From Sphingopyxis sp. LK2115 (GTDB lineage: Bacteria; Pseudomonadota; Alphaproteobacteria; Sphingomonadales; Sphingomonadaceae), in NCBI RefSeq assembly GCF_014595975.1, contig NZ_JABWGQ010000056.1, positions 124,001 to 188,000 of the forward strand: DNA of 64,000 nucleotides. Reading direction: 5' to 3'. The position numbers and the translations under genes were made by a program. The first letter of the stretch is position 1; each line of letters begins with the position of its first letter. Shown one piece after another: positions 1-64,000 of the stretch. The notes beneath the pieces are model-generated. The model did no database searches, was not told the origin of the DNA, and saw only the letters and a list, made by a program, of their open reading frames with translations.

Positions 1-1
1 C

Positions 2-358
2 TTCAACGATCAGCATCGGGGCGCCGAGCTGGTGGCGATGATCGAGCGCATTGCGCACGCGGTCGAGCCAGCGGCCAAGGTGCTTGGCAGGATTTCGGGC
101 GAGGCGTTTCTGACGCCGCCGGGCGAACTGTCCGAACTGGTCGCCGAAGCGATCCATGCCGAGACCGATGTGGTCGCGGAAATGTCGACAACGGGCGGCA
201 CGTCGGACGCGCGTTTCCTCCACGCGCTGTGCCCGGTGGTCGAATTCGGGCTGACCAATGCGACGATGCACAAGCTTGATGAGGCGGTGGCGGTGGCGGA
301 TCTGCACAGGCTGACGGCGATTTATCGCGGGGTGTTGATGCGGGCGCTGGTGGGCTGA
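2..358 (+). CDS. dapE: Succinyl-diaminopimelate desuccinylase, C-terminal part
   Basis: This is the 3' end of a gene cut off by the window edge; the reading frame is open from base 2 and ends at TGA 356-358. The visible 118 residues match the C-terminal half of DapE, the M20-family zinc amidohydrolase that releases succinate from N-succinyl-LL-diaminopimelate in lysine and peptidoglycan precursor synthesis. The diagnostic stretch is STTGGTSDARF, followed by CPVVEFG and, ten residues later, HKLDE; the last histidine region supplies a metal ligand in the family. The N-terminal metal-binding half lies outside the window. Confidence 0.93.
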   Translation, partial: FNDQHRGAELVAMIERIAHAVEPAAKVLGRISGEAFLTPPGELSELVAEAIHAETDVVAEMSTTGGTSDARFLHALCPVVEFGLTNATMHKLDEAVAVADLHRLTAIYRGVLMRALVG

Positions 359-551
359 AACCTGTTTCGCGCAAGGACGCGAATGCGCGAAGAAGAATAG
401 TCTCGCCCAAAGACACGAAGATGGGGCGAAAGTCCCCGATGCGGGCTGGCCGCCACAGGCGATCAACAGGCGCGCTTCCATTAAGGGGCTTCGCGCGATC
501 CGCAGGCAGCGGCGCTTGTGCAGACTGTCGGCTTTGCGCCTTTGCGTGCGA

Positions 552-1130
552 TCAATCTTCTCTTGCGCGCCGCAGGATCACATAGACTGCGCCCGCGCCG
601 CCGTGGCTGATATGCGCCGGGCGCAGCGCGACGATTTGATCGGCGTGGGGCGAGACGGCGAGCCAGTCGGGGAGCGAGGCGCGGATTGCACCGCGCGGGC
701 GCGGCAGTCCGTGCATCCGGGGCATGCGGTCGGCGCCGGGGCGCAGGCGCCCGGCGACGACGAGCAGCACGCGCGCGCCGCGGAGCAGCGCGCGATGGAT
801 GGCGTCGTCGAGCCGTGCCTGTGCCGAGGCGAGCGTGTGACCGTGCAGGTCGATGCTCATGTCGGGGCGGACGAGCCCCTTGCGCAGGCGCCGATCCCAA
901 TGGCCGTCGAGCGTTGCCGCGCTGAGCGAGCGGCGTGGCGGCACAAGAGAGGCAGAGTTGCGCGTCGGGACGGCAGCGCGCGGAGCGGCGCTGGGCAGCG
1001 GGGGCTTGGGCGGCGCGACGGTCGGCGGCGCGGCCGGAGCAAGCGGGGATGGCGCTTTCGGCAGCGGCGTCACTGTCGCCGCGACCTTTTTCCACAGCGC
1101 GCTTTCTTCGGGAGCGAGGCGCCGCGGCAT
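552..1130 (-). CDS. Smr/MutS2-C-type domain protein
   Basis: A 192-residue protein with an Ala/Pro-rich linker after the first 25 residues and a C-terminal Smr domain. The domain shows the DLHG motif, then VLLVVAG in the core and an HGGAGAVYV end, as in the stand-alone Smr proteins next to mltA in alphaproteobacteria. Smr domains cut or bind nucleic acids, and recent family work ties them to ribosome-associated mRNA cleavage; the role of this one is not known. I chose the ATG at 1128-1130 (MPRRLAPEES) because the longer frame runs backwards into mltA. It lies 7 bp after the mltA stop, so it is probably co-transcribed. Confidence 0.88.
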   Translation of the reverse strand: MPRRLAPEESALWKKVAATVTPLPKAPSPLAPAAPPTVAPPKPPLPSAAPRAAVPTRNSASLVPPRRSLSAATLDGHWDRRLRKGLVRPDMSIDLHGHTLASAQARLDDAIHRALLRGARVLLVVAGRLRPGADRMPRMHGLPRPRGAIRASLPDWLAVSPHADQIVALRPAHISHGGAGAVYVILRRARED

Positions 1131-1137
1131 CGCCTGG

Positions 1138-2466
1138 TCAGCCTTCGGGAAGCAGGCGCGCGATGCTGGCGCGGGGCAGCAGCAAGAGCGCGCTCCCGCG
1201 CGCCTGCATGCCGCCGGCGATCGCGCGCGCTTCTTCGCCCGCGCCCCAGAAGCTGTCAAAGCGGTTGGCGCCCTTGATCGCGCCGCCGGTGTCCTGTGCC
1301 ACCCACAATCCGTTCGGTTCGGCGCGGTCGAGCGAGAGGAAAACAGGGGCGCCGAGCGGCACATATTTGGGGTCGGCGGCAACGCTGACCCGGCCGGTTA
1401 CGGGCACGCCGAGCGCGCCGAGCGGGCCGGGACCCGTGAGTTCGCGGAAAAAGACCCAGCTGGGATTTTCGTTCATCACCGCGGCGCCGCGCACCGGATC
1501 CGCGCGCAGATGATCCAGGATGCCCTGCATCGACGCCTGCCCGCGCTGCAGTTCGCCGCGATCGAGCAGCAGCTTGCCGATGCCCACATAGGAGCGGCCG
1601 TTCTGACCATCATATCCGATACGCATCACGCTGCCGTCGGGAAGGCGGAGGCGGCCCGAACCCTGCACCTGGAGGAAAAAGAACTCGGCGGCGTCGGCGG
1701 CCCACGCCAGTTCGAGTCCACGCCCTTCGAGCGCACCCGATTCGATCGCAATGCGATCGTAATAGGGCACAAAGCTTGATCCATCGACGCGGCCGCGGAT
1801 CCTGCGGCCTTTGAGGTCGTCGGCGAACTGGCCGAGATCGACTTCGACGAGATCGGCGGGGCGGCGATAGATGGGCACGTCATAGCCCGGCTGCCGGATG
1901 CGCGAGGCCGCGATTTCGGGCTCGTAATAGCCGGTGACGAAGGCGGCGCCGGTGCCGACCTGCACCGTACCGAAATAGCGCGCGAAGAAGGCGGCGGCGT
2001 CGCTGTCGGCCCAACTGGCCGCCGCGGCGCAGCTTTCGGTCCAGTCGGCACTCCGGGTCAGGCCGCTGGCGTCGGCGCGGCGCTGGACCGACGGGCAGCT
2101 GATGCGAAAGGCCGCAAGCGCCGCCGCCGCCTGTTCGGCGGTTACGCCCAGCATGGAAAAGTCGGGGCCGCGCGTCACCCCGCTGGCTGCCGCAGTGGTC
2201 GCGTCGGCGGGAACGGCGGCGGCGGCAAGCGGCGCGCGCGGGGTGGCCGGGATCGGCTGGACCGCGACGCCGACTCGTTCGGACGGGCGCGGGATATAGG
2301 GGCGCGGTTGGCCCAGCGGCCGCGACGGCGCGGGCATTGATACCGCCGGGCGGGCGGGGTCGGCCGTGACAGGGATGACCGACGCGCAGCCCGACAGGAG
2401 CGGGGCGGCAGCGAACAGCGCGAGCCCACAGAAGCGCGCCCGCGACGCTGCCGCAATCCGGATCAT
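1138..2466 (-). CDS. mltA: Membrane-bound lytic murein transglycosylase A
   Basis: The 442-residue product starts with a lipoprotein signal peptide ending in the lipobox LLSGC at about residue 26. It therefore should be anchored to the outer membrane facing the periplasm. MltA cleaves the MurNAc-GlcNAc bond of peptidoglycan with formation of 1,6-anhydroMurNAc. The family features are the QGSGR segment of the double-psi barrel region and the C-terminal 3D motif (QDTGGAIKG then RFDSFWG), which carries the catalytic aspartate. A proline-rich, low-complexity linker follows the lipobox. It is the middle gene of a minus-strand run timA-like, mltA, smr with gaps of 4 and 7 bp. Confidence 0.95.
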   Translation of the reverse strand: MIRIAAASRARFCGLALFAAAPLLSGCASVIPVTADPARPAVSMPAPSRPLGQPRPYIPRPSERVGVAVQPIPATPRAPLAAAAVPADATTAAASGVTRGPDFSMLGVTAEQAAAALAAFRISCPSVQRRADASGLTRSADWTESCAAAASWADSDAAAFFARYFGTVQVGTGAAFVTGYYEPEIAASRIRQPGYDVPIYRRPADLVEVDLGQFADDLKGRRIRGRVDGSSFVPYYDRIAIESGALEGRGLELAWAADAAEFFFLQVQGSGRLRLPDGSVMRIGYDGQNGRSYVGIGKLLLDRGELQRGQASMQGILDHLRADPVRGAAVMNENPSWVFFRELTGPGPLGALGVPVTGRVSVAADPKYVPLGAPVFLSLDRAEPNGLWVAQDTGGAIKGANRFDSFWGAGEEARAIAGGMQARGSALLLLPRASIARLLPEG

Positions 2467-2470
2467 GGGG

Positions 2471-3142
2471 TCAGGCCGATTCGGCTTCGTCGAGCAGCCA
2501 GTTGGGATCGTTGCTGCCGATCTGGCGGCGGAAGGTCCAGAGGTCGTCGGTTTGCGCCGCGTCGCTCATCGACCCGGCGATCAGCTTGCCGTCGGCGTCG
2601 CGCGTGACGGCGCTGATGTCGGCGCAATAGCGCACCGTGATGCGGGCTTCGCCGCGGCGCAACTCAACCGCCGTGATCTTTGCCGAATCGATGCCGATCA
2701 GGCGGTTTTCCAGCGTCTCGCCTCGGCCCTCGCGCGCGTCGATCGCTTCCACAAAGGCATTGTAGCTGTCGTCGTCGCAAAGATCGCGGAGCGTTTCGCG
2801 ATCGCCTTTCCAAAAGGCCTCGAGAATCATGCGATAGGCCGCCTTTGCGCCTTCCATGAAGCGGCCGGCGTCAAAACTGCGATCATTGGCAAGCAGTTGG
2901 CGCAGGCCCGCTTCCGCGGCAGGTTCATAGACAAGGCCCGCCATATTGGTGGTCGGAGCCCCGAGCGCCGGTGCGTCGCCGTCGTCCAGGCGGATCGGCG
3001 TTGGGGTGGCGCGATCGTCGCGTCGCGGCAGCACAGGTTCCTGTTCATGGCCCGTCCGCTTGCCGAGCACCGAGTAGAGCCGCATTCCAAGAAATGCGGC
3101 GATCATGGCGAGCAGGACAATCGAAAAAGCAGTCACGGGCAA
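2471..3142 (-). CDS. Tim44/TimA-family adaptor protein
   Basis: A 223-residue protein with one N-terminal membrane anchor (about residues 4-22) and a C-terminal Tim44-like domain (about 80-220) containing the DLCDDDSYNAF and TDDLWTFRR segments. The mitochondrial homologue links the Hsp70 motor to the import channel. The bacterial versions are membrane-attached adaptors of uncertain function. In sphingomonads and relatives it sits divergent from secB and upstream of mltA, as here. It leads the minus-strand run and probably shares the 241-bp divergent regulatory gap with secB. Confidence 0.88.
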   Translation of the reverse strand: MPVTAFSIVLLAMIAAFLGMRLYSVLGKRTGHEQEPVLPRRDDRATPTPIRLDDGDAPALGAPTTNMAGLVYEPAAEAGLRQLLANDRSFDAGRFMEGAKAAYRMILEAFWKGDRETLRDLCDDDSYNAFVEAIDAREGRGETLENRLIGIDSAKITAVELRRGEARITVRYCADISAVTRDADGKLIAGSMSDAAQTDDLWTFRRQIGSNDPNWLLDEAESA

Positions 3143-3383
3143 AGGTCCAATGCGAGCAATGGCAACATGTCGCCTAATACATAGGCGATACGTTGTCCTG
3201 TTTCAAATGGCCATGGTCGCTGGCGTCCGGCGCGTCAATGATTTCGGCCCCAGCGGGCGCCCCTGTGGCGCACCATTGTGCTCTTGAACCGTCGCTGCTA
3301 AGCGCCGGCGCAACCGTTCGCCGCGGTCCCGATACGGCTCGCGGCATTGGCAGTCCCTATTTTTCATTGAAAGCATTCCCATC

Positions 3384-3902
3384 ATGGCCGACGAGACGAG
3401 CCCCGACATCAACAATCCGGCGTTGCAACCCAATGGTGAAGACACCAGTCCGGCGATTGGCCTGATTTCGCAATATGTAAAGGATCTGTCGTTCGAAAAT
3501 CCGAATGCGCCCGCGGTTTACCAATGGCAGGGCGCGCCGCAGGTCGATGTCCAGTTCAACATTGCTGCCGACGGCGTGGGCGAAAATCTGTATGAAGTCA
3601 CGCTGAAGATCGACGTCACCTCGAAGACCGATAATGGCACGAGCTTTGTGATCGAACTGAAATATGCGGGCCTGTTCGGGGTTCGCAATGTGCCCGACGA
3701 TCAGCTTCAGCCCTTTTTCCTTGCCGAAGCGCCGCGCATCCTGTTCCCCTTTGCGCGCCGCGTCGTCGCCGACGCCGTGCAGGATGGCGGTTTTCCCCCC
3801 CTGCTGCTTGATCCGATCGATTTCCATGGCCTTTTCATGCAACAGGTCCAGGCGGCGCAAGGCGAGCGGGTCGGCGAAGGCGCACCGGTGGGGCAGGCCT
3901 GA
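3384..3902 (+). CDS. secB: Protein-export chaperone SecB
   Basis: A 172-residue cytoplasmic chaperone that keeps preproteins unfolded and hands them to SecA. The family signature is clear: ISQYVKDLSFENPNAP near residue 28, then the conserved ELKYAGLF core and LLLDPIDFHGLF near the C-terminus. It is slightly longer than E. coli SecB (155 residues) because of N- and C-terminal tails, as usual in alphaproteobacteria. It is transcribed away from the TimA-like gene and is followed 27 bp later by murJ. Confidence 0.97.
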   Translation: MADETSPDINNPALQPNGEDTSPAIGLISQYVKDLSFENPNAPAVYQWQGAPQVDVQFNIAADGVGENLYEVTLKIDVTSKTDNGTSFVIELKYAGLFGVRNVPDDQLQPFFLAEAPRILFPFARRVVADAVQDGGFPPLLLDPIDFHGLFMQQVQAAQGERVGEGAPVGQA

Positions 3903-3929
3903 ACCCGGCATCGGGAGCGGACCAACGCA

Positions 3930-5507
3930 TTGAGCAGCCTTGTCAAAAGCGTCGGGACGATTGGCGGGCTGACGCTGGTCAGCCGCGTTTTCGGCTTTGC
4001 GCGCGATATGCTGCTGAGCCGTATCCTGGGTGCGGGCGGGATCGCCGACGCCTGGCAGCTGGCCTTTCAGCTTCCCAATATCTTTCGCCGCCTGTTCGCA
4101 GAGGGCGCCTTTGCCGCCGCCTTTGTCCCGCTGTTCAACCAGCGGATGACAAAGGATGGCGAGGCAAGCGAGGCGCGGGCCTTTGCCGAGGCGGTGTTGG
4201 CGGTGCTGATCCCGATCCTGATCGTTTTTTCCGCCCTGCTGCTGATCGTCATGCCGTGGGTGATGGGGCTGTTCGCGAGCGACGCGCTGGAAGCCGACGG
4301 TGAGCGGTTCGACCTGGCGGTGACGATGGCGCGCATCGCCTTTCCCTATCTGGCCTTCATGAGCGTCGCGACGCTGTTTGCGGCGATCCTCAACAGCCTG
4401 TCGCGCTTTGCAGCGGCCGCGGCGGCGCCGATCCTGCTCAACATCTGCCTGATCGCGGCGCTGCTGATCGGACTGTTTACCGGCGACGCAAGCGAGGATG
4501 CCAAGGCGGCGACGGGCCTGTATCTGGCGATCGCCGTGTCGCTGTCCGGCCTGTTCCAGCTTGCGTGGCTTTATTACTGGGTGCGGAAATCGGGGTTCCG
4601 TCCGGCGCTTCGGCGCCCGCGGCTGACCGCCGGGGTGCGCGAGATGGGGGTGCTGATCCTGCCTGCGGTGTTCGGCGCGGGGGTTTATCAGATCAGCCGT
4701 TTCGTCGATCTGTTCTTCATCGCGACGCTGCCTGACAAGAGCATCACCTATCTGGCGATGGCCGACCGGCTCAACCAGCTGCCGCTCGGCATCATCGGCA
4801 TCGCGCTCGGCACCGCGATCCTCCCGGCGCTGTCGCGCTTTGTCGCGCAGGAAGACCGCGACGGCGCCTTTCGCCTGCAAAGCAATGCGGTCGAGCTGTC
4901 GATGCTGCTGACCATGCCCGCGGCGGTGGCGCTGTTCGTCGCCGGACCGGCGATCACCAGCGCCTTTTATGTCGGTGGCGCGTATAGCGCCGCCGATGGG
5001 CTGGCGACGGGGGCCGTCGTCGGGGGGCTGGTCGTCGGACTGCCCGCCTATGTGCTGGTCAAGGTGCTGGTCCCCAATTTCTTTGCACGCAAGGACACGC
5101 GCACGCCGGTCTGGACCGCGGCGGCATCGCTGATCATCAACATCGGGCTCAACCTGCTGTTGATCCCCCCTCTCGGCATCGTCGGGCTGGCGCTCGCGGG
5201 GTCGATCGCCGCCTGGTGCAATGTCGCGATGCTCTATGCGATCCTGCATCGGAACGGGTTGTTTCACCTGACGGGGCAGGTGTTCGGCCGGATCGCGCGC
5301 ATCGCGCTCGCCGCGGCGGCGATGGCGGCGGCGCTGCATTTCGCCGTTCCGCTGGCGGGCGACGCCTTCACCGGCGGCGTGTTCGAACGGATCGCCGCGC
5401 TCGGCGCGATCGTTGCGGTGGGGGCGGTGACATTCTTTGGTTGCGCCTTGCTTTTCGGCGTGGTCAACCGCGACACCGTCGGCCAGCTGCGCCGACGGCA
5501 ACTGTAA
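3930..5507 (+). CDS. murJ: Lipid II flippase MurJ (MviN)
   Basis: A 525-residue integral membrane protein of the MATE/MOP superfamily that moves lipid II across the inner membrane for peptidoglycan synthesis. The hydrophobicity pattern gives about 14 membrane spans. The N-terminal [17 protein letters not shown] segment and the [10 protein letters not shown] segment, which follows LPNI, are the conserved MurJ motifs containing essential arginines. The start is TTG at 3930-3932 (read as M, then SSLVKSVGT). It lies between secB and trpS on the same strand, an order common in Sphingomonadales. Confidence 0.95.
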
Positions 5508-5527
5508 ACACAGACGGGATTATCGAC

Positions 5528-6526
5528 ATGCGGACGCTATCGGGCATCCAGCCCACCGGAAACTTGCATCTGGGCAATTATCTGGGCGCGATCCGCAACT
5601 GGGTGCGGATGCAGGACGAAATGGAGGGCGAGAAGCTCTATTTCCTTGCCGACCTGCACGCGATCACCGTGCATAACGACCCCGCCGAACTGACCGCGAA
5701 CACGCGCGAGATGGCTGCGGCGCTGATGGCGGCGGGGATCGATCCCGAAAAGGCGATATTGTTCAACCAGGCGCGCGTGCCCGCGCATGCCGAGCTGGCC
5801 TGGCTGCTGTTCTGCACCGCACGCATCGGCTGGCTCAACCGCATGACGCAGTTCAAGGAAAAATCGGGCAAGAACCGCGAGGGCGCGAGCGTCGGCCTTT
5901 ACGCCTATCCGGTGCTCCAGGCGGCTGACGTGCTGCTTTACCAGACGACGCATGTGCCCGTCGGCGACGACCAGAAACAGCATCTGGAGCTGGCGCGCGA
6001 TATCGCGACCAAGTTCAACCTCGACACGGGCACCGACACCTTCACCTTGCCCGAACCGACCATCCCGGCGGCGGCGGCGCGGATCATGAGCCTGCGCGAC
6101 GGGTCCGCCAAGATGTCGAAGTCGGACCCAAGCGACATGAGCCGGATCAACCTGATCGACGACCCCGATACGATCATCGCGAAGATTCGCAAGGCAAAGA
6201 CCGACTCCGAGCCGCTGCCGTCGGAGGCGGCGGGGCTTGAAGGGCGTGCGGAGGCGAAGAATCTCGTGTCCATCTATGCCGCGATGGCGGACGAGAGCGT
6301 CGATCAGGTGCTGGCGCGTTTTGCCGGGCAGGGGTTCGGGGCGTTCAAGCCCGCGCTCGGTGAACTGCTGGTCGAAACATTGCGCCCGATCGCCGCGCGG
6401 CTGACCGAACTCAAGGCCGATCCGGCGGCGATCGACGCGGCGCTGGAAGCGGGCGCAGCGCGGGCGTCGGCGCTGGCGAAGCCGACGCTCGATGCGGCCT
6501 ATGCGGCGCTGGGGCTTTGCCGCTAA
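5528..6526 (+). CDS. trpS: Tryptophanyl-tRNA synthetase
   Basis: A 332-residue class I aminoacyl-tRNA synthetase that charges tRNA-Trp. It has the HIGH-type motif ([11 protein letters not shown], residues 9-19) and the KMSKS loop exactly as KMSKS at residues 195-199. Length matches the bacterial TrpS norm of about 330-340. The ATG at 5528 is chosen because the protein then begins with the standard [11 protein letters not shown]; the longer in-frame opening overlaps murJ and has no family match. It follows murJ by 20 bp. Confidence 0.97.
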
Positions 6527-6679
6527 GCGGCTGGAAGAGCTTGCGGATCGGCGATTCTGTCCCATATCCCTGGGCAAGGATGGCGCGACGAGCCGGGTTC
6601 AACCAAGGTTAAGTCGCATCGGCATAGTCTATGCTATGAAAGCCAAATTGACGGCGCACCGAATCATGGAGCCAGATCG

Positions 6680-7369
6680 ATGAGCAAGATGAACTTCCGG
6701 CGGTTGGGTCTTGCCGCCATGGCGGGCGCGGCGCTCGCGCTGGCGGGATGCGCGACGCCGTTCAAGGCCGATGTTGCGCGCTTCCAGTCGCAACTCCCCG
6801 CACCGCAGGGGCAGAGCTTCGTCGTCGAAGCCAGCAACCCCGCGCTGCAAGGCGGCATCGAGTTCGGTCAATACGCCAATATGGTGGCGGGCGAGTTGAC
6901 GCGCTATGGCTATCGCCCGGCGGCGAATGGCGAAAAGGCCGACCTGATCGTGCGCATGGACTATGGCGTCGACAAGGGTCGCGAGCGCGTGGTGTCGAGC
7001 CCCGGTTTCGCCGATCCCTGGTATGGCGGCTATTACGGCCGCGGTTTTTATCGCCCGGTGATCGTCCGCGGTCCGGGCGGACGCCGCTATGTCTATGGCT
7101 ATCGCGATCCCTTTCTGTGGGGCGGATTCGGCCCCGGCTGGGGATATAGCGACATCAGCAGCTATACCGTCTATACGAGCGGCCTGACGTTGCAGATCAA
7201 TCGCGCGTCCGACGGCACGCGGCTGTTCGAGGGGCGCGCCGAGGCACAGTCGCGGGACAATGATTTGCAGGCGCTCGTCCCCAACCTGGTCGAGGCGATG
7301 TTCACCGGTTTTCCGGGCAATTCGGGCGAACGGGTGCGCATCACGGTGGCGCCGCCCGAAAAGGGCTGA
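6680..7369 (+). CDS. DUF4136 lipoprotein
   Basis: A 229-residue predicted lipoprotein. The signal peptide ends in LALAGCATP, giving a lipobox cysteine near residue 23. The rest resembles DUF4136 proteins: an N-terminal YRW/FQSQ-type strand region, a Gly/Tyr-rich middle segment (about residues 100-155), and a C-terminal FEGRAEAQS...FPGNSGE region. DUF4136 proteins are envelope lipoproteins of unknown function. It stands alone, with a strong terminator 17 bp downstream. Confidence 0.82.
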   Translation: MSKMNFRRLGLAAMAGAALALAGCATPFKADVARFQSQLPAPQGQSFVVEASNPALQGGIEFGQYANMVAGELTRYGYRPAANGEKADLIVRMDYGVDKGRERVVSSPGFADPWYGGYYGRGFYRPVIVRGPGGRRYVYGYRDPFLWGGFGPGWGYSDISSYTVYTSGLTLQINRASDGTRLFEGRAEAQSRDNDLQALVPNLVEAMFTGFPGNSGERVRITVAPPEKG

Positions 7370-7385
7370 TCGCCAACCATCCGTC

Positions 7386-7420
7386 AAAAGCCCGCCTTTC
7401 AAGCGAAAGGCGGGCTTTTT
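7386..7420 (+). terminator. Rho-independent terminator after the DUF4136 gene
   Basis: A perfect 15-bp stem (7386-7400 with 7405-7419), a 4-nt loop AAGC and a run of five T residues. The arms end in A and T runs, so it could work in both directions, but the next gene is also on the plus strand. Confidence 0.93.
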
Positions 7421-7496
7421 GACATGTGGGCGCTTCGCTGGAAAGCTGGATCATCAATCGTTAAGCGGCAGAAACTATCGTCGCGAAAAGCGGAAG

Positions 7497-7982
7497 ATGC
7501 CAGCATTGAAACCGACCTATCCCTTGCCCGTTCATCACAGCTGGCCGCTTTATGAGCGCGACCGTTTTTTCCAGCTGGGGCAATTGCATGGGGCGGATAT
7601 GCTCGATCCGATCCCCGATGTCGTCGATATTGCCGCGCGGCTGGGGACGTCGTGCGTTCGCGTTGGTGAATGGGACTGCGACCTTATCGACAACAACCGG
7701 CTGCGCTGGTCCGACGAAGTTCACGACATTTTCGGAATCCCGCGCGGCGCAGCCGTCCGGCGCGAAGATGCGGTGGCGCTTTACGCCGAAGGGTCGCGCG
7801 CGGCGATGGAGAAGCTGCGCGCCTATGCGATCCGCCACCGGCGCGGCTTCACGATCGACGTCGAAATCTGTCCTGCCCAGGCGCCGCGCCGCTGGATGCG
7901 ATTGATAGCGGCCCCGCTGTGCGAGGAGGATCGCGTCGTGAGGCTGCAAGGGCTGAAGTTCCTTGTGCCGGAGGGCGGTTGA
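7497..7982 (+). CDS. PAS-fold protein
   Basis: A 161-residue soluble protein. The middle resembles a PAS domain of the PAS_3 type: GEWDCDLIDNNRLRWSDEV, then FGIPRGA, and a C-terminal strand RRWMRLIAAPLCEEDRVVRLQG. No output domain (GGDEF, kinase or HTH) is present, so it would be a lone sensor or a partner of another protein. The ATG at 7497 follows a purine-rich GCGGAAG sequence. It is separated from the upstream gene by a terminator, so it should have its own promoter. The ligand is unknown. Confidence 0.7.
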   Translation: MPALKPTYPLPVHHSWPLYERDRFFQLGQLHGADMLDPIPDVVDIAARLGTSCVRVGEWDCDLIDNNRLRWSDEVHDIFGIPRGAAVRREDAVALYAEGSRAAMEKLRAYAIRHRRGFTIDVEICPAQAPRRWMRLIAAPLCEEDRVVRLQGLKFLVPEGG

Positions 7983-8059
7983 CCGCGAATTTTGAACGAA
8001 ACGCACGGCCGGGCCTGAGAAACCACCGTTCTGGCACTATTGCCGACGCGCTTCGTTGA

Positions 8060-9205
<1,146 letters not shown>

Positions 9206-9386
9206 GGTTGTGCGGGGCGGGAACCGGGTGGATTGAGACGCCCCCCTTCGAGGGAGGGATTTGACCCAATCCCAATCGGAAAGATTCTAAGCCTGGCCCG
9301 TGAAGCACCTCGACTTTGCTGATGCGAACGCATTGAAGCGACGGCGATGACCCGTTAGCGTCGTTCGCGGGCGTGGCGTTCGCGCG

Positions 9387-10412
9387 TCAGGCGCGGGCGG
9401 CGATCGCCGCGAGGTGGCGCGCCTTTTCCGCATCGCTCAGGAAGGAGCCGGTGAAGCTGTTGCGCGCAAGCGTAACGAGATCGTCCCGCGAGAGGTCGAG
9501 CGCGTCGGCGACGGCCTGGTAATTGGCGTTCACATAGCCGCCGAAATAGCTGGGGTCGTCGCTGTTGACCGTGGCCTTGAGGCCCGCATCGAGCATGATT
9601 TTCAGCGGGTGGTCCGCCATGTCGTCCACGACGCACAGCTTGAGGTTCGAGAGCGGACAGACGGTGAGCGTCATGCCCGATGCCGCGAGGCGCGCGACGA
9701 GGGCGGGGTCTTCGAGGCTGCGGTTGCCATGGTCGATGCGGTCGACTTTCAACAGGTCGAGCGCTTCGCGGACATATTCGGGCGGTCCTTCCTCGCCCGC
9801 ATGGGCGACAAGCTTCAACCCCAGATCGCGGGCGCGCGCGAACACGCGCTCGAACCCGGCGGGCGGGTGGCCGAGTTCGGACGAGTCGAGGCCGACGCCC
9901 GCGATACGATCGAGAAAAGGCAGCGCTTCGTCGAGCGTCGCTTCGGCCTCGGCCTCGCTGAGATGGCGGAGGAAGCAGAGGATGAGCTTGGAGGTCATCC
10001 CGTACCGCGCCTTCGCGTCGTCGAGCGCGCGGGTGATGCCGGTGATGACGGTTTCAAATGCGACGCCGCGCGCCGTATGGCCCTGCGGATCGAAGAATAT
10101 CTCGACGTGGCGGACAGTGTCGGCGTTCGCGCGAGTGCAATAGGCGGCGGTGAGGTCGTAAAAATCCTGCTCGGTCTGGAGGACCCCCATGCCCTGATAA
10201 TAGATGTCGAGGAAGTCCTGGAGGTTCGAGAAGGCGTAAGCCGCGCGTACTTCCCCGACATTGGCGAAGGGGATGGCGACGCCGTTGCGCCGCGCGAGTT
10301 CGAACATCAGCTCGGGTTCGAGCGAGCCTTCGATATGGAGGTGCAGTTCGGCCTTGGGCAGACCGGCGATGAAGGCGGCGCGCTCTTCGCGCGAGGTGAA
10401 GCCGTCAGCCAT
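9387..10412 (-). CDS. Adenine/adenosine deaminase family protein
   Basis: A 341-residue metal-dependent deaminase. It shows the zinc site [12 protein letters not shown] near residue 19, the HAGEEG motif, the DRIDHGNR motif and [13 protein letters not shown] near residue 278. Classical adenosine deaminases have SLNTDDP at the last site, whereas SDDP.YFGGY and the SSELGHPP loop are typical of the fungal/Pseudomonas-type adenine deaminase branch. It would convert adenine to hypoxanthine plus ammonia. The start overlaps the end of the upstream phosphoribosyltransferase gene by 8 bp, which suggests translational coupling and fits a hypoxanthine-producing role. Confidence 0.88.
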
Positions 10413-10980
10413 TCGGCGCGTCCGCTTTGCCGAGGATGATCGCCGCCTCGGGTTTGTGGCGGCGGATCTCGTCGACCGTCAGCCCGTCGATCTCGTGCGG
10501 GAAGATCAGCCACTGGTCGGTTTCGTGGACGAAGAAATCGGGCCGGAGGTCGGTGACATTGCGGCGCGGCTTGAACCAGACGGTCGCGATGCGGATGTCG
10601 CGCGGCATATTGTGACGGCAGCGCGCCTTCAGTTCCGCGAGAAAGGCGCGGATGCTGCGGCCCGAATCGAAGACGTCGTCGATGATGAGCAGGCGGTCGT
10701 CGGGGTTCAGCGTGTCGATGAGATAGCCGAGCGCAAAGACGCGCACGCGCGTGTCCTGATCGTCGATGCCGCGATAGGAAGAGGTGCGGATCGCGATATG
10801 GTCGCAGGCGTGCCCGTGATAGTCGAGCAGTTCCTGCACCGCGATCCCCACCGGCGCGCCGCCGCGCCAGATGCCGACGAGATGCGTCGGTTTGAACCCG
10901 CTTTCGATCACCTGTCGGCCCAGCCGAAGCGAATCGGCGAGCAGTTCATTGGCGCTGATGAAGATCTTGTCGTCGCTCAT
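10405..10980 (-). CDS. Purine phosphoribosyltransferase (hypoxanthine/xanthine type)
   Basis: A 191-residue type I phosphoribosyltransferase. The PRPP-binding loop is [13 protein letters not shown] (about residues 96-108), with the [12 protein letters not shown] loop earlier. The ATG at 10978-10980 begins [14 protein letters not shown]; longer frames overlap the S9 peptidase gene. Such proteins add PRPP to hypoxanthine, guanine or xanthine to make nucleotides. Overlap with the downstream deaminase gene suggests that the pair forms a salvage route from adenine to hypoxanthine to IMP. The base specificity cannot be read from sequence alone. Confidence 0.87.
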
Positions 10981-10990
10981 CGCACCGGGA

Positions 10991-13153
10991 TTAATCCGAT
11001 GCCGCGGGGCGCGTCCAGCCTTTCCGATATTTGTCGAACCAGGCGAGGATCGCGGCGGCCTTCGCGGCCGATTGCGACGGGCGCGCGGCGATGCCGCCGT
11101 GGCTGGCGCCGGGCACCTTGACGAGCGCGGTGGGCACGCCGCGGAGGCGAAGCGCGGTGTAATATTGTTCGGATTCGCTGACCGGGGTTCGGTAATCCTC
11201 GCCGCCGACGATAACGAGCGTCGGGGTTTCGACGTTGCCGACAAGCGACAGCGGCGAGCGCGACCAATAGAGTTCGGGATTTTCCCAAGGCTGGGCGCCG
11301 AGCCAATAGGGCCCGAAGAAGGCGGGGCCGTCGGCGGTCAGCGCCTGCGTTTGCCAGTTGATGACGGGTTTCTGCGTCGCCGCGGCCTTGAAACGGCTGG
11401 TTTTCCCGACAATCCAGCTGGTGAGAACGCCGCCGCCCGACCCGCCGGTGACGAACAGGGCGTCGGGATCGGCGATGCCGAGCGCGATCGCATGATCGAC
11501 GATCGAGATAAGGTCGAAATAATCATTGCCCGGATAGGCCTTGTCGATCTGCTGCGCGAAGGCTTCGCCATAGCTGGTCGAACCGCGCGGGTTCGGCGAC
11601 AGCACCGCATAGCCCGCGGCCGCATAGAGCTGGTTGTCGGTCGAAAAATGCGGGCCATAGGCGGTGAAGGGTCCGCCATGGATTTCGAGGATCAGCGGCA
11701 CGCGCTGCCCCTCGACATAGCCCGGCGGCAAGGTCAGCCAGCCCTCGATCGGCAGCCCGTCGAGGCTTGACGCCGCGGTGATCTTGCGCACCTGCCCCAG
11801 CGATTTGACCTCGCGCAGCGTGCGATTGAGATCGGTGAGGATGCGGGCGTCGCCGCCGCGCGCGAGCTGCACCTCGGCAGGGCGCGTGGCGGTGCCGCCG
11901 GTGAAGGCGATGGCGCCATTGTCCGCGACGGAAAAGCTGCCGCCGGTATAGGGCCGGTCCATCCCGCCGCCCGACAGCCCCTTTGCCACGTCGCGCACCG
12001 AGCCGTCGAGCGTGACGCGCGCGACCTTTGTTTCGCCACGATCGTCATACTGGACATAGAGGCTGCGGCTGTCGGCGGCCCACTGCACGGCATCGACGCT
12101 GTAGTCCCAGTTGGCGGCGATGCGGCGGCGGCCCGAACCGTCGCGGTTCATGACATAAAGCTCGGTCTGTTCATAGGCGCGCTTTGCGTCGTCGAAGCCG
12201 AGCCAGGCGATGAGTCGGCCATCGGGCGACACCAGGGGATTGGCGTCGGGGCCGTCGCGGTCGGTGAGCGTCGCGATCGCGCCACTGGCCACATCAAGCG
12301 CGTGGATTTCACTTTCGAGCGGATCGGTTTCCCAGTCCGGCTGGCGGTTGGCGCTGAAATAGAGGGTGCGGCCATCGCGCGACCAGCTCAACGGCCCGCC
12401 GTCGTGATACGGGCCGAAGGTCAGCTGGCGCGGCGCGCCGCCGGTCGCGGGGATGAGGAAGATTTTCTCGAACCCCGGCTCGACATAGCCCTGCCCGTCG
12501 GCGCGGTAGGTGAGGAGCGTGCGGACGTCGAGCGGTTCGGCCCATTTGGCGCCCTCGGGCTTGTTCGCGGGTGCGCTGCCGAGCTTGGCGCCTTCATCCT
12601 TCACCAGCATCGTATAGGCGATCGAACGGCCGTCGGGCGCCCAGGTCAGGCTGGACGGGCTGGTCGGCAAGCCGGTGAGCCGAACCGCTTCGCCGCCGTC
12701 CATCCAGCGCACCCAGAGCTGCGCGCTGCCACCCGCGGCCGAGACATAGGCGAGGCGCGATCCGTCGGGCGACCAGCGCGGCGAAAAGGCCGGGCCGTCC
12801 TGTCCCGCAAGCGGGATTTCACGTCCCGTCGCCGTGTCGATCAGCCAGATCGAGCTGACCGCGCGGTCGGTCATGATGTCGTTGGCGCGGCGGACATAGG
12901 CGATGTGGCGGCCGTCGGGGCTGATCTGCGGATCGGCGGCGATCGCGAGGTCGAACAGGTCGGCGCCGGTGAAGCGGCGTTCGGGGCCGGTGCGCGCGCT
13001 GCCCATCGCAGCGGCGGGCGTCGGGGCGGGGGAGGGCGAGCCGGCGGCGGGGGTTTCGGATGCGGGCGGCGCGGGCGCCAATTCCTGCTGGGCCCATAGC
13101 GGCTGGGCCGTGAGGGCAAGAATGGTGGTCCCGAACAAAGCCAGTTTGCGCAT
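10991..13153 (-). CDS. S9-family (prolyl oligopeptidase-type) secreted peptidase
   Basis: A 720-residue enzyme with a signal peptide (MRKLALFGTTILALTAQPLWAQ). A Pro/Ala linker, a seven-bladed beta-propeller with repeated SPDGR-type motifs (about residues 75-430), and a C-terminal alpha/beta-hydrolase domain follow. The nucleophile lies in TGGSGGG, and the acid and histidine in GGEDYRTPVSESEQ and GASHGG. The composition fits the DPP-IV/acylaminoacyl-peptidase group, which trims peptides in the periplasm. I chose the ATG at 13151-13153 because it gives a clean signal peptide. It lies 10 bp upstream of the phosphoribosyltransferase gene. Confidence 0.92.
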   Translation of the reverse strand: MRKLALFGTTILALTAQPLWAQQELAPAPPASETPAAGSPSPAPTPAAAMGSARTGPERRFTGADLFDLAIAADPQISPDGRHIAYVRRANDIMTDRAVSSIWLIDTATGREIPLAGQDGPAFSPRWSPDGSRLAYVSAAGGSAQLWVRWMDGGEAVRLTGLPTSPSSLTWAPDGRSIAYTMLVKDEGAKLGSAPANKPEGAKWAEPLDVRTLLTYRADGQGYVEPGFEKIFLIPATGGAPRQLTFGPYHDGGPLSWSRDGRTLYFSANRQPDWETDPLESEIHALDVASGAIATLTDRDGPDANPLVSPDGRLIAWLGFDDAKRAYEQTELYVMNRDGSGRRRIAANWDYSVDAVQWAADSRSLYVQYDDRGETKVARVTLDGSVRDVAKGLSGGGMDRPYTGGSFSVADNGAIAFTGGTATRPAEVQLARGGDARILTDLNRTLREVKSLGQVRKITAASSLDGLPIEGWLTLPPGYVEGQRVPLILEIHGGPFTAYGPHFSTDNQLYAAAGYAVLSPNPRGSTSYGEAFAQQIDKAYPGNDYFDLISIVDHAIALGIADPDALFVTGGSGGGVLTSWIVGKTSRFKAAATQKPVINWQTQALTADGPAFFGPYWLGAQPWENPELYWSRSPLSLVGNVETPTLVIVGGEDYRTPVSESEQYYTALRLRGVPTALVKVPGASHGGIAARPSQSAAKAAAILAWFDKYRKGWTRPAASD

Positions 13154-13312
13154 GAGGTGGTTCCCCGATTTTTCCGAAGTGCAGGGTCTGGACATTCGGG
13201 AGCGGGCGGTCAACTACCCGATGGTTCAAGGCTTTGAAGGTTCTTGGGTGGGGCGGCGGAATCAATTGCCCCTTCCCTGATGGAAAGGGGCCTGCCGGGA
13301 GCGGATCGGGTT

Positions 13313-14404
13313 ATGGACATGGATTTTTCGCGGCTTCAGGCGTCGAGCAAGATCGGCGAGGACTGGGTCTATCCGCAGCCGCCGTGCCTTAATTTCGGGT
13401 GGCTGGAGGTCGATCGCGATCCCGCGCACCGCCTTTACTGGGAGGAATATGGCAATCCCGCGGGCGAGCCGGTGATGGTTCTGCACGGCGGCCCCGGCGG
13501 CGCGTGCGCGCCGGTGATGGCGCGATTTTTCGATCCTCGGCGATACCGCGTCATCCTGTTCGACCAGCGCGGGTGCGGCAAGAGCGAACCCAATGTCGCC
13601 TCGGCCGGCCCGGCGGTCGCACTGGCGAAGAACAGCACCGCCGACTTGATCGGCGACATTGAAAAATTGCGCGATCATCTGGCGATTACGGGGCCGATGC
13701 ACGTTTTTGGCGGCAGCTGGGGCAGCACGCTCGCCATGGCCTATGCGATCGAGCATCCCGCGCATTGCGCCAGCCTGATCCTGCGCGGCATCTTCCTGGG
13801 GGCGGCGGAGGATCTGCGCTATCTTTATCAGGGCAATGCCGCGACGTGGGAGGACGACCCGTTCGGGATGACCGCGCCCGGCGCCTATATCAAATATCCC
13901 GAGGAGTGGGCGGCGCTGCTGTCGGTGCTGACGCCCGACGAGCGGCGCGACGTGATGCGATCGTACAAGGCGATTTTCGACATGGTCCCCGCGACCGCCG
14001 CCGAGAAGGAACGGCAGCTGAACGCCGCGCTTACCTGGTCGCTGTGGGAAGGGGTGATTTCCAACATGATCCCCGAAAGCGCCGACACGGGCAAGTTCGG
14101 CGAGGCCGATTTCGCACTATGCTTTGCACAGATCGAGGCGCATTATTTCGCGAACGACCTGTTCCTGCCCGCGGGGCATTTTTTCGACCATATCGACGTG
14201 CTGGCGTCGATCCCCATCCATATCGTTCACGGCCGTTTCGACGAAGTCTGCCCGCTGACGCAGGCATCGCGGCTGGTCGCGGCGCTCTGCGCAGCGGGGG
14301 CGGCGCCGGTGTCCTATGTAGTCACCAACGCGGGGCATAGCGCGATGGAGCGCGAGAATGCGCTGGCGCTGACGGCGGTGATGGATGGGCTGGCAGCCAT
14401 ATGA
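13313..14404 (+). CDS. pip: Prolyl iminopeptidase
   Basis: A 363-residue alpha/beta hydrolase of peptidase family S33 that removes N-terminal proline from peptides. Family motifs are VLHGGPGGACAPVMARFFDP (oxyanion region), DQRGCGKSEPN, and the nucleophile elbow GGSWGSTLAMAYA. The acid and histidine are in HGRFDEVCP and NAGHSAME. Length is slightly above the usual 315-330. The stop codon lies about 38 bp before the left end of the IS1595-family transposon, so insertion occurred just downstream and left the gene intact. Confidence 0.94.
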   Translation: MDMDFSRLQASSKIGEDWVYPQPPCLNFGWLEVDRDPAHRLYWEEYGNPAGEPVMVLHGGPGGACAPVMARFFDPRRYRVILFDQRGCGKSEPNVASAGPAVALAKNSTADLIGDIEKLRDHLAITGPMHVFGGSWGSTLAMAYAIEHPAHCASLILRGIFLGAAEDLRYLYQGNAATWEDDPFGMTAPGAYIKYPEEWAALLSVLTPDERRDVMRSYKAIFDMVPATAAEKERQLNAALTWSLWEGVISNMIPESADTGKFGEADFALCFAQIEAHYFANDLFLPAGHFFDHIDVLASIPIHIVHGRFDEVCPLTQASRLVAALCAAGAAPVSYVVTNAGHSAMERENALALTAVMDGLAAI

Positions 14405-14454
14405 TAACCATATAGGTTATTTTTGTTGACATCGCGACGCTGATGTGGCACAAG

Positions 14455-14482
14455 TGTGGCGTTTATGTACTTTGCAAACCCA
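14455..14482 (+). repeat. Left terminal inverted repeat core
   Basis: 28 bases that match the reverse complement of 16838-16865 at 26 positions; the shared core includes TGTGGCGTTTATGTA and CAAACCCA. It lies 42 bp upstream of the transposase start, so it may overlap the transposase promoter. Confidence 0.85.
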
Positions 14483-14524
14483 GGCCGACATGATAGATAA
14501 TGCTCATCAACGGAGCGTTTCACC

Positions 14525-15499
14525 ATGTCGGTTCTATCGTCCCCCTATTTCCACGACGAAGCTAAGGCTTTCGAGCATTTGGAAAGCATTGTCTGGGCTG
14601 GCGGCGTAGTCTGCCCGCACTGTGGAACGGTGGGCGGTCGCGTTTATGATCTGTCGAATGTGCGCGGCAAGCCGACATTGAAAAGCCCCGATGGCGCTGT
14701 TCGTCATGGCCTGAAAAAATGTGGCGAGTGCCGCAAGCAGTTCACGGTCAAGGTCGGCACTGTATTCGAACATGCCCGCATGCCGCTGCACAAAATGCTA
14801 CAAGCCGTTCACCTGATTGCGTCCAGCAAGAAGGGTATCAGCGCCCACCAGCTTAGCCGCGTCTTAGAGGTCCAGTATAAGACCGCATGGTTTCTGGCGC
14901 ACCGCATTCGTGAAGCTATGCGCTCTGGCGATCTGGCGCAGCCGTTCGGTTCGGGCGGCGGCGCGGTTGAGGTCGATGAAACCTATTTCGGCACCAAGGA
15001 AGGCCGTCGCGGCGCAAAAGCTGGCACGGCGCACAAGTTCGGTGTGCTGGCGCTGGTTGACCGCAAGACCGGCACCATGCGTTCGTTCACGTTCGACAAG
15101 TTCCGCGCGGACGAAGTGCATCCTATTGTGCTGGATAACATTGCCCGTGAAGCCCGTCTAATGACGGACGAAGCGCGCATGTATAGCAAGATTGGCAAGC
15201 AATTTGCCGAGCATGGCACCACGCTGCACGGCGCGCGCCAGTATGTCGATTACAAGGACCGCACCATTCACACGAACACCGTTGAGGGCGCTTTCTCGAT
15301 CTTCAAGCGCGGCATGAAGGGCGTCTATCAGCATTGCGGTGAACAGCACCTGCACCGCTATCTGGCCGAGTTCGAGTTTCGCTATAACACTCGACAGGCC
15401 AACGGCATTGATGATCGTGGTCGGGCTGTTGCAGCCGTGCGCGGGATTGTCGGTAAGCGTCTTACGTACCGGCGGATTGACGACGAAGCCGTTGCGTAA
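14525..15499 (+). CDS. IS1595-family (ISXO2-like) transposase
   Basis: A 324-residue DDE-type transposase. An N-terminal zinc ribbon has C30-x2-C33 and C66-x2-C69. A helix-turn-helix-like segment follows (GISAHQLSRVLEVQYKTAWFLAHRIR, about 104-129, of which ISAHQLSRVL is most typical). The catalytic core has VEVDETYFG (Asp151), MTDEARMY (Asp215) and HTNTVEGAFS (residues 249-258), where the Asn/Glu are conserved in this family. The length and motifs are complete, so it may be active. It starts at the ATG after CAACGGAGCG. Confidence 0.95.
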   Translation: MSVLSSPYFHDEAKAFEHLESIVWAGGVVCPHCGTVGGRVYDLSNVRGKPTLKSPDGAVRHGLKKCGECRKQFTVKVGTVFEHARMPLHKMLQAVHLIASSKKGISAHQLSRVLEVQYKTAWFLAHRIREAMRSGDLAQPFGSGGGAVEVDETYFGTKEGRRGAKAGTAHKFGVLALVDRKTGTMRSFTFDKFRADEVHPIVLDNIAREARLMTDEARMYSKIGKQFAEHGTTLHGARQYVDYKDRTIHTNTVEGAFSIFKRGMKGVYQHCGEQHLHRYLAEFEFRYNTRQANGIDDRGRAVAAVRGIVGKRLTYRRIDDEAVA

Positions 15500-15683
15500 G
15501 GCCGATAAAACGACTCAACCTCAACAGCTTAGCTTTAAGTTTATGGAATCGCAGGAAAAACCTTGATTCCATTGACCTTTCTGGATAATATAGTCTCCGG
15601 TGGTGGGTCAGATGTCGGGTCGTTGGTTTTATTCCAGCGGCAATCACTGACACGCTTGATAGGAAGATAGTTGGGCTCAATGG

Positions 15684-16571
15684 TCAGTCGTTGAACGCTT
15701 CTGGACACCACCACTGTGACGGGTAGCCGTAGTGCCGAAAAATTGCTGCTTGATCGGGGTCTAGTTTTGCCTTCCTCATGCTCGGCATTAGCTTCACCCC
15801 GAAGCCAGAAATCTGGCCGCGTTTTTTGTCCGGCTCTCGCGCCATTCGTGGCTTCAAGATTTTGGCGAATGTCGGATCGCAGGCGCCAGTATCGTGTTTG
15901 TCGCAGGCCTTGAAGAACGCGCTCGCCACGACGTCCGCAAGCTGCAAGCCTTCACGTTCTAGGTGCGGATAGATGTAGAGCAACGCAGGATCCATAACGT
16001 CCCACGCGATGCGCCCCCAAGGAAGGAATGGGTTGTGCTTTTTCAGCTTCATCCACTCGTAGTAGGCGTGCATTTGGGAGTAGCTGAGTCCGCCTCTGGC
16101 GCTGTATTCGATGCGAAGCTTTTTCGCCTCACCATAATTTGCAAGTGACTTATCGAGCACGAACTTGGACACGCGCTCTAGAAGAAGACGGGTCATCCAG
16201 CAGTAGAACCAATTGCGGGATGGTATCTTTCCGGCGAACGGGTTGGTGTAGCCTTCCATGTTCTTCTTGTTGGATGCGACGACGAAATATCGAGCGTCGA
16301 GGTCCGCCATCATCTCACAGGCGCGCTTGCGCTTTGCGGGGTTCAGTCCTGAGAAATGGATATCGCTGCGCTGATGGTTACGGAACTCGGCTTTTATCTG
16401 CTCCGTCCATTCCGCAACCTTGCTTTGATTGTCGGCACGGATGACGACAGCGGACAGTATAAGCCATTCACTTGATCCAGGGCGAGAGAGGGGCTTCACG
16501 GCCTTTAAGCCATCGTCGCCCGCTTCATCGATATATGCTACGTAGTGATATTCAGGAGGATTGTTCGACAT
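15684..16571 (-). CDS. DUF3800 protein, transposon passenger
   Basis: A 295-residue protein with the DUF3800 hallmark near the N-terminus, AYIDEAGDDG (residues 12-21), an acidic strand like that of RNase H-fold enzymes. Further conserved points are DIHFSGL, RIEYSARGG and, near the C-terminus, a LQLADVVASAF segment, which carries the last acidic residue of the fold. The biochemical activity of DUF3800 is not established; a nuclease-like fold is an inference. It is found on mobile elements and near defence genes. It is encoded convergently to the transposase inside the inverted repeats, and its ATG overlaps the ATG of the small plus-strand gene at a shared CATG. Confidence 0.87.
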   Translation of the reverse strand: MSNNPPEYHYVAYIDEAGDDGLKAVKPLSRPGSSEWLILSAVVIRADNQSKVAEWTEQIKAEFRNHQRSDIHFSGLNPAKRKRACEMMADLDARYFVVASNKKNMEGYTNPFAGKIPSRNWFYCWMTRLLLERVSKFVLDKSLANYGEAKKLRIEYSARGGLSYSQMHAYYEWMKLKKHNPFLPWGRIAWDVMDPALLYIYPHLEREGLQLADVVASAFFKACDKHDTGACDPTFAKILKPRMAREPDKKRGQISGFGVKLMPSMRKAKLDPDQAAIFRHYGYPSQWWCPEAFND

Positions 16572-16731
16572 GGCCGAGAAAACAGCACCGACAGAGCTTG
16601 GGAGTCAAAGTAAAAAGTTCATCGACGCTGCGCGGGAACTCGAAACCGACGACGATCCCAAACGCTTTGATGAGCGGCTGGGCAAGCTGGTGAAACACAA
16701 GCCCGTTGAGCCGCCCAAACAGCAAAAATAA
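16570..16731 (+). CDS. 53-residue charged protein, transposon passenger
   Basis: A short gene with an excellent ribosome binding site: AGGAGGA at 16554-16560, 9 nt before the ATG at 16570. The product is soluble and highly charged, beginning MAEKTAPTELGSQSKK, with an acidic ETDDDPKRFDE centre and a basic C-terminal KLVKHKPVEPPKQQK. I do not recognise a family function. It is divergent from the DUF3800 gene and the two start codons overlap in CATG. The pair could be a regulated two-gene unit (for example an accessory and its modulator), but this is inference. Confidence 0.72.
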   Translation: MAEKTAPTELGSQSKKFIDAARELETDDDPKRFDERLGKLVKHKPVEPPKQQK

Positions 16732-16837
16732 CCAAATCAGTAAAACCCGCTTTCCTACAGCGTCACGCTTGATGTAGCGATTCGGGCATCATGGAAAACC
16801 CCGCCCAGAGCGGAAGCGGCGGCTATGTCTGGATTTG

Positions 16838-16865
16838 TGGGTTTGTAAACTACATAAACGCCACA
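16838..16865 (-). repeat. Right terminal inverted repeat core
   Basis: The inverted copy of 14455-14482, with two mismatches (a G/C swap and a G/A change). It ends about 80 bp before the small terminase start, so the transposon now provides the sequence immediately upstream of the phage-like cluster. Confidence 0.85.
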
Positions 16866-16946
16866 AGTGTCGCATCATCAAGAATTGCGAGTCGGGCCGG
16901 CGCCTTTCGGGGCGCGCGGCCCGATCGGCGTTTCAGGGAGGCGGCG

Positions 16947-17441
16947 ATGGGACGGATCGGCGGAGCCGGGCAGGGCGACAAGGCCAAAGCGGGCGGCAAG
17001 GCGCGCCCCGACCGCGCGCAGATGGACATTTTCCTGGAGGCGCTGGCCGAATCGTCGAATGTGTCCGCGTCGGCGCGCAAGGCGGGGATCGGCGCCGATG
17101 CCATGTATCGCGAGCGGCGGCGCAACAGCGGCTTTGCCGCGCGCTGGCACGAGGCGCTGTGCGAGGGTTTTGCCCGGCTGGAGGCCGAGCTGCTGGCCGA
17201 GGCGCTGATCGCGCCGACGGGCAATGTAAAGGATGCGACCTTGAAGTCGCGGGCACAGAAATATCGGCTGGGCCTGTCGTTGCTGGCGGCGCATCGCGCG
17301 GCGGTGCGCGGCGCGAAGCTGCCTGGCGTCGGCGACGCCGCGGCGCAGGGGAACGCCAAGGCGCGGCTGACCGCAAAGCTCCATGCGATGCAGGCGCAGG
17401 CCGCGGCCGATCTGCTCACCGATCAGGGCGATGGCGGATGA
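16947..17441 (+). CDS. Small terminase-like protein (GTA g1-like)
   Basis: A 164-residue basic protein. Its N-terminal third looks like a helix-turn-helix DNA-binding region: FLEALAESSNVSASARKAGI then MYRERRRN. The position directly before the large terminase and the 4-bp ATGA overlap with it fit a small terminase, which recognises DNA for packaging. The ATG at 16947 has AGGGAGG 5 nt upstream; the longer in-frame opening starts inside the transposon and is rejected. Any original promoter has been separated from the gene by the IS1595 insertion unless it lies in the 70 bp between them. Confidence 0.8.
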   Translation: MGRIGGAGQGDKAKAGGKARPDRAQMDIFLEALAESSNVSASARKAGIGADAMYRERRRNSGFAARWHEALCEGFARLEAELLAEALIAPTGNVKDATLKSRAQKYRLGLSLLAAHRAAVRGAKLPGVGDAAAQGNAKARLTAKLHAMQAQAAADLLTDQGDGG

Positions 17442-18748
17442 AGCACGCAACCGACTGCGCCGCCGAAACGCGGGCAAAGCTCGACCGCTGGTTGAAGGCG
17501 CTGTCGGGCAGGACGTGCGAGCGGCTGCTCACCGACTGGTCGTGGTGGCGCCGTGCGGATCAATGCCCGCCGGAGGGCGACTGGCATGTGTGGCTGTTGC
17601 TGGCGGGGCGCGGGTTTGGCAAGACGCGCACCGGCGCCGAGTGGGTGCGCGCCTTTGCGGAGGCGACGCCGGGCGCGCGGATCGCGCTGGTCGCGGCATC
17701 GTTGCTCGAGGCGCGGCAGGTGATGGTCGAGGGCGAAAGCGGGTTACTGGCGATCGCGCCCGACGATCGGCGTCCCGATTATGAAAGCAGCCTGCGGCGG
17801 CTGACCTGGCCGAACGGCGCGGTGGCGACGCTTTATTCGGCGGCCGAGCCCGACAGTCTGCGCGGGCCTGAGCATGATGCCGCCTGGTGCGACGAAATCG
17901 CCAAATGGCCGCAGGGCGAGGCGGCGTGGGACAATCTGATGCTGACGATGCGGATCGGCGTGCGGCCGCGGGTGGTCGCGACGACAACCCCGCGCGGGGT
18001 GCCGCTGGTCCGGCGGCTGATCAAGGAAAAGGGGGTGGCCGTGACGCGCGGGCGCACGGAAAGCAACCGGCGCAACCTGTCGGCGCAATGGCTGGCGACG
18101 ATGGACGCCATTTATGGCGGGACGCGGCTGGGACGGCAGGAACTGGACGGCGAGATGCTGGAGGATGTCGAAGGCGCATTGTGGACGCGCGCGCTGGTCG
18201 AGCGGTGCCGGGTCGCGGCGGACAGCATCGGCAAGCCGGTGCGGGTGGTGATCGGGGTCGATCCGCCCGCGACCGCCGGGGGCGATGCGTGCGGGATCAT
18301 CGCCGCCGCCGAGCTGCGTGACGGGCGGCTGGCGGTGGTCGAGGACGCGAGTGTAGCACGGCCGGCGCCGCATGTGTGGGCGCAGGCGGTCGCCGCCGCG
18401 GCGGCGCGCTGGGGCGCCGAGCGCGTGGTCGCCGAAAGCAATATGGGCGGCGAGATGGTCGCGGCGGTGCTGCGCCAGGCCGACATGACGCTGCCCGTCG
18501 TTCCGGTGCGCGCAAGCGCGGGCAAGGTGCGGCGCGCCGAGCCGGTCGCGCTGGCCTATGAGCGGGGGCAGGTGGTTCATGCGGGGGTGTTCGCAAGCCT
18601 GGAGGACCAGCTCTGCGGGTTGCAGGTGGGCGGGGGCTATGCGGGACCAGGGCGCTCGCCCGACCGGGCAGATGCATGCGTGTGGGCGCTGGCGGAGTTG
18701 TTGGAAGGGATGCAGCGGGGGATGGTTGTGGGGGTTCGGCGGGTTTGA
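17438..18748 (+). CDS. Large terminase, GTA g2-like
   Basis: A 436-residue DNA-packaging motor. The ATPase has a Walker A-type loop LLAGRGFGKTRTGAEW (residues 53-68; GRGFGKT at 57-63) and a Walker B-like WCDEIAKW (150-157), then a coupling TTTPRG motif. The C-terminal nuclease begins at VIGVDPPATAGGD (Asp275), with later acidic residues in VVAESNMGGEM and SPDRADACVWAL. The length and sequence style match the terminase of alphaproteobacterial gene transfer agents (terminase_6 type). The start overlaps the small terminase stop. Confidence 0.95.
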   Translation: MKHATDCAAETRAKLDRWLKALSGRTCERLLTDWSWWRRADQCPPEGDWHVWLLLAGRGFGKTRTGAEWVRAFAEATPGARIALVAASLLEARQVMVEGESGLLAIAPDDRRPDYESSLRRLTWPNGAVATLYSAAEPDSLRGPEHDAAWCDEIAKWPQGEAAWDNLMLTMRIGVRPRVVATTTPRGVPLVRRLIKEKGVAVTRGRTESNRRNLSAQWLATMDAIYGGTRLGRQELDGEMLEDVEGALWTRALVERCRVAADSIGKPVRVVIGVDPPATAGGDACGIIAAAELRDGRLAVVEDASVARPAPHVWAQAVAAAAARWGAERVVAESNMGGEMVAAVLRQADMTLPVVPVRASAGKVRRAEPVALAYERGQVVHAGVFASLEDQLCGLQVGGGYAGPGRSPDRADACVWALAELLEGMQRGMVVGVRRV

Positions 18749-18749
18749 G

Positions 18750-18798
18750 ATTATCCTGATGGGATAATTATTCACTTGACGTTAATACAGGATGTCTT
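18750..18798 (+). promoter_or_regulatory. Putative promoter and operator for the NYN gene
   Basis: Just after the terminase stop there is a perfect 7-bp inverted repeat ATTATCC/GGATAAT with a 5-nt spacer (18750-18768). It is followed by TTGACG (18777-18782), 16 bases, and TATCTG (18799 region), a plausible sigma-70-type promoter. The stretch is A+T-rich compared with the packaging genes. It suggests that the NYN gene is expressed separately from the particle operon. Confidence 0.45.
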
Positions 18799-18893
18799 AT
18801 CTGGCGGCTATCAACTTCTTCCCCGTCGGACACGCCGCAAGGCCTCCGGCGGGGTTATTAATTTTGGCCTAGCGAAACTGTTATGTTCATGAC

Positions 18894-19535
18894 ATGTTCC
18901 GTTATATGGCAGACCAGCTACCCCTGATTCGCGCCGTTGCGTTTTTCGACGGACAAAATCTTTTCCACTCTGCGAAGCAGGCGTTTGGATACAGCTGGCC
19001 CAATTTTGATCCAACCCTATTGGCAGAACGAGTTTGCCAAGGCCATGGTTGGCAGTTGCAGCAAACACGCTTTTATACTGGCGTTCCGGATGCGGCAGAC
19101 AAGCCGTTCTGGAATCATTTTTGGGTTGCAAAAGCTGCTCAAATGGCTCGCCAAGGCGTCCATGTTTATACTCGTTCCTTACGCTATCGGAACAAAAAAG
19201 TCAGACTGCCTGATGGTACAGAACACTCATTTCTAGACGGAGATGAGAAGGGGATAGATGTTCGTATCGCGCTAGATGTCATCAGGCTTGCCTTGAAACG
19301 AGAGTTTGACGTGGCGATCCTGTTTTGTCGCGATCAAGATCTTACCGAAGTGGCCGACGAAATTCGGCTGATAGCACAAGAACAAAATCGTTGGATCAAG
19401 GTAGCCTCGGCCTTTCCGGTAAGCCCGACATATCGCGTAAGAGGCATCGACAAGACAGATTGGATCAAGCTCGACCGACAGCTTTACGACCAATGTCTGG
19501 ATAGCCGCGACTATCGTCCAAAGAAGCCTTCCTAA
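18894..19535 (+). CDS. NYN-domain (PIN-like) protein inserted in the particle cluster
   Basis: A 213-residue protein with an NYN-domain layout. AVAFFDGQNLFH near residues 14-25 carries the first acidic residue, followed by DGDEKGIDVRIALDV in the middle and VAILFCRDQDLTEVADEI with the later acidic cluster. NYN domains share the PIN/FLAP metal-dependent nuclease fold and usually act on RNA; the substrate here is unknown. It sits between the large terminase and portal genes, where GTA clusters normally have nothing. Its G+C is clearly lower, and it has its own promoter-like upstream region. An internal ATG at 18906 is a possible alternative start. Confidence 0.85.
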   Translation: MFRYMADQLPLIRAVAFFDGQNLFHSAKQAFGYSWPNFDPTLLAERVCQGHGWQLQQTRFYTGVPDAADKPFWNHFWVAKAAQMARQGVHVYTRSLRYRNKKVRLPDGTEHSFLDGDEKGIDVRIALDVIRLALKREFDVAILFCRDQDLTEVADEIRLIAQEQNRWIKVASAFPVSPTYRVRGIDKTDWIKLDRQLYDQCLDSRDYRPKKPS

Positions 19536-19548
19536 ATAGGAGAATGTC

Positions 19549-20654
19549 ATGAACTGGTTTGGCCGGAAGGCTGCGCAGGGGGCTGCGCGGCCCCAATTGT
19601 CGCGGGTGTATGGGAGCTGGTCGGCGCCTGCGCCGCTGTCGTGGGAAGCGCAGGTGCGCGAGGGGTATCTGGCGAATGCGATCGTGCAGCGATCGGTGCG
19701 GCTGGTCGCCGAGGCGGCGGCGAGTGCGCCGCTGGAGGCGAGCGATCCCGCGCTGCTGGCGCTCGTCGCGGGTCCGTCGGGCGGGCAGGGGCTGGTCGAG
19801 ACGCTGGCGTTGCACCTGCTGCTCCACGGCAATGGATATGTGCAGATTTTGACCGACGGCGCGGGGGCGCCCGCCGAGCTGTTCGCGCTGCGCCCCGAAC
19901 GGGTGACGGTCGAGGCCGACGCGCGCGGGTGGCCGGTTGCCTATCGTTACAAGGCGGGCGGGTCGGCGGCGGTGCTGCCCGCCGAGGATGGCGCGGGGCG
20001 CGTGGCGGTGGTGCATGTGAAGGCGCTGCACCCCCTGGACGATCATTATGGCGCGGGGTGCCTGGGCGCCGCGGCGGGCGCGATCGCGGCGCATAATGCC
20101 GCGGCGAGGTGGAATGCGGCGCTGCTGGAGAATGCGGCGCGGCCGTCGGGGGCGCTGGTGCATGATCCGGGCGACAAGGGGATGCCGTTGTCGGCCGAAC
20201 AGGTCGAGCGGCTGCGCGAGGAATTGGCCGAGAGTTTTTCGGGGGCGCGAATGCGGGGCGGCCGTTGCTGCTGGAGGGTGGGCTGAAGTGGCAGCCGCTG
20301 TCGCTGTCGCCCGCCGAGATGGATTTCCTGGCGCTGAAGGAGTCGAGCGCGCGCGAGATTGCGATGAGTTTCGGGGTGCCGCCGATGCTGCTGGGGCTGC
20401 CGGGGGATGCGACCTATGCCAATTACCGCGAGGCCAATCGCGCGCTGTGGCGGCTGACGGTGCTGCCTTTGTGCGCGAAGATTCTGGGGGCGGTCGCGCA
20501 CGGGCTGCGCGGCTGGTTCGACGGCGCCGCGCTGCGCGTCGACCTTAACAAGCTGCCCGCGCTGGCCGAGGACCGGATGGCGCTGTGGCGCGAGGTGTCG
20601 GGCGCCGACTGGCTGAGCGCGGACGAGAAGAAGGCGTTGCTGGGGGTGGCGTAG
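19549..20654 (+). pseudogene. Portal protein gene (GTA g3-like) with a one-base frameshift
   Basis: The first frame (19549-20286) encodes the N-terminal two thirds of an HK97/lambda-type portal. It begins MNWFGRKAAQG, with an AGGAG ribosome binding site, and contains LLHGNGYVQI and VKALHPLDDHYGAG. The rest is in the next frame (up to 20654): LLLEGGLKWQPLS, MSFGVPPMLLGLPGD, ANYREANRALWR. Adding one base near 20250 (GCG CGx AAT GCG) restores the expected ARNAGRPLLLEGG junction and a 368-residue protein. The portal is the dodecameric DNA entry ring, so a real frameshift would stop particle assembly. A sequencing error is equally possible. Confidence 0.88.
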
Positions 20655-20723
20655 CCTTCGCAGGCACCGGCCCACCCCCAACCGGTTTCGCCTGGGCCGC
20701 AAGCGGCCAGGGCCGCGCAACCA

Positions 20724-20749
20724 TCCCCCATCGCAGGGGGAGGGTTTTT
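20724..20749 (+). terminator. Terminator-like hairpin between portal and g3.5-like genes
   Basis: A 6-bp stem TCCCCC/GGGGGA with a 6-nt loop, followed by GGGTTTTT. Just upstream is a second short palindrome GGCCGC-AA-GCGGCC (20695-20708). The 109-bp gap looks like a sphingomonad intergenic repeat. It may lower read-through into the downstream genes, or act only as an RNA-stabilising structure. Confidence 0.5.
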
Positions 20750-20763
20750 GTGAGGACAGCGAC

Positions 20764-21081
20764 ATGGATGAAGACGAGGCGCTGGCGCGGTTGATCGCGC
20801 TGGCGGGAACGAGTGCGTCCGGGGCGCCCGATGCGGCCTTGCTGCGCGCGGTGGTCGAGGAGGCGAGCGAACTGGGCGCGCGGCGGGCGCTGGCGCGGCT
20901 GGGGCTGGCCGATGCAGCGGCGCGCGCCGACATGGCGGACCTGCGGCAACTGCTGGGCGCGTGGCGCGATGCGAAGCGGAGCGCGTGGAAAGCGACCGTC
21001 GACTGGGCGGTGCGCGGGATGCTGGCGCTGCTGATCGTCGGGCTGGCGGTGAAGCTGGGGTTGCCGGGGCTCTTGCGGTGA
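20764..21081 (+). CDS. DUF6127-like small protein (GTA g3.5-like)
   Basis: A 105-residue protein with an N-terminal helical part (DEDEALARLIAL, then LGARRALARLGLAD) and one C-terminal membrane span (about residues 80-101, LALLIVGLAVKLGL). The DLRQLLGAWRDAK stretch is typical of the small proteins encoded between portal and prohead protease in GTA clusters. The role is unknown. Its stop overlaps the GTG start of the protease gene (GTGA), so the two are probably translationally coupled. Confidence 0.75.
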   Translation: MDEDEALARLIALAGTSASGAPDAALLRAVVEEASELGARRALARLGLADAAARADMADLRQLLGAWRDAKRSAWKATVDWAVRGMLALLIVGLAVKLGLPGLLR

Positions 21082-21569
21082 GGGGGGCGTTGCCGACTTT
21101 TTCTTTCGCTGCGGCTTCTGCGCCTCGGCGCGAACAATCCGCAGTCCGCTTTGCCGGCTATGCCGCGGTGTTCGATCGCGTCGATCGCGGCGGCGACGTT
21201 GTGCGCGCCGGGGCCTTTGCGGCGAGTTTGCGCGAAGGGCGGGCGGTGCCGTTGCTGTGGCAGCATCGGCCGGGGGCGGTTGTCGGCGTCGTCGAGGCTT
21301 TGGCGGAGGACCGGCGCGGGCTGCGCGTCGTGGCGCGCCTGACGCATCCGACCGCGGCGGCGCTGGTCGCGCGCGGGGCGCTGACCGGGCTGAGCTTTGG
21401 CTATCGGGTGCGCGCGGCGCGCGGCGCGCGGCCGCGCGAGCTGCTGGCGCTCGATCTGGCGGAAGTGAGTCTGGTTGCGGTGCCGATGCAGCCGCTGGCG
21501 CGGGTGATCGCGGTATCGCCTCCTTTCGCCGGGATGACCGGGAAAAAGGATTGCGATGGATTTCTTTGA
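21078..21569 (+). CDS. HK97-family prohead protease (GTA g4-like)
   Basis: A 163-residue capsid maturation protease. The fold is recognisable from FAGYAAVFDRVDRGGDVVRAGAF near the start (of which GDVVRAGAF is most typical), LLWQHRP with the catalytic histidine, and LTGLSFGYRV with the catalytic serine. It should trim the N-terminal scaffold region of the major capsid protein. The GTG at 21078 overlaps the previous stop; longer openings overlap the g3.5-like gene. The frame ends 13 bp before the preferred capsid start. Confidence 0.9.
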   Translation: MRGALPTFSFAAASAPRREQSAVRFAGYAAVFDRVDRGGDVVRAGAFAASLREGRAVPLLWQHRPGAVVGVVEALAEDRRGLRVVARLTHPTAAALVARGALTGLSFGYRVRAARGARPRELLALDLAEVSLVAVPMQPLARVIAVSPPFAGMTGKKDCDGFL

Positions 21570-21582
21570 AGGAGTGACGGGC

Positions 21583-22725
21583 ATGGAAATGGATATGGAA
21601 GTGAAGGCCGATGCGCTGGACGGCGCATTCGATGCGGTGCTGGCGGCGGAGGCAGTCGACGATCTGAAGGCGTCGCTGGCGGCGCTGAAGGCACAGGTCG
21701 ATGCCCAGGCGGTCGCGGCGGCACGGTTGCCGCTCGACGGGGCGAAGGCCGCCGATCCGGCGCGCGATGCCTTTGTCGAGCGCTATTTGCGGCGCGGCAT
21801 CGATGCGGGGGTCGAGATGAAGAGCCTGTCGGGGGCAAGTGGAGCCGAGGGCGGCTATGCGGTGCCGCGCGAGATCGACACCAGCATCGCCGCGACGCTG
21901 AAGGCGCTGTCGCCGATCCGCAGCATCGCGACCGTCGTGCAGACGGGGACGAGCGGATACCGCAAGCTGGTCGCGACGGGCACGACGGGCGCGGGCTGGG
22001 TCGGTGAGAGTGACGCGCGACCCGGAACGGCGACGCGCAGCTTTGCCGAAATCGCACCCCCGTCGGGCGAGCTTTACGCCAATCCGGCGGCAAGCCAGGC
22101 GATGCTTGACGATGCGATGTTCAACGTCGAGGACTGGCTGGCCGACGAGATCGGCCGCGAGTTCGCGGTCGCCGAGGGGGCGGCGTTCGTGAACGGCAAC
22201 GGCATCAACCGCCCCAAGGGCTTTTTGACCTATGCGACGAACGACGAGGGCGACGGTGCGCGCGCCTTTGGCACCTTGCAGCATCTGGCGACGGGCAGCG
22301 CGGGCGCCTTTCCGGCGTCCAACCCGCAGGACAAGCTCGTCGAGCTGGTCCATGCGCTGAAAGCGCCATATCGGCAGGGCGCGGTGTGGGTGATGAACAG
22401 CGACACACTGGCCCGCATTCGCAAGTTCAAGACGGCGGACGGCGCCTTTGTCTGGCAGCCGGGGATGGTCGAGGGACAGGCGGCGAGCCTGCTCGGCTAT
22501 CCGGTCGTCGAGGCCGAGGACATGCCCGATATTGCGGCCGACAGCCTGTCGATCGCTTTCGGCAATTTCCGCGCGGGGTATCTGATCGCCGATCGCGGCG
22601 AGACGCGAATCCTGCGCGATCCGTTCAGCAACAAGCCTTTCGTGCATTTCTATGCAACCAAAAGGGTCGGCGGCGCGATCATCGATTCGCAGGCGATCAA
22701 GCTGATGAAATTCGCCGCCAGCTGA
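21583..22725 (+). CDS. Major capsid protein, HK97 fold (GTA g5-like)
   Basis: A 380-residue shell protein. The first ~85 residues form the helical scaffolding (delta) domain, with a charged coiled-coil (VDDLKASLAALKAQV) that the prohead protease should remove. The mature part starts around GGYAVPREIDTSI and includes IRSIATVVQTGTSGY, FAVAEGAAFVNGNG and the C-terminal YATKRVGGAIIDSQAIKL region (shorter core: VGGAIIDSQA). I prefer the ATG at 21583 because AAGGAG lies 8 nt upstream; an in-frame ATG at 21556 would overlap the protease gene. The gene is followed by strong hairpins. Confidence 0.94.
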   Translation: MEMDMEVKADALDGAFDAVLAAEAVDDLKASLAALKAQVDAQAVAAARLPLDGAKAADPARDAFVERYLRRGIDAGVEMKSLSGASGAEGGYAVPREIDTSIAATLKALSPIRSIATVVQTGTSGYRKLVATGTTGAGWVGESDARPGTATRSFAEIAPPSGELYANPAASQAMLDDAMFNVEDWLADEIGREFAVAEGAAFVNGNGINRPKGFLTYATNDEGDGARAFGTLQHLATGSAGAFPASNPQDKLVELVHALKAPYRQGAVWVMNSDTLARIRKFKTADGAFVWQPGMVEGQAASLLGYPVVEAEDMPDIAADSLSIAFGNFRAGYLIADRGETRILRDPFSNKPFVHFYATKRVGGAIIDSQAIKLMKFAAS

Positions 22726-22750
22726 CCCGATGGCAGCGCAGGCGCGCGAG

Positions 22751-22858
22751 GGCGCCCGGCCCGTCCAATCCTTTCGGGGCGGGCCGGGCGCCAAAGGCCG
22801 GTCGCCATTCGGCCCATGTTGGTGCCTTCCACCCGGTCTGAACGACATGGCGACCGGC
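22751..22858 (+). repeat. Two strong hairpins after the capsid gene
   Basis: The first is a perfect 13-bp G+C stem (22751-22763 with 22780-22792) with a 16-nt loop. The second is a perfect 12-bp inverted repeat (22797-22808 with 22847-22858) with a 38-nt loop, followed by ATTTTGTTT. No long T run follows the first. They could protect the capsid mRNA 3' end or attenuate transcription before the fibre gene. Confidence 0.75.
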
Positions 22859-22901
22859 ATTTTGTTTCCATGCAGATCATATTGGAAAGGATGGCCTTGC
22901 C

Positions 22902-24389
22902 ATGCCGACCCCCTTTTTTGCCGACCTGGTGCGCGAATTGGCGCAGGAGGGCGGCACCGGGCCGCTGACGCCCACCGGCGCGGTGCCCGGCCATCGCCGT
23001 TTCGCGGGCGTGGTGCCGCCCGGCGTGTCATTTCATTATGCCATCGCAGGGATAGTGCATCCCGATGAATGGGAGGTGGGGACCGGCCGGATCGGCGGCG
23101 ACGGTCGGCTGCTGCGCGACGCGGTGGCGGCTTCGTCGGCAGGCGGCGCGCTGGTCGACTTTACGGTCGGCCTCAAGACCATCGCGCTGACGGTGGGCGC
23201 GGACTGGTTCACGGAGAGCGATGCAGAGGCTGCGGCGCTGGCGGCTGAGGTGGCGGGGCTGTCCGACCAGCTGGCGAGCGTGAACGACGCGGTTGCAGGA
23301 AAGCAGCCAATTTCAACCTCGCATGGCAGTGCTGCGACAGGCGAAGCAAGCGACACTGTGACCGTTCGGCGCGGCGGGGGCTGGGTCAACATTCCCCTGT
23401 CGGCGTTGGCGTTTCGCAATGCTGACGGGCGCTATCCGCTGAACGGCGCCCTGGGTGCGGCCGCGGGCAGCGCAGCGGCGCCGTCGATCAGCTTTGCCGC
23501 CGACACCGATACCGGATTCTGGCTTCCCGCCGCCGACAGCATAGGCTTTGTCACTGGCGGAGCAGAACGGATGCGGCTGAGCGCGGCAGGTCATCTGGGC
23601 ATCGGTTTGCTGTCAGGGGCGCCGAGTGTGCGCCTGCATGTCAAGTGGAGCGGCGAAGTCCAGCGGCTTGAAACGACCGCCGGGCGCGGCGGCGGCGCCT
23701 GTTATCAGGGCTTTTACGATCCGTCGGGCGCAAAGGGCTTTTGCGGCTATTCGGCAGGTGACGACGGTTTCGACATCTGGAACGGCCTGACCCACCAGAT
23801 ACGCTTTGCCACCAGCGGCACCTATCGCTGGGCCATTTCGTCAGCGGGCGGTTTTTATCCGATCGCCGACAATGCCTATACGATTGGCGGCAGCGTCAAC
23901 CGGGTCAGCGAAATCTATGCCGTCAATGGCACGATCAACACGTCCGACGCGCGCGAAAAGACATGGCGCGGCGCGCCGACCGCGGCCGAGCTGCGCGCCG
24001 CGCGGCGGATCGCCCGTGAACTCGGCTTTTTCCAGTGGAACGAGGCCATCGCCGAAAAGGGCGCGGACGGGGCGCGGATGCACTTTGGCGTGCGCGCGCA
24101 GGCGGTGTGGGCGATCATGGCCGACGAGGGGCTGATCGAGCCGCTTGCCGAGGGCGAGACGCCGAGCAGCGCCTATGCCTTTCTGTGCTGGGACAGATGG
24201 GATGCGGTGGAGCCGGTCGCGGCGGCGGGCGACGTGCGCGACAAGGAAGGCAGCATCGTCGCCGAAGCGCGCGCGGCGCAGCCCGGTCGCGGCGCCGGAA
24301 GCCGTTTCGGGGTCCGCATCGACCAGCTCGCGCTGTTCCTGATCGCCGCGCAGGAGGCGCGGATCGCGGCGCTGGAGGCGGCAGCGTGA
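22902..24389 (+). CDS. Tail fibre/spike with C-terminal S74 chaperone domain
   Basis: A 495-residue protein. The N-terminal ~100 residues form a putative particle-attachment part. Then comes a helical stretch (ESDAEAAALAAEVAGLSDQL), a middle region with phage-fibre repeats (AADTDTGFWLPAADSIGFVT, LSAAGHLGIG), and a C-terminal intramolecular chaperone domain of peptidase family S74. The S74 signature is INTSDAREK near residues 345-353; the Ser and Lys form the autocleavage dyad in the family. After trimerisation the chaperone is cut off. The gene lies between capsid and connector, an unusual place. The last residues (LIAAQEARIAALEAAA) form a coiled coil. Confidence 0.88.
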   Translation: MPTPFFADLVRELAQEGGTGPLTPTGAVPGHRRFAGVVPPGVSFHYAIAGIVHPDEWEVGTGRIGGDGRLLRDAVAASSAGGALVDFTVGLKTIALTVGADWFTESDAEAAALAAEVAGLSDQLASVNDAVAGKQPISTSHGSAATGEASDTVTVRRGGGWVNIPLSALAFRNADGRYPLNGALGAAAGSAAAPSISFAADTDTGFWLPAADSIGFVTGGAERMRLSAAGHLGIGLLSGAPSVRLHVKWSGEVQRLETTAGRGGGACYQGFYDPSGAKGFCGYSAGDDGFDIWNGLTHQIRFATSGTYRWAISSAGGFYPIADNAYTIGGSVNRVSEIYAVNGTINTSDAREKTWRGAPTAAELRAARRIARELGFFQWNEAIAEKGADGARMHFGVRAQAVWAIMADEGLIEPLAEGETPSSAYAFLCWDRWDAVEPVAAAGDVRDKEGSIVAEARAAQPGRGAGSRFGVRIDQLALFLIAAQEARIAALEAAA

Positions 24390-24541
24390 CCGGTGGAACG
24401 GCACTGGCGGCGCGCGCGATCGGCGATGTCGGCCGACGCGACCTTGCAAGCGAATGGGCGGGACCGGCCCCCGCGGCGCCGCAGACGATGCTGCCGATGC
24501 CGCGCGCGATCGCGCGGCGTGCGACGCCACGCAAACCCTGA
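24386..24541 (+). CDS. 51-residue hypothetical protein, coupled to the fibre gene
   Basis: The GTG start overlaps the fibre stop in GTGA, the same coupling pattern used elsewhere in this cluster. The product is Ala/Arg/Pro-rich (VTGGTALAARAIGD at the start, RAIARRATPRKP at the end) with no recognised domain. It may be a small virion or assembly factor. The main support is position, overlap and lack of any other reading in this gap. Confidence 0.5.
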   Translation: MTGGTALAARAIGDVGRRDLASEWAGPAPAAPQTMLPMPRAIARRATPRKP

Positions 24542-24553
24542 CGGAAAGGGCCG

Positions 24554-24838
24554 ATGATGACGATGATGGTGAAGGATCCGGGCACGCGGATCGATTTCGA
24601 GTTCGACTGGACGGCCGCCTATTCCGACGGGGCGGCCATCGTCGCGAGCGACTGGTCGGTCATCCCGGCCGAGGCGGGGGGCGTGAGCGTGGCGGGCGCG
24701 GCGCACGGCCTGCTGCAAACCACTGTCACGCTGACGGGCGGCGTTGCGGGCCGCCTCTATCGCGTGACCAACCGGGTGACGCTGAGCGATGGACAGATCG
24801 ACGAGCGATCGGTGTCGATGCGGGTGGAGGAGCGATGA
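24554..24838 (+). CDS. Phage fibre-tail adaptor-like small protein
   Basis: A 94-residue beta-rich protein. It shows the pattern seen in small Ig-like phage proteins encoded beside head-tail genes: FEFDWTAAYSDGAAIVASDW near the start and GRLYRVTNRVTLSDGQIDER at the end, where VTN..T.SDG..DERS is the characteristic part. Such proteins are often annotated as fibre-tail adaptors. Its neighbour is the S74 fibre, which fits that role, but the assignment is by resemblance only. The stop overlaps the connector start (ATGA). Confidence 0.65.
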   Translation: MMTMMVKDPGTRIDFEFDWTAAYSDGAAIVASDWSVIPAEAGGVSVAGAAHGLLQTTVTLTGGVAGRLYRVTNRVTLSDGQIDERSVSMRVEER

Positions 24839-25383
24839 TGGCCGAGAGTCCGTTGCCGGGGGAAGCGCCGGTAAGCCTGAACGAAGCGCGCGGCTGGTTA
24901 AGAATGGGCGCGACGGTCGACGATGCGGTGGTGGCGGGGCTGATCCGCGCCGCGACCAATATCTGCGAGGCCTTTATCGGCCAGTGGCTGATCGTGCGCG
25001 CGGTCGAGGAGCGCATACCGATCGACGCCGGCGCGGTCCGACTGGCCGCGCAGCCGGTGACCGGCATCGACAGCCTGGCGCTGCTTGTGCCGGGCGGCGG
25101 GGAAAGGCCGCTGGCCGAGGGCGATTACCGCGTAACCGTCGGCCGCGACGGCAGCACACGCATCGCGGTCGAACGGGCGGACGACGCCGAGCGGCTGCGC
25201 GTCGCCTATCGCGCGGGCATCGCCGATGGGCCGAACGGCGTGCCCGAAGCGATAAGGCAGGGGATATTGCGCATGACGCAGCATCTGCACGACGCGCGCG
25301 ACGGGTCGGGCACCGCCCCGCCCGCCGCCATCGCCGCGCTGTGGCAGCCGTGGCGGCGGCTGACGCTGGGGAGCGGGCGGTGA
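24835..25383 (+). CDS. Head-tail connector (GTA g6-like, gp6 family)
   Basis: A 182-residue protein with the head-tail connector pattern: PVSLNEARGWLRMG near the start, DDAVVAGLIRAATNICEAFIG as the conserved helix, and the C-terminal IRQGILRMTQHLHDAR helix. It forms the adaptor ring beneath the portal. The ATG at 24835 overlaps the previous stop. Its own stop overlaps the GTG of the DUF3168 gene. The separate g7 (stopper) gene found in the Rhodobacter capsulatus GTA is missing between these two genes. Confidence 0.88.
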   Translation: MMAESPLPGEAPVSLNEARGWLRMGATVDDAVVAGLIRAATNICEAFIGQWLIVRAVEERIPIDAGAVRLAAQPVTGIDSLALLVPGGGERPLAEGDYRVTVGRDGSTRIAVERADDAERLRVAYRAGIADGPNGVPEAIRQGILRMTQHLHDARDGSGTAPPAAIAALWQPWRRLTLGSGR

Positions 25384-25772
25384 CGAGCGCCGAGAGCGCG
25401 GTGCGCGCCCGCGCGTTTGACCTGCTGGCACGCGACGAAGCGCTGGCGGGGATTGTCCATGGCGTCTTTGACGGCGCACCCCCGCGCGCGAGCGCGCCTT
25501 TTGTGACGGTCGGCGGCGTCGAGGGGCGCGACTGGGGCACGAAGGATCGCGCCGGGCGCGAGGTTCGGGTGACGCTGGTGCTGGCGGGTGTCGGCGGCAC
25601 GGTGGATGACAGCGCCGCCGACCGCATCGAGCGCGTCGTCGCGACGATGCGGGGGAGGGCGGGCGGCTGGACGATCGTGAGCGCGCGGACGATCCGCACG
25701 CGCCTTGGCTTTGCGCGCGAGGGCGGCTGGCGGCACGAGATGATCGTGCAATGCCGATGTCTTGAGGCCTGA
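25380..25772 (+). CDS. DUF3168 tail-terminator protein (GTA g8-like)
   Basis: A 130-residue protein with the DUF3168 pattern: an N-terminal helix (AVRARAFDLLARDEAL), FVTVGGVEGRDWGTKDR, and the C-terminal RTRLGFAREGGWRHEMIVQCR region. In the GTA particle the homologue is the tail terminator linking connector and tail tube. The start is GTG at 25380, overlapping the connector stop. It is the last gene before an antisense insertion. Confidence 0.86.
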   Translation: MTSAESAVRARAFDLLARDEALAGIVHGVFDGAPPRASAPFVTVGGVEGRDWGTKDRAGREVRVTLVLAGVGGTVDDSAADRIERVVATMRGRAGGWTIVSARTIRTRLGFAREGGWRHEMIVQCRCLEA

Positions 25773-25791
25773 CGATCCGGAAGCGCGTCGG

Positions 25792-26142
25792 TCAGTCGCC
25801 GGGCAGCGTGTTGGTCGCTTTATAATCCTTGAACTTTTCGGTGAAATTCTCGTGATAATCTTCGACCTGCCAGTCGGCGTCGTCGGTCGCGACCTTTTCG
25901 GAATCGCCCGCGGCGCGGCCGAGCGCGATCACCGCCTTGCGAAAGGCGTCGCGTTCGGCCGTGCAGTTTGCCTTGAGCGTCATCACATATTCGGCCTCTT
26001 CGACCTTTGCCTCAAGCGCCCGCTTGAGATCGTCGCGAAGGCATTTGGTGAAAGCGGCGCGTGTCCGGTCGACCGTCGCCGCGGGCGACTGGACCATCAT
26101 GGCCAGAACCAGTGTCGTGATCAGCATCCTGCGACTCCCCAT
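25792..26142 (-). CDS. Secreted hypothetical protein, antisense within the particle cluster
   Basis: A 116-residue protein with a signal peptide (MGSRRMLITTLVLAMMVQSPAA) and a mature part rich in charged residues with two cysteines (KCLRDDLKRAL and LKANCTAERDAF), which could form a disulfide in the periplasm. I recognise no function. It is read against all surrounding genes and lies between g8- and g9-like genes, so it is a cargo gene rather than a particle part. An internal ATG six residues in gives an equally good signal peptide. Confidence 0.65.
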   Translation of the reverse strand: MGSRRMLITTLVLAMMVQSPAATVDRTRAAFTKCLRDDLKRALEAKVEEAEYVMTLKANCTAERDAFRKAVIALGRAAGDSEKVATDDADWQVEDYHENFTEKFKDYKATNTLPGD

Positions 26143-26173
26143 TCCGCACGAATATTTTCAAGGAGGTTAGACG

Positions 26174-26581
26174 ATGGCAATCGAAAATGGGAGCGCTTTT
26201 CTGCTCAAGGTCGGCGACGGCGGCGCTCCGCCGGCCTATCGGACCGTGGCGGGGCTGCGCACGACGCAATTGTCGGTGAACGGCGAGGCGGTGAACGTCA
26301 CCACCAAGGATTCGGGCGGGTGGCGCGAGCTGTTGTCCGGTGCGGGCGTGCGGTCGGTATCGGTGAGCGCCGCGGGCATCTTTACCGGGTCCGACGCCGA
26401 GCTGCGGCTGCGCGGCCATGCGTTGTCGGGCGCGATCGACGATTATGAGCTGAGCTTCGAGAGCGGCGAGCGGCTGCGCGGGCGCTTTCTGGTGACGCGG
26501 CTCGACTATGCCGGCGATTATAATGGCGAGCGCAATTATACGCTGAACCTGGAATCGAGCGGCGCGGTGGTCAGCCTGTGA
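26174..26581 (+). CDS. Major tail protein, TP901-1 family (GTA g9-like)
   Basis: A 135-residue tail tube protein. The conserved parts are NGSAFLLKVG, a TTQLSVNGEAVNVTTKDSGGW loop (key: VNVTTKDS.GWRELL) and the C-terminal RLDYAGDYNGERNYTLNLESSG region. Hexamers of this protein stack to form the tail tube. An AAGGAGG ribosome binding site lies just upstream of the ATG (26159-26165). Its stop overlaps the GTG start of the tail chaperone gene. Confidence 0.92.
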   Translation: MAIENGSAFLLKVGDGGAPPAYRTVAGLRTTQLSVNGEAVNVTTKDSGGWRELLSGAGVRSVSVSAAGIFTGSDAELRLRGHALSGAIDDYELSFESGERLRGRFLVTRLDYAGDYNGERNYTLNLESSGAVVSL

Positions 26582-26904
26582 GCGCGTCGGCAAAGATGGG
26601 CGCGAACGCGCTGCGCGGCGAGGCGGAACTGTGCGTCGCGGGCGCGCGGCTGGTGCTGCGCCCGAGCTTTGCCGCGCTGGTCGCGGCGGAGGCCGAGTTG
26701 GGGCCGTTGTTCGCGCTGGTCGAGCGCGCGGCCGACGGGCGGCTGGCGCTGGGCGAGCTGGCCACGCTGTTCTGGCATTGTGTGAAGGATCGGCCCGACG
26801 CGCTGGCACGCGAGGACGTCGGCGAGGCGGTGGTGGCGCAAGGGCTGGCGGCGGTGACCCCGGCGCTGCGCATCCTGCTGGGGCAGATATTGCAGGGGCG
26901 GTGA
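26578..26904 (+). CDS. GTA tail assembly chaperone (g10-like, GTA_TAC family)
   Basis: A 108-residue protein with the pattern of GTA tail assembly chaperones: RGEAELCVAGARLVLRPSF, AALVAAEAELGPLFALVERA and LATLFWHCVKD. These proteins chaperone the tape measure protein during tail assembly. The GTG at 26578 overlaps the major tail protein stop (GTGA). In other tailed phages two chaperone products come from a frameshift; here they are separate genes. Confidence 0.88.
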   Translation: MSASAKMGANALRGEAELCVAGARLVLRPSFAALVAAEAELGPLFALVERAADGRLALGELATLFWHCVKDRPDALAREDVGEAVVAQGLAAVTPALRILLGQILQGR

Positions 26905-26905
26905 G

Positions 26906-27241
26906 GTGGGCTGCGATCCGCTGAAGGGGCGGGGTGGGGGCTGGTCGCCCTGCGCAAGGCGACCAGCCCACAGCCCACCACGACCAGGCAGCCCTTTGAC
27001 AGGCTCAGGCCTGCCAGGCCCTTGTTGGCCCGCCCCTGAAGGACAGGCGTTTATCGCCGACAATGCACTGAAGATGCTTGGCCTGATGGCGCGCATCGCG
27101 GGGTGGCGGCCGGAGGATTTCTGGGCGGCGACGCCCGCCGATGCGCGCGCGGCGCTGGCGGGGTGGACCGAGCGCGATGGCGATGACGGTTTCGACCGCG
27201 CGGCGCTGAACGCAATGATGGAGCAATTTCCCGATGGATGA
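26906..27241 (+). CDS. Second tail assembly chaperone (g10.1-like) with repeat-derived N-terminus
   Basis: The C-terminal part matches the small GTA tail chaperone: GLMARIAGWRPEDFWAATPAD, then ALNAMMEQFPDG. Family members normally start about 20 residues before GWRP. Here the stretch before AFIADNALKMLGL is encoded by palindromic, repeat-like DNA (about 26925-27050) that stays open in frame back to a GTG at 26906. Either translation starts there and the protein has an insertion, or it starts at ATG 27074 (55 residues). The frame overlaps the tape measure start. Confidence 0.7.
   Translation: MGCDPLKGRGGGWSPCARRPAHSPPRPGSPLTGSGLPGPCWPAPEGQAFIADNALKMLGLMARIAGWRPEDFWAATPADARAALAGWTERDGDDGFDRAALNAMMEQFPDG
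26938..26969 (+). repeat. 12-bp perfect palindrome of an intergenic repeat
   Basis: GGGCTGGTCGCC (26938-26949) and its exact complement (26958-26969) with an 8-nt loop. It lies in a G+C-rich stretch with CTGAAGGGGCGGGG-type sequence that recurs at 27838-27860 (CCCCTGAAGGGGAGGGGG) in the gap before the DUF2460 gene. This is typical of dispersed sphingomonad intergenic palindromes. Confidence 0.65.
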
Positions 27242-27806
27242 GATTGACGAGATGGTCGTTGCGGTGCGCGCCGACACGGGGGCGTTCCGGCGCGACATTG
27301 CCGCGCTGCGCGAGGAATTGCGCGGACCGCTGGTCGCCGGGGCCGATGAGGCCGGACGCGCGATCGAACGGGCGCTGTCGCGCGCGATCACCACCGGCAA
27401 GCTAGGGTTCGAGGATCTGAAGCGGCTGGCGCTGTCGGTGATGGCCGACATCGCGCGCGCGGCGGTGGCGGGCGGGCTGGGGACGGCGCTGGGCGGCGGC
27501 GGAGCCAGCGGCGGCGGGCTGCTGTCGCTGGGGTCGTCGATCGTGATGGCGCTGTTCGGCGCGCCGGGGCGCGCGACGGGCGGGCCGGTGAGCGCGGGGC
27601 GCGCCTATCGCGTCGGCGAGCGGGGCCCCGAGCTGTTCGTGCCGACCGCGAGCGGGCGGATCGAGGCAGCGGGCGCCGTGATGCGCAACATCGCGATCAC
27701 GGTCCATGTGCGGGGCGATGCGGGGGCGGACGCGCAGCGGCTGGCGCAGACAGGGCGGCAGCTGGCGCGCGCGGTCCGGCGCGCGGTGGCGGCGGGCGAG
27801 GACTAG
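27234..27806 (+). CDS. Tape measure protein (GTA g11-like)
   Basis: A 190-residue short tape measure protein. The N-terminal part (MVVAVRADTGAFRRDIAALREEL) is the phage tape-measure start motif. A Gly/Ala-rich hydrophobic middle follows, and then the conserved C-terminal GRAYRVGERGPELFVPTASGRI. Tape measure proteins set tail length, and GTA tails are short, which fits the small size. The start overlaps the end of the second tail chaperone gene by 8 bp. Confidence 0.9.
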   Translation: MDEIDEMVVAVRADTGAFRRDIAALREELRGPLVAGADEAGRAIERALSRAITTGKLGFEDLKRLALSVMADIARAAVAGGLGTALGGGGASGGGLLSLGSSIVMALFGAPGRATGGPVSAGRAYRVGERGPELFVPTASGRIEAAGAVMRNIAITVHVRGDAGADAQRLAQTGRQLARAVRRAVAAGED

Positions 27807-27885
27807 GACGAACGCGGGGGCGCACGATCATAAGCCCGTCCCCTGAAGGGGAGGGGGAAGGTTACAAGCTGGAAAGGCGGTTGCG

Positions 27886-30210
27886 ATGGGCTGGGCACTG
27901 GTCGCGGCGGCGGAGCCGCATCATCGCAAGGGGTGGATCAAGCGGTTCGATCCGCGGTTCTGGACGGTCGATTTTGCGCGGCCGATGATGGCGAGCGTGA
28001 CGACCAACGCGCCGGGTGCGCTGCGCGTCGAGGCGGTCTTTTATCGCAAGCAGGATCTGGCGGGGCTGATCTGGGAGGCGGCGGACCGCTGGGATCATCC
28101 GCTGCTCGCCTATGAGACGCGGCGCGATTTCCGGCACACGCAGCTCAAGTTCCGCTGGCGGTCGGGCGGGGTGAAGCCGCTCGACGCACTGCACGGGCCG
28201 ACATTGACGATCGAGGGGCGCGATGCCGCGGGCAACCCGCGCGCCTGGTATGTGCGGCTGTGGAATTATGCCGACGGGACGGGCGAGGATGCGGTGATCG
28301 CGCTCGATTTCGACGATCTCGACGGCGGCTTCCTGCTCCCCGGCGAGGCCGACCCGGTGTGGGCCGGGGACATCGACCGGATGTTCATCTCGCTGGTGCC
28401 GCCGACCCATGACGGCGGCGCGGGCGAACTGGCGGCGCCTGCCGAGGGCTGGGCCGAGATGAGCGACATCGTCTGCACCGGATCGGGTTCGGTGCTGGCG
28501 ATCGGCGATGCGGTGCTGCCCGAAACGGCGCTGGGCATGACGAACGGCTATGACGATTGTTATCACCTGACCCCGGCGCGCGTGGTGCGGCAGATCGTGC
28601 AACTGGGCTATCGCGGCGACGTTGTCCATTATGTCGGGATGAGCCATTATATGCGGCTGGCGCCGTCGGGCGCGGGGCTGCTTGTGGATGCGGCGGGGGG
28701 TGCGCTGAACCGCCCTTGCGGCGCGTGGCACCGCGATTTCGCCGCGACCTGCGCGGCGGCGGGGCTGGGGCTGATCTGGTCGCTCTCCTATGAATTGTTC
28801 GACGCCTATTGCCCCGCCGACTGGAAACAGCGCGATGCCGACGGCGCGCCCGCGCTGACCGGGTGGGAGCCGCCCTCGACCCTGCTTTCGCCCGCCAATG
28901 CGGCCGCGATGGCCTGGTTGCAGGCGGTCGCGCGGGCGTTCGTCGCGATCGGGCGCGACGCCGGGCTGGCGGTGAGGTTCCAGGTCGGCGAGCCCTGGTG
29001 GTGGATCGCGGGCGGGGGGCGCATCTGCGCCTATGACGCGGCGGCGACCGCGGCGCTGGGCAGTGCGAGCGTGCCGATCGCCGACGTGCGCGGGACGCTC
29101 GACGCGCCGCAGCGGGCGATGCTCGATGCGCTGGGCGCCTTGCTTGCCGATTCGACCGCCGCGCTGGTCGCGGCGGCGCGCGAAGAGGCGGGGGCGGCGG
29201 GGCTGGTGAGTCATTTGCTGGTCTATCTGCCGACGGTGCTCGACCCGGCGGCGGCAGAGGTGCGGCGCGCCAATGCGCCGCTCGGTTGGGCGGCGCCGGC
29301 GTTCGATGTGCTCCAGCTCGAAGATTATGACTGGGTGACCGGCGGGCGCAGCGGCGAGACCGCTGGCGCGCGCGCCGCGATGGCGGCTCGGCTGGGCTAT
29401 CCGGTTGAGGATCAGCATTATTTTTCGGGATTCGTGCTGCTGCCCGAACAGCGCCGCCATTGGGCGGCGATCGCCGAGGCCGCCGACGCGGCGCGGCGCG
29501 CGGGGGTGGCGCGGACCTTTATCTGGGCGCTGCCGCAGGTGGCGCGCGACGGCTTCACGGCCTTTGACGGGGAGGACAGGGTGCAGGCGTTCGATGCAGT
29601 GGATTTCCCGATCGCGATCGGGCGCGAGGCGGTGTCGCTGACCGAATTTTCGACGCAGATCGTCAGTTCTCCATCGGGGCACGAACAACGCGCGAGCGAA
29701 TGGGCCGAGGCACGGATGCGCTATGACGTCGGGCCGGGAGTCCGGTCCGAGGCCGACGTCCGCGCGCTGACGGAGTTTTTCCGCGCGCGGCGCGGCGCGG
29801 CGCGCGCGTTCCGCTTTCGCGATCCGTTCGACAGCAGTTCGGCGGCCGACAACGGGCCGCCGACCGCCGAGGATCAGTTGCTGGGGACAGGCGACGGGGT
29901 GCGGCGGCAATTTGCGCTGGTGAAGCGTTATGGCGAAGGCGACGCCGAAGCGGTGCGGCCGGTCCGCCTGCCGGTCGCGGGCAGCGTGCGCGTGTCGGTG
30001 GGCGGGATCGAGACGGCGGCCTTTCTGGTGACGGGCGAGGGCGAGGTGCTGCTCGACGCGGCGCCCGCGGCGGGCGCCGCGGTGCGCGGGGGCTTTTACT
30101 TCGACGTGCCGGTGCGCTTTGCCGAGGACCGGCTGGAGGTGAGCCGCGCGACCTTCCTTGCGGGCGAACTGGCGAGCGTGCCGCTGGTCGAGGTGCGCGC
30201 GCCATGGTGA
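27886..30210 (+). CDS. Distal tail protein: large N-terminal domain fused to DUF2460 (GTA g12-like)
   Basis: A 774-residue protein. The last ~200 residues are a classical DUF2460 domain (FSTQIVSSPSGHEQR, YDVGPGVRSEADV, FRARRGAARAFRFRDPFD), the distal tail protein of GTA particles. The first ~570 residues are an extra domain: RFWTVDFARPMMASV, YVRLWNYADGTGED, then segments such as WSLSYELFDAYCPADW, VGEPWWWIAGGG and ARTFIWALPQVARDGF that look like a glycoside-hydrolase-type TIM barrel. Some phage families label such an arrangement a non-contractile tail sheath; I cannot confirm that. In RcGTA the TIM barrel is on g15 instead. Confidence 0.85.
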   Translation: MGWALVAAAEPHHRKGWIKRFDPRFWTVDFARPMMASVTTNAPGALRVEAVFYRKQDLAGLIWEAADRWDHPLLAYETRRDFRHTQLKFRWRSGGVKPLDALHGPTLTIEGRDAAGNPRAWYVRLWNYADGTGEDAVIALDFDDLDGGFLLPGEADPVWAGDIDRMFISLVPPTHDGGAGELAAPAEGWAEMSDIVCTGSGSVLAIGDAVLPETALGMTNGYDDCYHLTPARVVRQIVQLGYRGDVVHYVGMSHYMRLAPSGAGLLVDAAGGALNRPCGAWHRDFAATCAAAGLGLIWSLSYELFDAYCPADWKQRDADGAPALTGWEPPSTLLSPANAAAMAWLQAVARAFVAIGRDAGLAVRFQVGEPWWWIAGGGRICAYDAAATAALGSASVPIADVRGTLDAPQRAMLDALGALLADSTAALVAAAREEAGAAGLVSHLLVYLPTVLDPAAAEVRRANAPLGWAAPAFDVLQLEDYDWVTGGRSGETAGARAAMAARLGYPVEDQHYFSGFVLLPEQRRHWAAIAEAADAARRAGVARTFIWALPQVARDGFTAFDGEDRVQAFDAVDFPIAIGREAVSLTEFSTQIVSSPSGHEQRASEWAEARMRYDVGPGVRSEADVRALTEFFRARRGAARAFRFRDPFDSSSAADNGPPTAEDQLLGTGDGVRRQFALVKRYGEGDAEAVRPVRLPVAGSVRVSVGGIETAAFLVTGEGEVLLDAAPAAGAAVRGGFYFDVPVRFAEDRLEVSRATFLAGELASVPLVEVRAPW

Positions 30211-31037
30211 CGCCGGTGAGCCTGAACGCCGCGCCCGGCTGGCTGCGCGCGGAACTGGTGACGCTCGCCTGGTGCTGGCGCCTGTCGCGGCGCGACGGGG
30301 TGGTGATCGGGCTGACCTCGCATGACCGTGACCTGCTGATCGGCGGGCTGCCCTATCGCGCGGCGCCGGGGATGAAACCGTCGGCGATCGAAACGCGCGA
30401 CAGCCTGGACACGGCGACGATGGATATCGAAGGGGCGATCGCGAGCGACGCGATTTCGACGCGCGATCTGGACGCCGGGCGTTGGGACGGCGCCGAGCTG
30501 GAGCTGTTCCTGACCGACTGGACGGCGGCGGAGGCGGCGCCGGTAACGATCGCGCGCGGATCGCTGGGAACGATCGAGCGGCGCGGCGCGAGCTTTGCCG
30601 CCGAGATGAAGGGCGTGACGCAGTGGCTTGACCGGCCGGTGTGCCCGGCGACCTCGCCGTCGTGCCGCGCGACGCTGGGGGATCGCGCGTGCCGCGTCGA
30701 TCGGACGCCGCTGACGCATATCCGGCGCGTTATGGCCGTCGAAGGGCGCGTCGTGACGCTCGACGCCGCCGCGCCGCACATGGCGTTCGGCGATCTGTTG
30801 TGGATCGAGGGCGCCAATTGCGGGCTGGCGAGCCCGGTGATCGCCGCCGACGGGGGCGAACTGCATCTGGCCGAAGCGCCGGCGTTTCTGCCGACCGCGC
30901 CGGTGCGCGTGCGGCTGACCGAGGGATGCGACAAGCAGCTGGCCACCTGTCGCGACCGTTTTGCCAATGCGGTCAATTTTCGCGGCGAGGCGCATCTGCC
31001 GGGCAACGACCTGCTGACCCGCTATCCCGGTGGATGA
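30204..31037 (+). CDS. DUF2163 hub protein (GTA g13-like)
   Basis: A 277-residue baseplate hub protein. Conserved parts are LVTLAWCWRLSRRDG near the start, LTSHDRDL, and a C-terminal set of cysteines: VCPATSPSC, GDRACRVD and GCDKQLATCRDRF. In the RcGTA particle structure the equivalent hub proteins bind an iron-sulfur cluster, and these cysteines are the likely ligands. The start overlaps the end of the DUF2460 gene. The protein joins the distal tail to the megatron. Confidence 0.92.
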   Translation: MVTPVSLNAAPGWLRAELVTLAWCWRLSRRDGVVIGLTSHDRDLLIGGLPYRAAPGMKPSAIETRDSLDTATMDIEGAIASDAISTRDLDAGRWDGAELELFLTDWTAAEAAPVTIARGSLGTIERRGASFAAEMKGVTQWLDRPVCPATSPSCRATLGDRACRVDRTPLTHIRRVMAVEGRVVTLDAAAPHMAFGDLLWIEGANCGLASPVIAADGGELHLAEAPAFLPTAPVRVRLTEGCDKQLATCRDRFANAVNFRGEAHLPGNDLLTRYPGG

Positions 31038-31440
31038 CATCGGCGTGCGCGCCTTTGCCGCGGCGCGGGCGATGGTCGGGGTGCGGTTCCGTTTCCAGGG
31101 ATGCGATCCGGCGACGGGGCTGGACTGTGTCGGGCTGGTCTGGGCGGCCTATGCCGAGGCAGGCGTGCGGCTGGCGCGACCCGGTGGCTATCCGCTGCGT
31201 GGCTGGGCGCGCGAGCGGGTCGAGACGGCGTTGATCGCGGCGGGGTTCGCGCCCGCCGAATGCGCTGGACAAGCGGGCGATGTGGCGCTGGTCGCGCTGC
31301 CCGCGGGGCAGTTTCATGTGGGATTGATAGGCACCGACAACTGGATTCACGCCCACGCGGGGCTGCGGCGCGTCGTCGAGGCGCCCGTCGATGCCGCGGT
31401 GCGCGCGGCGCCGCGCTGGCGCCTCGGTCAAGGGGGATAG
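31030..31440 (+). CDS. NlpC/P60 cell-wall peptidase (GTA g14-like)
   Basis: A 136-residue peptidase of the NlpC/P60 type found in GTA and lambda-like tails. The catalytic cysteine is in GLDCVGLVW (Cys33), the histidine is in AGQFHVGLIG (His96), and a third polar residue follows in WIHAHAGL. It should cleave peptidoglycan peptides at DNA entry. It starts with GTG at 31030, overlapping the DUF2163 stop, and ends 1 bp before the hub gene. Confidence 0.93.
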   Translation: MDDIGVRAFAAARAMVGVRFRFQGCDPATGLDCVGLVWAAYAEAGVRLARPGGYPLRGWARERVETALIAAGFAPAECAGQAGDVALVALPAGQFHVGLIGTDNWIHAHAGLRRVVEAPVDAAVRAAPRWRLGQGG

Positions 31441-31441
31441 G

Positions 31442-33619
31442 ATGGCGACTTTGGTGCTGACGGTGGCTGGCGGCCTGATCGGCGGGCCGGTGGGTGCGGC
31501 GATCGGGGCGGCGCTGGGCCAGCAGGTCGATGCGGCGATCCTGGCGCCCAAGGGACGCGAGGGTCCGCGGCTCGCCGACCTGAAAGTGCAGGCGTCGACC
31601 TATGGCCAGCAGATTCCGCAATTGTTCGGGACGATGCGCGTCGCGGGCAGCGTGATCTGGGCCACCGACCTGATCGAGCGGCACGAGAAGCGCGGCGGCG
31701 GCAAGGGGCGCCCGTCGGTGACCGAATATAGCTATTCGGTGTCGCTGGCGATCGCGCTGTCGTCGCGGCCGATCCGCGCGATCCGGCGGATCTGGGCCGA
31801 CGGCAATCTGTTGCGCGGGGCGAGCGGGACGTTTCGCGAGCGCTGCACCTTTCGCTGGTATGACGGCGGCGAGGATCAGGCGGTCGATCCGCTGATCGCG
31901 TCGGCGCTGGGCATCGCGTCGGCGAGCGCCTTTCGCGGGCTGGCCTATGCGCTGTTCGAGGAGCTGGAGCTGGGCGGTTTCGGCAACCGCATCCCGTCGC
32001 TGACCTTTGAGGTCGAAGCCGACGCGGAGAGCATCGACGCCGGGCTGGTCGGCGCGCGGCTGCTGGACGATGCCGATCGGTGCGACGGCGACTGGGGTTT
32101 TTCGGGCTATGCGGCGGCGGGCGACCGCGCGCGCGACGCGCTGGCGCCGCTGTTCGAGGCCGACGGCGTGCGGCTGCTCAGCGGACCGGGCGGCTGGCGC
32201 CTGGCGCCGGCCACGCGGGCCGGGGAAGCGGCGGCGCTCGCCGATTTTCGCGAAGCGCGACGCGGCGAGGAAGTGCGCGCCGATATCGAGCGACGACGGG
32301 CGCCGCTGGCGTCGCTGCCCGGCACGATCCGGCTGCGCCATTATGAACCGGGACGCGATTATCAGCTTGGCCAGCAGGCGAGCCGCGTTGCGGGCGGCGG
32401 GACGCGCGAGGAGCGGATCGACCTGCCCGCCGCGCTGCCCGCCGCCTCGGCGCGCGCGCTGGCCGCGCGGCTGGCGGGGGCTGCGGCGGACGGGCGCGAG
32501 ACGATGATTTTGCGCGCCGACCTGGCGGCCGCGGCGCTGACGGTCGGGCAGGTGGTGACATTGGCCGACGGCAGCGGCTGGCGGCTGGCCGAACGCACGT
32601 TCCGCGGCGACGCCATATGGCTGGAACTGCGGCGGCATCAGCCGATCCCGGCCGTCGAACTGCCCGCCGACCCGGGCGTCCCGGTCGGGGCGCCCGACTG
32701 GCCCGACGCGGCCGGAACGGTTCGCGTCATCGACCTGCCGAACCTGGCCAGCCCCGCGCCGACGTCGCCGCGCGTGCTGATCGCGGGAGCGGGCGGCAAT
32801 GACGGGTGGCGCGGCGCCGACCTGTGGTTCGTTGCCGCGCCCGGTGCCGAGCCGATCGCCCTGGGGACGCTGCGGCCTGCTGCCGTGCTGGGGCATCTGG
32901 CCGCGCCGCTGGCGGCGGGGAGCGAAGCGCTGTTCGATCATGCCAATGCCGCGCTTGTCGAACTGGTCAATCCGGCGATGGTGCTGGAGTCGGTCGAGGA
33001 CGCGGCGCTGCTTGGCGGGGCGAACCGCGCGATGCTGGGCGGCGAGCTGCTGCAATTCGGCCGCGCGGAGCTTGTGGCGCCGGGCCTGTGGCGGCTGTCG
33101 CGCCTGCTGCGCGGACGCGCGGGGACGGGAGACGCCATGATCCACGCCGCGGGCGAAGCCTTTGCAATGCCGGACGATTCGGCGTCGCTGATGCTGCCCG
33201 AATCGCTGTCCGGCTGGGCCGAAAGCGGCGATGCCGTGCTGCAATGGGTATCGCGCGGCGGCGCGGCGCTGAACGAGGTCGCGGTGCCGACGGCGGGCCG
33301 CGCGTTGCGGCCGCTGGCGCCGGTGCATGGCCGAGCCTCGACCGACGGGGCGGGCGGTGCGATCGTGCGCTGGGTGCGGCGCAGCCGCGTCGATAACGGA
33401 TGGCGCGACCATGTCGATCTGCCGCTTGGCGAAAGCCGCGAAGCGTGGCGCGCCGCGCTGGTGCCACCGGCGCCGGGCATCGGACCGTGGACGCTTGCAT
33501 CGCCGCTGCTGGCGATAACGGCAGCCGAACTGGCGGCCGTGCCGCCGGGAACGGCGATCGAGGTTCGGCAGGTCGGCGATTTCGACCAGTCCCCGCCGCT
33601 TTTCATACCGCTGACATAG
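31442..33619 (+). CDS. Tail hub/megatron protein (GTA g15-like, short form)
   Basis: A 725-residue protein. It starts with a Gly-rich membrane-like segment GGLIGGPVGAAIGAALGQQVDAAIL, of which GPVGAAIGAALG is diagnostic, then QIPQLFGTMRVAGSVIWATDL, EYSYSVSLAIALS and RIWADGNLL, the pattern of the phage tail hub family. RcGTA g15 is much longer (about 1,300 residues) and includes a TIM-barrel domain; that domain is absent here. The last third carries receptor-region beta domains. It is the last large structural gene. Confidence 0.9.
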   Translation: MATLVLTVAGGLIGGPVGAAIGAALGQQVDAAILAPKGREGPRLADLKVQASTYGQQIPQLFGTMRVAGSVIWATDLIERHEKRGGGKGRPSVTEYSYSVSLAIALSSRPIRAIRRIWADGNLLRGASGTFRERCTFRWYDGGEDQAVDPLIASALGIASASAFRGLAYALFEELELGGFGNRIPSLTFEVEADAESIDAGLVGARLLDDADRCDGDWGFSGYAAAGDRARDALAPLFEADGVRLLSGPGGWRLAPATRAGEAAALADFREARRGEEVRADIERRRAPLASLPGTIRLRHYEPGRDYQLGQQASRVAGGGTREERIDLPAALPAASARALAARLAGAAADGRETMILRADLAAAALTVGQVVTLADGSGWRLAERTFRGDAIWLELRRHQPIPAVELPADPGVPVGAPDWPDAAGTVRVIDLPNLASPAPTSPRVLIAGAGGNDGWRGADLWFVAAPGAEPIALGTLRPAAVLGHLAAPLAAGSEALFDHANAALVELVNPAMVLESVEDAALLGGANRAMLGGELLQFGRAELVAPGLWRLSRLLRGRAGTGDAMIHAAGEAFAMPDDSASLMLPESLSGWAESGDAVLQWVSRGGAALNEVAVPTAGRALRPLAPVHGRASTDGAGGAIVRWVRRSRVDNGWRDHVDLPLGESREAWRAALVPPAPGIGPWTLASPLLAITAAELAAVPPGTAIEVRQVGDFDQSPPLFIPLT

Positions 33620-33628
33620 GAGGACAGG

Positions 33629-34081
33629 ATGACCGACACGCTTGCGACGCCGCGATTTGCCCTGCCGCTGCTTGCCGTCGCGCAGGCGCAGAAGGAGGCG
33701 ACGCACAATGAGGCGCTGACGCTGATCGACGCGTTGCTGCACGCCGCCGTCGAAGACGGCCCGCTGACGACGCCGCCCGGCGCGCCGACGGAGGGGCAAT
33801 GCTGGATCGTCGGGTCGGCGCCGACCGGCGCGTGGGCGGGGCAGGGCGGGGCGATCGCACTGTGGACAAGCGGCGGCTGGCGGTTTTTTGCCGCGCGCGA
33901 AGCGATGCGGATCGTCCGGCTGAGCGATGGCGCGCGGCTTCGCTTTCATGGCGGCGCCTGGGTCGCGCCCGCGACGATTGCCGCGCCCGGTGGCGGGACT
34001 GTGATCGACGTGGAAGCGCGCGCGGCGCTGTTCGCGCTGATGACGAACCTCGCGGCGCAGGGTCTTATGATTTCAGGCTGA
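33629..34081 (+). CDS. DUF2793 phage protein
   Basis: A 150-residue protein with the DUF2793 pattern: TPRFALPLLAVAQAQKEATHNEAL at the start (core: AVAQAQKEATHNEAL), then PTEGQCWIVGSAPTGAWAGQ and WRFFAAREAMRI. DUF2793 proteins are encoded at the end of GTA-like and prophage tail modules in sphingomonads and rhodobacters; the function is probably related to the baseplate or fibres. It closes the particle cluster. A 130-bp gap then leads to ompA. Confidence 0.88.
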   Translation: MTDTLATPRFALPLLAVAQAQKEATHNEALTLIDALLHAAVEDGPLTTPPGAPTEGQCWIVGSAPTGAWAGQGGAIALWTSGGWRFFAAREAMRIVRLSDGARLRFHGGAWVAPATIAAPGGGTVIDVEARAALFALMTNLAAQGLMISG

Positions 34082-34211
34082 TTTTGGGTTTTTTGGGGGC
34101 GCCAGTGCGACTTTTTGGCAACAGATTGACGATTTGTTAGCTTGCGCGGAACCAAAGCGGCGAGTAGGACGTCTGGCGAGACGTATATCTCAAATTGAAA
34201 GGGGAATTATT

Positions 34212-35330
34212 ATGAGGAAGCTTGCCGTCGCTGTGGCGTTGGCCTCCACCACCCTCGCGTCGCCTGCCATGGCGCGTGACGATTCCTGGTATGTCGGTGT
34301 CGGCGCGGGCGTGATGCTCGTCGAAGACATTGATCTCGACATTGGCACCTTCAACAACGCCGGGACGCTCGACCATCGTGCCGGCTATGATTTTGAAGGC
34401 ACCGTCGGTTATGATTTCGGCGGTTTCCGCGCGGAAGTCGAAGTCGGCTATCGCGAAGCCGACATCAAGTCGGGTCGTTTCGGCAACCCCGGCATCCCGC
34501 AGTCGGCATCGGGCGCCGGGACGCTTTACACCGGTTCGACCGATCTGAACGGCGATTCGAACGCGCTCAGCTTCATGGTCAACGGCATGCTCGATTTCGG
34601 TGACGACGACGGCCTGCAGGGCTTTGTCGGCGGTGGCGCCGGTGTCGCCCGCGTGTCGGTCGAGCCCGTGTTCGCCGGGCCGTTCCTCGACGATTCGGAT
34701 ACCGGCTTTGCCTGGCAGGCAATCGCGGGCGTCCGCGCGCCGCTCAGCAGCAACTGGGACGTCGGTCTGAAGTATCGCTTCTTCAACGTCGACAATCTCG
34801 ATCTGGTCGATCAGCGTGGCCGCGACATTTCGACGCGCTTCCGCTCGCACTCGATTCTCGGCACGCTGACCTACAACTTCGGCGGTGCGCCGGAACCGGT
34901 CGAGCCGGCTCCGCCGCCGCCGCCGCCGCCCCCGCCGCCCCCGCCGCCCCCGCCGCCGCCGCCGCCGGTTGTGGAATGCGCGCCTGGGCCGTACATCGTG
35001 TATTTCGACTGGGATCAGTCGAACATCACGCCGGAAGCGGCTTCGACGCTCGACAACGCGATCAGCGCCTACAACCGCGGTTGCACGGGCACGCAGATCA
35101 TGCTTGCCGGTCACGCCGACCGTTCGGGTTCGGCCCGGTACAACGTGGGTCTGTCGGAACGCCGCAACGACGCGGTTCGCAGCTATCTGACCGCGCGCGG
35201 TATCGCGGACAGCTCGATCAGCGCACAGGCGTTCGGCGAAACCCGTCCGGCCGTTGCGACCGCCGACGGCGTCCGCAACGACCAGAACCGTCGCGTGGAA
35301 ATCACTTACGGTCCGAACTCGGGCATGTAA
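34212..35330 (+). CDS. OmpA-family outer membrane protein
   Basis: A 372-residue protein with a signal peptide (MRKLAVAVALASTTLASPAMA) and an N-terminal eight-stranded beta-barrel (about residues 25-225). A linker with 19 consecutive prolines (34911-34967) follows, then a C-terminal OmpA-like peptidoglycan-binding domain (VYFDWDQSNITPEA, LAGHADRSGSARYN, LSERRNDAVRSYL, NDQNRRVEI). It links the outer membrane to the wall. A purine-rich AAAGGGGAATT lies upstream of the ATG, and a good terminator follows. Codon use looks optimised, as expected for an abundant protein. Confidence 0.95.
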   Translation: MRKLAVAVALASTTLASPAMARDDSWYVGVGAGVMLVEDIDLDIGTFNNAGTLDHRAGYDFEGTVGYDFGGFRAEVEVGYREADIKSGRFGNPGIPQSASGAGTLYTGSTDLNGDSNALSFMVNGMLDFGDDDGLQGFVGGGAGVARVSVEPVFAGPFLDDSDTGFAWQAIAGVRAPLSSNWDVGLKYRFFNVDNLDLVDQRGRDISTRFRSHSILGTLTYNFGGAPEPVEPAPPPPPPPPPPPPPPPPPPPVVECAPGPYIVYFDWDQSNITPEAASTLDNAISAYNRGCTGTQIMLAGHADRSGSARYNVGLSERRNDAVRSYLTARGIADSSISAQAFGETRPAVATADGVRNDQNRRVEITYGPNSGM

Positions 35331-35367
35331 GACCGGTTTCCATCCCCGACGGGGACTGGAAGAAAAA

Positions 35368-35401
35368 GAAGGGCGGTGCCGAAAGGCGCCGCCCTTTCTT
35401 T
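35368..35401 (+). terminator. Terminator after ompA
   Basis: A stem of about 12 bp (GGGCGGTGCC with GGCGCCGCCC plus flanking A/T pairs, one G-U), a GAAA tetraloop at 35381-35384 and TTTCTTTG after it. Confidence 0.88.
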
Positions 35402-35558
35402 GTGGCTGTCGCTTCTTCTCCTGCTCATCTCGCGCGATGGGCCTTGCCATGGCGAAAGCATGTTGTGCCATCACAACGGCGCCAACGATCCTGGTGTCGC
35501 GGAGCGGGCGATCGCCTGATCATCGGTCGCGACACCTCCACCAACCGGGAGAGAGACG

Positions 35559-35841
35559 ATGTGCCGACGCCGCGGCATTTTGGCGCACCAACCCCAATGC
35601 GAGCCTGCCGATCAACACGACGCCGCCGATCGACGTGATGCTGGTCATGCCGGTGATGTTCGTCATCACCATCCCGCAGCCGAAGCACGGCGTCGACGTG
35701 AATCTGCCGGGGACCGGGCCCGGATCGGCCAAGATACGGGATCAAAATCATATCAGTATCGACGCGGCAGGTGCGATCCGCCGCAATGGCGCGACGATGA
35801 TCGCCTGTCCGGGAATCGACGGCTATCGCGACCTGATCTGA
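35559..35841 (+). pseudogene. ExbD/TolR-like gene with an early frameshift and short C-terminus
   Basis: The ATG at 35559 has a good GGGAGAGAG ribosome binding site. Removing one base (G at 35563) gives MSDAAAFWRTNPN, then LPINTTPPIDVMLVMPVMFVIT, where NTTP.IDVMLV is the ExbD signature before the single membrane span. HGVDVNLPG and ISIDAAGAIRRNG follow. The frame then ends after 93 residues, whereas ExbD proteins are about 130-150. ExbD couples proton flow to TonB. With both a frameshift and a truncation it is probably a decaying gene; no exbB or tonB lies beside it. Confidence 0.6.
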
Positions 35842-35862
35842 TCGCGCGCGGGGGTCAGGACG

Positions 35863-36399
35863 CTATCCCGTCGGAGCGGTTCCGGGGCGGAGATAGGCCA
35901 TCATATAGCCGACATAATCGGCCTTGCCGAGCGGCACCCCCATATGCCGCAGGATGGCATAGGCGGCGACGAGGTGAAAATAGAACTGCGGCTGCGCCCA
36001 GTCGCGCACATAGGTGAGCGCGGTCATGTCGAAGGCCATGCCGTTCGGCAGATCGAAGCTGACCGGCCGGTTCGGATCGCTGTCGATTGCCGTGCGATCG
36101 ACCGTGTCCAGCCACGCCAGCGCATCGGCAATCTGCGCCTGAAGGCCAGCGAAATCGGCGACATCCTCGGCAAAATCGGGCGCGCCTGTCCCGCCGAGGC
36201 GCGTCGCGGGCTGGACCGCCTGCATACAGGTGAAGCGGACTTGCGCGGCAAGCGGGAACATGTCGGGCGCGAGCCGCGCAACCAGCAACTGCTGTTCGCC
36301 AACGCCCTTATCGGCGCCCCAGGCCAACGCCTTGTCCAGTTGGGCGGAGAGGGCCTTCAATCCGTTCACATAGGCTGGCACAGTCAGTTCGTAGAGCAT
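35863..36399 (-). CDS. DUF1993 protein
   Basis: A 178-residue cytoplasmic protein of the DUF1993 family. Typical points are the start MLYELTVPAYVNGLKALSAQLDKA (core: GLKALSAQLDKA), ARLAPDMFPLAAQVRFTCMQA and the C-terminal FYFHLVAAYAILRHMGVPLGKADY (core: AYAILRHMGV). The family has a DinB-like helical bundle and no known reaction. An AAAGGA ribosome binding site precedes the ATG at 36397-36399. It follows the ABC transporter gene by 40 bp on the same strand. Confidence 0.88.
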   Translation of the reverse strand: MLYELTVPAYVNGLKALSAQLDKALAWGADKGVGEQQLLVARLAPDMFPLAAQVRFTCMQAVQPATRLGGTGAPDFAEDVADFAGLQAQIADALAWLDTVDRTAIDSDPNRPVSFDLPNGMAFDMTALTYVRDWAQPQFYFHLVAAYAILRHMGVPLGKADYVGYMMAYLRPGTAPTG

Positions 36400-36439
36400 G
36401 GGCAATCCTTTGCGGCTGGTTGCGTTGGGGGGCGGGCGA

Positions 36440-38233
36440 TCAGGCGGGCGCCAGACTGTCCTGAAACTGGAGACGCGCGAGACGGGCATAAAGGCCGTCG
36501 GCGGCAACGAGGTCGTCGTGACGGCCCTCCTCGACGATCCGCCCTTCGTCCATCACGATGATGCGGTCGGCGGCGCGCACGGTCGCGAGCCGGTGCGCGA
36601 TGACGACGGTCGTGCGATCGTGCATCAGCGTTTCGAGCGCATCCTGCACCAGCCTTTCGGATTCGGCGTCGAGCGCCGAGGTGGCCTCGTCGAGCAGCAG
36701 CAGCGGCGCGCGGCGCAACAGCGCGCGTGCGATCGCGACGCGCTGGCGCTGGCCGCCGGACAGCCGCGCGCCGCCTTCGCCCATGAAGGTGTCGAGACCT
36801 TGCGGCAGCTTGCGGAGGAACTCCTCGGCATTGGCGGCGCGCGCGGCGTCCCACAGCTCGTCGTCGCTGGCATCCCAATTGCCGTAACGCAGATTGTCGC
36901 GCGCCGACGCGGCGAAGATCACCGTTTCCTGCGGCACCATCGCGATGCGCGCGCGGATGTCGGCGGGATCGGCGTCGACGAGCGGCACCTCGTCGAGCAA
37001 AACCTGCCCTGCCTGCGGGTCGTAGAAGCGCTCGGCGAGCTGGAACAGCGTCGACTTGCCTGCACCCGACGGGCCGACGATCGCGACGGTTTCACGCGGG
37101 CGGATCGTGAGGCTGAAATCATGGAGCGCGGGGGCATCGGGACGCGTGGGATAGCGGAACTCAACGCCGCGAAACTCGAGCGCGCCGGTGGGCGGATCGG
37201 GGAACGGGCGCGGGTGCGCGGGAGCCGCGATGGTGGTCCCGGCGTTCAGCAGCTCGCTGAGCCGCTCGGCGGCGCCGGCCGCGCGGAGCAGATCGCCATA
37301 AACCTCGGTCAGCGCGCCGAACGCGCCCGCGACGAGGCCGCCGGTGAGCACAAAGGCGGCGATGGTGCCGCCGGTGATCGTGCCTTGGGCGACGCCCTCC
37401 GCCCCATACCAGAGCAAAGTGGTGATCGCGCCGAAAAGGAGGCCGATGACCGTCGCGGTGATGATCGCGCGCAGGCGGATGCGGCGCTTGGCTGTGACGA
37501 AATTGGCCTCGACCGCGCTCGCAAAGCGCGCGGCTTCGCGTTCCTCCTGTCCAAAGGCCTGGACGATCTTCATCGCGCCCATCTGTTCGGCGGTGGTCGC
37601 GCCGATGTCGGCGACGCGATCCTGACTGGCGCGTGACACTTTCTGGAGCCGCCGGCCGAGAAGGACGATCGGCAGAATGATGACCGGAATGCCGAGCAGG
37701 ATGCCCGCAGTCAGCTTTGGCGACAGGCTGAAGAGATAGGCGATGCCGCCGATCCCCATCACCATGTTGCGGAGCGCGACCGAAACGGTGGTGCCGACGA
37801 CCTGTTCGATGATCGCCGTGTCGGCGGTCATGCGCGATGCGATTTCGGACGGGCGGTTTTCCTCGAAGAATCCGGGCGCTAGGCGAAGCAGGTTGCGCTG
37901 TACCGCGCGGCGGATGTCGGCGACCGTGCGTTCGCCGAGCCAGCTGACAAAATAAAAGCGAAGCGCCGTCGCCAGCGCCAGCACGCCGACGATCACGTAG
38001 AACAGCCGGAAATGCGGCGCGACGTCGCCGCCGCCGGCGATGAAGCCGCTGTCGATCATGGCCTTGAACTGATAGGGAATCGCCAGCGTCGCGAGCGCTG
38101 CGATGCAGAGTGCGACCGCGGCGATGACAAGTTGCAGCGGATAACGGCTGGCAAAGCGCCACACCATATGCAGACTGCCGAGCTTGCGGCTGGGACCGGC
38201 TTTGGCGGCGGGCTGGTCGGATTGGCTGGCCAT
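36440..38233 (-). CDS. ABC exporter, fused membrane and ATPase domains (MsbA-like)
   Basis: A 597-residue half-transporter. The N-terminal membrane domain (about residues 25-310) has six predicted spans; the ATPase domain follows. Walker A is GPSGAGKST, the Q-loop is in MVPQET, the signature is LSGGQRQRVAIARA, Walker B is LLLLDEATSALD, and the H-loop is in VIAHRLAT. It should dimerise and export a lipid or drug-like substrate at the inner membrane; the substrate cannot be told. I chose the ATG at 38231-38233 (MASQSDQPAAK) because the longer frame has no family match. Confidence 0.93.
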   Translation of the reverse strand: MASQSDQPAAKAGPSRKLGSLHMVWRFASRYPLQLVIAAVALCIAALATLAIPYQFKAMIDSGFIAGGGDVAPHFRLFYVIVGVLALATALRFYFVSWLGERTVADIRRAVQRNLLRLAPGFFEENRPSEIASRMTADTAIIEQVVGTTVSVALRNMVMGIGGIAYLFSLSPKLTAGILLGIPVIILPIVLLGRRLQKVSRASQDRVADIGATTAEQMGAMKIVQAFGQEEREAARFASAVEANFVTAKRRIRLRAIITATVIGLLFGAITTLLWYGAEGVAQGTITGGTIAAFVLTGGLVAGAFGALTEVYGDLLRAAGAAERLSELLNAGTTIAAPAHPRPFPDPPTGALEFRGVEFRYPTRPDAPALHDFSLTIRPRETVAIVGPSGAGKSTLFQLAERFYDPQAGQVLLDEVPLVDADPADIRARIAMVPQETVIFAASARDNLRYGNWDASDDELWDAARAANAEEFLRKLPQGLDTFMGEGGARLSGGQRQRVAIARALLRRAPLLLLDEATSALDAESERLVQDALETLMHDRTTVVIAHRLATVRAADRIIVMDEGRIVEEGRHDDLVAADGLYARLARLQFQDSLAPA

Positions 38234-38408
38234 GGCGTCGGCCCTAGCAGCGGGGCGATGCGCGCTCAACGCCGCAAAATGCCGCCGCGGCTTCAAACGC
38301 CGTGAAGCAACACGAAATGATGCGTTGCACAATGGCGATCAACGCCTAGACTGCACGACAGGGCAACGCCGAAAGAGCGCCCAACTGGACGCAAGGAAAT
38401 CTCGATCG

Positions 38409-39629
38409 ATGCTGTATCACGCCTTTGACATGCAGAAGAACTGGCTGGCGGGCGCCAGCGCGCTGGCGACCGCGGGGGCGCAGGCAATACAGCATCCTGC
38501 CAATCCGCTCGGCTATTTCAGCGGCAGCCCGATGTTTGCCTCGGCGCTTGAGGTTTTTGCCCATGCCGCCGCGCCGCGCGGCAAGCCGCGGTTCGGATTG
38601 TATGAAACGGTCGTCGACGGCGCGACGGTGCGCGTGACCGAGGCCATCGAGGCGCGGCGGCCTTTTGGCCAGCTCAAGCATTTCAAGCACAAGGGCACGA
38701 AGAACGCGCCCAAGCTGCTGATCGTCGCACCGATGTCGGGCCATTATGCGACGCTGCTGCGCGGGACGGTCGAACGGATGCTGCCGGGCCATGACGTGTG
38801 GATCACCGACTGGCGCGACGCGCGCAACGTTCCGCTCGAAGCCGGCAAGTTCGATCTTGATGACTATATCGACTATCTGATTTCGTGGCTCGAACATATC
38901 GGGCCGGGTGCGCATATGCTCGCGGTCTGTCAGCCGTCGGTGCCGAGCCTTGCCGCCGCGGCGATCATGGCGGCGTCGGGGCACAAATGTCGCCCGAAGA
39001 CGCTGACGATGATGGGCGGGCCGATCGACACGCGCAAGGCGCCGACCGCGGTGAACGAACATGCGACGACGCGGCCCTATGCCTGGTTCCAGGAAAATGT
39101 GATCGCGACCGTGCCCGCTTATTATCCGGGCGCGGGTCGCCGCGTCTATCCGGGCTTCTTGCAGCTCGCCGGCTTCATGTCGATGAACCTTGGCAACCAC
39201 ATGATGAGCCATTGGGAGATGTTCAAACATCTGGTCGAGGGCGACGGCGAAAGCGCCGACAAGACCAAGGAATTCTATGACGAATATCGCGCGGTGTGCG
39301 ACATGACCGCCGAGTTTTACCTGCAGACCGTCGATGTGGTGTTCCAGCGCCATCTGCTGCCCAAGGGCGCGTTCGAGCATCGCGGCGAGCTGGTGGACAT
39401 CGGCGCGATCGAGGATATTGCGATTCTGGCGATCGAGGGCGAGCGCGACGATATTTCGGGGATCGGCCAGACCAGGGCCGCGCTGACGCTGGCGAAGGCG
39501 CTGCCCGCCGAGCGGAAGAAATATCTGTTGGCCAAGGGCGTCGGCCATTATGGCATTTTCAACGGCCGCAAATGGCGCGAGGAGATCGCACCGGTGGTCG
39601 AGGGGTGGATCCGCGCGCACGCGGGTTGA
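38409..39629 (+). CDS. phaZ: Intracellular polyhydroxyalkanoate depolymerase
   Basis: A 406-residue cytoplasmic enzyme that breaks down stored polyhydroxybutyrate granules. The nucleophile is a cysteine in LAVCQPSVP (Cys174), the Cys-type lipase box of the Ralstonia PhaZ1 group. Other family segments are the start MLYHAFDMQKNWLAGA, VWITDWRDARNVP, and the C-terminal IEGERDDISGIGQT with the acid and KGVGHYGIFNG with the histidine. There is no signal peptide. It is transcribed divergently from the ABC exporter. No PHA synthase or phasin gene is in the window. Confidence 0.95.
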   Translation: MLYHAFDMQKNWLAGASALATAGAQAIQHPANPLGYFSGSPMFASALEVFAHAAAPRGKPRFGLYETVVDGATVRVTEAIEARRPFGQLKHFKHKGTKNAPKLLIVAPMSGHYATLLRGTVERMLPGHDVWITDWRDARNVPLEAGKFDLDDYIDYLISWLEHIGPGAHMLAVCQPSVPSLAAAAIMAASGHKCRPKTLTMMGGPIDTRKAPTAVNEHATTRPYAWFQENVIATVPAYYPGAGRRVYPGFLQLAGFMSMNLGNHMMSHWEMFKHLVEGDGESADKTKEFYDEYRAVCDMTAEFYLQTVDVVFQRHLLPKGAFEHRGELVDIGAIEDIAILAIEGERDDISGIGQTRAALTLAKALPAERKKYLLAKGVGHYGIFNGRKWREEIAPVVEGWIRAHAG

Positions 39630-39661
39630 CGGCCGACCGGACGGCCGGTCGGGAGCAGCGT

Positions 39662-40096
39662 TCAGCGCTTTCGGCCGAAATGCCCCGGCAGGCTGACGGC
39701 GCGGGTCAGGCCGGGTCGCCAAGGGTCGATTTGCGGCGGCGGCATGATCTGGAAATCGAGGCGGCTGTCGGCCGGGACGATCTGATCGTCATGCGCCGCG
39801 CGCAAGCGAAGGGTTTCAATTTCGCGGTCGGTCTGGATGCCGAAACGCGTCCCCGCGACCCAGCGCACCGTTCCCAGCATGGGTTGATGCCCCGGCAGGA
39901 ATACGCTGATCCGTTCGCCGATGTGCAGCATGTGCGGCCCCTGTCCGCCGATGCCGGTGAGCGACACATTGCGCAGCGTGACGTCGAAGCGCCCCAGCCG
40001 TTCACAGCCGAGCGCCGCTTTCACCAACCGCGACTGGCGCGGCTGACGCTTCTCCTCCTGCGGCGTTGAGGCGGGGGTGGCCTCGGAATAGGACAT
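39662..40096 (-). CDS. PilZ-domain protein
   Basis: A 144-residue protein consisting mainly of a PilZ domain. The c-di-GMP-binding pattern is present in part: QPRQSRLVKAALG at the N-terminal arm, then VTLRNVSLTGIGGQGP (the D/NxSxxG-type motif) and LGTVRWVAGTRFGIQ. PilZ proteins bind c-di-GMP and control motility or polysaccharide output. It is convergent to phaZ. The start at 40096 gives MSYSEATPASTP; a much longer in-frame opening is a high-G+C artefact. Confidence 0.82.
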   Translation of the reverse strand: MSYSEATPASTPQEEKRQPRQSRLVKAALGCERLGRFDVTLRNVSLTGIGGQGPHMLHIGERISVFLPGHQPMLGTVRWVAGTRFGIQTDREIETLRLRAAHDDQIVPADSRLDFQIMPPPQIDPWRPGLTRAVSLPGHFGRKR

Positions 40097-40244
40097 GCGC
40101 GACTCAATATCTGCCGTCCGACTCCCACCCCGGACGGTTATCTTATTGGTCCCGATCCGCTTTCTAAAGGAAGAAGGTAAATATTTGGATATTGAGCGCG
40201 ATGATTTTCCGGGGGCCGTCGTGCCGGCTCTCCGCCCGCCCGTC

Positions 40245-42095
40245 TCAATAAGCCAGCGCGCATCCATCGGCGCGCATTTCGCTTGCCGCGGCGTAAACGC
40301 GCGTATCGCCGTCCATGCGATGTTCGACGCATTGATAGCGCCCAAACCCGCCGTCGGGTTCACCCAGCGTCCAGCCGATGTCGGCAAGCCGTCGCCGACT
40401 GGCTTCGGGTACGCCGCTTTCGAGCCGCAAGAGGCCGGTCGGGCCAAGGCCCGCAGCATCTTCGCCCATGGTTTCGGACGACCCTTCGTGATGCCAGCGC
40501 GGCGAGTCGCCCGCAGCCTGAATTTCGAGGCCATAATCGACGCGATTGACGATGATCTGCGCCTGGCCCTGTGGCTGCATGTCGCCGCCCATCACGCCGA
40601 AGCTCATCCACGGCACATTCCCCCGCGCCGCAAAGCCGGGGATGATCGTCTGGAACGGCCGCTTGCCGGGCGCGTAGATGTTCGGATGCCCGTCGACCAA
40701 ACTGAACAATTGTCCGCGGTCCTGGAACATGAAGCCGAGACCGTCGGCGACCAGTCCCGATCCCATGCCGCGGAAGTTCGACTGGATCATCGACACCATC
40801 ATCCCGTCCTTGTCGGCGCAGCTGAAATAGGTCGTGTCGCCGTGGCTGGGCGCCTGTCCCGGATGGACCGGGGTGAGCAGGCGGTCGGGACGGATCAGTT
40901 TGGCGCGTGTCGCCGCATAATCCTTGGAGATCAGCCATTCGACCGGCACCTCGGCAAAATGCGGGTCGGCATAGTAGCGTGCGCGATCCTCATAGGCGAG
41001 GCGCTTTGCCTCGGCTTGCAGATGGATCGACCGCGCCGACTGGAACCCCGCGCCCCTGAGGTCGAAATGTTCGAGAATGCCCAGCATCTGCAGGGTTGCG
41101 ATGCCCTGTGTGTTGGCGCCCAGCGCATAGACGTCGGTGCCGCGATAATCGATCTTGTGCGGCGCAATCCATTCGGAGCGGTGCGCGGCCAGATCCTCGT
41201 AGCGCAGCCAGCCGCCGATCCGTTTGAAATAGGCGTCGATCGTCCGTGCGATCTCGCCTTCGTAAAAAGCGTCGCGGCCGCCTTCGGCGATCAGGCGAAA
41301 GGTGCGCGCGAGGTCGGGGTTGCGAAAAACCTGCCCCGCCGCCGGACCCTTACCGTCGTTCAGGCCATAGGTGCGCAGCGCATTGTCGATCTCTTCGATC
41401 CCGCGGCCAGGCTGGCGGAAACCGGCGAGGCTGCGGCGCATATAATAGGCGATCAGATCGGGGACCGGCGCCCCCGCTTCGGCATGCGCGATGACCGGTT
41501 CGAACAGGTCTTTCCACGGCAGTTTGCCGTAACGCCGGTGCATCGTCCACCAGCCGTCGACGGCGCCCGGCACCGACACGCTGATCGCGCCATAGGCGGG
41601 CAGCGTGCCGCCCCTGGCGCGGCTGCGCACCGTCGCGAGATCGAGCCCGCGCGGGCTTTTCCCCGATCCGGCCAGTCCCGCGAGCTTTTTCGTCTTCGGA
41701 TCCCAGATCATCGCATAGACATCGCCGCCGATGCCGTTCGCGGTGGGTTCGAGCAGGCCGAGACATGCGTTGATCGCGATCGCCGCATCGACCGCCGATC
41801 CGCCGCGCTTCAACATGTCGATCCCCGCCTGCGTTGCGAGCGGGTGCGCGGTTCCCGCCGCGCCGTTGAGACCATAAGCGGCGGTGCGCGAGGCGAAACT
41901 CGCGCCGACCGGACGGTCGCCGCTTTGCACGTCGGGCCGCACAAAGCGATCGGCGCCCGCTTCCCACACGCGCGGCAGTGAACCGTCAGGTTTTGCGGCG
42001 GCGGGCGCGACCTTCGGTTTCCTGCCCTCCGCACGGCCCGCTGTCGGCAACAGGGCGGCGGCGGGGACGGCGGCGAGAAGCGTGCGGCGGCGCAT
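40245..42095 (-). CDS. Gamma-glutamyltransferase family enzyme
   Basis: A 616-residue exported enzyme with an N-terminal signal (MRRRTLLAAVPAAALLPTAGRA). It is normally cut into two subunits before a catalytic threonine; the site here is SHGDTTYFS near residue 415. Other conserved parts are GGSAVDAAIAINACLGLLEP, GIGGDVYAMIWD, and GGDMQPQGQAQIIVN (the small-subunit glycine loop). It probably transfers or hydrolyses gamma-glutamyl groups of glutathione or related peptides in the periplasm. It stands alone. Confidence 0.92.
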   Translation of the reverse strand: MRRRTLLAAVPAAALLPTAGRAEGRKPKVAPAAAKPDGSLPRVWEAGADRFVRPDVQSGDRPVGASFASRTAAYGLNGAAGTAHPLATQAGIDMLKRGGSAVDAAIAINACLGLLEPTANGIGGDVYAMIWDPKTKKLAGLAGSGKSPRGLDLATVRSRARGGTLPAYGAISVSVPGAVDGWWTMHRRYGKLPWKDLFEPVIAHAEAGAPVPDLIAYYMRRSLAGFRQPGRGIEEIDNALRTYGLNDGKGPAAGQVFRNPDLARTFRLIAEGGRDAFYEGEIARTIDAYFKRIGGWLRYEDLAAHRSEWIAPHKIDYRGTDVYALGANTQGIATLQMLGILEHFDLRGAGFQSARSIHLQAEAKRLAYEDRARYYADPHFAEVPVEWLISKDYAATRAKLIRPDRLLTPVHPGQAPSHGDTTYFSCADKDGMMVSMIQSNFRGMGSGLVADGLGFMFQDRGQLFSLVDGHPNIYAPGKRPFQTIIPGFAARGNVPWMSFGVMGGDMQPQGQAQIIVNRVDYGLEIQAAGDSPRWHHEGSSETMGEDAAGLGPTGLLRLESGVPEASRRRLADIGWTLGEPDGGFGRYQCVEHRMDGDTRVYAAASEMRADGCALAY

Positions 42096-42205
42096 GAGCG
42101 GGGATCCCTTGTTTGTGAAAAATCCACTGTTGCGGGACGCGGGCGGCTTCGCAAGGCCCGATTCGATATTCGCTCATGGCAAAAGAAAGGGCGCGGAAAT
42201 GACAA

Positions 42206-42236
42206 AGCCCGCCGCGTGCCGGGGCACGGGCGGGCT
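42206..42236 (-). terminator. Terminator for the 42258-42788 gene
   Basis: Read on the minus strand this is a G+C-rich stem of about 14 bp (AGCCCGCC with GGCGGGCT, then an inner six pairs after one bulge), followed by TTTGTC. It lies 22 bp past the stop codon of the minus-strand gene. Confidence 0.75.
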
Positions 42237-42257
42237 CCTTGCCAAAGGTCGGGACTG

Positions 42258-42788
42258 TTAACGCAGGCCTGAAAAACGGATGTCCTGCACCCGGCCGTAG
42301 CGGACGTCGCAGGTGAACTTGCCGCGATCATAATAGCCGCCGCGACCCCAGCGACCGCCATATCCGTCGCGAACGACGACGCGGCCCTTGACCTTGTAGC
42401 CGTCACGCTTGCGGTCGATGCTCGTCACTTCGGTAACGTCGGTGCGGCCATAGCGGCGACTGCCATATTCGACGGCATCGACGCACTGGCGAACCGCACT
42501 GCGGCTGTTGCCATAGCGGCGATAATCATAGCCATAGCCATAACGCGGATCGCCATAGCGATCGCGATAGCGATAGTCGTAACGGTCGTAACGGTCGTAA
42601 CGGTCGTTGTCCGATGACAGGATCGCCGCAAGGCCCCCCAGAACGATGGCACCGGCGATGATTTCGCCCGCGCCGATTCCGTCGTCGTCATAACGGTCGC
42701 GCGCCATCGCGGGGGTCGCGCTCATCGCCAGCGCTCCCGCGGTGGCCGCGCCAATTGCGGCCCTGGTCAGATTGGCCTTCCTAGCCAT
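42258..42788 (-). CDS. Secreted Asp/Arg/Tyr-rich hypothetical protein
   Basis: A 176-residue protein with a signal peptide ending near TPAMA and one hydrophobic stretch (EIIAGAIVLGGLAAIL). A tract of repeated DRYDRYD-type units follows, and then a C-terminal part ending RVQDIRFSGLR with two cysteines (RQCVDAV and FTCDVRY). The type is common in sphingomonads and its function is unknown; the paired cysteines and the conserved end suggest a folded periplasmic domain. It carries its own terminator. Confidence 0.75.
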   Translation of the reverse strand: MARKANLTRAAIGAATAGALAMSATPAMARDRYDDDGIGAGEIIAGAIVLGGLAAILSSDNDRYDRYDRYDYRYRDRYGDPRYGYGYDYRRYGNSRSAVRQCVDAVEYGSRRYGRTDVTEVTSIDRKRDGYKVKGRVVVRDGYGGRWGRGGYYDRGKFTCDVRYGRVQDIRFSGLR

Positions 42789-42940
42789 GGTTCGGTCTCC
42801 TCAAACAAGCGCAGGCGGCACGTCGCGGCCTGTTGGGGAGGGTTTAGCGATTCGGTGGTGACGCGGCGCTGAACCCGGCGCTTATCCGGCGTTCAGCCTT
42901 GGTTGGCCGAGGTTCATCTGGCGGAGGCGGTTGAGCCGAC

Positions 42941-42971
42941 AGAAAAGCCCGCCGTCCAGCGGACGACGGGC
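42941..42971 (-). terminator. Terminator for the 43009-43803 gene
   Basis: On the minus strand this is an 11-bp stem (GCCCGTCGTCC with GGACGGCGGGC, one G-U pair), a 3-nt loop and TTTTCT. It lies 38 bp past the stop codon. Confidence 0.85.
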
Positions 42972-43008
42972 CTTAGGGACGGGCACGGACGCCAGAGCGT
43001 GCGGCCTG

Positions 43009-43803
43009 TCAGCAGATGCAGCGCGGCTTCGGCCTGGGTTTCGGCTTCCACTTTTTCTTGGCCACATGGCGTTTGCGCACCGGCACATTTTCATAATAGG
43101 TGCGCGTCGTCGTTTCGACCGTTTCGGTCACGACCGGTGCGCCATTGATGATCGTGGTAACGACGACTCCCGGCGTGTACCAGCCATAACCATAGCCGTA
43201 GCCGCCGTGGTAATGGGTGGTTACATGGCCGCCGCGATGGTGGCCGCGGCTGCGCGCCAACCATTGTTCGCATTTCTTCCTGTCTTCGGCGCTGCCGATC
43301 GCGCTGCCCGCGAGCGCGCCGAGCCCGCCGCCGATCAGCGTGCCTTCGGTGCGGTCGCCGCGCCCGGCGATGCGGTTGCCGGCGATGCCCCCCACGACAG
43401 CACCGGCAACCGCGCCGCCGACGGTGCCCCCCCGGCCACAGCGGCGTTCCATTTCGGCGTCATAATGCGGATCATAATCGCCGTGATACCAGGCATGGCC
43501 ATAGGGCGGCGGGGGATAGGGGGCGCCATGCCCTTCGACCGTGCCTTCATAGCGGCCCTCGTAACGGCGGCCGTCCGGCGTTTCGTAGGTGCCGTCCCAC
43601 GTGCCCGTCCAGCGACCCTCGGCATCATAGCCGCTGACGCGGCGATATTCGATTTCGCTGGGCACGCGGTCGGGATAGCCGGTGTAGACGCGCACGTCGG
43701 GATCGGCGGGCACGCCATAATCGAGCGCGGGCGGTTCGGCACGGGCGTGCACCGCCAGCAGCGCCGATCCCGCGGCCAGACCCAATAGCAAGATGGTGCG
43801 CAT
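43009..43803 (-). CDS. Secreted glycine-zipper protein
   Basis: A 264-residue exported protein with a signal peptide (MRTILLLGLAAGSALLAVHARA). A middle glycine-zipper (GGAVAGAVVGGIAGNRIAG, then GTLIGGGLGALAGSAIG) may insert into a membrane. A His/Tyr/Gly-rich part and a basic Lys/Pro C-terminus ending PRCIC follow. Such proteins resemble outer membrane glycine-zipper 2TM proteins. The function is unknown. I chose the ATG at 43801-43803 because the signal peptide then starts properly. Confidence 0.75.
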   Translation of the reverse strand: MRTILLLGLAAGSALLAVHARAEPPALDYGVPADPDVRVYTGYPDRVPSEIEYRRVSGYDAEGRWTGTWDGTYETPDGRRYEGRYEGTVEGHGAPYPPPPYGHAWYHGDYDPHYDAEMERRCGRGGTVGGAVAGAVVGGIAGNRIAGRGDRTEGTLIGGGLGALAGSAIGSAEDRKKCEQWLARSRGHHRGGHVTTHYHGGYGYGYGWYTPGVVVTTIINGAPVVTETVETTTRTYYENVPVRKRHVAKKKWKPKPRPKPRCIC

Positions 43804-43838
43804 GCCCAAGCTCCCTGTTCCCGGCGCGAACCGTTTGG

Positions 43839-43880
43839 TTAACAAGTTGTTAGCAAAAAGGGCGCGGATTCGCGAATCCG
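43839..43880. promoter_or_regulatory. CtrA-like half-sites and a GANTC palindrome
   Basis: Upstream of the minus-strand gene at 43803 lies TTAA-N7-TTAG (43839-43853), one base from the CtrA consensus TTAA-N7-TTAA. A perfect 16-bp palindrome (43865-43880) contains GATTC and GAATC, both GANTC methylation sites for the CcrM enzyme. The combination suggests cell-cycle control, but this is a pattern match only. Confidence 0.35.
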
Positions 43881-44007
43881 TTAACCTTAAGGATTGCGTC
43901 CCGATTTGGGGCAGGTCGCGTGCCTTGATGGCAAGTTTCGGCCGGATGCGGGCGCTTACCTTCCTCGCCCCGAGCGGGGAGGATTCTGGAACGTCAGCGC
44001 CGCCGCT

Positions 44008-44493
44008 TTACGCCAGCGCCGCCGCGATGCGCGCGACCAGCGCTTCGGCGCCCGCCTGGTCGGCGGCGGTGAAGCGGGCGGGAAGCGGGCTGTCGAGGTC
44101 GAGCACGCCGACCAGCCGGTCGGTCGCGATCACCGGCACGACCAGTTCGCTGCGGCTGTCGGCGTCGCAGGCGATGTGGCCGGGAAAGGCGTGGACATCG
44201 TCGACGCGCTGAGTCCTGCGCAGCCGCGCGGCCGCGCCGCACACCCCCTTGTCCAGCGGAATGCGGATGCACGCCGCCTTGCCCTGGAACGGGCCAAGCA
44301 CCAGTTCCTGCCCGTCGAAGCGATAAAAGCCCGCCCAGTTGAGGTCGGGGATCGCCTGCCAGATCAGCGCCGCGACATTCGCCATATTGGCGATCCCGTC
44401 ATGCTCGCCCGCGACCAGCGCCGCCGCCGCATCGCCCGCTTCGGCCCACCGCTCGGCGGGATCGGTGGCGGTGAAGGAGAGGGTGTAGCTCAT
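44008..44493 (-). CDS. Free methionine-R-sulfoxide reductase (GAF domain)
   Basis: A 161-residue GAF-domain protein of the fRMsr (YebR/MsrC) family, which reduces free methionine-(R)-sulfoxide. The three redox cysteines are at 75, 85 and 109 (KAACIRIP, KGVCGAAA, HIACDADS). Their spacing of 10 and 24 equals that of the E. coli enzyme. SRSELVVPVI completes the signature. It starts 1 bp after the prolyl oligopeptidase stop on the same strand, so the two form an operon. Confidence 0.92.
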   Translation of the reverse strand: MSYTLSFTATDPAERWAEAGDAAAALVAGEHDGIANMANVAALIWQAIPDLNWAGFYRFDGQELVLGPFQGKAACIRIPLDKGVCGAAARLRRTQRVDDVHAFPGHIACDADSRSELVVPVIATDRLVGVLDLDSPLPARFTAADQAGAEALVARIAAALA

Positions 44494-44494
44494 C

Positions 44495-46654
44495 CTATTC
44501 GACGTCCAGCCCGGTCCATTTCGCCGCAAAGGCATATTTGTCGGCGGCTTCGGCGATGATCTTGTCGGTCGGCTTGCCGCTGCCGTGGCCCGCGCGCGTT
44601 TCGATGCGGATGAGGTGCGGCTTGCTGCCCGCCTTGGCGTGCTGGAGCGCGGCGGCATATTTGAAGCTGTGCCCCGGAACGACGCGGTCGTCGGTGTCGG
44701 CGGTCGTCACCAGCACCGCCGGATAGTCCACGCCGACCCTGATATTGTGATAGGGCGAATAGGCGAGCAGGTTTCGGAAATCGGCCTCCTTCGACGGATA
44801 GCCATAATCGTCGACCCAATAGCGCCCCGCGGTGAAGCGGTCAAAGCGCAGCATGTCCATCACCCCGACCGCGGGCAGCGCGGCGGCGAACAGGTCGGGG
44901 CGCTGGTTGGTGACCGCGCCGACGAGCAGCCCGCCGTTCGAGCCGCCTTCGATCGCGAGCTGGCCCTTGCCCGCGATGCCTTCGGCGATCAGATATTCGC
45001 CCGCGGCGATGAAGTCGTCGAAGACATTCTGCTTGTTCGCGAGGCGGCCGGCGTCGTGCCAGGCCTTGCCATATTCGCCGCCGCCGCGCAGGTTGGCGAT
45101 CGCAAGCACGCCGCCCTTGTCGACCCACGCGAGCCGCGTCGGCGAAAAGCCCGGCGTCAGCGAAACATTGAACCCGCCATAACCATAAAGCAGCGTCGGC
45201 GAACCCTTGCTGCGGTCGAGGCCCTTTTTCATCACGACAAACATCGGGACCTGGGTGCCGTCCTTCGATTTGTAGAAACGCTGTTCGACACTGAAATCGG
45301 CGGGATCGAACGTCAGCCTGGGTTCGGCGAAAATCTCGCTCTGTCCCGTCTGGGTGTCGAAGCGATAGATCGTCGTCGGCCGTGCAAAGCTGGAAAAGGC
45401 ATAAAAGGTTTCGGGGTCGTTCGACTTGCCGCCGAAACCCGACGCCGCGCCGATGTCGGCGAGGTTGATGTTGGCGATCGGCTTGCCGTCCAATGCCACC
45501 ATCCGCGCCTCCGACTTGGCGTCGCCAAGATAGGAAAGGATGATGCGGTCGCCCACGCGCGACGCGCCGACCAGCGTGGCCGGATTTTCGGCGACGAGTT
45601 CGGTGAGCTTGCCCGGTTTCGCAATGTCGAACGAAACAAGGCGCCCGCGCGGCGCGCCCTTGTTGGTGAGGAAGGTGAAGCGCGTGCCCGCGTTGGTCAC
45701 ATATTCCCAGTTGTTCGCATAATCGTCGATCAGGGTGATCGGCTTCGCGCCCGGCTTGCCGAGCGGGTGCAGCGTCAGGCCATAACGTTCGTCGGTCCCC
45801 TCGGACGAGACGACGAGCAGATATTCGCCGTCGTCGGTGACGAGCGCGCTGTTGTTGAGCTTTGGCTTGTCGGGCGTCGCGTGGATGAGCAGGTCTTCGC
45901 TTTGCGGCGTGCCGAGCCGATGGAAATAGACGGCGTGATTTTCGTTCAACGACTGGAAGGCCTCGCCCGCTTCGGGTTCCGGAAAGCGCGAATAGAAAAA
46001 TCCGCTGCCGTCCTTCGCCCAGTCGAGCGACGAAAACTTTACCCAGCGCACTTCGTCGGGCAAGTCCCGCCCCGTCGCGACATCCTTGACGCGCACGATG
46101 CGCCAGTCGGTGCCGCCGTCCTGCACCGCATAGAGGAGATGTTTGCCATCGTCCGACGGTTCCCATTCGGCGAGCGCGGTCGCGCCGTCCTTGGCCCACA
46201 GATTCGGGTCGATGAGCACGCGGCCCTCGCCCTTCAGCCCCTCGCGGACGTAAAGCACCGACTGCGGCTGAAGCCCGTCGTTGCGCGTATAGAAATAGCG
46301 CGTCCCGGCCTTGGTCGGCAGGCCGAAGCGTTCATAATTGTAAAGCTCGGTCATCCGCGCCCTGAAGGCATCGCGGCCGGGCAGCGTATCGAGATAGGCG
46401 TCGGTGACCTTGTTCTGCGCCGCGACCCACGCCGCGACCTTCGGATTGACACGGACGTCATCCTCCAGCCAGCGATAGGGGTCGGCGACGTCGACCCCGA
46501 ACTGCGGATCGACCGTGTCGCCGCGCGCCGTGTCCGGATAGGCGAGCGCGGGGGCGGGTGCGGATGCCGCCGCCGCGTCGGCGGCCTGTGCAGCGGCGGG
46601 CGTCATGGCAAGGGCGACCAGCGCGAACGGCGCGGACAGGCGTTTGGCGGGCAT
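44495..46654 (-). CDS. Prolyl oligopeptidase, secreted
   Basis: A 719-residue S9A peptidase with a signal peptide ending TPAAAQA. After an N-terminal DPYRWLEDD motif there is a beta-propeller (about residues 90-440). The alpha/beta-hydrolase domain carries AIEGGSNGGLLVGAV (serine), TTADTDDRVVPGHSFK (acid) and TRAGHGSGKPTDK (histidine). It cleaves short peptides after proline. The full length agrees with the family. It is the first gene of a two-gene minus-strand unit. Confidence 0.95.
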   Translation of the reverse strand: MPAKRLSAPFALVALAMTPAAAQAADAAAASAPAPALAYPDTARGDTVDPQFGVDVADPYRWLEDDVRVNPKVAAWVAAQNKVTDAYLDTLPGRDAFRARMTELYNYERFGLPTKAGTRYFYTRNDGLQPQSVLYVREGLKGEGRVLIDPNLWAKDGATALAEWEPSDDGKHLLYAVQDGGTDWRIVRVKDVATGRDLPDEVRWVKFSSLDWAKDGSGFFYSRFPEPEAGEAFQSLNENHAVYFHRLGTPQSEDLLIHATPDKPKLNNSALVTDDGEYLLVVSSEGTDERYGLTLHPLGKPGAKPITLIDDYANNWEYVTNAGTRFTFLTNKGAPRGRLVSFDIAKPGKLTELVAENPATLVGASRVGDRIILSYLGDAKSEARMVALDGKPIANINLADIGAASGFGGKSNDPETFYAFSSFARPTTIYRFDTQTGQSEIFAEPRLTFDPADFSVEQRFYKSKDGTQVPMFVVMKKGLDRSKGSPTLLYGYGGFNVSLTPGFSPTRLAWVDKGGVLAIANLRGGGEYGKAWHDAGRLANKQNVFDDFIAAGEYLIAEGIAGKGQLAIEGGSNGGLLVGAVTNQRPDLFAAALPAVGVMDMLRFDRFTAGRYWVDDYGYPSKEADFRNLLAYSPYHNIRVGVDYPAVLVTTADTDDRVVPGHSFKYAAALQHAKAGSKPHLIRIETRAGHGSGKPTDKIIAEAADKYAFAAKWTGLDVE

Positions 46655-46760
46655 GGCAAGGCGATCCTCATAAGGCGGAAAAGAAATTATCGTGCGCCGA
46701 TATGTAAGGATGGAAAAGGGTGGAGCAAGCGGATTCGGGATCGGGATATGGTCCTTCCCT

Positions 46761-47168
46761 TCAGTGGAGCGGCGAGGTGCGGATCGACCAATAGACGAGG
46801 GCGAGCAGCGCGGCCCAGACCAGCAGGATGAAGATCATGCCCGCACGGCTCGATGGACGCTGGCTTGCCGCTTCGGCCGTGGCATGAAGTTCGGCCCACA
46901 GCGGCGCCGCGATCAGCCGCCGCACCGCAAGCACGCCGAGCGGCACGACGACGAGGTCGTCGATCCAGCCGAGCACCGGCACGAAATCGGGAATGAGGTC
47001 GATCGGCGACAGCGCATAAGCGGCAACCGCGACCGCGAGCAGCCGCGCGAACCACGGCACGCGCGGGTCGCGCGCGGCGAGCCAGGCGGTGTGCGCCTCG
47101 ACCGCGATGCGGCGTCCGAGATCGCCGATGCGTTCGGAAAGGGATTTGCCGGTCATCGCTTCGTTCAT
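46761..47168 (-). CDS. DUF1232 (YkvA-type) membrane protein
   Basis: A 135-residue protein. The DUF1232 signature is AVAAYALSPIDLIPDFVPVLGWIDDL, of which SPIDLIPDF..V.G..DD is the conserved core, in the middle of two hydrophobic stretches. A C-terminal membrane span (MIFILLVWAALLALVYW) follows. The function of the family is not known. The ATG at 47166-47168 starts MNEAMTGKSL; the far longer upstream opening is antisense to the epimerase gene and is rejected. Confidence 0.86.
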   Translation of the reverse strand: MNEAMTGKSLSERIGDLGRRIAVEAHTAWLAARDPRVPWFARLLAVAVAAYALSPIDLIPDFVPVLGWIDDLVVVPLGVLAVRRLIAAPLWAELHATAEAASQRPSSRAGMIFILLVWAALLALVYWSIRTSPLH

Positions 47169-47180
47169 TAACGTCCCGCC

Positions 47181-48191
47181 ATGGCTATCCAACTGAAAAG
47201 CGCGCGTGTCGAACGCTGGCCGGTCGCGGGCTCGTTCATCATCAGCCGCGGCGCAAGGAACCATGTCGACGTCGTCGTCGCCGAAATCGAAGGCACCAAA
47301 GGAGATGCGGGCGCGATCGGGCGGGGCGAAGGGACGCCCGTCTATTATCTGGGCGAAGATGCGGCGGCGTGCCGCGACCAGATATTGCTCGCCGCGGCGC
47401 ATGTCGCCGGGATGGACGCGGCCGACGCGCGCGCGGCGGTGCAGGAAATCATGGCGCCGGGTGCGGCGCGCAACGCGCTCGATTGCGCGCTCTGGGATCT
47501 GGAGGCGCGGCAGCGCGGCGTAAGACTGTGGCAGCTTGCAGGCTGCGACGGCGCGCCGACCGCGCGCACGACCGCCTTCACCATTTCGCTCGGCAGCCCC
47601 GGCGCAATGGCCGAACAGGCGGCGACGGCGGAGGCCGACGGCTATCATCTGCTCAAGATCAAGCTGACCGGCGACGACGACCGGCTGCGCGTCGCCGCGG
47701 TGCGCAAGGGCGCCCCCCATGCCCGGCTGATCGTCGACGCCAATGAAAGCTGGGGACAGGTCGATATTCTGGAGGAGGCCGAGGCGCTCGCCGACATGGG
47801 AGTCGAAATGATCGAACAGCCGGTGCCGGTCGGCGCCGACGCCCTGCTCGACCCCATTTACGCGTCGATCCCCTTCGTCGCCGATGAAAGCTGCCAGACG
47901 GCAGCCGACGTCGCGCGCATCGGCGCCTTTTACGACGGCGTGAACATCAAGCTCGACAAGGCGGGCGGGTTGACCGAGGCGCTGCGCATCGCCGACGCCG
48001 CCGATGCTGCGGGGCTGGCGATCATGGTCGGCTGTATGTTGTCGACCAGCCTGGCGATCGCGCCGGCATTTGTGCTCGCCCAGCGCGCCCGCTGGGTCGA
48101 TCTTGACGGCCCGGCGCTGTTGGAGCGGGACCGCGAGGGCGGGTTCGAGTATCGCGAGGGGCGGATCGGCCCGCCGGTGGGCCGACCGTGA
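47181..48191 (+). CDS. Dipeptide epimerase / N-acyl-Glu racemase-like enolase-superfamily enzyme
   Basis: A 336-residue enolase-superfamily protein of the muconate lactonizing group. It shows the catalytic KIKL motif (first lysine base), the metal-ligand series LIVDANESW, MIEQPV and FVADESC, and the second lysine in VNIKLDKAGG. This arrangement is that of L-Ala-D/L-Glu epimerases and the related DgcA racemase. It probably takes part in recycling murein peptides. It is divergent from the DUF1232 gene with only 12 bp between starts. Confidence 0.85.
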   Translation: MAIQLKSARVERWPVAGSFIISRGARNHVDVVVAEIEGTKGDAGAIGRGEGTPVYYLGEDAAACRDQILLAAAHVAGMDAADARAAVQEIMAPGAARNALDCALWDLEARQRGVRLWQLAGCDGAPTARTTAFTISLGSPGAMAEQAATAEADGYHLLKIKLTGDDDRLRVAAVRKGAPHARLIVDANESWGQVDILEEAEALADMGVEMIEQPVPVGADALLDPIYASIPFVADESCQTAADVARIGAFYDGVNIKLDKAGGLTEALRIADAADAAGLAIMVGCMLSTSLAIAPAFVLAQRARWVDLDGPALLERDREGGFEYREGRIGPPVGRP

Positions 48192-48375
48192 AATCCTTTC
48201 ACATCGTGCGCAGTGGAGATGCCCGTCGGCCGCGCGCGGATGCGGGATGTTTCGACTTCGCTCGACACGAACGGACGTCCCAACCTTTCCAAAGCTCCGC
48301 TTCGGCGTGGCTGCCGAGATGGCCGTCCTTCGTCGCCAATCCGGTCGCGTGCCTGACCGACCCTTGATGCACGGC

Positions 48376-48771
48376 TCAGCCTGAACGCGGCTCGGCATAG
48401 CTGACGACTTCATATTCGATGCCGTCGGGATCGAAGAAATAGAAGCGGCGGCCGGGTTCATAGTCGCCGTGGTTGAACGGCGTAAGGCCGACCGCCTTCA
48501 CACGCATTTCGATGGTGTCAAGGTCATCGACCTGCACCCCGACATGGTTGAGCGGTTCGCCCTTGGGATAGCGGACGCCGTCATGCTCGCCGTCGGGACC
48601 GGTGTAGAGCGCGATATAGGCGGTGTCGCTGCCCAGGTGGATCGTGCGCCCGCCGTCGCGCGCCGGGCCGCGCCAGCGTTCATGCCAGCCGAAAATCGCC
48701 GACAATATGCCGGCGGTGCGGTCGGGGTCGCTGACGGTGAGGTTCACATGTTCGATGAAGGGGTGCGTCAC
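48376..48771 (-). CDS. VOC-family (glyoxalase-like) protein
   Basis: A 131-residue vicinal oxygen chelate protein. Two beta-alpha-beta-beta-beta units are visible: EHVNLTVSDPDRTAGILSAIFG then LNHVGVQVDDLDTIEMRV and RRFYFFDPDGIEYEVVSY. Metal ligands are probably His8 and the glutamate in IEYEV. The activity could be glyoxalase, dioxygenase or drug binding. It is divergent from soxR, and a SoxR-type promoter lies in front of it, so it may be a stress-response detoxification protein. The start is GTG. Confidence 0.82.
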   Translation of the reverse strand: MTHPFIEHVNLTVSDPDRTAGILSAIFGWHERWRGPARDGGRTIHLGSDTAYIALYTGPDGEHDGVRYPKGEPLNHVGVQVDDLDTIEMRVKAVGLTPFNHGDYEPGRRFYFFDPDGIEYEVVSYAEPRSG

Positions 48772-48806
48772 GGCGGGATAACTCCTGATTCGGGTTGACG
48801 CCGCGA

Positions 48807-48837
48807 CTTATGAAAGCTCAAGTCAGGTTTAGATCAA
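48807..48837 (-). promoter_or_regulatory. SoxR-type promoter and box for the VOC gene
   Basis: On the minus strand: -35 TTGATC (48837-48832), a 19-bp spacer, and -10 CATAAG (48812-48807). The 19-bp spacing is the mark of MerR-family activated promoters. The spacer holds ATCTAAACCTGACTTGAGCT (48834-48815), which matches the SoxR box consensus at 13 of 20 positions, best in the right half (ACTTGAG). The soxR gene starts 40 bp away on the other strand. Confidence 0.75.
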
Positions 48838-48876
48838 GCGCAATCGTCATTGCCTGTGAGCCTGGAGGATATGGCC

Positions 48877-49347
48877 ATGCACCGCACCGACCTGATTTCG
48901 ATCGGCGAGCTGGCCGCGCGCACCGGCGTCGCGGTGTCGGCGATCCGCTTTTACGAAGCGAAAGGGTTGATCGAGGCGCTGCGCACGCGCGGCGGGCAAC
49001 GCCGATTCCTGCGCGCCGACATCCGCCGCGTGTCGTTCATCCTGATCGCGCAGCAGATGGGGCTGAGCCTGGAGGAAATCGGCGCCGAACTGGCGCGGCT
49101 GCCCGCCGGGCGGACGCCGAATGCCGCCGACTGGACGCGGATCAGCACCGCCCTGCGCGCGCGCATCGACGCGCAGATCGCGGCGCTGACGCGCACGCGC
49201 GGCCTGCTCGACCAGTGCATCGGCTGCGGTTGCCTGTCCTTGAAGAAATGCCGACTCTACAACGCGCAGGACAAGGCGGCACAGCGCGGCGCGGGGCCGC
49301 GCTATGTGCTGGGCGACAGGGCGGGGGAGATTGCAGAGGTGGTGTGA
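48877..49347 (+). CDS. soxR: Redox-sensing transcription activator SoxR
   Basis: A 156-residue MerR-family regulator. The N-terminal winged helix begins LISIGELAARTGVAVSAIRFYEAKGLI (core: VSAIRFYEAKG), a dimerisation helix follows, and a C-terminal loop CIGCGCLSLKKC (cysteines 114, 117, 119, 125) binds the [2Fe-2S] cluster. Oxidation of the cluster by redox-cycling drugs activates target promoters. The ATG at 48877 is 8 nt after GGAGG; the ATG at 48871 is too close. No soxS is present, as usual outside enterics. Confidence 0.95.
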   Translation: MHRTDLISIGELAARTGVAVSAIRFYEAKGLIEALRTRGGQRRFLRADIRRVSFILIAQQMGLSLEEIGAELARLPAGRTPNAADWTRISTALRARIDAQIAALTRTRGLLDQCIGCGCLSLKKCRLYNAQDKAAQRGAGPRYVLGDRAGEIAEVV

Positions 49348-49439
49348 GCGGTGGCGGGTGGCGCACGGACAATGGGTTCGTCCCCGAACGGGGGCTGAGC
49401 ATCCGCAATCGGCCGCAACCTGCCGTCCCCAACCGGCGC

Positions 49440-49730
49440 TCAGGCTGCGGTCAGCCGCTCGATCTCCGGCGCGCCGGCGAGGCACGGGCCGAGCTTGGCG
49501 CCCAGTCTGCGGAAATGCTCCGACGCGCGGTGCGCTTCGACCGCGGCGTCATTGTCATAACATTCCATGACCTTGTAGACTCCCGCCGTTTCGGTGCGGA
49601 ACAGCTTATAATAGCTGTTGCCGCTCTCGTTCGCATTCACCGCGGCGGCGAGTTCGGCGAAGACGCCCTCAAAGGCTTCTTCCTTGCCCGGCTGCACGCG
49701 GAGCGTGGCGATAATGCCGATGGCACTCAT
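49440..49730 (-). CDS. Antibiotic biosynthesis monooxygenase-like (quinol monooxygenase) protein
   Basis: A 96-residue ABM-domain protein, a dimeric ferredoxin-like fold. Diagnostic parts are IGIIATLRVQPGKEEAFE at the start and YYKLFRTETAGVYKVMECYDNDAAVEAHRAS (core: YKVMECYDNDAAVEAH) in the middle. The YgiN branch acts on quinols; others only degrade heme or have no known reaction. It is the last gene of the minus-strand run with thiolase and carboxymuconolactone-decarboxylase-like genes, 17 bp after the latter. Confidence 0.83.
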   Translation of the reverse strand: MSAIGIIATLRVQPGKEEAFEGVFAELAAAVNANESGNSYYKLFRTETAGVYKVMECYDNDAAVEAHRASEHFRRLGAKLGPCLAGAPEIERLTAA

Positions 49731-49747
49731 GTCCTTATCCCTTCCCG

Positions 49748-50332
49748 TCAGGCCTTGAGGTCGGGGTCGACCTCCCATCCTTCCTCGACCTGAACGCCGA
49801 AGCTGTTCAGGATCATCGAGACCTGCGTATATTGCCCGACTGTCATCACCAGGTCCATGCGCCCCTTGTCGCCGAGCGGGGCGAGCGCGGCCCAGGTCGC
49901 GTCGCTGACGAAATGGTTGGCGGTCAGCTCGTCGGTCGCGCGGAGCATCGCGCGCTCGATGTCGCCCCATCCCGCTGCATCGGGTCCGGCCTTGATCCGC
50001 ACGACCTCCTCTTCGGAAAGTCCGCAATCGAGGCCGATGCGTTTGTGCTGCGTCCACTCGTAACCCGAACGGCAATTATAACCGGTGCGCAGGATGACGA
50101 GCTCGCGGTCGCGCGGGCTCAGTGCGTTGCGCTTCGACAGGATATAATTGCCCCACGCGAGAAAGGCGGTGAGCGCCTTTGGCGCGTGCGCGAGGGTGCG
50201 GAAGATATTGAGGATCTTGCCGCCCCCGACCTTTCCACCCTCGGTGGAAAGGAAGGGTTCGAGCGCGGCGCGCTGGTCGGCATCGAGCCGGTCCAGATCG
50301 ACCGGCTCGATGCGCGGAGCGCCGAGGCGCAT
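49748..50332 (-). CDS. Carboxymuconolactone decarboxylase-family protein
   Basis: A 194-residue alpha-helical protein of the CMD/AhpD superfamily. The region ILSKRNALSPRDRELVILRTGYNCRSGYEWTQH (core: RDRELVILRTGYNCRSGYEW) is the usual family signature. The redox CxxC of AhpD is absent, only one cysteine being present, so a peroxidase role is unlikely. Some relatives act as 4-carboxymuconolactone decarboxylase. The ATG overlaps the thiolase stop in ATGA, which suggests coupled expression with the beta-oxidation genes. Confidence 0.85.
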   Translation of the reverse strand: MRLGAPRIEPVDLDRLDADQRAALEPFLSTEGGKVGGGKILNIFRTLAHAPKALTAFLAWGNYILSKRNALSPRDRELVILRTGYNCRSGYEWTQHKRIGLDCGLSEEEVVRIKAGPDAAGWGDIERAMLRATDELTANHFVSDATWAALAPLGDKGRMDLVMTVGQYTQVSMILNSFGVQVEEGWEVDPDLKA

Positions 50333-51513
50333 CAGAAGACCTCGAACAGGCCCGCTGCGCCCTGGCCGCCGCCGATGCACATCGTGACGACGGCATATTT
50401 GACGCCGCGGCGCTTGCCTTCGATCAGCGCGTGGCCGACGCAGCGCGCGCCGGTCATGCCGAAGGGGTGGCCGATCGAGATCGAGCCGCCGTTGACGTTG
50501 AGCCGTTCGTTCGGGATGCCGAGCTTGTCGCGGCAGTAAAGCACCTGCACGGCGAAGGCTTCGTTGAGTTCCCAGAGACCGATGTCGTCCATCTTGAGCT
50601 CGAAGCGTTCGAGCAGCTTGGGGATGGCGAAGACGGGGCCGATGCCCATTTCGTCGGGTTCGGTGCCCGCGACCGCCATGCCGACATAGCGGCCGAGCGG
50701 CTGGAGCCCCCGCTTTTCGGCGACCTTGGCTTCCATCAGGACGCACGCCGACGATCCGTCGGCGAGCTGGCTGGCGTTGCCTGCGGTGATCGTGTGGCCT
50801 TCGCCCATCACCGGCTTCAGGCTGGCGAGCCCTTCCAGCGTCGTATCGGGGCGGTTGCACTCGTCCTTGTCCGCGACGACTTCCTTGAAGCTGACTTCCT
50901 TGGTTTCCTTGTCCATCACCGCCATGGTGGTCTTGCACGCGACGATCTCGTCGTCATATTTTCCCGCGGCCTGCGCGGCGGCGGTGCGCTGCTGCGACTG
51001 GAGCGAATATTCATCCTGATATTCGCGGCTGATGTTGTAGCGTTTGGCGACGACCTCGGCGGTGCCGATCATCGGCATATAGGTGTCCTTGTGCATCGCG
51101 ATCAGATCGGCGTCGGTTTCGACGAACACCTTGCCGCTCCCGCTGACCTTCGAAATGCTTTCGATGCCGCCCGCGACGCAGATGTCCTGGCGGTCGACGA
51201 TGATCTGCTTCGCCGCGGTCGCGATCGTCATCAGGCCCGACGAGCACTGGCGGTCGATCGACATGCCGGGGACGGTGACGGGCAGGCCCGACCGCAGCGC
51301 GATCAGGCGCGCGACGTTCATCGTCTGCGACCCCTGCTGCATCGCGGCGCCGAAGACGACGTCGTCGATCTCGCCGCCTTCGAGGCCCGCGCGTTCGACT
51401 GCGGCCCTGACCGAGAAGGAACCCAGCGTCGGGGCGAGGGTGTTGTTGAACGAACCCCGCGCTGCCTTGGTCAGCGGGGTGCGGGCGGTGGAAACGATAA
51501 CGGCGTCACGCAT
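50332..51513 (-). CDS. Acetyl-CoA C-acyltransferase (thiolase)
   Basis: A 393-residue thiolase. The nucleophile is Cys90 in [10 protein letters not shown]. The second active site pair is in [10 protein letters not shown] (histidine) and [10 protein letters not shown] (cysteine). It cleaves 3-ketoacyl-CoA, or condenses acetyl-CoA in the reverse direction. The preceding MaoC-like hydratase gene and the following CMD-like gene suggest a fatty acid or aromatic-acid degradation unit. It lies 54 bp downstream of maoC. Confidence 0.94.
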
Positions 51514-51567
51514 GATGCAATTCCTTTTCGATGAGTTTGGCGAAATCTTTGCCGGGGAGGGCGGAGC

Positions 51568-52026
51568 TCAAACGAAAAACTGGCTGATCCATTCGGCGAT
51601 CAGGGCGGGCTTTTCCTCGCCCTCGATCTCGATGGTCACTTCATTGGTCTGCTGCCACTGGCCGGGGCGCTTTTCTTCGAGGGCGAGCAGCTTGACATGG
51701 CTGCGCACGCGCTTGCCCGAACGGACGGGGGCGAGGAAGCGGACCTTGTTGCCGCCATAGTTGACGCCCATCTTGACGCCTTCGATCTTCGGCCCGTCGG
51801 TGCGCGCGCCAAGCATCGGGATCAGCGACAGCGTCAGGAAACCGTGCGCGATCGTGCCGCCAAAGGGCGTCAGCCTGGCCTTTTCCTCGTCGATATGGAT
51901 GAATTGATGATCGCCGGTCGCGTCGGCGAACTTGTCGATCATCGCCTGGTCGACGAGCACCCAATCGGAGGTGCCGAGATGCTGCCCGACCTTTGACTGC
52001 AATTCCTGCGGCGTGATGCTGGCCAT
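51568..52026 (-). CDS. MaoC-family enoyl-CoA hydratase
   Basis: A 152-residue hot-dog fold hydratase. The R-hydratase motif is clear: IDKFADATGDHQFIHIDEEKA then FGGTIAHGFLTLSL (catalytic aspartate in FADATGDHQ, histidine in FIHID). It hydrates enoyl-CoA to (R)-3-hydroxyacyl-CoA. This could feed PHB metabolism (see phaZ at 38.4 kb), although the adjacent thiolase makes beta-oxidation equally likely. Confidence 0.9.
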   Translation of the reverse strand: MASITPQELQSKVGQHLGTSDWVLVDQAMIDKFADATGDHQFIHIDEEKARLTPFGGTIAHGFLTLSLIPMLGARTDGPKIEGVKMGVNYGGNKVRFLAPVRSGKRVRSHVKLLALEEKRPGQWQQTNEVTIEIEGEEKPALIAEWISQFFV

Positions 52027-52119
52027 AATTCATCCCCTCAATCCTGGTTCGGGGCGCGTTCTAGGCCTCTCATCCCGCATTGCACAAGGGCCAAGGACTT
52101 TGGCCACGGCGCCGTAGCG

Positions 52120-53310
52120 TCAGCCCCTGGCGGGCCTTGCCGGCTTGGTCGCCGCGGGGTCGGCATAGGGGAGAATCATCGTCCCGTCGGGCGCGGCGGT
52201 AAAGGTCGTCTGCGTCGGATAGGCGAAATGATAACCCGCGGCCGTCATGGCTTCGAACAGGCGGATCGCGACATCGGTGCGCGCGGCGGTCACGACGTCA
52301 TAATCATCGCTGAACACGTCGAACAACAGCTCGAAATCAAGGCTCGACGGGCCGAAGGTGACGAAGCTCGATCGAATGAACTCGTGGCCCGCGGCCTTCA
52401 CCTGTTGCTCCAGCAGCCCGGGCAGGTCGCGCAGCATCGCGGGCGTCGTCTGGTAGACGACGCCGATCATGAAGGTCACGCGGCGGCGGTGCAGATGCGC
52501 ATAGTTGGTGATTTCCTTGGCGAGCAAATTGGTGTTCGAGATGACGAGCAGCTCGCCGTTTATCGAACGGAGGCGCGTGCTTTTCAGCCCGATTCGTTCG
52601 ACCGTCGCGGTGCTGGTGTCATATTTGATCGTCTCGCCAACGCGGAACGGCCGGTCGAAGATGATCGACAGCGACGCGAAAAGGTCCGAAAAAATGCCCT
52701 GTGCGGCGAGGCCGATCGCGATGCCGCCGATGCCCAGCCCGGCGACCAGGCCGGTGACATTGACCCCCATATTGTCGAGGATGACGATCGCGGCGACCGC
52801 GAACAGCGCAACGCTGATCAACAGGCGGATGATCCCCATCGCATTGCTCAGCGTTTCATTGTGCCCCTCGGCGGCGCGGCGCTGGATCAGCCCAAGCAGG
52901 ATTTCGCGCGCCCAGATTGCCGCCTGCAGCACGACGGCGACGGTGAAGACATAATGGATCAGCTGCATCACCGGCGCGGGTGGCTGCGCATAACCCGCGA
53001 CGAGCCGGATCGAGATGATCGCGAGCACCAGCGACTTGGTCTTGTGGATCACGCGCCCGACAATGTCGGTCAGCGTGAACTGTCCCGGCGCCGCCTGCGC
53101 GCGCTTCAGCGCGATCCGGCGAAACATCGACAGCAGGGAATAGATGGCGAGGCCGAGCGCGATCGCGATCCCGATTTCCAGCCAATGGCTGTTTACCCAG
53201 GCGACGCTGCTGTCCAGCCAGTCGCGCATGGCGTCGAGCGGGTCGCTGGTCGCGGCACTGGTTTTGGCAGGGGGCGTCTTGGCGGCGATGGTCAGGATCG
53301 TGGCAGTCAT
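52120..53310 (-). CDS. MscS-family mechanosensitive channel
   Basis: A 396-residue inner membrane protein. Four to five hydrophobic segments occur in residues 30-215. The MscS pore helix and beta domain are at NMGVNVTGLVAGLGIGGIAIGLAAQGIFSDLFAS (core: GLGIGGIAIGLAAQ) and RPFRVGETIKYD. A C-terminal soluble domain follows. It would open under membrane tension and release solutes during osmotic shock. I chose the ATG at 53308-53310 because the longer frame adds residues with no family match. Confidence 0.9.
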   Translation of the reverse strand: MTATILTIAAKTPPAKTSAATSDPLDAMRDWLDSSVAWVNSHWLEIGIAIALGLAIYSLLSMFRRIALKRAQAAPGQFTLTDIVGRVIHKTKSLVLAIISIRLVAGYAQPPAPVMQLIHYVFTVAVVLQAAIWAREILLGLIQRRAAEGHNETLSNAMGIIRLLISVALFAVAAIVILDNMGVNVTGLVAGLGIGGIAIGLAAQGIFSDLFASLSIIFDRPFRVGETIKYDTSTATVERIGLKSTRLRSINGELLVISNTNLLAKEITNYAHLHRRRVTFMIGVVYQTTPAMLRDLPGLLEQQVKAAGHEFIRSSFVTFGPSSLDFELLFDVFSDDYDVVTAARTDVAIRLFEAMTAAGYHFAYPTQTTFTAAPDGTMILPYADPAATKPARPARG

Positions 53311-53463
53311 GCGGGGCCTGTTGGTCCTCTGGTTCGATGGGCGGGACGAAGCATCATGCCCTTGTCGGGCGCGCCCCGGATAGGTCAAAAATCCGCGCGC
53401 GTAACGCGAAACCTGCGCGGATGCCCGATCCCATAGCGCCCGGCCGCCGCGATGGTTCCCCTG

Positions 53464-54846
53464 CTATGGGTTCGCGGGCAGGCTGTGGCGCGCGGGAACC
53501 TGTGCCGGTCGCGCCATCAGCGGGCGCCATCCCGCTTCCTGCTCGCGGCGGCGGCAATAGGTCGACAGCCCGATCTCGAGCGCGAGCATCATATAGATGA
53601 ACGGCTGGAACGCGATGCCGACGAACAGCGATCCGACCATATAGATGATATGGCCGTGCTGGAGCGCGGTCGCGAGCGGTGCGATCCATTGTTCCTCGGC
53701 GCGGCGCGTCTTGAGATAGCGGCGCCTGAGCTGCTCCATGCGCGCAAGGCTGATCGCATGGAGGAGCAGCCAGAGCGCCAGCCCCGGATAACCCTGTTCG
53801 CCCAGCATCTCGAAATAGCTCGAATGATAGGCGCGCGAATGTTCCTCATACACCGTTGGTTCGGCGTTCTGCGGTGCGGCGGGGTCGTAATCGCTCGCCG
53901 CCTTTTCGACGCGCACGCGGTTCTGGATATAGGCCTCGAAGCCGCCGCCGAACGGGTTTTCCTTGGCATAATCCCATGTCCACTGCCACACGGCGACGCG
54001 GGTGGAGGCCGACTGGTCGGCGCGGTGGTCGCGGATCGTTTCCATGCGCTCGGTAAAGCTTTGCGGCAGGAACGGGATCGCGGCGATGGCAAGCAGCCCC
54101 GCCCCGGCAATATAAAGGAAGCGGTGCTTGACCGCGCGCAGCGACAGCACCGCGAGCACGGCAAGGCAGACGAGCCCGGTGCGCGCCTGTGTCCCCACGG
54201 GCAGCAACATGCACGCGAAACACAGCGCGAACGCAAAGAGCGAGACGCGCCAGTCGGGCGGAAAGATCGTTCCGTGGCGCCGGTACCACAGGATCAGCGG
54301 GATGATCGCGATACCGACGGTCGACATGATCGACCCTTCATACAGGCCGTAATTTTCGTTGAGCAGCAGCTGGAGCGTGCCATAGCCGCCGCCGCCCGCC
54401 GCGGTCTTGATCCCGCCCGCGATGGCAATGGACGCCGCCGAGAGCAGCATGATGAGCGCGAGCGCCTCGATGCGCAGCCTGGTGCGCAAGGTCAGCGGCA
54501 GGAAGATCGCCCAGAGCAGCGCCTTCCACACCCAGCTCCATTTGTCCGCCGCCTCGACCGGGAAATCGGCCTGGATCGTCGTCAGCCAGCAATAGAGGAG
54601 GATCAGGACGAGCAGGGTCTGCCGCCCCGACCATCGGGCGTCGCGCTTGTCGTCGGCGACGAGCCAGCCGGTGATCGCAAGGCCGAAGACGATCAGCGAA
54701 ACGGGGATCGAATTGATGAGGAAATAGCTGAGCCGCTGCGGCGCGACGATGTCGATGTAGCAGAAACAGAGGATGAACAGGAACGGCCTGCGAAAACCGA
54801 GCCCGATGAAGGCGAACAGGAAGGCGACGAAAAAGAGGTCACGCAT
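53464..54846 (-). CDS. O-antigen ligase-like protein, exosortase A-associated (PEP_O_lig_1 type)
   Basis: A 460-residue membrane protein with about 10-12 spans. The start MRDLFFVAFLFAFIGLGFRRPFL (core: FIGLGFRRPF) and the loop segments YGTLQLLLNENYG, GTQARTGLV, and EEHSRAYHSSYFEMLGEQG (core: SRAYHSSYFEMLGE) match the putative O-glycosylation ligases encoded with exosortase A. It should link or polymerise a surface glycan at the inner membrane. Its ATG overlaps the end of a 54-codon gene. Confidence 0.88.
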   Translation of the reverse strand: MRDLFFVAFLFAFIGLGFRRPFLFILCFCYIDIVAPQRLSYFLINSIPVSLIVFGLAITGWLVADDKRDARWSGRQTLLVLILLYCWLTTIQADFPVEAADKWSWVWKALLWAIFLPLTLRTRLRIEALALIMLLSAASIAIAGGIKTAAGGGGYGTLQLLLNENYGLYEGSIMSTVGIAIIPLILWYRRHGTIFPPDWRVSLFAFALCFACMLLPVGTQARTGLVCLAVLAVLSLRAVKHRFLYIAGAGLLAIAAIPFLPQSFTERMETIRDHRADQSASTRVAVWQWTWDYAKENPFGGGFEAYIQNRVRVEKAASDYDPAAPQNAEPTVYEEHSRAYHSSYFEMLGEQGYPGLALWLLLHAISLARMEQLRRRYLKTRRAEEQWIAPLATALQHGHIIYMVGSLFVGIAFQPFIYMMLALEIGLSTYCRRREQEAGWRPLMARPAQVPARHSLPANP

Positions 54847-55003
54847 CGTTCGGCCCGTCCTGTGCGGCGCGTTCGGCGTCGCGGCGCCGCTGCCACAGCA
54901 TCCGCGGGCTCACCTCGCGGTCGAGATCGTCGCGATAGAGCAGGCGCCACAGCGCGATCGCCATCAGCAGGTGCGTCAGGCCAATGGAAAAATTGTCGAC
55001 CAT
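54839..55003 (-). CDS. 54-residue hypothetical protein of the exosortase-associated locus
   Basis: A short gene starting MVDNFSIGLTHLLMAIALWRLL with one membrane-like helix, then a charged tail (YRDDLDREVSPR and RRRDAERAAQ). Its stop (54839-54841) overlaps the start of the O-ligase gene by 8 bp, which supports real translation and coupling. It is read away from the glycosyltransferase gene. I recognise no family; it may be an accessory membrane protein. Confidence 0.6.
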   Translation of the reverse strand: MVDNFSIGLTHLLMAIALWRLLYRDDLDREVSPRMLWQRRRDAERAAQDGPNDA

Positions 55004-55069
55004 ATCGGATGTCGCCTAGGCTATCGGGGTTGACGCCGCGTTAAGCCTTGTCTGTCAAAGCCCCGCACG

Positions 55070-56275
55070 ATGACCCGCATATTGCATGTTCTCGACCATA
55101 GCCTGCCGACGCACAGCGGCTATACCTTTCGTACCCGCGCGCTGATGAAGGCGCAGGTCGCAAAGGGGTGGGACGTCGCGGGCGTCACCGGCGTCCGGCA
55201 TCCCGATCCTGGCCCTGATGGCGAAACGGTCGACGGATTGACCTTCTATCGCACGCCGCCGATTGCGCCCGCGCGTTCGCCGCTGCGCGAATGGCGCGAG
55301 ATCGGCGCGCTGGCGCGGCGCGTCGAGGCGCTGGCGCGGGACTGGAAACCCGATGTTCTGCATGCCCATTCGCCGGTGCTGGACGGGCTGGCGGCGCTGC
55401 GCATCGGCAAGCGGCTCGGCATTCCGGTCATTTATGAAATCCGCGCCTTCTGGGAGGATGCGTCGGTTGGCAACGGCACGGGACGCGAGGACAGCCTGCG
55501 CTACCGGCTGACCAGAGCGGTCGAAACGCACGCCGTCCGGTCGGCCGATGCGGTCGCGGTGATCTGCGACGGGCTGCGCGGCGACCTGATCGCGCGCGGG
55601 ATCGACCCGGCAAAGATCATTGTGTCGCCGAACGGGGTCGATCTGGACCTGTTCGGCGACCCGCCGCCGCGCGACGATGCGCTCGCCGTCCAACTGGGGA
55701 TCGCGGCCGCGGATGCGGTGATCGGCTATATCGGCAGCTTCTATGATTATGAGGGGATCGACGACCTGATCGCTGCGATGCCCGCGCTCGTCGCCGTGCA
55801 GCCGACGGCGCGGCTGCTGCTTGTCGGCGGCGGACCGATGGAGGCGTCGCTAAAGGCCTGGGCGTCGTCGTCGCCCGCATCGGCGCGGATCCATTTCGTT
55901 GGCCGCGTGCCGCATGGCGAGGTCGAGCGTTATTATTCGCTGATCGACATCCTCGCCTATCCACGCAAGAAAATGCGGCTGACCGACCTGGTGACGCCGC
56001 TGAAACCGCTCGAGGCGATGGCGCAGGGCAAGCTGGTCGCGGCGTCGGATGTCGGCGGACACCGCGAACTGATCGAGGATGGCGCCACGGGCACGCTTTT
56101 CGCGCCCGACGATCCCGCAGCGATTGCAAATGCACTAGGCAAGCTGCTGGAAAATCGCGAGATGTGGCCCGAAAGGCGGCGGACGGCACGTATTTTTGTC
56201 GAAAGCCATCGTAACTGGTCATCAAACATTTTACGTTACGAGCCGGTTTACCAGCGACTGCTGCGCGTCGCCTGA
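55070..56275 (+). CDS. Glycosyltransferase, exosortase A system-associated (TIGR04063-like)
   Basis: A 401-residue GT-B enzyme of family 4. The N-terminal domain starts MTRILHVLDHSLPTHSGYTFRT (core: HVLDHSLPTHSGYTFR), typical of the exosortase-A cluster transferases. Donor-site motifs are VSPNGVDLDLF, GYIGSFYDYEG, and PLKPLEAMAQGKLVAASDVGG (the E-x7-E-like region). It should add a sugar to an exopolysaccharide precursor. It is divergent from the small and ligase genes. The rest of the EPS/exosortase cluster is not in this window. Confidence 0.9.
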   Translation: MTRILHVLDHSLPTHSGYTFRTRALMKAQVAKGWDVAGVTGVRHPDPGPDGETVDGLTFYRTPPIAPARSPLREWREIGALARRVEALARDWKPDVLHAHSPVLDGLAALRIGKRLGIPVIYEIRAFWEDASVGNGTGREDSLRYRLTRAVETHAVRSADAVAVICDGLRGDLIARGIDPAKIIVSPNGVDLDLFGDPPPRDDALAVQLGIAAADAVIGYIGSFYDYEGIDDLIAAMPALVAVQPTARLLLVGGGPMEASLKAWASSSPASARIHFVGRVPHGEVERYYSLIDILAYPRKKMRLTDLVTPLKPLEAMAQGKLVAASDVGGHRELIEDGATGTLFAPDDPAAIANALGKLLENREMWPERRRTARIFVESHRNWSSNILRYEPVYQRLLRVA

Positions 56276-56327
56276 GGCAAAGGGCACGACGCGACGTCGG
56301 CCCGATGGGCCATGGATACGGGACGAT

Positions 56328-57149
56328 ATGGACGAGACGAGCGACGATGGGGCGAAGGGCATGGCGGGCGCGCTGCTGCGCGCGCTCCGGCCCGCGATCC
56401 CCGCGGTGATTGGTGCTGCGGCGCTGACCTTTCTCTTTGCCGCGCTGATGCCCTTTGCCTGGGTCAGCGCGATCAGCTGGAATCTTTATCTCGACCGCCT
56501 TGCGGACCTGTTCGTGCCGCCGATCGGCAATGGCGGGCGCCTTGCGCTCGCCTTTGGCATGGCGGCGGTGGCGGCGCTGATCGCGGGTTTCGTCGCGCTG
56601 CTGATCGACAGACCGGATGCCGCCGGTCTGTCGCGGCTGCGCAATCCGTTCCGTCGGCACGCCGAAGCGAGCGACGATGACGAACCCGTGTTCACGCGCC
56701 GCCGCGCCGACCTCCACCCCGACGATTCGCTGCGCCCCCCGCTCCGCGCGGGGCGCGATCTGCCCGCAGGCGGGCTCGACGGTTTCGAGGCGCCCGTTCT
56801 TCAGGCCGCCGCCGACCCCGCGCGCGACCAGGGCGTCGATATCGCGGCCGACGACGAACTGATTCTCGCCGACCTTGCGACCGAAGAGGATCTTGGCGCC
56901 GATGCGCCCTGGCTCCAGCCCGCCGACATGACCGCTCCGGTCTCCGCGCCCGATCCGGTGGACAAATCGCTCGCCGCGATGGTCGCGCGTTTCGAGGCGG
57001 GCCTCGCGCAGCGCCGACAGGCGGCGGTCGCGCGCGCCGCGATTCCGGGCGCGGACGCGGCGGCTGCCCCCGACGAGCCGGAGATCGACTTTGCGCTCGA
57101 GGCCGCGCTCGGCACCTTGCAGCGGATGACGCGGCAATCGGTCGGTTAG
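56328..57149 (+). CDS. Membrane protein with acidic cytoplasmic tail
   Basis: A 273-residue protein with two membrane spans (about residues 24-48 and 66-90), followed by a long polar, acidic, Ala/Pro-rich tail. The end EIDFALEAALGTLQRMTRQSVG looks conserved. I do not recognise a function. It follows the glycosyltransferase by 52 bp on the same strand, so it could belong to the polysaccharide locus. The ATG at 56328 begins MDETSDDGAKGM. Confidence 0.65.
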   Translation: MDETSDDGAKGMAGALLRALRPAIPAVIGAAALTFLFAALMPFAWVSAISWNLYLDRLADLFVPPIGNGGRLALAFGMAAVAALIAGFVALLIDRPDAAGLSRLRNPFRRHAEASDDDEPVFTRRRADLHPDDSLRPPLRAGRDLPAGGLDGFEAPVLQAAADPARDQGVDIAADDELILADLATEEDLGADAPWLQPADMTAPVSAPDPVDKSLAAMVARFEAGLAQRRQAAVARAAIPGADAAAAPDEPEIDFALEAALGTLQRMTRQSVG

Positions 57150-57246
57150 CGCGGCGCGCATTTGATCTGAACCACGTTCCCGTTCGTGTCTCGACATCGC
57201 TCGACCGAGCGGAATCGGGACGTTGCTGACGCGGCGGGCGACGGCG

Positions 57247-57569
57247 CTAATCCTCCACGGTCAGTATTTCGATGCGCAGCGCGTGCGGATCGCTCGCCCA
57301 CTCCACCGCGACATCGGCGACGATATGGCCGGGCAGCCGCCATTCGAGCGCGCCCAGCCGCTCCTGAAGCGCGCGGCGCAACGGCTCGGCCTCGCCCGCG
57401 GCAAGGGTGCAGGGAAAGAGATGACGCGCGCCGACGAAGCTCGCGCTGGCCCAGGGGCGGAATGTCGATGCGCCGGCGGACAGGCCGATCGGCAGCTCGC
57501 GGATCAGCAGGTGGCGCAGGCGGCGGTGCGGGCAGCCGGGGCGCGGCGGGCGGGCGACCGGGACATCAT
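57247..57569 (-). pseudogene. Conserved small gene with a probable one-base frameshift
   Basis: The C-terminal frame has good coding character: RRLRHLLIRELPIGLSAG, WASASFVGARHLFPC, LPGHIVADVAVEWA and LRIEILTVED up to TAG 57247-57249. It has no ATG, GTG or TTG start. The expected ATG at 57567-57569 overlaps the upstream stop in ATGA, as in other operons here, but its frame (MMSRSPARR) stops at 57504. One added base between about 57515 and 57560 would join them. The type resembles a short hypothetical protein seen in sphingomonads; no function is known. Confidence 0.5.
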
Positions 57570-57787
57570 GCCGCGGCTTCCGTTTCGGCGCATTGGTTCA
57601 CACGCTCGGCACGCCATTTGTTCATAAAATGTTCCACACGGATCTTCAGCCGCGGGCCCGGTTCGCGTCCGCCGCGCAGGTCGCCGACGAGGCGCGGGTC
57701 GCGCACCGCGGCGCGCCCGAAGACCGTCGGCGGCATCCCCGATTCCTTCAGGAAAGCCTCGATCCGTTGCAACAGGCTGCGCTCCAT
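57566..57787 (-). CDS. 73-residue hypothetical protein
   Basis: A small soluble protein (MERSLLQRIEAFLKESGMPP, then FGRAAVRDPRLVGDLRGGREPG) that looks like a short helix-turn-helix: TVFGRAAVRDPRLVGDLRGG matches the recognition region of simple repressors. A GGAGGAC ribosome binding site precedes the ATG. It faces the S24 repressor gene across a 137-bp gap with operator-like inverted repeats, so it could be the repressor's partner or target. Confidence 0.72.
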   Translation of the reverse strand: MERSLLQRIEAFLKESGMPPTVFGRAAVRDPRLVGDLRGGREPGPRLKIRVEHFMNKWRAERVNQCAETEAAA

Positions 57788-57832
57788 ATTGTCCTCCCTG
57801 ATGAAACCCGACGAAAGCGGGTGAGTCGCGTG

Positions 57833-57900
57833 ATAGGATATTTCCTATTTGATGCCGTATTTCCTACTTGTCTAGGAAAAATCCGCTTGCTAGGAAGCAG
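57833..57900. promoter_or_regulatory. Three TAGGAA operator-like sites between divergent genes
   Basis: ATAGGA-TATT-TCCTAT (57833-57848) and TTTCCTA-CTTGTC-TAGGAAA (57860-57879, perfect 7-bp arms) are inverted repeats of one half-site, and a third half-site TAGGAA lies at 57891-57896. They are spaced about one to two helical turns apart in front of the S24 repressor gene. This is the usual layout of cooperative repressor operators. Confidence 0.7.
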
Positions 57901-57924
57901 GCGGAAGGACGGGACCAGACCGCC

Positions 57925-58593
57925 ATGATCGACCCAGTTCACGACCCGCGCGCGGCGCTCGACCGGCTATTGTCGGAAAAGGGCGTCGATTATGCGCGCC
58001 TGTCGCAGGTGATCGGGCGCAACCCCGCCTATATCCAGCAATATATCAAGCGCGGCTCGCCGCGGCGGCTGGCCGAACAGGATCGCGCGCGCATCGCCGC
58101 CTATCTGGGGGTGTCCGAAGCGATGCTGGGTGGACCGGTGGCGCGTGTCGCGACCCCGGCGCGGAGCCGCGGATCGGGAATGATCCTGGTGCCCAAGCTG
58201 GCGATCGGCGCGTCGGCGGGCGCGGGCGCGAGCGTCGATGGCGAGCCGGTCGAGGGCGAGGTCGCCTTTGATCCCAAATGGTTGCGCGACCTGGGCGCCG
58301 ATCCGCGCGCGCTCAGCATCATCCGCGTCGAGGGCGACTCGATGTCGCCGACGCTCGACGATGGCGACGACATTCTGGTCGACGGCAGCGACGCGGCGGC
58401 GCGGCTGCGCGACGGCATCTATGTGCTGCGCATGGACGATGCGCTGATGGTCAAACGCGTCGCGCGCGCGCCGGGGGCGGGGCGCGTGTCGGTGATCAGC
58501 GACAATTCGCATTATCGCAGCTGGGACGATCTGCCGCTATCGGCGATCCGGCTGGTCGGGCGCGTCATATGGACGGGGCGACGGGTGCGATAA
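57925..58593 (+). CDS. S24-family (LexA/CI-like) repressor
   Basis: A 222-residue phage-type repressor. The N-terminal HTH region is RLSQVIGRNPAYIQQYIKRG (residues 26-45). The C-terminal S24 domain shows VEGDSMSPTLDDGDDILVDGS with the catalytic serine in GDSMSPT, and the lysine in DDALMVKRVARAP. The self-cleavage site region (an Ala-Gly or Cys-Gly bond) may be near GASAGAGAS. The ATG at 57925 starts MIDPVHDPRAALD. It probably represses itself and the divergent gene through the adjacent operators, and it may respond to DNA damage. Confidence 0.9.
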   Translation: MIDPVHDPRAALDRLLSEKGVDYARLSQVIGRNPAYIQQYIKRGSPRRLAEQDRARIAAYLGVSEAMLGGPVARVATPARSRGSGMILVPKLAIGASAGAGASVDGEPVEGEVAFDPKWLRDLGADPRALSIIRVEGDSMSPTLDDGDDILVDGSDAAARLRDGIYVLRMDDALMVKRVARAPGAGRVSVISDNSHYRSWDDLPLSAIRLVGRVIWTGRRVR

Positions 58594-58638
58594 GCGGATT
58601 ACATATTAAAAGACGCTCCCCTGACGGAGAGGCGCAAT

Positions 58639-58950
58639 TCAATCTTGATAGGGCGCCGCCATCAGCGCCTCGATTTCATGGTCGAGCACTTCGGCGCGGC
58701 GGCATTGTTCCTCGTCGCCGTCGCGGCATTTCTCGGCCGCCTTGTCGCGCTGGCGTGACAGCTTGCCCATCTGCTCCTCGCGCTTGCGCAGTTCGCGCCC
58801 GCGGTTGCGGTCGGCTTCGTCCTGGCTCGTCGTCGACCAGTCGGCGACCTGGCCGACCGCCTTGACCGGCGCCGTGACGACCGTTTTTACCGCGCTGACG
58901 CAGCCGGCGAGCAGGGGAGCGGCGACCAGGGGCAAAATCAAAGCGCGCAT
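58639..58950 (-). CDS. Small lipoprotein with charged coiled coil
   Basis: A 103-residue lipoprotein. The signal ends in PLLAGCVSAV (lipobox cysteine near residue 17). The mature part is a highly charged helix (QDEADRNRGRELRKREEQMGKLSRQ, core: GRELRKREEQMGKL) that probably forms a coiled coil; two cysteines (EKCRDGDEEQC) follow. I recognise no specific family. It is convergent to the S24 repressor gene. A longer in-frame opening exists but lacks the signal peptide. Confidence 0.75.
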   Translation of the reverse strand: MRALILPLVAAPLLAGCVSAVKTVVTAPVKAVGQVADWSTTSQDEADRNRGRELRKREEQMGKLSRQRDKAAEKCRDGDEEQCRRAEVLDHEIEALMAAPYQD

Positions 58951-59132
58951 CGTCTTTCTCCTCGCGGCCAGCGTCCCTTCGCATAACCGGCGCAATCTGA
59001 ACAGCATATTGCGGCAGAGCGGCATTCGCCGGGGCCGGGGTGTCACATCACTGAAACAAATGGTTAAATTCATGTTTACCATGGCGGCTTAGGACGCGCT
59101 CAGACCCATCGGACGGAGCCTCGCGAGATCCC

Positions 59133-60419
59133 ATGAACGCCATCGCCACCGCCTTGTCGCCAACGTCGGGCCATGCCGCGACGGTCGGGGTCGATGCGCA
59201 TATGTCGGAGGTGATCGACCAGTTCCGTGCCAACCCCGGCCTGCGCACGCTCGCGGTGGTTGATGCATCCGGGCGGCCCGTCGGGGTGATCCGCGAACAA
59301 CGGGTGCGCGATCTGCTCTTCTGTCCCTTCTGGTTTTCGCTGATGCAGAATCCGACGATCGGCGGCTCGATCGCGTCGATGATAGAGGATTGCCCGACCG
59401 CCGATGTCGGATATTCGACGACCGACCTGCTGCGGATCGCGGCGAGGGCGCCCGAAGGGCAGGACCTGATCCTCGTGCAGGGCGGGCGGTTCGTCGAAAC
59501 GCTCGACGGCAGCCAGCTTGCCAGGCTGGCGATGCTGCGCGAGGTCGAGCTGGCGCAGGAGCGCGCGGCGCGTGCGACGCATATCGACGCCGCGGGGCGC
59601 GCTTTCCAGCGCGATATTGCCGCACTGACCGCAAGCCTGTCCGACATGGCGGGACAGGTCGAGGCGGTGGCGGCCGAACTGGCCCACCGTGCGCACCAGA
59701 CGGGGCGCGATGCGGTAACCGTCGCGGGCGCGACGGCGCAGACGCTTGCGGGCCTTCAGGATCTCGGCGATCGCGGCCGCGCGCTTGCGGCGACGATGGC
59801 GCGGATCGTCGAGGACGGCGCGCGCGCCCGCGCGGTGCGCAGCGACGCGCACGACAAGATAAGGCAGGCGAACGAGCGTGCGAGCGCGCTCAAGGCGGCG
59901 AGCCAGTCGATCGAACAGATGCTGGCGCTGATCATCGACATGGCAAGCCGCACCAACATGCTCGCGCTCAACGCGGGGATCGAGGCGGCGCGCGCCGGCG
60001 ACGCGGGCCGCGGCTTCGCCGTCGTCGCCGCCGAAGTGAAAACGCTCGCCAGCCAGACGCGCACCGCCGCCGACGATATTGCGGGCTATGTCGACCATAT
60101 CCGCGACATCGTCGGCCAGGTGTCGGCGGGTTTTGCCGAAGTCGAAAAGGCGATCGACGCGAACAACGGCTTTTCCGATGCAATCGACCGCGCCGTCGAC
60201 GGGCAGAGTGCGACGACGTTGACGATAGCAGCCTATGTCGAACAAGCGGTGTTCGCCGGGCGCGAAATCGACACGCGCGTGCAGGAAATCGGTCGCGGGG
60301 CGAGTGCGGTGGGGGACGGCGCGCAGGCGCTCGGCCAATTGTCGGCGGGGCTTTCGGGCGCGGCGCTGTCGCTCGACCAGCGCGCGCGCACTTTCGTCCA
60401 GGCGGTCGCCGCGGCGTGA
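59133..60419 (+). CDS. Soluble methyl-accepting chemotaxis-type protein with N-terminal CBS-like domain
   Basis: A 428-residue protein without membrane spans. The N-terminal part (residues 20-130: [22 protein letters not shown] and [21 protein letters not shown]) resembles a CBS-pair sensor. A coiled coil and an MCP signalling domain follow, with the hairpin tip at [35 protein letters not shown] (core: [18 protein letters not shown]). It probably signals to a CheA kinase from the cytoplasm. No che gene lies beside it. Confidence 0.88.
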
Positions 60420-60518
60420 TTCTGCCGTGCATCGCAAGGGCTTGCCGGGTGGCCCAGCGCTGATAGGATGACCGCGCGCCGGAGGCGTCTGTGGCCGTCG
60501 GCGGGGAGGAGGGTCATC

Positions 60519-61244
60519 ATGACGAATATCCAAAAGGGTCTGGCCGAGTTTATCGGCACATTCTGGCTCGTGTTCGGCGGCTGTGGCAGTGCGGTGCTCG
60601 CCGCGGGGTTCCCCGATGTCGGGATCGGCCTGCTTGGTGTGTCGCTGGCTTTTGGTTTGACGGTTGTCACCATGGCCTATGCGATCGGTCATATTTCGGG
60701 ATGCCACCTCAACCCCGCGGTCACCGTCGGCCTCTGGGCGGGCGGGCGCTTCGCGGCGCGCGACATTCCGCTTTATGTGATTGCACAGTTGCTCGGCGCA
60801 ATCGTCGCGGCCTTTCTGCTCTTCTACATTGCGAGCGGCAGTCCGACCTATGACCTTGCCACCAACGGCCTCGCCGCCAACGGCTTCGGCGACGGGTCGC
60901 CGGGTGGCTATGACATCTGGTCGGCGCTGCTGATCGAGATCGTGCTCACCGCCTTTTTCCTGTGGATCATCATGGGATCGACCGACGGCCGCGCGCCGAC
61001 GGGTTTTGCGCCGATCGCGATCGGCCTGGCGCTGACGCTGATCCACCTCATCTCGATTCCGGTGACCAACACCTCGGTCAATCCGGCGCGCAGCACCGGC
61101 CCGGCGCTTGTCGTTGGTGGCCTCGCGATCCAGCAATTGTGGCTGTTCTGGTTCGCGCCGATCGTCGGCGGCATCGTCGGCGGCATATTGTACCGGACGC
61201 TCGGCGCCGACAGCTTCCCGAAACCGAATATCGAGGGCGAATGA
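60519..61244 (+). CDS. aqpZ: Aquaporin Z
   Basis: A 241-residue inner membrane water channel with six spans and two half-helices. The two NPA motifs are HLNPAVTVG and [10 protein letters not shown]. The aromatic/arginine filter residues are consistent with AqpZ (Arg in NPARS). Further AqpZ-like segments are [17 protein letters not shown] near the start. The ATG at 60519 follows GGAGGAGGG (60505-60513). It stands alone, with a G+C-rich hairpin after it. Confidence 0.95.
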
Positions 61245-61260
61245 TCGTTCCAGGCCAGGC

Positions 61261-61288
61261 GCGTGTCCCCGCCCTTGCGGGGACACGC
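61261..61288. terminator. Bidirectional hairpin between aqpZ and galU
   Basis: A perfect 12-bp stem GCGTGTCCCCGC/GCGGGGACACGC with a 4-nt loop in the gap between two convergent genes. A clear T run is absent, so it may block read-through only partly or depend on Rho. Confidence 0.7.
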
Positions 61289-61314
61289 GGCGCTTTGGAA
61301 ATCGCCAGCCGGTC

Positions 61315-62178
61315 CTATTTCAGTAAGTCGATGGCAAAGGCGCGGACATCGGCGGCGATGTCGGGCCGTGCAAGCGCGACCGCCAGATTGGCCTGAATAT
61401 AGCCTGCCTTCGACCCGCAATCGTAACGGGCGCCGTCAAAGGTCACCGCGTGGAACGGCTGCGACCCGATCATCGTCGCCATCGCATCGGTAAGCTGAAT
61501 CTCGCCGCCCGCGCCCTTTTCCTGACGTTCAAGCACGCGCATGACTTCGGGTTGCAGGATGTAGCGGCCCGAGATGATAAGGTTCGACGGCGCTTCGGCA
61601 ACCGGCGGCTTTTCGACCAGTCCTTTGACTTCGGTGAGCGCGCCGTCGCGCGCGCCCGGCGCGATGACGCCATAGCTCGACACCTGTTCATGCGGCACTT
61701 CGAGCACCGAGATCAGATTGCCGCCGACGCGGGCATATGCGTCGACCATCTGTTTCATGCAGCCGGGCGATCCGTGCATGAACTCGTCGGGCAGGAAGAT
61801 GGCAAAGGGTTCGTCGCCGACGATGTCGCGCGCGCACCAGATGGCGTGGCCAAGCCCCATCGGTTCCTGCTGGCGGACATAGGCGCAGGCGCCGGGGCCA
61901 AGCCGTGTCGGGCCGAGCACCGACAAATCCTTGCCGCGTTCGGACATCGTCTTTTCGAGTTCAAAGGCGATGTCGAAATGATCCTCGATCGCGCTCTTGC
62001 CGCGGCCGGTGACAAAGATCATCTGCTCGATCCCTGCCTCGCGCGCCTCGTCAACCGCATATTGGATGAGCGGCCGGTCGACGACGGGCAGCATCTCCTT
62101 CGGGATCGCCTTGGTCGCGGGCAGGAAGCGGGTGCCGAGGCCGGCGACGGGAAAGACGGCTTTGCGGATCGGTTTCAT
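61315..62178 (-). CDS. galU: UTP-glucose-1-phosphate uridylyltransferase
   Basis: A 287-residue nucleotidyltransferase that makes UDP-glucose for polysaccharide synthesis. The start is KAVFPVAGLGTRFLPATKAIPKEMLPVVD (core: AGLGTRFLPATKAIPKEM, the UTP site). Other conserved parts are FVTGRGKSAIEDHFD, LPDEFMHG and VEKPPVAEAPSNL. It is convergent to aqpZ. Its product feeds surface glycans such as the exosortase-associated polysaccharide. Confidence 0.96.
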   Translation of the reverse strand: MKPIRKAVFPVAGLGTRFLPATKAIPKEMLPVVDRPLIQYAVDEAREAGIEQMIFVTGRGKSAIEDHFDIAFELEKTMSERGKDLSVLGPTRLGPGACAYVRQQEPMGLGHAIWCARDIVGDEPFAIFLPDEFMHGSPGCMKQMVDAYARVGGNLISVLEVPHEQVSSYGVIAPGARDGALTEVKGLVEKPPVAEAPSNLIISGRYILQPEVMRVLERQEKGAGGEIQLTDAMATMIGSQPFHAVTFDGARYDCGSKAGYIQANLAVALARPDIAADVRAFAIDLLK

Positions 62179-62238
62179 GGTTGCCGGACCTAGCGACGAA
62201 CGCCGCGGAGGAAAAGGGGCGGCGGACGGAGCGGGTGC

Positions 62239-62751
62239 CTATTGCGGCGCGAGCGTCGGCGTGACGATGACAACCACGCGCCGGTTGTCCTGTCGGCCTT
62301 CCGCCGTGTCATTGCTCGACAGCGGCAGCGTTTCGCCGCGGCCGACGATCTGATCGGCCGTGAAGGTCATTCCGCCTGTGCGCATCGGCGCCGCCACCGC
62401 CTCCGCTCGCGCCTGCGACAGCGCCAGATTATAGGCCGCGCTTCCCGTCGAATCGGTGTGGCCTTCGACCCGCGCGGTGGTGATGCCGACCGACACGAGC
62501 CGCGCCGCGACCTCGCGCATCCGTTCCTGCTGCTCCACCGGCACGGTGCTTTCGTTGACGGGAAACAGCAAGCGTTCGGGCATGCTGAGCTCCCAGCCGA
62601 GCGAGGTTTCGACAAAGCCTTCGGCCTGCAGCACCGCGACCTGTTCGCGGGTGAATCCGCCGGGTGCGGGCAGGCTCTGGCACGCGGCGAGCAGCGCGGC
62701 AAAGGCGGCCAGGATCAGCGCGCGCGGCGATGGGGTGGCGATGATGGTCAT
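62239..62751 (-). CDS. yfiB: OmpA-like lipoprotein, YfiB type
   Basis: A 170-residue outer membrane lipoprotein. The lipobox is LLAACQS. The next segment, TREQVAVLQAEGFVETSLGWELSMPERLLF (core: EQVAVLQAEGF, then GWELSM), closely follows the pattern of Pseudomonas YfiB. The C-terminal half is the OmpA-like peptidoglycan-binding domain (VEGHTDSTGSAAYN, GRQDNRRVVVIV). In the YfiBNR system YfiB captures the periplasmic repressor YfiR and so activates the cyclase YfiN. The diguanylate cyclase gene lies directly upstream. Confidence 0.85.
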   Translation of the reverse strand: MTIIATPSPRALILAAFAALLAACQSLPAPGGFTREQVAVLQAEGFVETSLGWELSMPERLLFPVNESTVPVEQQERMREVAARLVSVGITTARVEGHTDSTGSAAYNLALSQARAEAVAAPMRTGGMTFTADQIVGRGETLPLSSNDTAEGRQDNRRVVVIVTPTLAPQ

Positions 62752-62769
62752 GGGCGTTTCTCCGCTGGT

Positions 62770-63981
62770 CTATCCGGAACGATGCGTCATTTTGTCGGCA
62801 TACATTGCCGCATCGGCGGCGGTGAGCAGCGCGGTGGCGTCGCCGCCGTCGTCGGGAAAGACCGCGACGCCGATGCTCACCGACGCGCGATAGGATCCGC
62901 CGTCGGGCAGGGCGACGGGGTCGGCGATGCACGCGCGCAGCCGGTTCGCCAGATCGGCGCGCGCGACGCCCGCGTCAAAGGGGTCGATGATGACGACGAA
63001 CTCGTCGCCGCCGATCCGCGCGGCGAAATCCTCCTTGCGCAGCGTTGTCCTGATGCAGCCCGCCAGCGCGGCAAGCACGGCATCGCCCGCCGCGTGACCG
63101 AAATTGTCGTTCGCCGCCTTGAAATTGTCGGCGTCGATGAACAGCAGCGCGAACTGGCCGTCGCGTGCGCTGGCCGCAGCGATCCGCAGCGCAAGCTGTT
63201 CGTCGAAGGCGGCGCGATTGGGCAGCGCGGTCAGCGTGTCGTGCGAGGCGCGGTGCGCGAGCAGCGCGCGTTCGCTTTCCATATGCCCCTGCCAGCCCTG
63301 AAGTTCGTCGAGCAACGCGTTGATGTCGCCGCCCAGCCGGTCAAGCTCGGCGATGCCCAGCGGCTTCACGCGCTTGTCGAAGCGGCGGTGGAGGCGCACG
63401 TCGTGTGCGACCGTCGCAATCTCGTTCAGCGGCTTGACCAGCTCATATTCGAACCGGCGGGCGAGGAAGATCGTGCCCAATGCAGTGACAAGAAGGCAGC
63501 CCAGTCCTGCGAGCAGGCCGAGGCGCACATAGTCGATCAAGGTCGAGCTGTCGCCCCAGACCTCGACCGTGCCGATCGCCGACCCGTTGCGGCGGACGGT
63601 CACGGCAAAGGGGCGCGGGAAAAAGGCGCGGCTGAGCAGCGGCGCCGGATCTCCGGCAGGGGAAATCCATTCGGTGACCGGTTTGCCGACATGATCGAGC
63701 ACCCGCAGCCGCACGATGCCGGGGATGCGCGTCAGCGGGTCAATTCCTTCGCGCGCGGCGACGGAGTCGTTGAAGACCAGCGCGGGTTCGACGCCATAGG
63801 CGCCAAGCTGTGCCGCAAGTTCCATGTTGCGGTCGGCATAACCCCGCAGCGCCGTGACGCCGGCGAGCAGGATCGTCACGCCCGACAGCGCCACCGCGAA
63901 CAGGGTGATACCGAAATGGAAACGCGACAGCAGCTTTTGCAGCGTCGTGCGCGCGCCGATCCGTTCGACGGGGCCGCTCAT
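62770..63981 (-). CDS. yfiN: Membrane diguanylate cyclase, YfiN/TpbB type
   Basis: A 403-residue protein. It has two membrane spans (about residues 22-45 and 150-172) around a periplasmic CHASE8-like domain, then a HAMP linker and a GGDEF domain with IGGDEFVVI at the active site and DTLTALPNRAAFDE at its start. It makes the second messenger c-di-GMP. The layout (periplasmic sensor, HAMP, cyclase) and the adjoining YfiB-type lipoprotein gene, 18 bp downstream, fit YfiN. The start sits in GGATGA at the window edge, overlapping a possible upstream stop, where a yfiR-like gene would be expected. Confidence 0.88.
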   Translation of the reverse strand: MSGPVERIGARTTLQKLLSRFHFGITLFAVALSGVTILLAGVTALRGYADRNMELAAQLGAYGVEPALVFNDSVAAREGIDPLTRIPGIVRLRVLDHVGKPVTEWISPAGDPAPLLSRAFFPRPFAVTVRRNGSAIGTVEVWGDSSTLIDYVRLGLLAGLGCLLVTALGTIFLARRFEYELVKPLNEIATVAHDVRLHRRFDKRVKPLGIAELDRLGGDINALLDELQGWQGHMESERALLAHRASHDTLTALPNRAAFDEQLALRIAAASARDGQFALLFIDADNFKAANDNFGHAAGDAVLAALAGCIRTTLRKEDFAARIGGDEFVVIIDPFDAGVARADLANRLRACIADPVALPDGGSYRASVSIGVAVFPDDGGDATALLTAADAAMYADKMTHRSG

Positions 63982-64000
63982 CCCGCGCCTCCATCGCCTG

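Follow-up and report, generated by a model that had tools for sequence, protein, structure and literature searches.

Insertion sequences of the IS1595 family, which are recognised by 8-bp target duplications and terminal inverted repeats (TIRs) starting with GG, can carry passenger genes; such elements were reportedly treated by Siguier, Gagnevin and Chandler in 2009. Tn7-like transposons have a favoured chromosomal site. One study describes such transposons as a core combined with variable cargo, including defence and toxin-antitoxin genes (PMC8649781). TPR-DUF3800 proteins of Cas12a2-linked CRISPR systems have a predicted RNase H fold and occur in a defence context (PMC10910872). Finally, GafY, IHF and the antiterminator GafZ control the promoter of the Caulobacter gene transfer agent (GTA), which has an upstream activator element, a palindrome between -35 and -10 and a long untranslated leader (PMC11150451).

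Here we analyse a stretch of 64,000 nucleotides from Sphingopyxis sp. LK2115 (the window). It holds a complete IS1595-family transposon of 2405 bp (14458-16862) that encloses genes for a transposase, a DUF3800 protein and a 53-codon protein (Table 1) and sits between the putative promoter of an RcGTA-like GTA cluster and its first gene. With IS1595 passenger elements it shares the transposase family, GG-starting TIRs, the 8-bp target-site duplication (TSD) and extra genes between the ends, but it differs in its conserved small gene, broad swappable defence-type cargo and fixed pre-GTA target. Like Tn7-like transposons it combines a core with variable cargo at a favoured site; unlike them it has no TnsABC-type genes, a single small DDE transposase, a length of 2-4 kb and a putative GTA promoter as target. 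We consider it probable that this is an IS1595 cargo transposon with exchangeable cargo, including a DUF3800 effector, whose transposase chooses the putative GTA promoter.

Table 1. Features of the transposon and its surroundings (positions in the window)
Feature	Position	Strand	Evidence or remark
ATAACC-N5-GGTTAT inverted repeat, possible activator site	14404..14420	+	Upstream of putative GTA promoter; candidate role
TTGACA box and spacer of putative GTA promoter, TTGACATCGCGACGCTGATGTGG	14426..14448	+	Promoter role putative
Left TSD copy, 8 bp, ACAAGTGT	14450..14457	.	At expected -10 box position; empty sites have a single copy
Left TIR	14458..14482	+	23/25 identical to right TIR; starts GG
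P0001, IS1595-family DDE transposase with zinc ribbon	14525..15499	+	Pfam, NCBIfam
P0002, DUF3800 cargo gene, predicted RNase HII-like fold	15684..16571	-	Pfam, AlphaFold, structural matches
P0003, 53-codon core accessory gene, type A small protein	16570..16731	+	Profile matches in relatives
Right TIR	16838..16862	-	23/25 identical to left TIR
Right TSD copy, ACAAGTGT	16863..16870	.	Perfect 8-bp match to left copy
Leader, insertion to first GTA gene	16871..16946	+	First ~38 bp match many Sphingopyxis genomes
RcGTA-like head-tail gene cluster	16947..34081	+	NCBIfam; terminase homologues at other sites

The initial annotation had proposed an IS1595-family transposon with all three genes inside one TIR pair. 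The TIRs and the perfect duplication bear out the element itself; its ends, placed at 14442-16876, overshoot on each side by the duplication and a few bases. The family assignment agrees with the matches of the transposase, which has a zinc ribbon and is of the ISXO2-like DDE type, to Pfam (PF12762, 2.2e-33; PF12760, 3.7e-10) and NCBIfam (NF033547, 188 bits against a cut-off of 75). Neither collection matched any other transposition protein in the element, and no TnsB/TnsC-type genes were found. An Rfam search of 13800-17600 gave no match at E<=1, leaving a DUF3800-type RNA motif unsupported.

In its own genome the element is present as a single copy. In six other Sphingopyxis genomes such TIRs, bounded by perfect duplications, enclose the same transposase and a 53-codon gene homologue, and an uninterrupted site is found in 46 of 80 Sphingopyxis genomes, so that the arrangement is more than chance. 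Both the target duplications and the empty sites that had been suggested as checks are thus present. Nine of the 80 genomes are known to be occupied, so that empty and occupied sites coexist within the genus.

Related elements were accepted by their ends (TIR at least 17/25, TSD with at most one mismatch), by which 20 of 80 loci were dropped. In a TIR-consensus search, 9 of these loci have left and right TIRs 2.5-3.2 kb apart and 11 have no right TIR, among the latter 3 with 5 kb of flank (L191, L192, L193) and 8 with at most 3.1 kb. L148, also dropped, likewise adjoins GTA terminase genes. Among loci collected earlier, L027, L030, L037, L101, L102 and L108 are left out of the set of 101 elements for unclear ends or duplications; L034 and L079, which have TIRs and no matching TSD, were kept by hand. 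Contamination may account for the MAG loci labelled Acidimicrobiales and Verrucomicrobia (L180, L216).

Where transposase identity is at least 57%, 74 of 76 unique elements match the profile of the 53-codon gene; below this value 1 of 25 does, and more distant transposase clades have other small ORFs instead. The gene also accompanies other cargo, for instance BstA in L021 and L023, and is kept in L039, where no other ORF of 100 aa lies outside the transposase. The small gene occurs in 33 genomes, in 21 of them with an adjoining transposase match. Eleven of the remaining 12 loci were fetched: 8 keep a TIR-like end or a piece of transposase (weak in L247), and in the other 3, which lack a full transposase, no transposon end was found. 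Judged by these sequences, the small gene belongs to the core of the transposon clade and is linked to the transposase. The initial annotation had paired it as a passenger with the DUF3800 gene. Since the small gene is present in nearly all of these elements, whereas DUF3800 of the P0002 type is present in 4 of 101, inheritance as a pair is not borne out; nor does any sign appear of a right end near 15,600, the small gene lying between both ends in the 74 elements that have it. That annotation's reading of the two genes as an addiction or defence module would fit their start codons, which overlap by 2 nt on opposite strands, and the rank of DUF3800 as the most frequent recognised cargo domain, but the same counts, and the retention of the small gene with other cargo and in L039, make it improbable.

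Alternatively, the small protein might be a general antitoxin or inhibitor restraining many cargo effectors. Its conservation across elements with varied toxin-antitoxin- and defence-like cargo and its acidic stretch around ELETDDD would suit such a role; its presence, however, tracks transposase clades, and no match was found in Pfam, NCBIfam or PADLOC, toxin-antitoxin families included, so that we regard this as rather unlikely. We favour a transposition accessory or regulator. Two helices are predicted for the protein, and its structural model (pLDDT 66, pTM 0.36) is too poor to bear interpretation.

The DUF3800 protein exceeds the Pfam gathering cut-off (PF12686, 37.3 bits against 21). Structures closest to its AlphaFold model (pLDDT 69, pTM 0.76) are RNase HII and HIII, e.g. 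RNase HII 2dfh (Z 11.0, 3.0 A over 156 residues), a predicted fold consistent with the nuclease-like character ascribed to it at the outset. Y13, D15, E16, H72, L130 and Q210 are invariant across 9 aligned rows. A sequence-profile search of solved structures returned nothing for the P0002 or P0003 profile, and P0001-P0003 matched no PADLOC family at E<=1. The protein resembles Cas12a2-linked TPR-DUF3800 proteins in domain, predicted RNase H fold and defence setting, but it has no TPR or CRISPR match and is a stand-alone 295-aa cargo.

Cargo of relatives was tallied over all ORFs of at least 100 aa, since a codon-usage gene caller had missed cargo genes as well as the window's own small gene. 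The raw tally, which still includes L037, L102 and L108, comprises 252 ORFs from 103 of 104 elements; the majority have no match and many must be spurious. Recognised domains are DUF3800 (23), PIN (11), SocA_Panacea (7), GmrSD_N, PemK and AlbA (2 each). In PADLOC, three ORFs match BstA (best 1.2e-120), two match PD-Lambda-5 A and two PD-Lambda-5 B, with one A+B pair together in L093, and PDC-S46 (4.7e-255) is present in L089; transposases of L093 and L089 are more distant (55-56%). The slot occupied by DUF3800 is, on this comparison, exchangeable between elements. Because relatives carry DUF3800, PIN, SocA-like, BstA and PD-Lambda-5 genes, the DUF3800 protein is most likely a defence or toxin-type effector, and the defence or addiction role suggested initially may still apply to it. 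The longest of the 101 elements has 3842 bp, and 92 of 101 loci had room for at least 5 kb. A size limit set by GTA heads was considered as evidence and rejected: when lengths are drawn from a normal distribution of equal mean and spread, 20% of samples do not exceed 3842 bp either.

The gene cluster downstream of the element encodes terminase, HK97 portal and capsid, tail tube, Rcc01695-family distal tail, GTA baseplate hub and a partial megatron. TIGR02217, TIGR02218 and the HK97 capsid score above the NCBIfam cut-offs, with tail genes downstream of terminase, portal and capsid; NF048004 (389 against 800 bits) and the portal (76 against 112) score below. GTA genes adjoin 24 of 30 unique elements of the window's transposase clade, in several Sphingomonadales genera, versus 2 of 71 elements with more distant transposases (Fisher p 1.6e-15), adjacency being tested with window proteins only, so that distant GTAs outside Sphingomonadales may be missed. 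The other 6 clade members are inserted elsewhere. In the transposase tree, all 24 GTA-labelled rows fall in one clade of 26 rows (support 100/99).

Variants of ATAACC-N5-GGTTAT are present at most of the 24 GTA-site insertions. Of 22 motif-positive elements, 20 are inserted 31 or 32 bp away from TTGACA, the exceptions being L163, which is reversed, and L155, inserted 17 bp further on; the -35 and -10 boxes were assigned by eye and the -10-like sequences are weak. A search with TTGACATCGCGACGCTGATGTGG in 13 Sphingopyxis genomes gave one match in 10, two in 2 and none in 1. The putative promoter at this site resembles the Caulobacter GTA promoter in its candidate upstream activator element, palindrome between -35 and -10 and long leader, but its sequence in Sphingomonadales is different. 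This insertion site in the GTA leader, common to several genera, is absent from the initial annotation.

Was the site occupied once or many times? Constancy of position and, mostly, of orientation, together with the single clade formed by the transposases of eight Sphingopyxis elements, would be expected from one ancient pre-GTA insertion inherited vertically in Sphingomonadales, with cargo swapped by recombination. This history is very improbable and largely refuted by the low occupancy within Sphingopyxis given above and by the TSDs, whose two copies agree in each of three variants (ACAAGTGT, ACAAGTAT and ACATATGT) within this genus. Moreover, besides reversed L163 and shifted L155, a separate transposase lineage (L088) occupies the same spot in reverse orientation, and in 119 of 120 pairs the transposases resemble each other more closely than the neighbouring terminases (TerL) do. 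Empty sites, host-variant duplications, reversed insertion and the excess similarity of transposases thus indicate that insertions were repeated and targeted, not one event.

Insertions might also be selected rather than targeted, cutting the cluster from its promoter and so sparing cells lethal GTA production. GTA producers lyse or die, according to two studies (PMC9765227, PMC11150451), and the element does part the putative promoter from the cluster. Damage is seen in 3 of 9 occupied clusters: the portal gene of the window is frameshifted, and much of the cluster is missing from two further occupied genomes. However, an insertion at any point of promoter or cluster would silence the GTA, yet 20 elements keep their position to within 1 bp, and 6 of 9 occupied clusters are undamaged in the fetched part, near the 9 of 12 empty-site ones (the G440 and G442 stretches stop before the cluster end). 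Selection of this kind therefore appears quite unlikely. Decay after insertion is not clearly seen, with 3 of 9 clusters damaged at occupied sites and 3 of 12 at empty ones. The cluster behind the insertion would often be intact and may be transcribed by readthrough, possibly yielding a working GTA.

In our explanation, TIRs, transposase and 53-codon gene are the fixed parts of the transposon, and DUF3800 is one among many swappable cargos. Its function and any exploitation of the GTA are inferred as follows. The transposase complex may pick the putative GTA promoter through its sequence, bent DNA, melted -10 DNA or a bound GTA regulator. The putative -10 region would be doubled in the process, so that a whole promoter would remain upstream of the transposase gene and in the same direction; this gene may be expressed upon GTA induction. 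The DUF3800 protein could act as an RNase H-type nuclease, providing the host with phage defence or serving as a toxin, which would favour retention of the transposon. A further step, conceivable though doubtful, is that the transposon exploits the host GTA: with the transposon inserted at the promoter -10 region, its transposase and cargo would be transcribed upon GTA induction; it would be packaged, delivered to kin and inserted there into the conserved GTA promoter, and would repay the host with swappable phage defence. Elements at GTA sites, 2.25-3.84 kb long, would fit a roughly 4-kb RcGTA-type capsid. A dedicated defence transposon would then use GTAs as vehicles and GTA promoters as its docking site.

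The element would tie transposons, phage defence and GTAs together. If our explanation is true, the GTA control region has become the unique chromosomal target of a small DDE transposon and serves it as docking site for interchangeable defence genes. Its transposase, about 320 residues long, would then be a candidate for a minimal site-directed enzyme. The cargo of ~100 elements, with most ORFs lacking a known domain, would constitute a compact catalogue of candidate defence genes, and DUF3800 would gain a function through guilt by association. Who benefits from GTAs would become directly testable.

A complete IS1595-family element, a single copy in its own genome, is present in the window, with terminal inverted repeats (TIRs) identical at 23 of 25 positions and a perfect 8-bp target-site duplication (TSD), ACAAGTGT, on both sides. 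Its transposase carries the Pfam IS1595 zinc ribbon and DDE domain and scores above the cut-off of the NCBIfam IS1595 model. The initial annotation, which had placed three genes within one such element, is borne out by these repeats, duplication and family matches, and its observation of the element is confirmed. Its interpretation of the two passengers, as serving the transposon or acting in defence or addiction, is partly supported. The start codons of the DUF3800 gene and the 53-codon ORF overlap by two bases on opposite strands.

Features of the element and the adjoining gene transfer agent (GTA) region
Feature	Position in window	Strand	Remark
IS1595-family element	14458-16862		complete
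DUF3800 gene	15684-16571	minus	exceeds Pfam cut-off
53-codon ORF (small gene)	16570-16731	plus	no family found (Pfam, NCBIfam, PADLOC)
Segment right after insertion	16871-16908		~38 bp
NYN-like ORF	18894-19535		by eye; between large terminase and portal gene; without NCBIfam match
GTA portal gene	19549-20286 and 20265-20654		frameshift-split

When element DNA was searched against 98 other genomes, near-complete transposase genes (83-85% DNA identity) were found in six Sphingopyxis genomes, with a partial one in a seventh, G056. All six elements possess TIRs and lie in the same orientation in a common flanking sequence, and the proposed check for 8-bp duplications found perfect copies here as in the window. 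Two further Sphingopyxis carriers (G440, G442) were found later. Empty sites, also looked for at the suggestion of the initial annotation, were found: a search for the undivided site matched 53 of 80 Sphingopyxis genomes, 46 with an uninterrupted site and seven occupied, the match starting with the element's own last bases. Since G000 and G055 are occupied yet missed by this pattern, the occupied count is at least 9 of 80; the damaged G056 element, whose right end adjoins the same flank, is left out of it.

Downstream of the element lies an RcGTA-like head-tail cluster, in which HK97 capsid, TIGR02217 (Rcc01695 family) and TIGR02218 (GTA baseplate hub) exceed the NCBIfam cut-off and portal and megatron fall below it. 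Among the Sphingopyxis clusters examined, the portal gene is full-length in 6 of 9 at occupied sites and in 10 of 12 at empty ones. The segment right after the insertion (ATGAAGAATTGCGA.. in most relatives) is conserved in many Sphingopyxis genomes and may represent a GTA leader peptide or regulatory RNA; an Rfam search over it found nothing.

Elements for comparison were drawn from 40 transposase loci of 396 Sphingomonadales genomes and the best 80 of 562 named loci of a genome collection. These yielded 101 unique elements with both ends located; their lengths range from 1831 to 3842 bp, with a median of 2767. The flank common to related elements consists of AACC-N5-GGTT, a short gap, TTGACATCGTnACGCT and then the TSD. 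Among 30 unique elements with transposases at least 68% identical to that of the window, 24 are flanked by GTA genes and 22 carry the strict motif, as opposed to GTA genes near 2 of 71 lower-identity elements (L088, L090; Fisher p = 1.6e-15 for 24/30 vs 2/71). The insertion point lies 31 or 32 bp after the start of TTGACA in 20 of the 22, the exceptions being L163, which is reversed, and L155, at 49 bp; L145 and L146 carry motif variants. GTA-site elements were found in, among other hosts, Sphingopyxis, Blastomonas, Sphingomonas, Novosphingobium, Erythrobacter, Allopontixanthobacter and a Citromicrobium MAG. According to its flank, L088 (element at 2248-5077), with a transposase of another lineage (57% identical), occupies the same GTA promoter spot in reverse orientation. 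The L090 element (2282-4270) adjoins GTA portal and protease genes, apparently within the cluster.

In a transposase tree of 100 sequences (L211, without ORF, omitted; L088 and L090 unlabelled), all 24 GTA-site rows fall into one 26-row clade with support of 100/99. The GTA-site label needs three changes on this tree, the number expected from a single gain plus two losses; the shuffled mean was 21.8, and none of 500 shuffles was as low.

TSD copies agree within each of several host variants, among them ACAAGTGT, ACAAGTAT and ACATATGT in Sphingopyxis. When 16 GTA-site elements with usable large terminase (TerL) were compared pairwise, transposase similarity exceeded that of TerL in 119 of 120 pairs (97% vs 84% in one pair and 93% vs 68% in another). 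Of 13 congeneric genomes searched for the Sphingopyxis form of the promoter motif, 10 have it once, 2 have it twice and 1 lacks it, as do all 8 genomes searched from other genera. Taken together, these three observations indicate that the elements are transferred between species and insert at a single site.

The small gene belongs to the core of this transposon's clade. It accompanies 30/30 transposases of at least 68% identity, 1/1 at 63-68% and 43/45 at 57-63% (absent from L212 and L088), in total 74 of 76 elements at or above 57% versus 1 of 25 below, and lies on the transposase strand in all 75. More distant transposases have other small ORFs alongside, as judged by eye. Two conserved ones, MPKKKNxET.., which follows the transposase immediately, and DEVLKRMLxTPP.., which is encoded in the opposite direction, were seen by eye in distant IS1595 clades (L031, L033, L087, L099 and L093, L103, L105, L106). 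Of the 396 genomes, the window's own among them, 82 contain the transposase (E<=1e-30) and 33 match the small-gene profile, with an adjoining transposase match in 21 of the 33 (compared by hand). Eleven of the remaining 12 loci were fetched; eight have a TIR-like end or transposase piece (weak in L247) and three have neither. Remnants without recognised transposase (L240, L241, L242, L244, L245) still have one TIR-like end together with the small gene, which looks as though it persists longer than the transposase.

The third gene varies among same-site elements: the window has DUF3800, L021 a DUF3800-like ORF together with BstA, L023 BstA and L025, as judged by eye, a SocA-like ORF. We scanned 252 ORFs of at least 100 aa (120 + 132, overlapping and spurious ones included) from 103 of 104 elements. 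Most had no match; the others included DUF3800 (8+15), PIN (3+8), SocA_Panacea (4+3) and, more rarely, GmrSD_N (2), PemK, AlbA and D12 methylase (1+1 each). PADLOC, for which the best 25 of 68 families and the best 25 of 53 were listed, detected BstA in 2+1 ORFs and each of PD-Lambda-5 A and PD-Lambda-5 B in 1+1; among families listed were also PDC-S46 in L089 (4.7e-255) and a pAgo-model match in L079 (9.4e-44). Both PD-Lambda-5 genes reside in L093 (per-protein PADLOC, 10 chosen proteins); the transposases of L093 and L089 are more distant (55-56%). Three Rhodobacterales elements (L170, L175, L202), with transposases ~60% identical to that of the window, also carry DUF3800 of the window type (30-45% identical), as does the damaged element of G056 (43%). 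Cargo and transposase histories are therefore separate.

The proposal that DUF3800 is nuclease-like agrees with its AlphaFold model (pLDDT 69, pTM 0.76, 9 alignment rows), a predicted RNase HII/HIII-like fold. RNase HII and HIII are the best structural matches (Foldseek best E 4.8e-4, Z ~11), with 3.0 A over 156 residues for RNase HII 2dfh; Y13, D15, E16, H72, L130 and Q210 are invariant across the 9 rows. A predicted RNase H fold of DUF3800 is reported in a passage on a Cas12a2-linked system (PMC10910872). Our best guess, which we hold somewhat probable, is a nuclease effector in defence.

The Sphingomonadales GTA promoter is putative, and how the insertion might work is read by analogy with Caulobacter. 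There, according to passages of PMC11150451, GafY and IHF activate the promoter, a GafZ-binding palindrome is proposed between -35 and -10, and GafZ acts as an antiterminator, enabling RNA polymerase to read past terminators within the 14-kb cluster. Insertion directly at the putative -10 would keep the whole promoter ahead of the transposase in sense direction, and antitermination could let transcription run through a transposon of 2-4 kb and reach the GTA. Heads of RcGTA are described as holding ~4 kb (passage of PMC9662315) and those of CcGTA ~8.3 kb (passage of PMC11150451); elements up to 3.84 kb would fit the former, and the sizes of the 101 unique elements give no sign of a cut-off. In the parts fetched, 6 of 9 occupied and 9 of 12 empty-site genomes have an undamaged cluster, which demonstrates neither GTA silencing nor continued use.

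No paper on IS1595 together with DUF3800 was found in the literature searched, most subscription papers, the IS1595 family paper included, being outside its scope. Insertion at a GTA promoter is undescribed in titles and abstract starts among the matches listed, in the passages of papers containing both IS1595 and gene transfer agent, and in those of PMC9836097 and PMC10883770. IS1595 transposons with passengers are a known kind; the target upstream of the GTA cluster was unexpected and, as judged from sequence comparison, is strongly supported.
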